A stretch of DNA of 36,723 nt from Archangiaceae bacterium. GTDB taxonomy: Bacteria > Myxococcota > Myxococcia > Myxococcales > Myxococcaceae. The notes below the pieces were generated by a model. The model was not told the DNA's origin, searched no databases, and worked only from the letters and a program-made list of their open reading frames with translations. Both the position numbers and the translations under genes were made by a program. The stretch spans positions 1-36,723 of the forward strand of contig JAACJQ010000275.1 in the NCBI GenBank assembly GCA_016879935.1, given 5' to 3'. Each line of letters starts with the position of its first letter. The stretch's first letter is position 1. Positions 1 through 36,723 of the stretch are shown piece by piece.

Positions 1-1
1 C

Positions 2-2605
2 TCGTTCAACTCGGGCTACGGCGTGTACGGCGAGTGCAACGGCTCGGGCTCCATCGCCGTCACCAACTCCATCGTCTCGCACAACGGTTCGCCTGGCCTC
101 GGCCGCTCGGGCTGCTCCTTCGTCGCGTCGGTCAGCAGCGCGTACAACAACGTGTGGGGCAACAGCTCGACCGGCCTGCAGATGCCGCCGACCGGAGCCG
201 ACGTCTCGTCGAACAACTTCGCCAGCGTCTCGCAGGGCACGGGCTCGCAGTCGGCGAACCCGCTCTTCACCGCGCAGGGAGCGACGCCGCGTGATCTCAC
301 CCTCACCTCGACGTCTCCGAGCATCGGCGCCGGTCGCGTGGGTGCCGTCGCCGGTGGAGCGCCGATCGATCAGGGCGCGTTCCCCTTCACGGTCGGGCCG
401 ATCATGACGGTCGTCATCTTCCCCACGAGCCCCTCGATCACCGCTGGCGCGACGCGCGCGTTCGCCGCGCAGGCCCTCGACGCCAACAACAACCCCGTGC
501 CCACCACCTTCACGTGGAGCGCCGTGCCCAGCGCCGGCACCATCACCGCGGCAGGGCTGCTCACGGCGAGCTGCACGCCGGGCGCGATCACGAACGGGGT
601 CTCGGCGACTGCTCCCAACGGCGTGGTCGGCCGCACCAACGTCACCATCACGCTCGGCACGCCGAACAACGTGGCCATCACGCCGTCGTCACCGACCGTG
701 CCCAGCCAGGGAACGCAGCAGTTCACCGCTGCGGTGCGTGACAGCTGCAACAACGCGCTGCCCGGCGCGACGATCACCTGGAGCGCCGCACCGCAGGCGG
801 GCTCCATCACCGGCTCCGGGCTCTTCACCGCCGGCTGCACGCGCGGCACGTACATGAACGCGATCACCGCCACTGCGGGAGCCATCTCGGGCTCGATTCC
901 CGTCACGGTTGGCCCCGGCGAGGTCGCAGCCGTCAGCATCAGCCCCGCGAACCCCACGGTCACCGCCGGCATGACGCAGCTCTTCGCCGCGACCGCGGCC
1001 GACGGGTGTGGCAACACGGTCATGGGCGCGCCGATCACCTGGTCGACGACCGCGCCCGGCTCGACGATCGCCAGCACAGGCATCTTCACGGCCGGCCAGT
1101 CGAACGGCACCTTCCCCAACAGCGTCACTGCGGCCACTCCGGGCGGAGCGACGACGGTCAGCTCGAGCACGGGCGTCACCATCACTGGAGGTTCGGGAGG
1201 CGCGGTCGCGACGATCACCATCTCGCCGACGTCGGCCTCCATCGGGCCAGGCGCGACGCAACAGTTCACGGCGACGGCACTCAACGCAACGGGCCAGCCG
1301 GTCGCGGGTGCGCCCATCACCTGGAGCGTGGTGAACGGAGGCGGCACCATTTCGGCGAGCGGCCTCTTCACGGCGGGCAACACCGCCGGAGCGTTCGCGA
1401 ACACGGTTCGCGCGGCTTCGGGCAGCGCCTCGGCCACGGTCTCGGTCACGGTCAACGCAGGGCCGGTCGCCACCGTGAGCGTGACGCCGACGATGGCCAC
1501 CCTCGCGCCCGGAGGCATGACGACGTTCACGGCGCAGGCGCGCGACGCCTTCAACAACGCGGTGCCCTCGACCTTCACGTGGACGGCGAGCGCGGCCGCC
1601 GGCACCGTCACGCAGGGCGGCGCCTTCACGGCGAGCTCGACGGTGGGCACCTACGCTGCGGCCGTGACGGCGACGGTGGGCGCGGTCTCGGGCAGCGCCT
1701 CGATCACGATTCAGGCCGGCGCGCTCGCCAGCCTCACCATCACGCCGCCGCTGGCGATGATTCAGGCTGGCGGCACGGCTGGCTTCTCGGTCGTCGGGCG
1801 CGACTCGATGGGCTCGGTCGTCTCGGTCACCCCGACGTGGAGCGTGGTGAGCGGCGGCGGCACCATCAACGCCTCGGGCATCTTCCAGGCGGGCACGGCC
1901 GCTGGCACGTTCGCCAACACGGTACGGGCCGAAGCGAACGGGCTGACGGCCTTCGCCAGCGTGCAGGTCAGCCCCGGCCCGGTCCTCACCGTCAGCGTCG
2001 CTCCCGGCACGGCGACCGTCACCTCAGGCGGCACGCAACAGTTCACCGCGCAGGCCCGTGACGCGTTCAACAACGCCGTGCCCGTCGGCTTCACGTGGGC
2101 TGCACAGCCCGCCGCGGGAACCATCAACGCTGGCGGCCTCTTCACGGCGAGCACGACGGCGGGCGCCTTCCCCAACGCGATCACCGCGACGGCCGGGGGC
2201 GTGAACGGCTTTGCGAGCGTGACGGTGACGGGCGGCGCTGGTGGAGGCTCGGCTGGCGGGGGCTCCGCAGGTGGCTCGGCTGGTGGAGGCATGGCGGGCG
2301 GTGGCTCGGCCGGCGGAACGGCTGGTGGCTCGAGCGCGGGTGGCGCTGCAGCTGGAGGGGACGCGGGCGGCTCGGCTGGTGGAGACGCGGGTGGTGGAGT
2401 CGCCGGTGGTGGCGCGGCGGGCGGCACCTCGTCGTTCGGAGGTGGAGGGCCCCTGCTGGGCGGCGGCTCGGCGGCGGGCGGAACGGCTGGCGGTGGGGCG
2501 ACGGCACCGGGCTCGGGCTGCGGGTGCTCGACCGGCAACGCCTTCGCCCCGTTCGCGATGCTGGGCCTGCTCCTCGTGGCCCGTCGTCGCCGCGCGAGCC
2601 GCTGA
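2..2605 (+). CDS. Ig-like repeat surface protein with MYXO-CTERM tail (5' end outside window)
   Basis: The reading frame is open from base 2, so the start lies upstream of the window; the GTG at 23 is only the first start-like codon. The first ~120 visible residues resemble the end of a right-handed parallel beta-helix (NPLF, then a DLTLTSTSPSIGAG/DQGAF pattern typical of Pel/NosD-like domains). Seven Ig-like repeats of about 85 residues follow, each with a TWS core, a SGLFTAG-like strand and a SASVTV-like end. Next comes a ~90-residue Gly/Ala/Ser linker, then GCGC, a hydrophobic segment (FAPFAMLGLLLVA) and RRRRASR. That tail matches MYXO-CTERM sorting signals, which in myxobacteria direct cell-surface anchoring. 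Export and adhesive or structural roles are inferred; no catalytic residues are visible in the part present. Repeats 1-3 contain extra Cys residues that the later repeats lack. Confidence 0.85.
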   Translation, partial: SFNSGYGVYGECNGSGSIAVTNSIVSHNGSPGLGRSGCSFVASVSSAYNNVWGNSSTGLQMPPTGADVSSNNFASVSQGTGSQSANPLFTAQGATPRDLTLTSTSPSIGAGRVGAVAGGAPIDQGAFPFTVGPIMTVVIFPTSPSITAGATRAFAAQALDANNNPVPTTFTWSAVPSAGTITAAGLLTASCTPGAITNGVSATAPNGVVGRTNVTITLGTPNNVAITPSSPTVPSQGTQQFTAAVRDSCNNALPGATITWSAAPQAGSITGSGLFTAGCTRGTYMNAITATAGAISGSIPVTVGPGEVAAVSISPANPTVTAGMTQLFAATAADGCGNTVMGAPITWSTTAPGSTIASTGIFTAGQSNGTFPNSVTAATPGGATTVSSSTGVTITGGSGGAVATITISPTSASIGPGATQQFTATALNATGQPVAGAPITWSVVNGGGTISASGLFTAGNTAGAFANTVRAASGSASATVSVTVNAGPVATVSVTPTMATLAPGGMTTFTAQARDAFNNAVPSTFTWTASAAAGTVTQGGAFTASSTVGTYAAAVTATVGAVSGSASITIQAGALASLTITPPLAMIQAGGTAGFSVVGRDSMGSVVSVTPTWSVVSGGGTINASGIFQAGTAAGTFANTVRAEANGLTAFASVQVSPGPVLTVSVAPGTATVTSGGTQQFTAQARDAFNNAVPVGFTWAAQPAAGTINAGGLFTASTTAGAFPNAITATAGGVNGFASVTVTGGAGGGSAGGGSAGGSAGGGMAGGGSAGGTAGGSSAGGAAAGGDAGGSAGGDAGGGVAGGGAAGGTSSFGGGGPLLGGGSAAGGTAGGGATAPGSGCGCSTGNAFAPFAMLGLLLVARRRRASR
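407..2236 (+). repeat. Seven tandem Ig-like coding repeats
   Basis: About 258-bp coding units inside the surface protein, each encoding one ~85-residue Ig-like (Big/BACON-like) domain. Repeats 5 and 7 share the stretch QARDAFNNAVP. Repeats 4 and 6 share WSVV(N/S)GGGTI and FANTVRA, so the units alternate in type, as expected after duplication of a two-domain block. Confidence 0.75.
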
Positions 2606-2628
2606 GCCGGAGCGGGCCTCGACGCAGG

Positions 2629-2674
2629 TAGCAACTCTGCTAAGTAGCAACCTTGCTACCTAGCACCTCTGCTA
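2629..2674. promoter_or_regulatory. Three phased TAGCA-N4-TGCTA dyads upstream of AAA ATPase-nuclease gene
   Basis: Three copies of TAGCA-N4-TGCTA lie at 2629-2642, 2645-2658 and 2661-2674, an exact 16-bp period. The middle copy extends to GTAGCAA-CC-TTGCTAC (2644-2659), and AGGTAGCAA (2626-2634) also pairs with TTGCTACCT (2653-2661). The array fills most of the 82-bp gap between the upstream stop and the ATG at 2688 and ends just before the likely Shine-Dalgarno GGAG (2679-2682). It could be a cooperative operator array or consecutive small RNA hairpins in the leader. There is no T run, so an intrinsic terminator is unlikely. Confidence 0.6.
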
Positions 2675-2687
2675 CCTCGGAGCGCCC

Positions 2688-4232
2688 ATGTTCGCGACCA
2701 GCACCCCGGCCACCGCCGAAGGCTTCTTCGATCGCACCACCGAGCTGGCCCGCATCGACGACGCGCTGACGAAGCTCACCCGGGGCGCACCGAAGTGGCT
2801 CTGCCTCGTGGGCCCCCGCAAGGTCGGCAAGACCAGCCTCTTGCGAGAGGTCGAGCGGCGCTCGAGGCGACGCGGCACGCCGCAGCCTTCGTTCGTCGTC
2901 GTCGACGTGCTCGAGACGATGCCCGCCTCGACCGAGGTCGTGCGCGCGGTGGCCATTCAGTCGGTCGACGCCCTGCTCTCGAACGACGCGGGGCAGGCCC
3001 TCGGGCCCCTGGCGACGATGCCCGAGGCGTGGCGTGCAGGGCTCATCGCGAGCCCACGCTTCGTCACCCTGCCCGCCCCGCTTCGAGCCCTGCTGCTCGA
3101 GCTGCCAGGCATGGCCGACGATCAACGCTCGCTCGCGGCGATGCTCTCGGTGCCCGAGCAGCTGGCCGAGGCCCTCTCGACGTGGGTGGTGGTCGCCATC
3201 GACGAGTTCCAGGAGCTGGCCACCATGGCGCGCGGTGGGCCCGATCTCATGGCCCTGCTTCGGAGCACCTGGCAGCGCCACCGTCGCACGGCGTACGTCG
3301 TCTCGGGTTCGGCGCGCAGCACCCTGCTCGAGCTCGCCACCTCGCAGCACTCCCCCTTCTTCCAGCACTTCGAGGTCATCGAGGTCGGCGCGTTCGACGA
3401 AGCGTTCGCCGTGAAGCTGCTCGTCGCCGCCAGCACCGACGCGGTCGCGCCCATCACCGAGGCGCTGGCGCGAAAGCTCTACCGGGCGCTCGGGGGCAAC
3501 CCGTTCTACCTGCAGGTGGTGGGCGAAGCCGTCGCCCAGGAGCGCGGCCGTGCCGACGCGAAGCTGCGCAACGCCCTGCAGCAGACACTCTTCAGCGACA
3601 CCGGCCGACTCTCGCTCTACTTCACCAACGAGTTCACGCGCCTCGTGGGCCGCGCAACGACCCTGGCGGCGACGCTCAACGCCCTCGCGACGGGGCCCCT
3701 CACCGTGACCCAGGTGGCCACGGCCATCGACTGCGCGACGGCAGCGGCCGTGGGCTACCTCGAACGCCTGGGAGACGCGGTTCGCCGCAGAGACGATGGC
3801 CGCTGGGAGCTCGCCGACGCCGTCTTCGGGTTGTGGCTCGAGTGGCGACGGCCTGGCGGAGCGGTGGTGCCCATGCGCCTCGTCGGTGACGAGGCCGAGC
3901 TTGCGGTGGCCCAACGGCTGGCCCAGCTGGGCTTCGAGTTCCTCTACCTCTCACGCGGCTCGCGGGGGCCGTTCGATCTGCTCGCCTCACGCAGCGCCCG
4001 AATGCTGGCGGTGCAGGTGAAACGAAAGCCGCTGCCGCTGCGCTTCACGAAGGCCGAGTGGCAGCGAATGCAGGGCGAAGCGAAGCGCTACGGATGGAAG
4101 TGGGTCGTCGGGCAGGTGGAGCGCAGCGGGCAGGTTCGACTGCTCGACCCGAAGAAGGCGCGGCAGGCCGACGGCGTGACGCTCACCGAGCGCGCGGCCA
4201 TCGACCACCCGCTCGCCTGGTTCGACGAGTGA
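2688..4232 (+). CDS. Archaeal-type AAA ATPase fused to PD-(D/E)XK (Hjc-like) nuclease domain
   Basis: 514 residues. The N-terminal half is a STAND-like 'archaeal ATPase' module (PF01637 type): Walker A GPRKVGKT at 42-49 and Walker B VVVAIDEFQEL with D172/E173. A helical/winged-helix middle follows (about 290-390; TQVATAIDCATAAAVGYLERLG). The C-terminal ~115 residues look like a PD-(D/E)XK nuclease: GDEAE at 400-404, GPFDLL with D430, and QVKRK with Q443 and K445, so the middle acidic residue of the usual D-ExK is Q. The layout (E, D, QxK, then a helix with W/GWKWVVG) recalls archaeal Hjc resolvases more than the usual DUF234 tail. Start ATG is supported by GGAG at 2679-2682. No signal or membrane segment. 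A DNA-processing or defence role is inferred. The gene stands alone between a surface-protein gene and a convergent cassette. Confidence 0.8.
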   Translation: MFATSTPATAEGFFDRTTELARIDDALTKLTRGAPKWLCLVGPRKVGKTSLLREVERRSRRRGTPQPSFVVVDVLETMPASTEVVRAVAIQSVDALLSNDAGQALGPLATMPEAWRAGLIASPRFVTLPAPLRALLLELPGMADDQRSLAAMLSVPEQLAEALSTWVVVAIDEFQELATMARGGPDLMALLRSTWQRHRRTAYVVSGSARSTLLELATSQHSPFFQHFEVIEVGAFDEAFAVKLLVAASTDAVAPITEALARKLYRALGGNPFYLQVVGEAVAQERGRADAKLRNALQQTLFSDTGRLSLYFTNEFTRLVGRATTLAATLNALATGPLTVTQVATAIDCATAAAVGYLERLGDAVRRRDDGRWELADAVFGLWLEWRRPGGAVVPMRLVGDEAELAVAQRLAQLGFEFLYLSRGSRGPFDLLASRSARMLAVQVKRKPLPLRFTKAEWQRMQGEAKRYGWKWVVGQVERSGQVRLLDPKKARQADGVTLTERAAIDHPLAWFDE

Positions 4233-4265
4233 GGGTTTCAGCTGGCGCGTGGTTCACACGGCGAG

Positions 4266-4312
4266 CTCAGGACCTCCGAACTGAACCCCTGAGGTCATCG
4301 CGCCGCTGGCGC
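4266..4312. other. Competing inverted repeats between convergent genes
   Basis: In the 108-bp gap between convergent stops, CTCAGG (4266-4271) can pair with CCTGAG (4288-4293), or GACCTC (4271-4276) with GAGGTC (4291-4296). A small hairpin GCGCC-gct-GGCGC lies at 4300-4312. No T tract follows on either strand, so this is at best a weak or Rho-assisted termination region. Confidence 0.3.
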
Positions 4313-4340
4313 AGAGGAAGAGAAGCGCCTTCGTGCCGTC

Positions 4341-7300
4341 TCACTGCTGGCGTCGGGAGCGGCCGCTGAGCCGGTCCTCGAGCGCCCGCACGAGCTGAAT
4401 CGCCTCGTTGATCTGCTGCCAGACGACGACGGCCTTCATCGCACCGTCGGCGTCGACCTGAAGCACGCTGCGCGCGGCGGCGGCGATGGGTGACAGCGTG
4501 TCGGTGAGCGTCGAGAGCTGCCGGCGCACCTCCTCGGGAACGGGCGCTTCTTTCGCCGCCCTCGGCGCCGGCTGCTGCGCAGCGAGCTTCTCGAGAATCG
4601 GCGCGAGATCGGCTTGTGGCGCGACCGGCCGCTCGAGGATCAGGCGGGTGAGCTCGGTCAGCTGCGAGAGCACTGGCGTGAGATCGATCTGCTGCGCTTG
4701 AGCGCGCGCGGCCATGGCTTCGGCGACGTGCGCCAGCTGCCCCAACGCAGGTGACAGATCGACGGGCGGCCTCGCGTTGAGCTCGGTGAGCTTCTCGAGC
4801 ATCGGCGTCAGATCGGTCGCAGGCGCCGTCTTCGCCGCGGCCAGCACCGCGTCTCTGAGCGCGTCGAGCTTCGGGCCCAGATCGCTCTGCCGCGGCTTGT
4901 TCGCGGTCGCAGCGATCGTCTTCGTCAGCGCCTCGAGGTGCGGGGCGAGCGGTGCCTCGGCTGGACGCTTCGCCACGTCGACGGCCGCCTCGCGAATGCG
5001 AGCCAGCTCTTCGCCAAGCGCCGCGAGCGTCCCCGTCACGCGCACGACCGGGTCGTCGTCCTTCCCGCCCTGGGTCTGCACGCGCTTGAAGCCACGCTTG
5101 ATCTCGTCCCACCGCGCCTTCTGCTCGGCGGTCTGCCGCTTTCGCAGCTCGGCCAGCTTGAGCAGGTTCTGCTCGGCCGACGTCGTCAGCGTCTGCGACT
5201 CACCGGCGTAGTGCGCATCGATGAGCCCCTCGAGCTCGTCGTTCGTCATCGCCGAGACGATCTTCTCGGCGAGCTTGTTCATGTTGCGGTAGCTGCCCTG
5301 CAGCTTGAACGGCGGCTCGGTGCGGTACTGATCGCTCTGCGAAGCCGAGGCGATGTACTCCTGGTTCACGCGGAGCAGCACGCGCTGCGCGAAGAAGAGC
5401 CGCTTGAGCACCTCGACGATCTCGGTGAGCTCGGCCGCCGAATAGCCATGCTCGAGTTCGGTGGTGGCCAGCGACTCACCCTGAGCCATCTTGAACAGCC
5501 GGGCAATGTCGGCTGGCGGGCGGGTGGTGAGCGGCGCGGTGACGGTGTTCGCCGTGAGCGCGTTCTCGAGGTAGCTCAGCGCGAACAGCTCGTCCTTGCC
5601 CGAGAGAATGTCGCCGAGGTTGTACGTGTCGGCGCGGTTCGCGAGCATGTCGGGAATTTTGAAGACCTCGCCCGACTCCGTGTACGGGTTGCCGGCCATC
5701 ACCACGCAGAACCGTTTGCCGCGCAGGTCGTACGTGCGGGTGACGCCGTTCCACACGCCCTCGATCTTCCGCTGCGCGTCACAGAGCGAGATGAACTTCT
5801 GCAGCAGCTCCGGGTTCGTGTGCTGAATGTCGTCGAGGTACAGCATCACGTTGTTGCCGAGCTCGAACGAGAAGTTCATGCGCTCGACCTCGAGCTTCGC
5901 GGTGCTGTTCGGCGCGTCGGCGGGGTCGACGCTGACCACCTCGTGCCCGAGCGCCGGGCCGTTCACCTTCACGAAGGTGAGCCCGAGCTTGCTGGCGACG
6001 TACTCCATGAGCGTCGTCTTGCCGTAGCCAGGCGGCGAGACGAGCAAGAGCAGGCCGTTGCGATCGGTGCGCTTGTTCTCACCTGCGGTGCCGAGCTGCT
6101 TGGCGAGGTTGGCGCCGATGAGCGGCAGGTACACCTCGTCGATGAGCCGGTTGCGCACGAAGCTCGAGAGCACCTTGGGCTTGAGCTCGTCGAGGCGCAG
6201 CCGCTTGCGCTCGTGCTCGGTGATCTCGCGAACCCTGGAGCGATACGCCTGGTACGCGGGCAGACGCTCCTCGACGAACTTCGAGAGTCGGCGCTCGAAC
6301 TCGTCGAGCCGCAGCGAGAGCTTCTGCCCCTGAATGCGTGGGTGGTTCCCGAGCAGCCCCGTGAGCTCGGTCGACAGCAACGCCGACGACACTTCGCGTG
6401 ACAGCTGGCGTTCTTCGACAGCGAAGAGCGCCGCGGCCTCGAGCACCGGGCCCGTCATGGCGACGCTGGTGCCTGCCCTCGAGACGAAGGCCTCGAGCCA
6501 GGCGCGGGTGAGCTTGAAGCGCTCGGCCGGATCGTCGACGGCGCGAAGATCGTCTTCGAAGGCGCGGCGCTGCCCTGCCACTTCGATCGACGACAGCAGC
6601 GACTCACGCAGCGTCTGTGCGTCCTGGCTGAGCACGAAGCGCTGCGTCTCCTTCGCCAGCTCTTCGGCGAGGTAGCGGCCGGCGAGCAGCACGTCTCCCG
6701 ACGACGCCTCGAGCGCCGCAACCTTCGCCCACTCGGTGATGCGCACCGAGAGATCGCTCGCCAGGCGGTCGAACTCCGGTGCATGCCCATAGTGCTTGCG
6801 CAGGCGCCCCAGGCTCTGCGCGCGACGAACGATCACCTTCTTCGTCGGCTCGTCCTTCTGCGCGGCCCACGTCAACGTCGCGAGCACCCGCGGCCACGCG
6901 TCGTAGCGGAGCAAACCCGCCGACTCGTGCAGCAGCAACAACGCCTCGAGAATCTTCGCGGCGTCGACGTCGTGAACGCCACGCTCGTAGCCCTCGTCAT
7001 AGCGGCTCTGCGCGACGTCCTTCGTGATCGGCAGCAGCCCCTTGCCCGCGCGCAGCGTCTCGTGAAAGCGCGCGAACGACTGCCCGTCTCGCCCCGACTC
7101 GCCGGCTTTGAAGAGCGTGAACGCGAGAAACTCGGCGCGGCTCACCTCGGGCGACTCGCTGGGCAGGGTCTGGTCCCAGTACGCCTTCGCGGCGTCGATG
7201 GCCGGGTCGGCGAGCCGCTGGAAGTAGTCGGAGCCGGTGAGGTGCAGGAACAGCCCGTCGTCCTTCGGGAGCACGGTGGCTTCGAGCGCCTGCGTGTTGA

Positions 7301-9911
7301 CGTTGAACCGATGCGGGCCGAATCGAACGACTGCGGCCCCGCCCTCGTAGAGGTCTTTGCGATCGCGGAGTGACCGCAACGCGTCCTGGCGAGCCGTCTT
7401 GAGCCGCGACTCCAGCTCGTCGGCCTTCACCGGGTCTTTCAGCTCGATCAGCTGCGCGATGAACTGGCGGAGCTTCTGTGCGGTCGGATCAGAGGCAAAG
7501 TACGCGTTGAGCTCGTCGTCGGTGTTGAAGCTGTTCGCCCGACGCGCGATGCCCTGAAGCACGCGATCGGCCGCGCCGAAGAGGTTGGCCGCCTTGCGCT
7601 GGCGCTCGTCGATGAGCACCTGCCGTCGGCGCGCGAAGGCGTCGAACAGCTCTTCCCGTCGCTGCGCGAGCTCGCCTGCGAACTCGTCGACGTCACTGAA
7701 CCGGCTCTCGAGTTCTTCGAGCTGCACCGACAGCTTCGCGAGCTGCTCGTCGACCTTCTCGGGCGTGTCCGAGAGCGAGAGCGCGCTGTCGATGCTCTGG
7801 GCGAACAGTTTGAACTGCGAGGTGAACTCGGCGCGGGTCTCGAGGCCGAGCAGCTCCTTGCGGCGGCCCTGCACCGTGGCCCGCACGCGGTTCAGCTTCG
7901 AGAACACCTCACTGATGTCTTCGAGAATCTTCGCCTTCTGCGTGGCGTCGCCCGACGACAGCCCGCCGACGACTTCGCCGAGCACCGTGAGCCCCGTGCC
8001 GAGCCGCTCGACCTCTTCGACCTGCCCCTTGAGCTCGGGCGTCTTGGTCGCCTTCGCGATCTCGGCGTCGAGGCGCGCGACGCTCTCGTGGAGCGGCTGG
8101 AACGCGGCGGGCGTGAGCAGGAACTCCACCGTCCACGCGCTCACCTGCTCGAACGACTTGATGACCTCGGCCTCGAGCCCGTCGACGCGCGCGAGATCCA
8201 TGTAGCGGATCTCCTTCAGCGTGATGAGCACGCCGCGCTGCTTGCGCAACGAGGCAAGCGCCGTCATCAACGAATCGGTCGACCGCAGATCGTCCTGCGT
8301 CAGTCCGCGCAGCAACGTCTCCTGCTGCTCGACGGCCTTCGCCAGCTCTTCGCTGGCGCGCTTCTGCATCGCCAGCACCTTCTCGAACTCGTCGACGATC
8401 AGCTCGGCCGATGCCTTGAGTTCGTGCACCTTCGCGAGGAGCTCGATCTCCTTCTGGCCGAGCCAGTGGAACGCATCGACGACGCGCTGGCAGGTCGAGA
8501 TGAGGCCTTCGTACGTGCGCCGGGTCGGCTTCTCGGCCTCGGCCATGCGCTTGATGGTGAGCACCTCGGAGATGCCCCGCACCAGCTCGGCGTTCCCCAG
8601 CTTGCCCAGCGCAGACTGCGGCGCGGGCTGCGCGGCTGCGAACTCGGCCGACACGAACGGCGTCTGCCACACCTGCATCGGGTGCACGCGGGTCGGCTCG
8701 TTCGACGTCGAGCGGAACACCACCATCTGCCCGTCGCCGAAGATCGAATAGCCGTGGCAGTGAATCGGAGAGGCCACCTCTTTGCGCACGAGGTTGTACG
8801 GCAACAGCACGTACCGCCCGCCATCGCGTTCGTAGAAGACATACAGCACGTCTTCACCGTTGGGCGACTTGACGGCGCGCTTGAACTCGAGGCCGGTGAC
8901 GTCGGCGTCGAACAGCTTCACTTCACCGGTCTGCAGCGCGTACCCGCCGGGAAAGATGACGCCTTGCTCTTCAGGCAGCTGCACGCACGAGACGCCGATG
9001 GCGTCGACGCGAGCCACGGTGCTCGTGCGCGTGTTGAACACGAGGTAGCGGTACTTCTCTTCGCGAAACGGCTTCACCTTCAGCAGAATCAGCGCGCCCA
9101 GCTTCGCCCAGTGGAACTCGGCGTCGTCGAGTGACTGCGTCGGCTCGTCGACGGGCTCGGCGTAGATGCCCTGGCCAGTCTCGGTGTTGTTCTCGACCTT
9201 CACCGTGAGATCGCCACCGACCGTCTCGATGAAGACCTCGTCGAGCACGTTCACGTGCGGGTGCCGGCCCGAGACGAAGTTGTCGCGCGTCGCCTGCGTC
9301 CACGAGAAGTCGTGCGAGGGCGCCTTCGTCACGTCACCTTCGCCGCGGTTGTCGACGTAGGTGACGACCCCCGAGACATCGACCGAGAAGCGCAGCACCT
9401 TCACGTCGCGCTCGGTCTGGCCGGTGCGAAACACCGCGAGCAGCCGGGACTCGGTCTTGCGGAGCAGGTCGAGGCGCGCGTCCTTGTAGAACTTGAAGAG
9501 CTCTTCGAAGTCCTTCACGAACCGCTTGTCCTGCAGGAAGCCGCCCGCGTCGGTCGCAGGCAGCAGCGAGAAGTCGAACCCGCCCTCGGCCGTGCGCTCG
9601 AACTTGTGCAGCGAAAAGACGTCGCCGACGGCGCGCTCCTGCTTGAGGCCCATGAAGACGTTGAAGCCGACGAGGAGCGACTTGCCGACCGGCACGATGT
9701 TGCGCGGCACGCAGTTGTGCTCGGTGCGCACGCGGTCGGTGCCGATGACGGTGAGTTCCTGGCCGCCGAACTCCTTGCGGCGCCGCTCGTTCAGCGCGTC
9801 GACCTTCGCGCCGAGCTCCTTCGCGTGGGCGATGAGCCGCCCACGAATGACTTCATAGCTACCGCCCTCGAGCGTGGACTCGGTGGCGGGCGCCTTCGCG
9901 TCGGTGGCCAT
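4341..9911 (-). CDS. Giant DUF3686/AAA 'DNA repair' ATPase
   Basis: 1856 residues, last gene of the yqiJ-yqiK-ATPase cassette; its ATG is 21 nt after the flotillin stop, with GAGAGG about 11 nt upstream. The N-terminal ~470 residues have the look of DUF3686 (beta-rich, e.g. TEHNCVPRNIVPVG). Long coiled coils follow (about 480-830) and further helical regions. The single AAA module has Walker A PPGYGKTT near 1291, Walker B VMLYLDDIQH near 1357 and a sensor-like VVMAGNPYTESGEVFKIP. The tail carries six DLxPxLxxL repeats (about 1654-1776). Proteins of this family are named 'DNA repair ATPase' in databases, but to my knowledge no activity has been demonstrated. The position behind a flotillin suggests a membrane-tethered ATPase; MoxR-like remodelling is an alternative. 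No transmembrane segment is seen. Confidence 0.85.
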   Translation of the reverse strand: MATDAKAPATESTLEGGSYEVIRGRLIAHAKELGAKVDALNERRRKEFGGQELTVIGTDRVRTEHNCVPRNIVPVGKSLLVGFNVFMGLKQERAVGDVFSLHKFERTAEGGFDFSLLPATDAGGFLQDKRFVKDFEELFKFYKDARLDLLRKTESRLLAVFRTGQTERDVKVLRFSVDVSGVVTYVDNRGEGDVTKAPSHDFSWTQATRDNFVSGRHPHVNVLDEVFIETVGGDLTVKVENNTETGQGIYAEPVDEPTQSLDDAEFHWAKLGALILLKVKPFREEKYRYLVFNTRTSTVARVDAIGVSCVQLPEEQGVIFPGGYALQTGEVKLFDADVTGLEFKRAVKSPNGEDVLYVFYERDGGRYVLLPYNLVRKEVASPIHCHGYSIFGDGQMVVFRSTSNEPTRVHPMQVWQTPFVSAEFAAAQPAPQSALGKLGNAELVRGISEVLTIKRMAEAEKPTRRTYEGLISTCQRVVDAFHWLGQKEIELLAKVHELKASAELIVDEFEKVLAMQKRASEELAKAVEQQETLLRGLTQDDLRSTDSLMTALASLRKQRGVLITLKEIRYMDLARVDGLEAEVIKSFEQVSAWTVEFLLTPAAFQPLHESVARLDAEIAKATKTPELKGQVEEVERLGTGLTVLGEVVGGLSSGDATQKAKILEDISEVFSKLNRVRATVQGRRKELLGLETRAEFTSQFKLFAQSIDSALSLSDTPEKVDEQLAKLSVQLEELESRFSDVDEFAGELAQRREELFDAFARRRQVLIDERQRKAANLFGAADRVLQGIARRANSFNTDDELNAYFASDPTAQKLRQFIAQLIELKDPVKADELESRLKTARQDALRSLRDRKDLYEGGAAVVRFGPHRFNVNTQALEATVLPKDDGLFLHLTGSDYFQRLADPAIDAAKAYWDQTLPSESPEVSRAEFLAFTLFKAGESGRDGQSFARFHETLRAGKGLLPITKDVAQSRYDEGYERGVHDVDAAKILEALLLLHESAGLLRYDAWPRVLATLTWAAQKDEPTKKVIVRRAQSLGRLRKHYGHAPEFDRLASDLSVRITEWAKVAALEASSGDVLLAGRYLAEELAKETQRFVLSQDAQTLRESLLSSIEVAGQRRAFEDDLRAVDDPAERFKLTRAWLEAFVSRAGTSVAMTGPVLEAAALFAVEERQLSREVSSALLSTELTGLLGNHPRIQGQKLSLRLDEFERRLSKFVEERLPAYQAYRSRVREITEHERKRLRLDELKPKVLSSFVRNRLIDEVYLPLIGANLAKQLGTAGENKRTDRNGLLLLVSPPGYGKTTLMEYVASKLGLTFVKVNGPALGHEVVSVDPADAPNSTAKLEVERMNFSFELGNNVMLYLDDIQHTNPELLQKFISLCDAQRKIEGVWNGVTRTYDLRGKRFCVVMAGNPYTESGEVFKIPDMLANRADTYNLGDILSGKDELFALSYLENALTANTVTAPLTTRPPADIARLFKMAQGESLATTELEHGYSAAELTEIVEVLKRLFFAQRVLLRVNQEYIASASQSDQYRTEPPFKLQGSYRNMNKLAEKIVSAMTNDELEGLIDAHYAGESQTLTTSAEQNLLKLAELRKRQTAEQKARWDEIKRGFKRVQTQGGKDDDPVVRVTGTLAALGEELARIREAAVDVAKRPAEAPLAPHLEALTKTIAATANKPRQSDLGPKLDALRDAVLAAAKTAPATDLTPMLEKLTELNARPPVDLSPALGQLAHVAEAMAARAQAQQIDLTPVLSQLTELTRLILERPVAPQADLAPILEKLAAQQPAPRAAKEAPVPEEVRRQLSTLTDTLSPIAAAARSVLQVDADGAMKAVVVWQQINEAIQLVRALEDRLSGRSRRQQ
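4584..4952 (-). repeat. Six DLxPxLxxL coding repeats in the ATPase tail
   Basis: Residues about 1654-1776 contain PLAPHLEAL, DLGPKLDAL, DLTPMLEKL, DLSPALGQL, DLTPVLSQL and DLAPILEKL, spaced about 20-27 residues apart. The pattern (acid-Leu, helix-capping Pro, then a Leu heptad-like helix) suggests a short helical-repeat rod or a multivalent docking tail. Confidence 0.7.
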
Positions 9912-9932
9912 GCGGTTCGATGCCTCTCACCG

Positions 9933-12041
9933 TCACTTCGACGGCTTGCCCTCGTCGCGCACCAGCCGGCTCATCAGCGCGGCCGAGGCGAGGTTCTGCA
10001 CGTCCTGGCTCGCACCCGGCTTCGAGAGAATCGCCTTCAGATCGTCGGGCAACGAGCGACCGCCCTCGAGGTACTCCTTGAGCAGCACCTTGAGCTGCTC
10101 GGAGTTGTTCACCGCGCCGTCGACGGACTGGCCCAGGGTGACGGCCTTGACGAACTGGTCGAAGAACTGACCGTCGCCGCCGACGATGTTGATCTTCGCG
10201 TTCGACATGGCCTGCGCGAGCACCTGCGCCTGCGAGGCGGCGATGTCCTTCTTGACGTGCAGCGCCTCGAGCTCGACGGCCTTGTCCTTCTCGAGCCGCA
10301 GGCGGAACTCTTCGTGCTCGCGGGTCACGCCTTCGAGCTGCTTCATGGCGGCGGCCTTCTCGGTGAGACCGCGCGCCTCGGCGAGCAGCTTCTCCTGCAC
10401 GCCCAGCGCCTCGGCCTGAACCTTCGCCTTCACCGACTCGGCCTCGGCGATACCGCGACGCTGCACGACGTCGGCTTCGCCCTGCTCGACCGCGATGCGA
10501 GCCATGCCCTTCTTCTCGTCGCCTTCGGCCTCGGCGAGCATCTTTGCCTTGAGCGCTCCGGCGTTGGCGGCACCCTGCTTCTCGATGGCCTGGGCTTCGG
10601 CTTCCTTCACCCGAACGAGCGCCAGCCCTCGCTTCTCTTCGGCGATGGCCTGAGCCTCGAGCACACGCGCCTTGGCGAGCCCGTCGGCAGCCTGCTCGGC
10701 CTGTACACCTTCGGCCATGCGCATCTTCGCGCGCGCTTCCTTGTCGGCGGCCTCGAGGTCGGCGTCGGCCTGAATGAGGCGCGTCTTCGCGGTGTGCTTG
10801 GCCACCTCTTCGTTCGCCTCGGCGGCCTTCACCTGCGCCACGACGCCCTGCTGCGCCTTACCCTCGGCCTCGATGACCAGCGCGTCCTTGTTGCGCTGCG
10901 CCTCGGCGACCTTGCGGAGCGCCTTGATGGCCTCTTCTTCGGCGGCGACCTTCTTCTCGACGGCGATGCGCGTCGACACCACGTCGGCGATGGCCTTGCG
11001 CTCCTGCTCGAGGGCCTTCTCCTTGGTGATGCGCTGCAGCTCGACCTCACGCTCACGCGCGATGGCCTCGAGGTCGCGATCCTTCTGCACGCGCTCGGTC
11101 TCGATGCCGACGACGCGCTCACGGTTCTTCTGCGCGACCTCGACCTGGCGCGACTTGTTCTGCTCGTTGATGAGAATCATCTCTTCGGCCGAGATGCGCG
11201 CGTTCTCCGACTTGGTGCGCTCTTCCTGCTGCACCTTCTGGGTCTCGGCGAGCTCGCGCGCCTGAATCGTCTCGATCTCTCGCTTCTGCTTGGCGGCGGC
11301 TTCGGCGCGCTGGCGCTCGAGGGCGAAGACTGCCTCGTCGGCTTCGACGTTCTGCTTGGTGATCTGCTTGCGTTCGGTCTGGCGGAAGTCGTTGGTGAGC
11401 ACGTTCTGCTGCGTCGTCAGCTCGGTGATCTTCCGAATGCCGGCCGCGTCGAGAATGTTCTCCTTGTCGAGGAGATCGAGCGGCGTCTGCTCGAGGTAGT
11501 CGATGGCCGCGTCTTCGAGGTTGTAGCCGTTGAGGTCCTTGCCGATGACCTGAACGATCTGATCCTTGAAGGCCTCGCGCTCCTTGTAGAGGTCTTCGAA
11601 GTTGAGCCGCTTGCCGACGGTCTTGAGCGCTTCGGAGAACTTGGCCTCGAAGAGCTCCTGGAGCGTGCGCTCTTCACTGGCGCGCGCGCAGCCGACCGAC
11701 TGGGCGACCTTGAGCACGTCTTCGACGGTCTTGTTCACGCGCACGAAGAAGCTGACCTTGATGTCGGCGCGAATGTTGTCGGCGCAGATCAGCCCTTCCT
11801 TGCCGCGGCGATCGATCTCGATGGTCTTCAGCGAGATGTCCATCACCTCGGCGCGGTTGATGATGGGCAGCACGACCGAGCCCGTGAAGGCGACCTTGGG
11901 CTCCTTGCCCATGGTGTTGACGATGAGCACCTGGCCCTGGCTCACCTGCCGGTAGAAGCGGCTGATGATCACGCCGATGAACAACACCAAGACGAACCCG
12001 GCGACGACGACGCCGCCAACGATCCACGCAGTCTCTGACAT
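9933..12041 (-). CDS. yqiK: Flotillin / band 7 (SPFH) protein, YqiK-like
   Basis: 702 residues. One N-terminal membrane helix (about 5-27, TAWIVGGVVVAGFVLVLFIGV), then an SPFH/band 7 domain (about 30-235, starting VSQGQVLIVNTMGKEPKVAFTG). A very long Glu/Ala/Lys/Arg-rich coiled coil (about 240-590) and a flotillin-type C-terminus follow. Family members oligomerise into membrane rings or microdomain scaffolds. The length is greater than E. coli YqiK (about 550), because of the longer coiled coil. Strong Shine-Dalgarno GGGGAGGA sits 7-8 nt before the ATG. Downstream of a YqiJ-like OB-fold gene and 21 nt upstream of the giant ATPase, so probably the scaffold of that cassette. The symbol reflects family resemblance, not proven orthology. 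Confidence 0.88.
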   Translation of the reverse strand: MSETAWIVGGVVVAGFVLVLFIGVIISRFYRQVSQGQVLIVNTMGKEPKVAFTGSVVLPIINRAEVMDISLKTIEIDRRGKEGLICADNIRADIKVSFFVRVNKTVEDVLKVAQSVGCARASEERTLQELFEAKFSEALKTVGKRLNFEDLYKEREAFKDQIVQVIGKDLNGYNLEDAAIDYLEQTPLDLLDKENILDAAGIRKITELTTQQNVLTNDFRQTERKQITKQNVEADEAVFALERQRAEAAAKQKREIETIQARELAETQKVQQEERTKSENARISAEEMILINEQNKSRQVEVAQKNRERVVGIETERVQKDRDLEAIAREREVELQRITKEKALEQERKAIADVVSTRIAVEKKVAAEEEAIKALRKVAEAQRNKDALVIEAEGKAQQGVVAQVKAAEANEEVAKHTAKTRLIQADADLEAADKEARAKMRMAEGVQAEQAADGLAKARVLEAQAIAEEKRGLALVRVKEAEAQAIEKQGAANAGALKAKMLAEAEGDEKKGMARIAVEQGEADVVQRRGIAEAESVKAKVQAEALGVQEKLLAEARGLTEKAAAMKQLEGVTREHEEFRLRLEKDKAVELEALHVKKDIAASQAQVLAQAMSNAKINIVGGDGQFFDQFVKAVTLGQSVDGAVNNSEQLKVLLKEYLEGGRSLPDDLKAILSKPGASQDVQNLASAALMSRLVRDEGKPSK

Positions 12042-12135
12042 GTTCCCATCCTCCCCAGAAAAAGCTGGGCGACTCTATGACGCGCCTCGCTCCGGTTGCT
12101 GGAGTTTCGGCGCTGGTTGCGTAAGCACACGGCCG

Positions 12136-12197
12136 CGCTGATCAACCATTTCCCTCGACGGCAAGCCCTTGATCGGTCGTTTTGCCGTTGATCAGCG
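12136..12197 (-). promoter_or_regulatory. Nested inverted repeat between yqiJ-like and yqiK-like genes
   Basis: CGCTGATCAAC (12136-12146) and GTTGATCAGCG (12187-12197) form a perfect 11-bp inverted repeat. Inside it, GGCAA/TTGCC (12160-12164 and 12182-12186) can form a second stem, and a third TTGATC occurs at 12169-12174. It lies in the 166-bp spacer within the presumed operon. It may be an RNA element setting the YqiJ:YqiK ratio, an internal promoter operator, or an mRNA stability hairpin. No T run. Confidence 0.45.
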
Positions 12198-12207
12198 GTG
12201 ACAGGCT

Positions 12208-13059
12208 TCAGCTTCCGCGCGTGCGCATGCGCGAGGAGATCACCTGACCGACTCGTGCAGGGTCGTTGAGCATCTCGACCTCCTGCGGCTCGAGCCAGTC
12301 GATGGGCTCGATCTCCCAGGTCTCGGTGGCGTCGTCGAAGCCGATGATCAGGGCCTTGTCGCCCTTCTTGAGCTGGTTCGCCTTCTCGCAGGCGACGTGA
12401 AGGTTGAGCCCCGCGCCGCCGTCGCTCACCGTGGCCGTGCCGAACTTTCCGTCGACGCGGCCCGAGGTGATCTCACAGACCTTGCCGATGAAGTCGTGGC
12501 GGCGCTGGGGGCGTTCAGAGGTGAACGCCTTCACGAGCGGGCGAATCGCGATCGAGCTGGCGATCATCGCGAGGAACATCGACGCCACCAGCACGCCAGA
12601 CCTCGCGGCCAGGCCCCCGTCCGCGCCGAGCCACGACGAGCCGAACATCGTGAAGACCCACGAGAAGAAGACGAGGAAGCTGCCCGAGATCGTCGAGGGC
12701 ACCTTGCCGAAGCCCAGCACCGACAAGATGCCGTCGCCCGCAGGAGGAGCGTCGGCACTCTTGAGGGTCTCGGCCGCCGCCTTCGCGCCGCCAGTCACAG
12801 CGTCGCCCGCGGCCTTCACGCCTCCGACGACTGCGTCGCCCGCCGCCTTCACGCCACCCGTGACGGCTTCTCCCGCGCCCTTCATCGCCCCCGTGAGCGC
12901 GTCACCAGCCGCCTTCGCGCCACCTTCGAGCGCGCCGTCACCGTCGAACGCCACGACGCCGAGCAGCACGAACACCCAGTACAGAAACGCGATGCCGAGG
13001 AGCACGGTGAAGGGCACCGCGGGGAACGTGAGCAGCGTGCGAAGGAAGCCTTCCATCAC
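12208..13059 (-). CDS. yqiJ: YqiJ-like OB-fold (NfeD-type) membrane protein with 11-residue repeats
   Basis: 283 residues. A membrane helix at about 13-37 (FPAVPFTVLLGIAFLYWVFV) is followed by five exact 11-residue units (46-100, consensus GGvKAAGDAVT). Two more membrane helices are at about 122-141 and 153-172, then a C-terminal OB-fold-like beta domain (about 188-255; GKVCEITSGRVDGKFGTATV, KKGDKALIIGFD). E. coli YqiJ (about 209 residues) has the same membrane-plus-OB plan without the repeats; such NfeD-like proteins partner flotillins. First gene of the cassette. Two adjacent ATG codons (13059, 13056) are possible and the Shine-Dalgarno is weak (GGGGGCTCG). The repeat segment predicts an amphipathic membrane-surface helix. 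Confidence 0.82.
   Translation of the reverse strand: MMEGFLRTLLTFPAVPFTVLLGIAFLYWVFVLLGVVAFDGDGALEGGAKAAGDALTGAMKGAGEAVTGGVKAAGDAVVGGVKAAGDAVTGGAKAAAETLKSADAPPAGDGILSVLGFGKVPSTISGSFLVFFSWVFTMFGSSWLGADGGLAARSGVLVASMFLAMIASSIAIRPLVKAFTSERPQRRHDFIGKVCEITSGRVDGKFGTATVSDGGAGLNLHVACEKANQLKKGDKALIIGFDDATETWEIEPIDWLEPQEVEMLNDPARVGQVISSRMRTRGS
12760..12924 (-). repeat. Five 33-bp coding repeats (11-residue units)
   Basis: Residues 46-100 read GGAKAAGDALT, GAMKGAGEAVT, GGVKAAGDAVV, GGVKAAGDAVT, GGAKAAAETLK: five uninterrupted 11-mers. Period 11 with alternating Lys, Ala and Asp/Glu is the 11/3 amphipathic pattern known from LEA group 3 proteins, apolipoproteins and synucleins. Confidence 0.85.
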
Positions 13060-13152
13060 GAGCCCCCGGTTCGAGTCGGCGCCACGTCGAGAAGTCGACC
13101 ACGAGTCTTCGTCACCCGACAGGACAAACGCGTGCCGTACCTGGGCATTGCT

Positions 13153-13704
13153 TCACGCGTCGAGCCGGCGCACGGCGACGTCGACATCGCCGCCTTCGCG
13201 GCGAACGGTCACCGACCAGGGACTGCAGCACACGGGGCAGTCTTCGACGTATTGCGCGCCGTCGGCCTCTTCCATCGCGACCGTCACCATCACCGGCTCG
13301 TTGCACGACGGGCACGAGAACGCGTGATCGAGCGAGAGACTGCCGGGCCGCGACAGAAACGCCTCGGGCCAGCGAGGGAGCAACGGCTCCTGCGCCACCA
13401 TCTGCCCCCACGTGTCGATCACACAGCTCTTCAGCGAGTCGACGTCGAGGCCGTCGAAGTCGTCCGAGACGGAACACAGTCGTTCGAGCGCACGCGCGAG
13501 CAGTCGACGCGCGCCACCGCCACGCCCGTTCTCGTGCTGCTGCAGCGCCGCCGTCCACAACACGAAGACCTGCAGCACCCGCTTCTCGTCGGAGCGGCAG
13601 ACCCGCCAGCCCTCTTCGAAACGTTCATTCGCTTCGTGGAACCGTCGGGCCTCGAAGAGCCTTCGGCCACCTTCGACGCTCAGCTGGAATCCAGGGCTCG
13701 CCAC
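13153..13704 (-). CDS. DUF309-like helical protein with C-terminal CPXCG zinc domain
   Basis: 183 residues, GTG start (no in-frame ATG upstream; Shine-Dalgarno weak). The N-terminal half has a DUF309-like pattern (FEARRFHEANERFEEGWR at 17-34, then LWTAALQQHENG). The C-terminal ~60 residues match the CPXCG family: CPSC at 131-134 and YVEDCPVCC at 152-160 (C131, C134, C156, C159/C160). These Cys probably bind a zinc ion. CPXCG proteins are usually short stand-alone proteins of about 60-70 residues, so the fusion is notable. The gene is 93 bp upstream of the YqiJ-like gene on the same strand and may be cotranscribed with it. Function unknown; a metal-binding or nucleic-acid-associated role is inferred only. 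Confidence 0.72.
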   Translation of the reverse strand: MASPGFQLSVEGGRRLFEARRFHEANERFEEGWRVCRSDEKRVLQVFVLWTAALQQHENGRGGGARRLLARALERLCSVSDDFDGLDVDSLKSCVIDTWGQMVAQEPLLPRWPEAFLSRPGSLSLDHAFSCPSCNEPVMVTVAMEEADGAQYVEDCPVCCSPWSVTVRREGGDVDVAVRRLDA

Positions 13705-13741
13705 GGTCAGGTCATGTTGACGCAGCTCGAGACGGCCAACA

Positions 13742-13773
13742 CGAAAAACGAAAGGGCCGATGCTCGCCCTTCG
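13742..13773 (-). terminator. Intrinsic terminator after the beta-keto acid cleavage gene
   Basis: On the minus strand, directly after the TGA at 13775-13777, CGAAGGGC-loop-GCCCTTTCG forms a stem of 8 pairs with one bulged base and an ~8-nt loop, followed by TTTTT. This is the clearest Rho-independent terminator in the window and separates the upstream pair (guaB1-BKACE) from the DUF309/CPXCG gene. Confidence 0.8.
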
Positions 13774-13774
13774 A

Positions 13775-14650
13775 TCAGGTCTTCGCGCGCAGGCCGAGAA
13801 TGACGCGGGCCTCTGCAGGGCTCGCCACCGTGCGACCAGCGTTCCGCGCCGTCTTCGCCAGCGCTTCGATGAGCGGGCCGTTGCTCGAGGCCTTGCTGCC
13901 GTCGGGCAGATAGAAGGTGTCTTCGAGGCCCGTGCGCAGGTCGCCGCCGAGCTCGGCGCAGCGCTGGTGAAGCGCCCACACTTCCTGCCGGCCGATGCCG
14001 ATGACCTGCCAGTGCGTGCCCGGCAGCATCTCTTCGAGCAACAGCGGCAGCCAGCCCGGCTTGTTCGGCATGCCCGACTCGACGCCCATCACGAGCGAGA
14101 CGTGCGGCGGGTTCGACACCATGCCGCGCTTCGCGAACATCACCACGCTGCGCAGAATGCCCGTGTCGAAGCACTCACACTCGGGGACGATGCCGTTGGC
14201 CTTCATCACCTTCTCGAACGCCTCGATCTTCTCGACGGGGTTGTCAAAGAGCATCGGCGGCCAGGCCCAGTCGTTGTTCGAGCGCAGCTTCAGATAGTTG
14301 AGCGAGCCCGCGTTGAGTGCAGCCATCTCGGGCTTCACGGCCTCGAGGCACGAGACCGGGCCGCTGATGTCGGGGCCGACGACGCCGGTCGAGAGGTTGA
14401 TGATCAGCTCGGGGCACTCGGCGCGAATCGCGTCACAGACCTTCTTCGCGTCGGCCGCGTCCCAGCTCGGGAGCCGACCCATGCCGGGTTCCTGCTGGCG
14501 AACGTGCACGTGAACGATCGACGCGCCCGCGTCACGCGCGCGGCGAGCCTCCTGCGCCATCTGCTCGGGAGTGACCGGCACACCATGCTGCGCGGGATCG
14601 GTGAGAACGCCAGTCAATGCACAGGTGATCACGGCCTTGTCGTTCGCCAT
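13775..14650 (-). CDS. Beta-keto acid cleavage enzyme (BKACE, DUF849)
   Basis: 291 residues from the ATG at 14650; a GTG at 14659 would add three residues. BKACE enzymes are zinc-dependent and condense a beta-keto acid with acetyl-CoA, giving acetoacetate and a new acyl-CoA; the founder is Kce of lysine fermentation. Visible features: (S)IVHVHVR with zinc-ligand H47 and H49, INLSTG, and GLEDTFYLPDG near 228-238 with the conserved Glu. Length fits the family (about 270-310). It lies 44 bp after guaB1, the gap holding an operator-like dyad, and ends at a strong terminator. The substrate cannot be read from sequence; the related dyad upstream of fadI hints at acyl-CoA or amino-acid catabolism. 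Confidence 0.85.
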   Translation of the reverse strand: MANDKAVITCALTGVLTDPAQHGVPVTPEQMAQEARRARDAGASIVHVHVRQQEPGMGRLPSWDAADAKKVCDAIRAECPELIINLSTGVVGPDISGPVSCLEAVKPEMAALNAGSLNYLKLRSNNDWAWPPMLFDNPVEKIEAFEKVMKANGIVPECECFDTGILRSVVMFAKRGMVSNPPHVSLVMGVESGMPNKPGWLPLLLEEMLPGTHWQVIGIGRQEVWALHQRCAELGGDLRTGLEDTFYLPDGSKASSNGPLIEALAKTARNAGRTVASPAEARVILGLRAKT

Positions 14651-14669
14651 GGCGCGCACGATGGCGATT

Positions 14670-14687
14670 GTTGATTCTCAAGTCAAC
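14670..14687. promoter_or_regulatory. 18-bp dyad upstream of BKACE gene
   Basis: GTTGA-N8-TCAAC. On the gene strand it reads GTTGACTTGAGAATCAAC and matches the dyad at 31094-31111 upstream of fadI at 14 of 18 positions. It lies in the 44-bp gap between the guaB1 stop and the BKACE start, suggesting a regulator binding site or an internal promoter. Confidence 0.5.
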
Positions 14688-14694
14688 GAGCGGC

Positions 14695-17492
<2,798 letters not shown>

Positions 17493-17517
17493 ACCCCGCA
17501 GCTTCTCCTGGAGACCC

Positions 17518-18288
17518 ATGACGACCCCGCTCATCAACCTCACCGACAAGGTGGCCCTCATCACCGGCGCGTCGCGCGGCATCGGAGAGGCCATCGCCCA
17601 CGCCTTCGCCGACGCTGGCGCCAAAGTCGTGCTCGCCGCCCGCAAACCCGACGCGCTCGACGCCGTCGCCCAGGCCATCATCGCGAAGGGTGGTCAGGCC
17701 CTCGCGGTGCCGACGCACACCGGCAAGGCCGAAGACGTGAAGAGGCTCGTCGCCGCCGCGATCGAGAAGTTCGGGAAGATCGACGTGCTGGTGAACAACG
17801 CCGCCACCAACCCCTACTTCGGGCCGATGCTCGACATCGAAGACAGCGCCTTCGACAAGACGTTCGAGGTGAACGTGAAGGGCTATTTCTGGCTCGCGCG
17901 GGAGGTGGCCACGCACCTGCAGTCACGCAACGCGCACGGCTCGATCGTCAACGTCGCGAGCGTCGCCGGTCTCGCCGCAGCCCCGATGCAGGGCGTGTAC
18001 GGCATGACCAAGGCCGCAGTGATCTCGATGACGAAGTCGTTCGCGGCGGAGCTGGGCGCGTCGGGCATTCGCGTCAACGCCATCGCGCCGGGCCTCGTCG
18101 AGACGAAGTTCGCCTCGGCGCTCACCTCGAACGAAGACATCTTGAAGCTGGTCACCAACCGCACGCCGCTGGGCCGTCACGGCCAGCCCAACGAGATCGC
18201 AGGAGCGGCGCTCTACCTCGCCTCCGACGCGTCGAGCTTCGTGACGGGCCAGACGCTCGTGGTCGATGGCGGCTTCACCATCGGGTGA
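17518..18288 (+). CDS. Short-chain dehydrogenase/reductase (DHRS4/FabG-like)
   Basis: 256 residues from the ATG at 17518, preceded by TGGAG; the open frame extends to 17461 but the extra residues do not fit the family. Classical SDR: TGASRGIG at 16-23, NNAA near 93-96, catalytic S148, Y161 and K165 (YGMTKAA), and PGLVETKFAS. The NNAATNPYFGPMLD segment and overall pattern are close to DHRS4-type NADP-dependent carbonyl/retinol reductases. The substrate is unknown. The stop is one base from the stop of the convergent response regulator gene. Confidence 0.9.
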   Translation: MTTPLINLTDKVALITGASRGIGEAIAHAFADAGAKVVLAARKPDALDAVAQAIIAKGGQALAVPTHTGKAEDVKRLVAAAIEKFGKIDVLVNNAATNPYFGPMLDIEDSAFDKTFEVNVKGYFWLAREVATHLQSRNAHGSIVNVASVAGLAAAPMQGVYGMTKAAVISMTKSFAAELGASGIRVNAIAPGLVETKFASALTSNEDILKLVTNRTPLGRHGQPNEIAGAALYLASDASSFVTGQTLVVDGGFTIG

Positions 18289-18289
18289 T

Positions 18290-19767
<1,478 letters not shown>

Positions 19768-19771
<4 letters not shown>

Positions 19772-21375
19772 GGGGTTGCCCCTCCAGGCTGAACAGGAAT
19801 CATGACGGTGAACGTGGTGCCCGAGCCGACCGACGACTCGACGATGAAGTGGCCGCCGTGGTCTTCGACGATGCGGTACGCGATCGCGAGGCCCAGGCCG
19901 GTGCCTTCACCCGGCGGCTTGGTGGTGAAGTGCGGCTCGAAGATGCGCGAGAGGTGCTCTTCGGGAATGCCGCAGCCCGTGTCGGTCACCTTGAAGAAGC
20001 AGTGCGCGTCGACGAGGCCCGTCTCGATGGTGATGGTGCCCTCGCCCTGCGGCAGCGCCTGCATGCCGTTCTGCAGCAGGTTGAGCGCCACCTGGCCGAG
20101 CTGCGCAGGGTCGCCGTAGACGCCTGGCAAGCCCGCCGCGAGCTTCATGTCGAGCACGAGCCGCGGGTACTTCTTGGCCTGCGCGCGGAAGAGCACGACC
20201 GTGTCTTCGACACACTTCGACAGATCGAACGAGCGGCGATCTTCGACCTTCGAGCGGCGGCTGAACTTCAGCAGGCTCTCGACGATGCGCTTGCACCGCA
20301 GCGCGCTCTCTTCGATCAGCTGCAACGACTCCATGTCGGAAGGCGTGCGCGAACCGTCACGCTGCATCAGCTGCGAGAAGGCCAGAATGCCGCCGAGCGG
20401 GTTGTTGATCTCGTGCGCGACGCCGCCCGCGAGGTTGCCGATCGCGATCATCTTCTCGCTCTCGACCATGCGCTTGGTGAGGTTGCGCTCGTCGGTGACG
20501 TCCCGGTAGCTGCACACCGCCACCGGCTCGTCCTCCATCGGGAACAGCTGGCCGACGTAGATACGGCCCTCGCGCTGCATCTCGACCGTCGCGGGCTCGG
20601 TGAGGTTCATGCCGATCGGGCAGTTGGTGCACGGCGTGTCGCGCCCGAAGAGAAACTGGTGGCACTTCGGCTTCTCGCCGATGGCGACGATCTCGCGGCC
20701 TGCCACCTGCGCCGCCGCCCGGTTGCCGCGCCGAATCGCCAGATCGCTCAGCTGCACGACGAGCAGCGGGTGGTCGATGGTGTCGAAGGTGAGCTCCCAG
20801 TCGCGCTTGGCCTTCGAGAGCATGACGGTGCGCTGGGCGACCCGCTCCTCGAGGTCGGCGTTCAGAATGCGCAGCTCCTGGTTCTGGTTCTGCGTCAGGC
20901 GAAACAGGCGCTCGTTCTCGGCGAACAGGGCGTGCTGCTCGAACGCGCTCTTCACCGTCAGCACGAGCTGCGCGTCGTTCCACGGCTTCGAGATGAAGCG
21001 GAACACCTCGGAGCGGTTGATGGCCTCTTCGATCGCCTGCTGATCGGCCTGGCCCGTCAGCATGATGCGCTGCGTTCGGGGCGACAGCTCTTTGACGCGC
21101 GCGAGAAACTCGACGCCGTTCAAACCAGGCATGCGGAAGTCGCTGAGCACGACCTCGGGCTGGAACTGCTCGAACATCGCGAGCGCCGCCTCGGCATCAG
21201 GCGCCGTCTCGACGTGCCAGTCGCCCCGGCGCAGCACGCGCTTGAGCGACCGCAGAATGTTCTCCTCGTCGTCGACGAGCAGCAGTCGACCCGGCCGGCC
21301 AGGCATCGTTTCGGGCGTCATGGCGATAGCGGGCTCCACGCGGGTCATCCGTGAGCAAACGGACTGCCAACCCAT
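19768..21375 (-). CDS. Histidine kinase with N-terminal receiver and PAS domain
   Basis: 535 residues. Domain order: receiver (about 29-145, phospho-acceptor D79 in LSDFRMPG, ISKPW Lys), short coiled coil (LTQNQNQELRILNADLEERV), PAS domain (about 180-300), HisKA (H near 321 in AGGVAHEINNPLGG) and HATPase (NLLQNG N box, DTGCGIP G1, EGTGLGLAIAYRI G2). The PAS domain contains KCHQF...TPCTNCPIGM, a Cys pattern seen in several delta-proteobacterial PAS sensors that may bind metal, heme or redox signals. No membrane helix, so the sensor is cytoplasmic. The ATG at 21375 follows an in-frame stop by one codon; ATGs at 21348 and 21321 are alternatives and all Shine-Dalgarno matches are weak. Overlaps the response regulator gene by 4 bp. 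Confidence 0.93.
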
Positions 21376-21492
21376 GAGTCACAGCAACCCCATGAACTTT
21401 CAGGGCATGTACGACAGCTTCAGCACGGCTTCCGAGGTCAACGGCGACCCGGGCCTGTGTTTCAGGTCGATTTCGACCCCACCTGGAGGAGC

Positions 21493-22449
21493 TTACCCGC
21501 GGGCGACGTAGAGCGACGACTGGAAGAGGCTGATCTTGGTCCGGCCCTCGCGCTTGGAGCGGTACAGGGCCTCATCGGCGGTCTTGAGGAGCTGCTCGGC
21601 CGTGGTGACCCCGCGACCCGGGAAACCAGATACGCCAAAGCTGCCGGTGACCCGGATGGCTCCGTCGACTCCGGTGCGGGTCGCCTTGAGCGCCTGACTC
21701 ATGCGCTCGGCGACGGTGAGCGCGCCGGCGAGATGCGTCTTGGGCAGCACCACCGCGAACTCTTCACCACCGTAACGCGCGATGAAGTCGGTCTCGCGCA
21801 CTGCGCCCTTCAGCGCCTTCGCCACCCCGCGGAGCACCTCGTCACCGACCTGGTGGCCGTGGGTGTCGTTCACTGCCTTGAAGTGATCGATGTCCATCAG
21901 AATGAGGGCCATCGGGTCGTCGTAGCGCTGCGCGCGGCGGAACTCTTCGCGCAGGCGCTCCTGAAACGCGCGGTGGTTGGCCACCTGGGTGAGGCCGTCG
22001 GTCGTCGAGAGGGCGAGGAGCTCGTCTCGCTGGCCCAGCAACACCGAGAGCCGAGACGCGAGTTCGAAGCGGCGCTCGAGCCGCGCCTGCAGCTCGTCGA
22101 ACGAGATCGACTCGGGCACCACGTCATCGGCGCCGAGCCGGAGCGCCTCGATGGCCTTCGCTGGCGAAGCTGCGGTGGTGAGCACGAGAATCGGCAGCGG
22201 CCGCTCGTCGCCGCGCAGGTGCTGCAACACGGCCAACCCGCTCTCGCCCGACAGCTCGAGTTCGACGATGGCAGCGGAGAACACCGTGTCCATCGTCAGC
22301 TGAATCGCCTCGATGGCGGTGCTGGCGTGCGAGCAGACGAAGCCGCGTGCCGTCAACGCGTGCCGGCGGGCCTGCGCCGACGACGTGTCGCGATCGACCA
22401 ACAGCACCGTTCGGGGCGCTTCGTCCATGGGCCCGGCGCTCTTAGTCAT
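21493..22449 (-). CDS. Diguanylate cyclase with degenerate receiver domain
   Basis: 318 residues from the ATG at 22449 (Shine-Dalgarno GGGGGGGA directly upstream); the longer open frame to 23604 overlaps two plus-strand genes and is rejected. The receiver-like domain (about 12-130) keeps D19/D21, but the phospho-acceptor position is E63 (IVELELSG) and the usual Lys is replaced by E113. The GGDEF domain (about 145-312) has the signature GGEEF at 227-231 and an I-site RETD at 218-221 for product inhibition. Predicted to make c-di-GMP from two GTP in the cytoplasm. Located 117 bp downstream of nothing else on its strand except the kinase pair, which follows it; possible but unproven operon. The receiver changes suggest phosphorylation-independent control. 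Confidence 0.92.
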   Translation of the reverse strand: MTKSAGPMDEAPRTVLLVDRDTSSAQARRHALTARGFVCSHASTAIEAIQLTMDTVFSAAIVELELSGESGLAVLQHLRGDERPLPILVLTTAASPAKAIEALRLGADDVVPESISFDELQARLERRFELASRLSVLLGQRDELLALSTTDGLTQVANHRAFQERLREEFRRAQRYDDPMALILMDIDHFKAVNDTHGHQVGDEVLRGVAKALKGAVRETDFIARYGGEEFAVVLPKTHLAGALTVAERMSQALKATRTGVDGAIRVTGSFGVSGFPGRGVTTAEQLLKTADEALYRSKREGRTKISLFQSSLYVARG

Positions 22450-22479
22450 TCCCCCCCGTGAGAACAGCCCCCTGTGGTC

Positions 22480-22499
22480 GTTTTGAGCGGCCTGAAAAC
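22480..22499. promoter_or_regulatory. GTTTT-N10-AAAAC dyad in divergent promoter region
   Basis: GTTTT (22480-22484) and AAAAC (22495-22499) with an inner AG/CT match form a 20-bp imperfect dyad between the diguanylate cyclase and glycosyltransferase genes. It may be an operator for either promoter; no promoter boxes are confidently seen. Confidence 0.3.
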
Positions 22500-22563
22500 C
22501 TGCAGGCGCGATGAAAGGCCTCTGCGGTGGACCAGCCGGCCTCCTCGCGGGTAAAGCGCGCCC

Positions 22564-23346
22564 ATGTCCCGACCGTCGATCAGCCTGTTCCTGCCCGCGT
22601 GGAACGAAGAGGACTACGTCGAGCGCTCGGTGAGCCGCGCCGTCACGGTGCTCGAGCGCCTCACCGACGACTTCGAGATTCTCGTCATCAACGACGCCTC
22701 GACCGATCGCACGAAGGAGATCGCCGAGGCGCTCGCCGCCAAAGACCCGCGCGTGCGCTGCATCACGCACGAGGTGAACCAGAAGCTCGGCGGCTCGATG
22801 AAGACGGGCTTCTCGTCGTCGACGAAGGACATCGTCGTCTACTCGGACATGGATCTGCCGTTCGACCTGAACGAGATCGGCCGCGCGCTGCACCTGATGG
22901 ACTACCTCGAGGCCGACATGATCTCGGCCTTCCGCCACGACCGCACGAGCGAGGGCCCCAAGCGCATTCTCTATTCGTTCGTCTACAACGCGCTGGTGTC
23001 GTCGCTGTTCGGCACGCACGTCAAAGACATCAACTTCAGCTTCAAGGTGGTGCACCGCCGCGTGCTCGAGTCGCTCGAGCTCAAGTCGCAGGGCAGCTTC
23101 ATCGACGCCGAGCTGGTGGTGAAGGCGATCAAGAAGGGCTTCAAGGTCTTCCAGATGGGCGTCGACTACTTCCCGCGCACTCGCGGCGTGTCGACGCTGG
23201 CGTCTCCGTCGGTGATCGTGAAGATGATCAAAGAGCTCTCGGAGCTGTACACCGAGGTGAAGAACCCGACCGACCCCGTGCGCCCGGTGCGGCTTCCAGA
23301 GTCGGTGAAGCCGCTCAAGCAGCGCTCGCGCAAGAAGACGGCCTGA
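22564..23346 (+). CDS. Family 2 glycosyltransferase (polyprenyl-phosphate mannosyl/glucosyl type)
   Basis: 260 residues. GT-A fold, family 2: SLFLPAWNEEDYVERSV at 8-24, VINDASTDRT (41-50), and the metal/nucleotide motif SDMD with D95 and D97. A conserved KDINFSFKVVHR segment and a D in SFIDAEL are typical of DPM1-like enzymes that transfer a sugar to a lipid phosphate. No C-terminal membrane helices, unlike many bacterial DPM/ArnC proteins; the C-terminus is basic (KPLKQRSRKK). The stop is one base from the next start, so it is coexpressed with the YdjC/HpnK-like deacetylase. Acceptor and sugar are not known. Confidence 0.88.
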   Translation: MSRPSISLFLPAWNEEDYVERSVSRAVTVLERLTDDFEILVINDASTDRTKEIAEALAAKDPRVRCITHEVNQKLGGSMKTGFSSSTKDIVVYSDMDLPFDLNEIGRALHLMDYLEADMISAFRHDRTSEGPKRILYSFVYNALVSSLFGTHVKDINFSFKVVHRRVLESLELKSQGSFIDAELVVKAIKKGFKVFQMGVDYFPRTRGVSTLASPSVIVKMIKELSELYTEVKNPTDPVRPVRLPESVKPLKQRSRKKTA

Positions 23347-23347
23347 C

Positions 23348-24169
23348 ATGGTTCGCCTGGTTCTCAACGCCGACGATCTCGGGCTGCACCCGCGCATCGA
23401 CGAGGGCATCTTCCGCGCTCGCGAAGAGGGCGTGCTGACGAGCACCACGGTGCTGGTGACGGGAAGAACGGCGAGGTTCGCGATCGATCGCGCCAACGCG
23501 CTCGGGCTGGGCCTCGGCGTGCACCTGTGCCTGACGACGCACCTCGCGCCGGCCGCCGAGGCACGCGACGTGCGCTGGCTCGCGCCCGGTGGCCGCTTCC
23601 GCAAGAACTGGGCAGAGCTGTCGATGGCGTGGCTGGGCGGGCTGATTCCGCGTGACGAGGTGGCGCTCGAGTTCGCGGCGCAGCTCGCGCGAGCCAGGGC
23701 GATGGGCGCGCAGGTCGATCACCTCGACACGCACCAGCACCTGCACCTGTTGCCGGGCCTCGCGCCGATCGTCGAGGCGCTCGCCGTACGCGAGGGGTTG
23801 CCGCTTCGCTGGCCCCGGGAGCGGCCGCAGGTTCGCTGGCTCGCGCACCCTGGCAGCGCGGCGAAGACGGCGTTGATCTCGGGTCTCGCGCGGGCGCAGC
23901 GCAACGAGCAGGCGAAGCGCGTGCGCGCCTGGGGCGTGTTCGAGTCGGGGCGGCTCAACGTGACGCGGCTGGTGCGGCTGCTCGAGAAGCTTCCCGACGG
24001 CGATCACGAGATCGTCATGCACCCAGGCCTGGCGCCCGGCGTGGTGAGCGAAGACCCCTCGTGGCGGTACGACTGGGAGGCCGAGCTCGAAGCCCTCACC
24101 AGCCCTGCCGTCACCGACGTCATCGCCCGCCGCAACATCGAGCTCGTGCGCTACTCGCAGCTCGCCTGA
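23348..24169 (+). CDS. YdjC/ChbG/HpnK-family carbohydrate deacetylase
   Basis: 273 residues. A fold with divalent-metal sites formed by NADDLGLH (D9, D10, H14), GVHLCLTTH and DHLDTHQHLHLLPG, and a late EIVMHPG. Family members remove N-acetyl groups from chitooligosaccharides (ChbG) or from hopanoid-linked N-acetylglucosamine (HpnK). It immediately follows a glycosyltransferase gene (one-base gap), which fits sequential transfer and deacetylation of an amino sugar on a lipid carrier; that is inference. No signal peptide. A stem-loop lies between its stop and the convergent lipoprotein gene. Confidence 0.87.
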   Translation: MVRLVLNADDLGLHPRIDEGIFRAREEGVLTSTTVLVTGRTARFAIDRANALGLGLGVHLCLTTHLAPAAEARDVRWLAPGGRFRKNWAELSMAWLGGLIPRDEVALEFAAQLARARAMGAQVDHLDTHQHLHLLPGLAPIVEALAVREGLPLRWPRERPQVRWLAHPGSAAKTALISGLARAQRNEQAKRVRAWGVFESGRLNVTRLVRLLEKLPDGDHEIVMHPGLAPGVVSEDPSWRYDWEAELEALTSPAVTDVIARRNIELVRYSQLA

Positions 24170-24175
24170 AACACG

Positions 24176-24206
24176 AAACCCCGGGCTGAACAGCGGCCCA
24201 GGGCTT
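24176..24206. terminator. Stem-loop between convergent genes (likely bidirectional terminator)
   Basis: On the minus strand, AAGCCCTGGGC-N9-GCCCGGGGTTT folds into an 11-bp stem with two G-U pairs, its right arm ending in TTT. In plus-strand RNA the two wobbles become A-C mismatches. Position between the convergent stops at 24169 and 24232 suggests termination, mainly of the minus-strand lipoprotein gene, though no long U tract follows. Confidence 0.45.
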
Positions 24207-24231
24207 CGCGCTGACCTGACTTCAAAACGAG

Positions 24232-26805
24232 TTACTGAATGCTGGGCTCGCAGGTGCACGTCGCCTGCTTGCACGTCAGCATCGCGCCGCAGGTGTTGCC
24301 GCAGTTCGGCGAGCAGACGCACGAGCGGCTGTTCGGGTCGCACATGAACGGCGCGACGCACGTTCCACCGCACGGGTCGCCATTCGCGTCGGGGCTGTTG
24401 TCGATCCAGTAGCGGTACGAGACGGCGACCTTCGCGCCCATCTGGGGGCGGCACGTTCCGTAGAACACGATGCGGCGGGTCGCCGAGTCGATGTCCCAAC
24501 CGTCGGTGCGGCTGCGCGGAACGTTGGCGGTGTTGCAGGCACCAGCGGTGCGGTTCGCCTCGATCGCCACCTTGATCGTCGGAGAGATGGGCGGGCGGTT
24601 CAGCTGACGGCCGGTGCCTCCGATGGCAGCGCTCAAGATGGCGTCGATGACGGCCTCCTGGCGGGCGCGCTGAGCGGCGTTCGGGTTGGGAACGTTGAAC
24701 TCCTGAATGCTGGCGAGCACGCCACCGGTGAGCTGCACGACGGTGCCGTACGTCGGCGGCGTCGTCTCACGCGTACCGTCGCCACAGTCGAGGCCGGCCG
24801 GGCACACGATGCCGTGCGCGAGCACCTGGCGGCCGGCGAACGTCGCCTGGAGCGCCGTGGTGAACTGCTGCGGCGTCGTCGACGACTGATCGCTCGTGTC
24901 CGAGAGGAAGAGCAGGTTCACGTTGGCGTCGGCGCGGAACGGGCCACGGGGCGAGGCTCCGGTGCGATCGATGAAGGCGCGCGCCGAGGGGAAGCCACGC
25001 TCGATGCCGTTGCCGTTGATGCCGAACCAGTTGGAGCCCGTGGTCGAGTCGAACCAGCTCGACATGGTCGAGGCCATCGACGTCCACTCGCGCGTCGAGC
25101 CGGGCTGCGAGGTCGTGTAGTAGGCCGTCGTCACCGCGGCCGCGCGCCAGTCGAGGCCGGCGGCGTTGAGCTTGTTGCCGAAGAGCGTGCCGGCGTTGCG
25201 AACGGCGTCTTGCGAATCGGCCATCGAGCCGCTGTCGTCGACGACCCACAGGAAGTCGACCTTCGCGTTCGCGGTCGCGGTGAAGGCCTCGCACTGGGTC
25301 GCCGTGAGATCGCCCGCCTGTGCGACCGCCGTGCCTCCGCCCACGTCGTCGACCTCGAAGAGGGCGGCGCCATTGAACAACGCCTGGGGAATGATCGCGA
25401 TGACGGTGACCGCGCGGGTCGCGGTGCGCCGAACGTAGACCGCCTGAACCTTGAAGGGCCCCGTGGAGCCAGCCATGCCCTGGAGCAGCCCACCGGCCGT
25501 CATGCCGACGAAGCGACGCGCGAGCTCGTTGACCGCCTCTTTCGCGTCACGGTTCGAGGTGACGTCGTAGCTCGCCTTCACACCGGGGAAGCCGTCCCAC
25601 GTGGTGTACGTCTGCGTCAGCGGCAGCGCGATGGTGCCCAGGCCGCCGAGCACGCCACGACCCGTCGTCTCTTCTGCCGAGGCCGTCGCGCCCACGCCCA
25701 TCGTCTTCGAGATCGCGATGCCGCCGACCTTGGTGGCGGGGTTGTAGAAGATGAGGCCGCGCTCTTCGGTGCCGAGGGTGATCTTCGAGACCTCCATGAA
25801 CTCCGGCACCAGCGCCATCTGAACGTCGGCGTTGCCCGAGGTGTGGAACGAGACTGGGCGAAGGTTGGCGGTGGAACAGGCCTGCTGTGCGGGGCCCATC
25901 GCGTCCATCGAGTCGTTGGGGTTCAGCTCGCCCATGTCGTTGCGGCCGTTCGAGTTCGTGTCTTCAGCGCCGTCAGAGACGCCGTCGCCGTCGGTGTCGG
26001 CCGTGCACGCGCCAGTGCCCGTCGCGGGGTCGGCATCGAAGGTCGTGGCGGCGACGTAGCGGCAGCCCATCGGGTCAGAACCGGGCGGAATGAGCTTGCC
26101 CTCGACGCCGTCGGCGAGACCGTCGCCATCGGTGTCCTTCAGGGTGGGGTTGGTGGCGCAGCCGGCGGCCATGTCACGAACCTCCTGCTTGTCGGAGTAC
26201 CCGTCGCAGTCGGTGTCGGTGCGCAGCGGGTTCGTCTCGGTGGCCTGGCGGCGACCGTCTTGATCGGCGTCTTCTTCGCCGTCCTTCAGGCCGTCTTGAT
26301 CGGTGTCGCCGAGCGTGGGGTTCGTCTTGCTCCCCGGGTCGGAGTCGGGGACGAACGTCGCGCCGCAGGTGGCGTTGGGCGTCATCGTCTTGCCCATCTC
26401 GAGGCCGTCGGGCAGCCCGTCCATGTCGGTGTCGCTGTTGCACGGGTCGGTGCGCGCGCCGTTGCCGTAGTCGGTGCCGTACTCTTCGAGATCGGTCAGG
26501 CCGTCGCAGTCGGTGTCGCGCGAGCCGTTGTCAGCCGCGACGGGGTCGCAGCCCGTCACCATGCGGGCGCCGCCGCCAGCCGTTCCGCCGCCCGTGCTGC
26601 CCGAGCCTCCGCCAGTGCTGCCACTGCCCCCGGAGCCATTGCCGGTGCCGGTGCCACCACCGGTGATCCCGGTGCCTGCGCGACACTGGCCGCCGACACA
26701 CGATTGGCCGCTGCCACACTGTGCGGTGCTGGTGCAGGTGCGCACGGGCGGGGTGCACGAGATGACGCCAGCGCTGATGAGCGCGACGAGCGAGAAACGC
26801 GTCAT
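24232..26805 (-). CDS. cglD: VWA / thrombospondin type 3 repeat lipoprotein, CglD-like
   Basis: 857 residues. Lipoprotein signal with lipobox VISC (C17), then a Cys-rich segment (CTSTAQCGSGQSCVGGQC), a Gly/Ser/Thr linker and about seven DxDxDGxxD calcium-binding thrombospondin type 3 repeats (about 90-300). A VWA-like domain follows with metal site DDSGS at 523-527. The C-terminus is Cys-rich with EGF-like spacing (CGGTCVAPFMCDPNSRSC, CSPNCGNTCGAMLTC). This order matches my recollection of the Myxococcus adventurous-gliding lipoprotein CglD, although the length is shorter than the ~1200 residues I remember. Outer-membrane, calcium-dependent adhesion or motility is inferred. Shine-Dalgarno GGAGGAG precedes the ATG at 26805. 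It stands alone 70 bp after the methyltransferase gene. Confidence 0.75.
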   Translation of the reverse strand: MTRFSLVALISAGVISCTPPVRTCTSTAQCGSGQSCVGGQCRAGTGITGGGTGTGNGSGGSGSTGGGSGSTGGGTAGGGARMVTGCDPVAADNGSRDTDCDGLTDLEEYGTDYGNGARTDPCNSDTDMDGLPDGLEMGKTMTPNATCGATFVPDSDPGSKTNPTLGDTDQDGLKDGEEDADQDGRRQATETNPLRTDTDCDGYSDKQEVRDMAAGCATNPTLKDTDGDGLADGVEGKLIPPGSDPMGCRYVAATTFDADPATGTGACTADTDGDGVSDGAEDTNSNGRNDMGELNPNDSMDAMGPAQQACSTANLRPVSFHTSGNADVQMALVPEFMEVSKITLGTEERGLIFYNPATKVGGIAISKTMGVGATASAEETTGRGVLGGLGTIALPLTQTYTTWDGFPGVKASYDVTSNRDAKEAVNELARRFVGMTAGGLLQGMAGSTGPFKVQAVYVRRTATRAVTVIAIIPQALFNGAALFEVDDVGGGTAVAQAGDLTATQCEAFTATANAKVDFLWVVDDSGSMADSQDAVRNAGTLFGNKLNAAGLDWRAAAVTTAYYTTSQPGSTREWTSMASTMSSWFDSTTGSNWFGINGNGIERGFPSARAFIDRTGASPRGPFRADANVNLLFLSDTSDQSSTTPQQFTTALQATFAGRQVLAHGIVCPAGLDCGDGTRETTPPTYGTVVQLTGGVLASIQEFNVPNPNAAQRARQEAVIDAILSAAIGGTGRQLNRPPISPTIKVAIEANRTAGACNTANVPRSRTDGWDIDSATRRIVFYGTCRPQMGAKVAVSYRYWIDNSPDANGDPCGGTCVAPFMCDPNSRSCVCSPNCGNTCGAMLTCKQATCTCEPSIQ

Positions 26806-26875
26806 GGTGAAGAACTCCTCCAGAGGTGATTGCTGCCGCGAACCGGTGCGACGGCCCCTTTAGACGGGCACGACT

Positions 26876-27532
26876 CTACGCACAGTCGGCGACGAAAAGC
26901 ACATGGGGGGTGGTGTATCCATGGGAGAGCGACACGCTCTCGCGCAGTGAGAAACCTGTCTCCTCGAGTGCTCGGTGCAGCGTCTCACGAGGCTCGAAGC
27001 CGATGGCGCCGCTCTCGTGCGTGCGACGCAGCAGGCGAACCATCACCTGCTCCTGCAAGAGGGCCTTCTTCGCGCGCCACGAGCCATCATTTTCGGCTTC
27101 CTTCAACACGAGCCGGCCATGCGGCGTCAGCAAGGCACGACAGGCGCGGAGAAAGGCGGGCCACTGCGCCGGAGGCAACAGATAGAGAACGTCGGCGACG
27201 AGCACCGTGTCGAACTGCGCGGCCTCTCGCTGGGCGAGCTGCTCGACCGTGCCCACCTCGAGGCGAACGTTCGAAAACCGTCCGATGCTTCGTTTGGCCC
27301 ACTCAATCTTTCGCGCGTCGGGGTCGACGCCGACGACGGAACGATCGGGAAAGCCCATGGCCAGCAGCGAGACGAGCACCCCATGGCCGCAGCCGATGTC
27401 GACGAGGCGCGAGCCCTTCACGTGGCGGGTCAGCTCTTCGAGCGGCGCGGAGAACAGCCGCGCGTGCACGAACAGGCGCTCCGCCAGCGGGAGCGAATCG
27501 AACGCCGACAGTGCCGGGTGAAAGCCGCGCAC
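26876..27532 (-). CDS. Class I SAM-dependent methyltransferase
   Basis: 218 residues, GTG start 3 nt after the fadJ stop; no ATG near the start. SAM-binding motif I LVDIGCGHG at 43-51, an acidic residue after motif II (VVGVDPD), and VADVLYLLPP as the motif IV region. Rossmann-fold methyltransferase of unknown substrate; no membrane or signal segment. The tight spacing says it is translated with fadI-fadJ, so a role near fatty acid metabolism is possible but not shown. Confidence 0.85.
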   Translation of the reverse strand: MRGFHPALSAFDSLPLAERLFVHARLFSAPLEELTRHVKGSRLVDIGCGHGVLVSLLAMGFPDRSVVGVDPDARKIEWAKRSIGRFSNVRLEVGTVEQLAQREAAQFDTVLVADVLYLLPPAQWPAFLRACRALLTPHGRLVLKEAENDGSWRAKKALLQEQVMVRLLRRTHESGAIGFEPRETLHRALEETGFSLRESVSLSHGYTTPHVLFVADCA

Positions 27533-27535
27533 GAC

Positions 27536-29737
27536 TCAGTAGAACCGCTTGCCGTTCTTCACGAGCTCACCGAGCAGCGGCGCGGGCGTGAACCGCACGC
27601 CGTGACGCTCCTGGTAATGCTCGAGGCGTTGCTGAATTCGACCGAGGCCCTGCGCTTCGGCGTAGCGGAACGGACCGCCGAGGAACGGAGGGAAGCCGAG
27701 GCCGAAGATGGCGCCGATGTCGCCGTCACGCGGGCTGCGAAGAATGCCTTCGCCCAGGCACCGAATCGCTTCGTTCACCATCTGCAGCGCGCACCGCTCG
27801 GCCATCTCGGCGCGATCGAAGCGTTTGCGATCTTTGCCGTGCGGCATCAGGGCGTAGATCGACTCGTCGACCTCCTTCTTCTTCCCCTCGGCGTACGTGT
27901 AGAAGCCCTTCTTCGCTTTGCGCCCGAGGCGGCCATCGGCGACGAGCGCGTCGGTGGTGTTGGGCGCGAGCATGCGATCGCCGTACGCGTCGTGCATGAT
28001 CTTCGCGACCTTCGCGGCGACGTCGATGCCTACTTCGTCGAGCAGCGTGATGGGCCCGACGGGAAAGCCGAAGTCGGTGAGTGAGCGATCGAGCTCGGCG
28101 ATGTCGGCGCCTTCGGCGAGCACGAACGCCGCCTCGTTCAGGTACGGCGCGAGAATGCGTGACGTGTAGAAGCCGACGCCGTCGTTCACGACGATGACGG
28201 TCTTGCCCTGCTTCTTGCCGACCTCGACGCAGGTAGCGGTGACCCAGTCGGCCGTGCCCGGGTGCGTGATGATCTCGAGCAGCGGCATTTTGTGAACGGG
28301 GCTGAAGTAGTGCATCCCGATGACGGTCTCGGGGTGCCGCGACGCCTCGGCGATCTTCGTGATGGGCAGCGACGACGTGTTCGACGCGAAGATCACGTCG
28401 GGCCGGCCGACCGCTTCGACGTCTTTGACGACCTGGTGCTTGAGCTTCAGATCTTCGAACACGGCCTCGATGACGAGCTCGGCGTTCTTGAAGCCCGAGT
28501 AGTCGGTGGTGGCGGTGACGAGCGACATCAGCTTGTCGCGCTCACGCCAGGTGATGCTCTTGCGCTTCACGCGCTCGTCGTAGAGGCCGCGCACGTAGCC
28601 GAGGGCCCTGCCCGCTCCGGCGTCGTCCTTGTCCTTGATGCGCACGGGCACGCCCTGCAGCGCCGACGAGACGTAGGCGATGCCGCCGCCCATGAGCCCG
28701 CCGCCGACCATGCCGATCTTCGTCACCGGCCGCGGCTTCACGCTCGGGTTCTTCGTGCCGTTGTCCTTCTTGAGCGCAGTGGTGGCGAAGAAGATCTCGA
28801 CGAGGCGGCGCGAGACGTCCGAGACGACGAGCTCGCTGAACGCCTGCGCTTCGGCGTCGAGGCCCGCCTGCAGTCCCTTGTCGAGGCCGACCTTGATGAC
28901 CTCGAGCGCCTTCTCGGGCGCGGGGTACTTGCCCTTGGTCTTCTTGAGCAGCTGCTTCTTCGCCTGATCGAAGAGCACCTTGCGGCCGACCGGGTTGTCT
29001 TCGAGCGCGAGCTCGGCCCACGCCTTCTGATCGGACAGGCCGCGGAGGATGTCTTTGAACGAGCGGCTCTTCGCGACGCTGGTGAGGCCGCGCGACCGAT
29101 CGATGACGAGCTTGCCGTTCGCCATCTCGAGCGCGCGACGTTTGGCGACGTCTTTCAGGATCGGCGCGGGCACCACCTCGTCGACGACGCCGAGCTTGAG
29201 CGCCTTCTTCGCCTTGAGCGACTTGCCGGTGAGGATGAGATCGAGCGCGATCTGCGCACCGACGAGCCGGGGCAGCCGCTGCGTTCCACCCGCTCCGGGA
29301 ATCAGGCCCAGCTGCACCTCGGGCAGACCGATGGAGGTCTTCGGGTTGTCGGTGGCGACGCGGTAGTCACACGCGAGCGCCCACTCGAGCCCGCCGCCCA
29401 GACAGGCGCCGTTGATGGCCGCGACGACGGGCTTCTCGAACGCGTCGAGCCGATCGAAGCCAGCGTGGCCCTGCTTCACCACGGTGAGCGCGTCGGCCTG
29501 GGTCTTGATGGTCGAGAGGAAGTCGATCTTCGCGCCGGCGATGAAGCTGTCCTTCTTGCCGGAGATGAAGACGATCGCTTTGGCGTTGGAGTCCGACGCC
29601 GCCTTCGTCATCAGCGCCTCGAACTCCTGGCTGATGGCGGGCGACAGCGTGTTCACGGCTTCGCCTTCGATGTCGAAGGTGATGACCGCGACCTGATCTT
29701 CGAGGGCGTACGCGAAGCTGGGCGTGGGAGTGCTCAT
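27536..29737 (-). CDS. fadJ: Fatty acid oxidation alpha subunit: enoyl-CoA hydratase / 3-hydroxyacyl-CoA dehydrogenase
   Basis: 733 residues, the usual length for FadJ/FadB. N-terminal crotonase domain: oxyanion-hole regions SGKKDSFIAGAKID and NGACLGGGLEWALA, catalytic Glu at 118 and 140. C-terminal dehydrogenase: NAD motif GMVGGGLMGGGIA near 340, catalytic His in GMHYFSPVHKMPLLEI, then the HCDH C-terminal domains. Catalyses hydration and oxidation steps of beta-oxidation in complex with the thiolase. The ATG at 29737 lies 2 nt after the fadI stop. FadJ is preferred over FadB because the thiolase partner is upstream and FadI-like. Confidence 0.95.
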   Translation of the reverse strand: MSTPTPSFAYALEDQVAVITFDIEGEAVNTLSPAISQEFEALMTKAASDSNAKAIVFISGKKDSFIAGAKIDFLSTIKTQADALTVVKQGHAGFDRLDAFEKPVVAAINGACLGGGLEWALACDYRVATDNPKTSIGLPEVQLGLIPGAGGTQRLPRLVGAQIALDLILTGKSLKAKKALKLGVVDEVVPAPILKDVAKRRALEMANGKLVIDRSRGLTSVAKSRSFKDILRGLSDQKAWAELALEDNPVGRKVLFDQAKKQLLKKTKGKYPAPEKALEVIKVGLDKGLQAGLDAEAQAFSELVVSDVSRRLVEIFFATTALKKDNGTKNPSVKPRPVTKIGMVGGGLMGGGIAYVSSALQGVPVRIKDKDDAGAGRALGYVRGLYDERVKRKSITWRERDKLMSLVTATTDYSGFKNAELVIEAVFEDLKLKHQVVKDVEAVGRPDVIFASNTSSLPITKIAEASRHPETVIGMHYFSPVHKMPLLEIITHPGTADWVTATCVEVGKKQGKTVIVVNDGVGFYTSRILAPYLNEAAFVLAEGADIAELDRSLTDFGFPVGPITLLDEVGIDVAAKVAKIMHDAYGDRMLAPNTTDALVADGRLGRKAKKGFYTYAEGKKKEVDESIYALMPHGKDRKRFDRAEMAERCALQMVNEAIRCLGEGILRSPRDGDIGAIFGLGFPPFLGGPFRYAEAQGLGRIQQRLEHYQERHGVRFTPAPLLGELVKNGKRFY

Positions 29738-29739
29738 GA

Positions 29740-31041
29740 TCAGGCTCGCTCCAGAACGACTGCGGCGCCCTGACCACCCTGGGCGCAGACGGTGACGAGG
29801 GCGGTGCCCAGGTTGCGGCGTTTGAGCTCGCGCAGGGCCTGGTGAACGATGCGGGCGCCGGTGGCTGCGAACGGGTGGCCGAGGGCGATGGAGCCGCCGT
29901 TCACGTTGAGGCGCGACCGGTCGACCTCTCCGAGCGCGGCCTTGCGACCGAGCTTCTCGGCGAACGCCTTCGACGCGAAGGCCTGCAGGTTGGAGGCGAT
30001 CTGCGAAGCAAAGGCCTCGTGCATGTCGACGAGGTCCATGTCCTTCAGTGACATGCCGGCGCGATCGAGGGCGATCGGCGCGGCGTACGCGGGGCCCTGC
30101 AGGAGCTGATCGGCCGGATCGGTCGCGGCGAACGCGTGCGAGCGCAGGAAACCCAGCGGCGTGTAGCCCAGCGCCTTCGCCTTCTCTTCGCTCATGAGCA
30201 ACAGCGCGGCCGCGCCGTCGGTGAGCGGCGAGGCGTTGCCTGCGGTGACCGAGCCGTACTTGCGATCGAACACCGGCTTGAGCGCCAGCAGCGCGTCGAG
30301 CGAGGTGTCTTCACGCACGAGGTTGTCCTTGTCGGCGACCGTCGCGTACTTCGGCGGCACCGGCACGTGCATGACCTCGGCGTCGAAGTACCCGGCCTTC
30401 CACGCGCGGGCGGCGTTCTGGTGTGAGGCGAGCGCGATCTCGTCCTGCTCCTTGCGGGTGATGCCGTTCTCCTTCGCCATCTTCTCGGCCGAATCGCCCA
30501 TCGACATGCCGGTCGTGTACTCGGCGATCGCAGGCGGAACGGGGATGAGATCTTTCGGCGAGAGCTTCTGAAACGGCTTCACGCGCGCAGCGAGGTTGCG
30601 GGCGCGCGACGACTCCGCGAGCGCGTGGGCGAGCGGCCGGCTGGTGAAGATCGGCGGGTCGCTCATCGACTCGGTGCCACCGGCGATGACGACGTCGGCC
30701 TGACCGAGGGTGATCGCGTTGGCGGCGTTCACCATCGTCTGAATGCTGGTCGCGCACGCGCGTGCCACCGTGTACGCCTCGACCTTTCGCGGCAGCCCGG
30801 CCGTGAGCACGACCTCACGCGCGATGCTCGCGGCGGTGAGCCCGGGGATCACCTGACCGAAGACCACGCTGTCGAGCTCGTTGGGATCGAGCTCGCTGCG
30901 CTGCACGAGCTCCTGAACGACGATGCGGCCGAGGTCGAGCGCGGTGAGCTCGGAGAACACGGTCGCGGCCTTCACGAACGGCGTGCGGAGCCCGTTCACG
31001 ATCGCCACCCTTCGGTGGCCATTCGATGCTGCCTTCGCCAT
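29740..31041 (-). CDS. fadI: 3-ketoacyl-CoA thiolase (beta subunit)
   Basis: 433 residues from the ATG at 31041, which has a perfect AAGGAGG 4-5 nt upstream; the open frame to 31116 is not used. Thiolase with nucleophile C96 (VARACATS), H389 (GHPFAATG) and C419 (VCAQGGQG). Length fits FadI (about 436). Cleaves 3-ketoacyl-CoA to acetyl-CoA and a shortened acyl-CoA. First gene of fadI-fadJ-methyltransferase; a sigma70-like promoter with an overlapping dyad lies directly upstream. Confidence 0.95.
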   Translation of the reverse strand: MAKAASNGHRRVAIVNGLRTPFVKAATVFSELTALDLGRIVVQELVQRSELDPNELDSVVFGQVIPGLTAASIAREVVLTAGLPRKVEAYTVARACATSIQTMVNAANAITLGQADVVIAGGTESMSDPPIFTSRPLAHALAESSRARNLAARVKPFQKLSPKDLIPVPPAIAEYTTGMSMGDSAEKMAKENGITRKEQDEIALASHQNAARAWKAGYFDAEVMHVPVPPKYATVADKDNLVREDTSLDALLALKPVFDRKYGSVTAGNASPLTDGAAALLLMSEEKAKALGYTPLGFLRSHAFAATDPADQLLQGPAYAAPIALDRAGMSLKDMDLVDMHEAFASQIASNLQAFASKAFAEKLGRKAALGEVDRSRLNVNGGSIALGHPFAATGARIVHQALRELKRRNLGTALVTVCAQGGQGAAVVLERA

Positions 31042-31081
31042 GCATCCTCCTTGAAGTGGGCGCGACGACGAGACGCGAAGG

Positions 31082-31110
31082 CTTGTAGGGAGCGTTGATT
31101 TGCCGGTCAA
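31082..31110 (-). promoter_or_regulatory. Sigma70-like promoter of the fadIJ operon
   Basis: On the minus strand TTGACC (-35, 31105-31110), 17-bp spacer, TACAAG (-10, 31082-31087). Matches are 5/6 and 4/6 to the vegetative consensus; distance to the fadI ATG is about 40 bp. Confidence 0.55.
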
Positions 31111-31112
31111 CG
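31093..31112. promoter_or_regulatory. Operator-like dyad overlapping the fadI -35 box
   Basis: CGTTGATTTGCCGGTCAACG, a 6-bp inverted repeat with 8-bp spacer, covers the -35 element and part of the spacer, a typical repressor position. Its core (31094-31111) shares 14 of 18 positions with the dyad upstream of the beta-keto acid cleavage gene. Confidence 0.5.
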
Positions 31113-31161
31113 ACAATGACGCGCCGCGCCGACGAACGAACGTTTCCTCAGCAAATCCGGC

Positions 31162-32493
31162 CTACTCGGCGATCTCTTCGTAGCGATCGTCATCGTCACG
31201 AGCGCGTCTGGCGGCTCGCTCGGCGCGGGTTGCCGCGACCTTCTTCTTCTTCGCGAGCGTCTCTTCGGAAGGGCCGTTCGCTTTGAGGCCGAGCGCCGTC
31301 AGCGCCTTCGCGAGGGCTGCGCTCTCGGGTGCTTCGAACTGAACCGCCTCGAGCGTCTTGCGCAGATGACTCACGTTCACCACTTCGGCCGCCGGCGCGT
31401 CAATCAGCTCGACGCGCTGGAGTTTTCCGCCGGCGTCTCCAAGCAGTGAGAGCAGCTGCAGGCCTTCGCGAATGCGACGCAGCTCGAGGTGCGTGATGCC
31501 GGGGTGCGAGATGAAGCGGCGAATCGTCGCGGCCCACGAGTCGAGCGTCACGCCGACGAGCGCCTCCAGCGTGAACGACAGCTCGCGCAGCTTCGGCGTC
31601 TCCCAGCTCTGGAGATCGGTCAGAAGACGCGAGTCGAGTCGCCACGGTTTGAGCACCAGCCGCTTCAGGGAAGGAAACGTCAGGCCTTTGCCGAGCGTGT
31701 TGAGGGCGGCGCGAACTTCGAGCGTCTCGAGTCTCGACGCCACCGGCTGCAGCGCGAACAACGAGTCGATGCGCGGCCACGCGTTCTCGGTCTTGAACGA
31801 CTGCGCGACGTCGAACTCGCCGAGCACGAGGTGGTTCAGGTGCGTGGGCCACTCGAGCGACGCGAGCACCTTGAGCGCGGGGTCGTACTTCCCCTGCGTT
31901 CCCGGAGAGCCGAACTCGAGCCGCTGCAAGAACCGGCACGCAGGGCTGTTCAGCACCGCCTCGACCACGTCGCCGATCGGAGCCGTGTACGGACCCGACC
32001 AGATGCGAGCGGTGCGCGCGTAGCCGAAACTCCAGTCGACGGTGACCTGCGTGTGGAACGACGCGATGCCGGGGCCGACGAGTTCGTCGTAGTGCGCGCG
32101 AATGAAGTCCTTCGCTTGACCGATGCTGCCACGCACACGCTTCGCGGCCTTCACCTGCAGCCCGATGAGCTCGCCACGAACGGGGTCACCCGATTCGAGC
32201 AACGAGTCGGCGAAGACGAGCCAGCGCTCGGGGTCGTCCGTGAGCAGCTCCTTCTCGGCCTCGGGAGAGAGCGTCTTCACCTCGGCCGACGCTTCGTCGA
32301 CGAACCCGTCTTTGAGCCGTTGCGCGACGAGGCTGTCGAAGGTCTTCTGCGCGGCCTCGGGCGACTTGCAGGGAATCTTGTTCACCGCGCCCGGCGTTCC
32401 GATGGCGCCACTGCGAATGACGAGCGCGAGACCTTCGAGGCTGATTCGCCAGAAGCGAGGCTGCGGCTGCGATGCGTGGAGACGACGCTCCAT
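31162..32493 (-). CDS. WGR domain plus TIGR02996 and leucine-rich repeat-like protein
   Basis: 443 residues. The N-terminal WGR-like domain (about 10-80) shows RFWRISLEGLALVIRSGAIG, the W.I...G..L..R.GRIGT pattern, with KIPCKSPEAAQKTFDSLV after it. Then a TIGR02996 'repeat-companion' segment (about 90-130; LLTDDPERWLVFADSLLESG, RGELIGLQ) and irregular leucine-rich repeats to about 400, ending in a basic/acidic tail (KKKKVAATRAERAARRARDD). Such proteins are abundant in myxobacteria and planctomycetes, with no established function. Last gene of the PilZ-porin-amylase operon, 3 bp after the amylase stop. A protein-interaction role is inferred from the repeats. Confidence 0.8.
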   Translation of the reverse strand: MERRLHASQPQPRFWRISLEGLALVIRSGAIGTPGAVNKIPCKSPEAAQKTFDSLVAQRLKDGFVDEASAEVKTLSPEAEKELLTDDPERWLVFADSLLESGDPVRGELIGLQVKAAKRVRGSIGQAKDFIRAHYDELVGPGIASFHTQVTVDWSFGYARTARIWSGPYTAPIGDVVEAVLNSPACRFLQRLEFGSPGTQGKYDPALKVLASLEWPTHLNHLVLGEFDVAQSFKTENAWPRIDSLFALQPVASRLETLEVRAALNTLGKGLTFPSLKRLVLKPWRLDSRLLTDLQSWETPKLRELSFTLEALVGVTLDSWAATIRRFISHPGITHLELRRIREGLQLLSLLGDAGGKLQRVELIDAPAAEVVNVSHLRKTLEAVQFEAPESAALAKALTALGLKANGPSEETLAKKKKVAATRAERAARRARDDDDRYEEIAE

Positions 32494-32496
32494 GAA

Positions 32497-34690
32497 TCAC
32501 CTCGGGAACGATGGCTTCAGCGTGACGCTGCCCTTCCCTGCTTCGTCGACGAACAAGGTGCCGTTCGCGCCCGAGTCCCAGATGGTGCGTTCGCCTTCGC
32601 GACGAATCGCCTTGAACTCGAACGCGCCGCCGACGGGCAGCTCGAGCGTCACCGGCAGCTTGAGCGCCTTCGCGGGGTTCCAGTCGCCGAACTCTGGCCC
32701 GCTGCCGACGACGAACGCGCCTTGCGGCCCCTCGAAGGTGATGGAGCGCTTCTTCGCGCCGGTGCGCCACTGCGGCTCGTGCTGCGAGAGCAACGCGGTG
32801 AACGCGCCGCGCTTCACCTCGCTCACGAACACGCCGATGGAGGGGCGCTTCCAGCCACCGGGCGGAACGAGCTCTTTGTTCGCCTCGCTCCAGGCGCCGG
32901 GTGGCAGCGCGGGTCGAACCCCATCACGGCCGACGACCACGATCGCGAGCTGCGAACTGGTGACGCGACCGAGCACGATGCCATCGGCGTTGGCGCTCAC
33001 GATCACCGGCACGCCATCGGCCAGCGCGGGGTTCTTCTTTCGCGCGTCGAGCCAGTACGCGATCTCCGCCTTCAGCGGGTGCGGAGCGAACGTCATCGAC
33101 TTGCGGTTGTCGGGCTCCTTCGCGCCATCGAAGCCAGCCTCGGTGCCCCAGATGATCGACGGCACCCCACGCGCGGTGAGCAGGAACGCCAGCGCTGTTC
33201 TGATCTTGTCCTCATCGCCCCCGCAGACACTCACGATGCGCGGCAGATCGTGGTTGTCGAGCATCGTCACCAGCCGCGACGGGTCGGGGTAGCGCCGATC
33301 GTTCGTCAGCACGGCCGCGAGCTTCGCCGGCGATTCTCCCCGGCAGAACACGTCACCCATCGCGAACCCGAGCGGAAAATCGAACATCGAGGTGAAGCCG
33401 CCCTGCGTCCACGTCTTCGAGACGATGGAGGGGTCGCCGTCGAGCAGCTCACCGAGCAACGTCGCTCCGGGAGCCGCGGCCTTCATGTCCGCGTTCCACT
33501 TCGCCCAGAACTCGAGCGGAACGTGCTTCACCGCGTCGAGTCTGAATCCGTCAGGACGAACGCGCTCGAAGCCACCTCCGGGACGAGTCCGTGAGGAACT
33601 TCGCGACGTCGTCACGCTCGGTGGCGAAGTCAGGCAGCCCGTGCACGTCGTAGGTCGTCAACTGCACGGGGTCGTTCCAGTCGGTGACGCCTCCGTGGTG
33701 ATGAAACCACTCGGACCGCTGGCTCACGAGCGGCGCGTCGGGCCCGACGTGGTTGAGCACGATGTCGAGCACCAGCTTCATGCCGCGCTTGTGCAATTCG
33801 TCCGACAGCTTCGCGAGCTGCGCCTCGTCACCGAAGCGGGGCTCCACCGTCGACAAGTCCCACGTCCAGTAGCCGTGAAAGGCGCCGTAGCCGTGCCACT
33901 TCTCGGTGCGCATGCCGAACACGGGAGACAGCCACACCGTGTCGACGCCGAGCGACTGCAGCCAGTCGAGCTTCGAGAGCACGCCCTTCAAATCGCCGCC
34001 ATGGAACGCGTGCGGATCTTTCGGGTCGATCTCGACGTCGTTGCTGCGATCGCCGTTCGCGAAACGATCGACCATCACGAAGTAGATCGACTTCGGCGCC
34101 TCACGCGCTCCCGTGGGCTGCGTCTTCGCGGGAGAGGCCGGCGGCGGCGCGGCCTTCGGAGCGCTGGTCGAGAGCAGCCCGTCGAGCAACACACCGAGCC
34201 GCGTCGCGATGTCGGTCGAGGCTGCGTTGATCGCCGCGCTCTGCTTCTCGTGGTCGTACTGGAGAATCACCGGCAGCTCGAAGGCATCACGCGTCTCGAC
34301 GCCGTCGTTCTTCATCGCGGTGAGTGTCGACGCGACCTCCCAGCGATACCGGCCATCGAGCTGCGAGAAGAAGTGCACCCGCAGCTCCACCAGCAGGAAG
34401 TACGGCGAGTCGGGCTGGTGGTTCTTGAGCGCGACCTTGCGCGTGTCGGTGATGCGGCCGTCTTTGAGCACCTCGAGCGGCACTTCGACGACGCTGAGGT
34501 TGCGGCCCTCGAGCTCCTTCGCGATCGCTTCTTTCAGCGAGTCGGGCGCGGTGGTGGCGTCACCCGAGTAGGTCGGGTCGACGACGTACCCGACGAGAAT
34601 CGGCGTGGCAGCGTCGAGGCGCTGACGCGGCACCTTCGGAATGCACGAGAGACACAGAAGCGCGACTGCGGCGAACACCCGGGCCGACAT
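32497..34690 (-). pseudogene. GH13 alpha-amylase lipoprotein with starch-binding domain, frameshifted
   Basis: Two adjoining minus-strand frames encode one protein. The first part (34690 to about 33569) has a lipoprotein-like signal (AAVALLCLSC), a ~170-residue N-terminal domain, and the GH13 start (SIYFVMVDRFANGD, LDIVLNHVG). The second (about 33570 to 32497) continues with GFRLDAVKHV (nucleophile Asp), GELLDG (acid Glu), MLDNHD (third catalytic Asp) and a CBM20-like C-terminal domain (VVGSGPEFGDWNPAKALKLP). Removing one base at about 33569-33570 joins the frames as WLERVRPDGFRLD. All catalytic residues and domain boundaries are intact, so this is either a sequencing error, a very recent mutation, or recoding. 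The ATG at 34690 overlaps the porin stop (TGATG). Predicted surface or periplasmic maltodextrin/starch hydrolase. Confidence 0.85.
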
Positions 34691-36180
34691 CAGAACCACC
34701 CTTCCGACTCGAGCGAGATGAGGTGATGCCACGCGATGGTCGAGCTCGGGCTGAACACGTTGAACTGATCGAGCCGCTCGGCGAACGCGTTGCCGAAGGC
34801 GGCGTGCATGGTGCTGTACTGAAAGCCGTAGAGCAGACGAATCGACGGCCGGTTGTAGATGCCGCGCCCCGTGGGGTTCAGCACCAGGCCCGTCTTCAGC
34901 TGCAGCGTGTTGCGCACGTTCTGATCGCCGAACTCGAGGCCGCGCGAATCAGGCAGACCGCCCGAGGAGCGGAAGATCGAATCGAACGACCCGCGGAAGA
35001 GGTTGCCGTTGATCGAGCGCTCCTGCGCGAGCGAGGTCTCGAGCAGCACGTGCACCACGCGCGTCAGGTAGAGCTGAAATCGCCCGACGACCGACATGTA
35101 CTGCCGGTTCGCCTCGCTCGCGCTGATGGTGTCGGCGTAGTCGCGATCGGTGCCGTAGATGCCGGCCACCGCGAGATCGAGCCAGTCCTTCACGAGGTTC
35201 AGCTGCACCTCGTCGCCCAGCTGCATCACGTAGCGATCGCGCGTGAGGTCGGCCGTGTAGACCGTCACCGACTGGCCGTTCCACGAGTCAGAATAGAAGT
35301 TCTGCGGGTGCAGCCGCTGGTAGCGCGCGAAGAAGTTGTTCCAGCGCAGCGGGCCGAAGCCGCCGAAGCCGAGGTACCCGACCGCGCGCCAGCTCGTGTT
35401 CATCTGGCCCGCCTGCTGGGGCCGCTGGAACTGATCGAACATGCCGGGGTTCTCTTCGAGGTACCGGCGCAGCACCTCTTTGCGCAGGTAGTCCTCGTAC
35501 CGAACGTTCGGCGTCACGTACGACGAGAAGCGGTTGCCTGCGATGAAGGGTTCGACGCCCACCTGCCCGCCGCCGCCGACCTCGAAGTGATCGTTCACGT
35601 GAACGCGAACGGCTCCGCCAGCGGTGAGAATCGGCACGTACTGTGCGCCACGCTGCGCGAAGCCCGAGTCACCGACCGTGAGCAACACGTCGAGGTGCTG
35701 GCTCTGGTAGCGGCCCGAGATGCCGATGGTGTCTTCGAACAGCTGCGCGGGACGGAAGTCGTAGAGGCCGAGATCGCCGAAGAAGAACTGCTGCGTGCCC
35801 AGCTGCCAGATGATGTTCGGCGCCAGAATGTTGCCGGCGCGCGCGTACAGCTGGCTCATGCGGAAGTTGTTCAGAAACCCGTTGAGCGGGTCGGCCGTCG
35901 ACACCGTGCCGCCTTCGACACGGGCGTGCAGGCTGGCCCAGATGTCGGTCGTGCCCGGCGGAGCCTGCAGCAGATCGAGCTTCATCTCGAGCGCCGCGTA
36001 GGTGCCTTCGTTCATCAAGCGCCCGTGCAGGTTCCAGAAGCCGAGGCGGCCGTTGCCACCCTGGAAGTCGGGGCGCGCGCTGATGCGGTAATAGCCACCG
36101 GCGCTGAAGCGGCTGTCAGGAGCCTGCGCGAACGCAAACGCCGACAGCAGGAAGAAGCCAGCGAAGAGGGAACGATTCAC
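34690..36180 (-). CDS. Maltoporin-like outer membrane porin
   Basis: 496 residues. Signal peptide 1-18 (LFAGFFLLSAFAFA), then beta-strand-rich sequence with alternating residues and C-terminal aromatic Phe (SEGWF), typical of outer-membrane beta-barrels. Features recalling LamB/maltoporin: QLYARAGNILAPNIIWQLGTQ near 107-127 and YNRPSIRLLYGFQYS close to the C-terminus. Translationally coupled (TGATG) to an alpha-amylase lipoprotein, which supports sugar uptake. LamB resemblance is by eye; a general beta-barrel of unknown specificity is the fallback. 42 bp after the PilZ gene. Confidence 0.7.
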   Translation of the reverse strand: MNRSLFAGFFLLSAFAFAQAPDSRFSAGGYYRISARPDFQGGNGRLGFWNLHGRLMNEGTYAALEMKLDLLQAPPGTTDIWASLHARVEGGTVSTADPLNGFLNNFRMSQLYARAGNILAPNIIWQLGTQQFFFGDLGLYDFRPAQLFEDTIGISGRYQSQHLDVLLTVGDSGFAQRGAQYVPILTAGGAVRVHVNDHFEVGGGGQVGVEPFIAGNRFSSYVTPNVRYEDYLRKEVLRRYLEENPGMFDQFQRPQQAGQMNTSWRAVGYLGFGGFGPLRWNNFFARYQRLHPQNFYSDSWNGQSVTVYTADLTRDRYVMQLGDEVQLNLVKDWLDLAVAGIYGTDRDYADTISASEANRQYMSVVGRFQLYLTRVVHVLLETSLAQERSINGNLFRGSFDSIFRSSGGLPDSRGLEFGDQNVRNTLQLKTGLVLNPTGRGIYNRPSIRLLYGFQYSTMHAAFGNAFAERLDQFNVFSPSSTIAWHHLISLESEGWF

Positions 36181-36222
36181 GCACGAGGCGAGATAGCCCA
36201 GTGACGGAGGTTTTTCGCGGTT

Positions 36223-36573
36223 TCAGATTCGGTGCATCGCGGCGCGCAGACGCTCGATGGAGTCCATCAAGCGCACGTCGGGCTGCTCGAAGCGCAGGCC
36301 CATCGCGTCGGACGTCGCCCACATCACGCGGCCGAGCACTTCGATGGGCTCCCTGGCGGTCGGGAGCTCCATGCGCACCGGCACCAGCGTCATCAGCGAG
36401 AGCGGGTTCTTCGTCACCACGCACACGCCGCCTTCACTCACGTCACGCGCTTCGTCGGTGAGCCGAAGGCTGCTGCTCGACACCAACCGTACTGGAAAGG
36501 AGGCAGGCACCCGGCTGTGCCGCCGTGCCTGCGTGTAGCCCGGCCTCTTGCTCACGAAGATCTCGACGCTCAT
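36223..36573 (-). CDS. PilZ domain protein (c-di-GMP binding)
   Basis: 116 residues, single PilZ domain: RRHSR at 17-21 (RxxxR) and DVSEGG at 44-49 (DxSxxG), the two c-di-GMP-binding motifs, then a beta-barrel (VRMELPTAREPIEVLGRVMW). The ATG at 36573 has GGGGGAAGGA upstream. First gene of an operon with the porin, amylase and WGR genes (42-bp gap to the porin), so expression or activity of the uptake system may respond to c-di-GMP. Length and motifs are typical of myxobacterial single-domain PilZ proteins. Confidence 0.92.
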   Translation of the reverse strand: MSVEIFVSKRPGYTQARRHSRVPASFPVRLVSSSSLRLTDEARDVSEGGVCVVTKNPLSLMTLVPVRMELPTAREPIEVLGRVMWATSDAMGLRFEQPDVRLMDSIERLRAAMHRI

Positions 36574-36643
36574 CGAATCGTCCTTCCCCCTTTGCGACGG
36601 GCGGTTTCTCGCGCAGGACGATCAGAAGCGCAAATCACAACGC

Positions 36644-36672
36644 GTCACTCGTTCGCTGACGTTCGCTGTGAC
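36644..36672. promoter_or_regulatory. Dyad and 10-bp-spaced direct repeats in divergent region
   Basis: CGTTCGCTG occurs at 36650-36658 and 36660-36668, 10 bp apart (one helical turn), flanked by GTCAC (36644-36648) and GTGAC (36668-36672). Located between the PilZ gene and the new plus-strand gene; plausible activator or repressor site. Confidence 0.35.
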
Positions 36673-36711
36673 TGTTTTCTTTCACCAGGTCACTTCGACT
36701 TGAGGATCACC

Positions 36712-36723
36712 ATGCTCCGCGGC
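36712..36723 (+). CDS. Start of a new gene, cut by the window edge
   Basis: ATG at 36712 with TGAGGAT about 4-10 nt upstream; only M-L-R-G is visible, so nothing can be said of the product. Called because of the ribosome-binding site and the divergent promoter-like gap of 138 bp. Confidence 0.35.

Follow-up and report, generated by a model that had tools for sequence, protein, structure and literature searches.

A conserved cassette of an NfeD-like protein, a flotillin and a giant DUF3686/AAA+ ATPase in Myxococcota as candidate membrane-anchored remodelling machine

The locus and its three gene products

The window, i.e. the whole analysed stretch of 36,723 nucleotides, carries on its minus strand three genes that follow each other in the order of transcription: a gene for an NfeD/YqiJ-like membrane protein (12208-13059), a gene for an SPFH/flotillin protein of 702 amino acids (9933-12041) and a gene for a DUF3686/AAA+ ATPase of 1856 amino acids (4341-9911). 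Flotillin and ATPase genes are separated by a gap of 21 bp (9912-9932). Order, strand, both lengths and the gap had been given in a preliminary description of this DNA, and the open reading frames together with the Pfam matches (Band_7 as well as DUF3686 and AAA) confirm all of them. Promoter and terminator scans of the cassette returned signals at or near chance level.

The first gene was called from a GTG codon (283 amino acids). Judged from conservation in the family alignment and from the ribosome binding site, translation probably starts at the next codon, the ATG at 13056, which yields 282 residues. The product (12208-13056, minus strand) is a putative integral membrane protein with hydrophobic segments at residues ~8-41 and ~148-176 according to hydropathy and a C-terminal OB-type region assigned by homology. 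It has no Pfam match, and the NfeD/YqiJ model (DUF1449) was unmatched by the window protein and ten relatives at an E-value of 1. The profile of its family matches E. coli YqiJ (P 2.8e-7, 93%) and, weakly, the structure of the YuaF OB domain (2k14, E 0.25). Because of these two matches and its constant position ahead of the flotillin gene we consider this protein as a probable relative of NfeD/YqiJ, with a kinship that is apparent at the profile level only.

The second protein (9933-12041, minus strand) is a flotillin of a type specific for this cassette. It shows an N-terminal hydrophobic anchor (residues ~1-31, hydropathy), the SPFH domain (Pfam Band_7/SPFH, E 3.6e-10) and a long Ala/Glu-rich region resembling a coiled coil. 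Its profile matches E. coli YqiK with P 6.7e-31. A search by sequence for solved structures related to this flotillin or to the propeller of the ATPase gave no meaningful match.

Several other genes surround the cassette. Directly upstream of the NfeD-like gene lies a fusion of DUF309 with a CPXCG zinc ribbon (13153-13704, minus strand, Pfam). Of 40 Myxococcota loci only 7 have this gene beside the cassette, all of them from the same genus or a small number of close relatives; it is possibly a local operon member outside the conserved core. Convergent with the cassette is a gene for an ATPase_2/AAA_16 protein whose C-terminal part weakly matches PDDEXK (2688-4232, plus strand); we place it outside the cassette because it occurs beside it in only one of the 40 Myxococcota loci (L045). 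A surface-type protein with Ig-like repeats (Big_2) and a Gly/Ala/Ser-rich linker is encoded at 23-2605 (plus strand), and its C-terminus, consisting of Cys-Gly-Cys, a hydrophobic stretch and an Arg-rich tail, resembles a MYXO-CTERM sorting signal. Genes for a hybrid histidine kinase and for two response regulators, one of the sigma-54 type and one with GGDEF, are clustered at 18290-23604 (minus strand).

Anatomy of the giant ATPase

Pfam divides the 1856-residue protein into DUF3686 (residues 32-482, E 3.1e-200), DUF7902 and AAA; hydropathy predicts no transmembrane segment in it. AlphaFold2 models of its two halves, built from 43 relatives, have mean pLDDT values of 87.9 and 88.0 and show a helix followed by a β-propeller, long helices, a further mixed but mainly helical region and finally the AAA+ domain. 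The propeller (8658-9764, minus strand, residues ~50-418 with strands between 54 and 416, model pLDDT 87.9) makes up most of the DUF3686 domain. Its best realigned matches are WD40 propellers (VIA-align, Z 8-10). As Foldseek with the whole first model returned low TM-scores and long mixed alignments, the assignment of the propeller rests on this realigned list. The long helical or coiled-coil region that includes DUF7902 (model and Pfam) spans 7347-8594 (minus strand, residues ~440-855).

In the model the AAA+ domain extends over residues ~1246-1592 (5136-6176, minus strand). Its fold ranks closest to CbbQ (Z 16.8) and NorQ (16.0), both of the MoxR family, followed by dynein (15) and Rea1 (13.5), with ClpA (13.6) as best non-member shown. 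Thus, by structure comparison only, the domain appears to be nearest to the MoxR/dynein-type clade. Two model strands (593-598 and 601-606 in model numbering, DSSP) are compatible with a pre-sensor-1 hairpin, and strands of a helix-2 insert were not seen in the same assignment. An assignment to a clade by sequence profile was dropped since the alignments cover little beyond the P-loop.

The motifs of a AAA+ domain are complete and show no variation at key positions in the 81 ATPase sequences compared. In the Walker A motif SPPGYGKTT (6012-6038, minus strand, residues 1292-1300) G1295, G1297, K1298 and T1299 are invariant (81/81). The Walker B motif VMLYLDD (5829-5849, minus strand, residues 1355-1361) ends with Asp-Asp (D1360 and D1361, 5829-5834) instead of the usual Asp-Glu, again in 81/81 sequences. 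Equally invariant are the sensor 1 residue N1408 as well as R1426 and R1542, which, judged from their position, are candidates for the arginine finger and the sensor 2 arginine, respectively. After residue 1640, near which the tblastn matches to the ATPase stop, a variable C-terminal tail with DL(T/S)P-L--L-type repeats follows (4344-4994, minus strand); its length ranges from 0 to ~359 residues among relatives.

Conservation of the cassette and its genomic context

When 84,980 species genomes were scanned, 532 loci were obtained and the best 80 of them kept, a selection that favours close relatives. These 80 loci derive from Myxococcota, Actinomycetes, Gamma- and Betaproteobacteria and Planctomycetota. 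Where enough upstream DNA was available (72 of these best 80), the flotillin is present in 71 and the full order of YqiJ-like gene, flotillin and ATPase on one strand in at least 67. A recurrence of this extent means that the arrangement is not due to chance. Among 40 Myxococcota loci, all those on a sufficiently long contig have the three genes in succession on the same strand, with the exception of a single family described below. Plasmid records with the cassette come from Deinococcus, Hymenobacter, Proteus, Vibrio, Halomonas and Streptomyces; in eight plasmid regions the flotillin precedes the ATPase in all eight and the NfeD-like gene is found in seven. None of 14 control genomes, E. coli and B. 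subtilis among them, contains DUF3686.

Co-occurrence was followed in genome samples of Myxococcota, Actinomycetes and Gammaproteobacteria that were not picked by cassette genes. DUF3686 is present in 93 of 195 Myxococcota genomes. Among the 189 that were searched with the flotillin profile, 89 possess both proteins, one only the ATPase and two only the flotillin, and all exceptions are located at contig ends: in G147 the contig stops at the ATPase gene, and the flotillin-only cases are a fragment in G017 and G194. In Actinomycetes ATPase and flotillin occur in the same 45 of 297 genomes (45/45 ATPase genomes with flotillin). There the flotillin lies directly upstream on the same strand for 47 of 47 ATPase copies, and the two genomes with two ATPases also have two flotillins. 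Gammaproteobacteria contain the ATPase in only 4 of 229 genomes, and all four also possess the cassette flotillin. In another genome a cassette-type flotillin reading frame of 402 amino acids occurs with no detected ATPase, and the remaining flotillin matches are weaker, YqiK-like and without ATPase. The pairing is thus near-obligate in these three large taxa, as judged by counts that ignore phylogeny; the same holds for the Fisher tests applied to them, which are descriptive only. Pairwise distances among the ATPases are correlated with those among the flotillins (r 0.91), without species-tree control. A neighbourhood of DUF3686 and flotillin had been mentioned in the preliminary description for some proteobacteria. 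It is real and far stronger than stated there, and a prevalence of DUF3686 genes without flotillin neighbours, named there as one of two refuting outcomes, did not occur.

The exceptional myxococcotal family (genomes G183, G184, G185 and G186; loci L037-L040 and L165-L168) is instructive. The NfeD-flotillin pair and the ATPase are found on different contigs, and both are present in four of four genomes. This means that close linkage cannot explain their co-inheritance there and that co-transcription is not required. Taken together, the pattern of co-occurrence suggests that the ATPase needs the cassette flotillin, whereas other flotillins manage without the ATPase.

In part of the loci the cassette belongs to a larger operon. 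Among the best 80 of the 532 loci, DUF2170/YjfI (24) and PspA (22) are found directly upstream of the NfeD-like gene, often in proteobacteria, and genes for a phospholipase D-like protein (15) and a rhomboid protein (11) lie mostly downstream, often in proteobacteria too. A Hymenobacter plasmid shows the order Tir-PspA-DUF1449-SPFH-ATPase. On plasmid pQBR103 (L156, 1022-14226) ten genes represent a merger of two PspA operon types, including the glutathionylspermidine-synthase type, and encode YjfI, PspA, rhomboid, DUF2491, DUF350, DUF1190, glutathionylspermidine synthase, YqiJ-like protein, SPFH protein and DUF3686 ATPase. The CesT/Tir-PspA dyad is missing from our window, which therefore contains an abbreviated version of the operon. 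In the genome of the window DUF2170 was not found and a single distant PspA-family match lies on another contig (68.9 bits). Outside Proteobacteria and Bacteroidota no conserved client gene was seen.

Proposed function and comparison with known systems

We suggest, with a probability of roughly 60%, that the three genes form one unit, namely a AAA+ machine for remodelling rather than proteolysis that is anchored at the inner membrane through its own flotillin/NfeD scaffold. Co-occurrence, conserved gene order, hydrophobic anchors in the flotillin and the NfeD-like protein only, invariant motifs and the modelled domains all argue for such a unit; its assembly into a complex and its client are part of the proposal. 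The NfeD/YqiJ-like protein and the cassette flotillin would together build an SPFH scaffold at the inner membrane, on its cytoplasmic side, and this scaffold would recruit the soluble giant ATPase. The propeller and the long helices are likely docking or client-binding parts, and the C-terminal MoxR/dynein-type AAA+ domain may assemble into a ring that remodels or disassembles membrane-associated protein complexes with no degradation. In many Proteobacteria and on one Bacteroidota plasmid the client could plausibly be PspA. Scaffolding, recruitment and remodelling are proposed because of precedents for SPFH and AAA+ proteins, i.e. the cages of HflK/C with FtsH and the SPFH-dependent recruitment of PspA to the membrane in B. 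subtilis (PMC8581546). The membrane-anchored ATPase machine of the preliminary description fits the layout of the cassette insofar as the anchors occur in the NfeD-like protein and the flotillin and none in the ATPase with its propeller, helices and motif-complete AAA+ domain. For the envelope stress suggested along with it the backing is confined to operon context, i.e. PspA and the YjfI or CesT/Tir gene in proteobacterial and Bacteroidota versions. More tentatively, and somewhat short of even odds, the cassette may represent a distinct bacterial SPFH-AAA+ class next to HflK/C-FtsH and prohibitin-m-AAA, in which a flotillin/NfeD cage has as its obligatory partner a soluble MoxR/dynein-like ATPase that remodels complexes of the inner membrane without proteolysis.

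The same operon context leads to a more specific scenario, in which the ATPase would act like Vps4 and mainly disassemble flotillin-recruited PspA/ESCRT-III filaments in a phage-shock envelope-stress response. The upstream DUF2170/YjfI and PspA genes in the counts given above, the PspA-containing blocks on the Hymenobacter plasmid and pQBR103, a PspA-family match in nearly all ATPase-bearing Myxococcota genomes and the link to PspA drawn by Ravi et al. 2024 (PMC11237479) all point in this direction. However, no recurrence of PspA was observed in the loci inspected from Myxococcota and Actinomycetes, the genome of the window offers no more than its one distant match and no DUF2170, and the AAA+ fold is nearest to MoxR/dynein and not to classical Vps4-type ATPases, so that we regard this scenario as unlikely for the cassette in general. 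That very fold, with CbbQ and NorQ as top matches, would also be compatible with a maturation chaperone comparable to NorQ/NorD and CbbQ/CbbO that activates a membrane-bound enzyme or inserts its cofactors, the flotillin serving as scaffold. This is less probable still, as neither a VWA-domain partner nor a conserved enzyme gene was identified among the recurring neighbours and function does not follow from fold similarity alone.

Anti-phage defence, also considered in the preliminary description, could be read from the patchy distribution and the carriage on plasmids, but it found no support: PADLOC matches are weak and confined to the P-loop or the coiled coil, a search for phage homologues was negative, recurring neighbours with identified families include no defence families, and the cassette is present in nearly all members of many genera of the window's own family, all of which makes this role quite improbable. 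Least probable of all is a DNA repair ATPase, a name that DUF3686 proteins bear in RefSeq/Pfam from the database description only, since the RuvB-like similarity hardly extends past the P-loop, the genes invariably found beside it encode membrane proteins, MoxR/dynein folds come out ahead in the structure search, and propeller and coiled coil come without a repair domain.

Flotillins are widespread in bacteria. A flotillin subgroup with one dedicated ATPase, paired almost without exception over several phyla, gives a flotillin scaffold a defined activity that can be tested. This pairing moreover suggests that the RefSeq “DNA repair ATPase” proteins should be renamed.

As a genomic prediction, this operon type was already described in the survey of envelope-stress genes by Ravi et al. 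2024 (mSystems, PMC11237479), which reports a band-7/flotillin, a YqiJ/YuaF protein and a β-propeller/coiled-coil AAA+ protein, links to PspA, CesT/Tir and phospholipase D, and widespread PspA-free versions. The window has the same three components, i.e. an SPFH protein with N-terminal transmembrane segment and coiled coil, its YqiJ-like neighbour and a propeller/coiled-coil AAA+ protein. From architecture and gene order, rather than from accessions, we infer that the AAA+ protein of these authors corresponds to DUF3686. This name is not used in their paper, nor was a co-occurrence test seen in it, and our literature search found no papers naming DUF3686 or mentioning a “DNA repair ATPase” together with flotillin. 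What is new here is that ATPase and flotillin co-occur near-obligately, that their genes are unlinked in some genomes, that the ATPase is the RefSeq “DNA repair ATPase” (DUF3686) and that its AAA+ fold is MoxR/dynein-like.

Among characterized systems, E. coli YqiJ-YqiK and B. subtilis YuaF-FloT are NfeD2-SPFH2 pairs (PMC2636767), in which, as in the cassette, the gene of an SPFH2-type flotillin immediately follows an NfeD-like gene. Unlike the cassette, the E. coli locus has no ATPase partner behind this pair. Within the MoxR family (CbbQ, NorQ, RavA) the nearest AAA+ folds are found (Z up to 16.8), but the cassette ATPase is much larger, has an Asp-Asp Walker B motif and negligible sequence similarity to RavA, and has no VWA gene among those recurring neighbours that were identified, a set in which not every neighbour cluster is annotated. 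The HflK/C cages, which hold AAA+ protease hexamers (PMC11260169), and the prohibitin-m-AAA system resemble the cassette in pairing an SPFH scaffold protein with a AAA+ protein, a pairing known here from the genes. In contrast with these systems, the cassette ATPase has neither a predicted transmembrane segment nor a protease domain and instead combines a β-propeller with a MoxR/dynein-like AAA+ fold.
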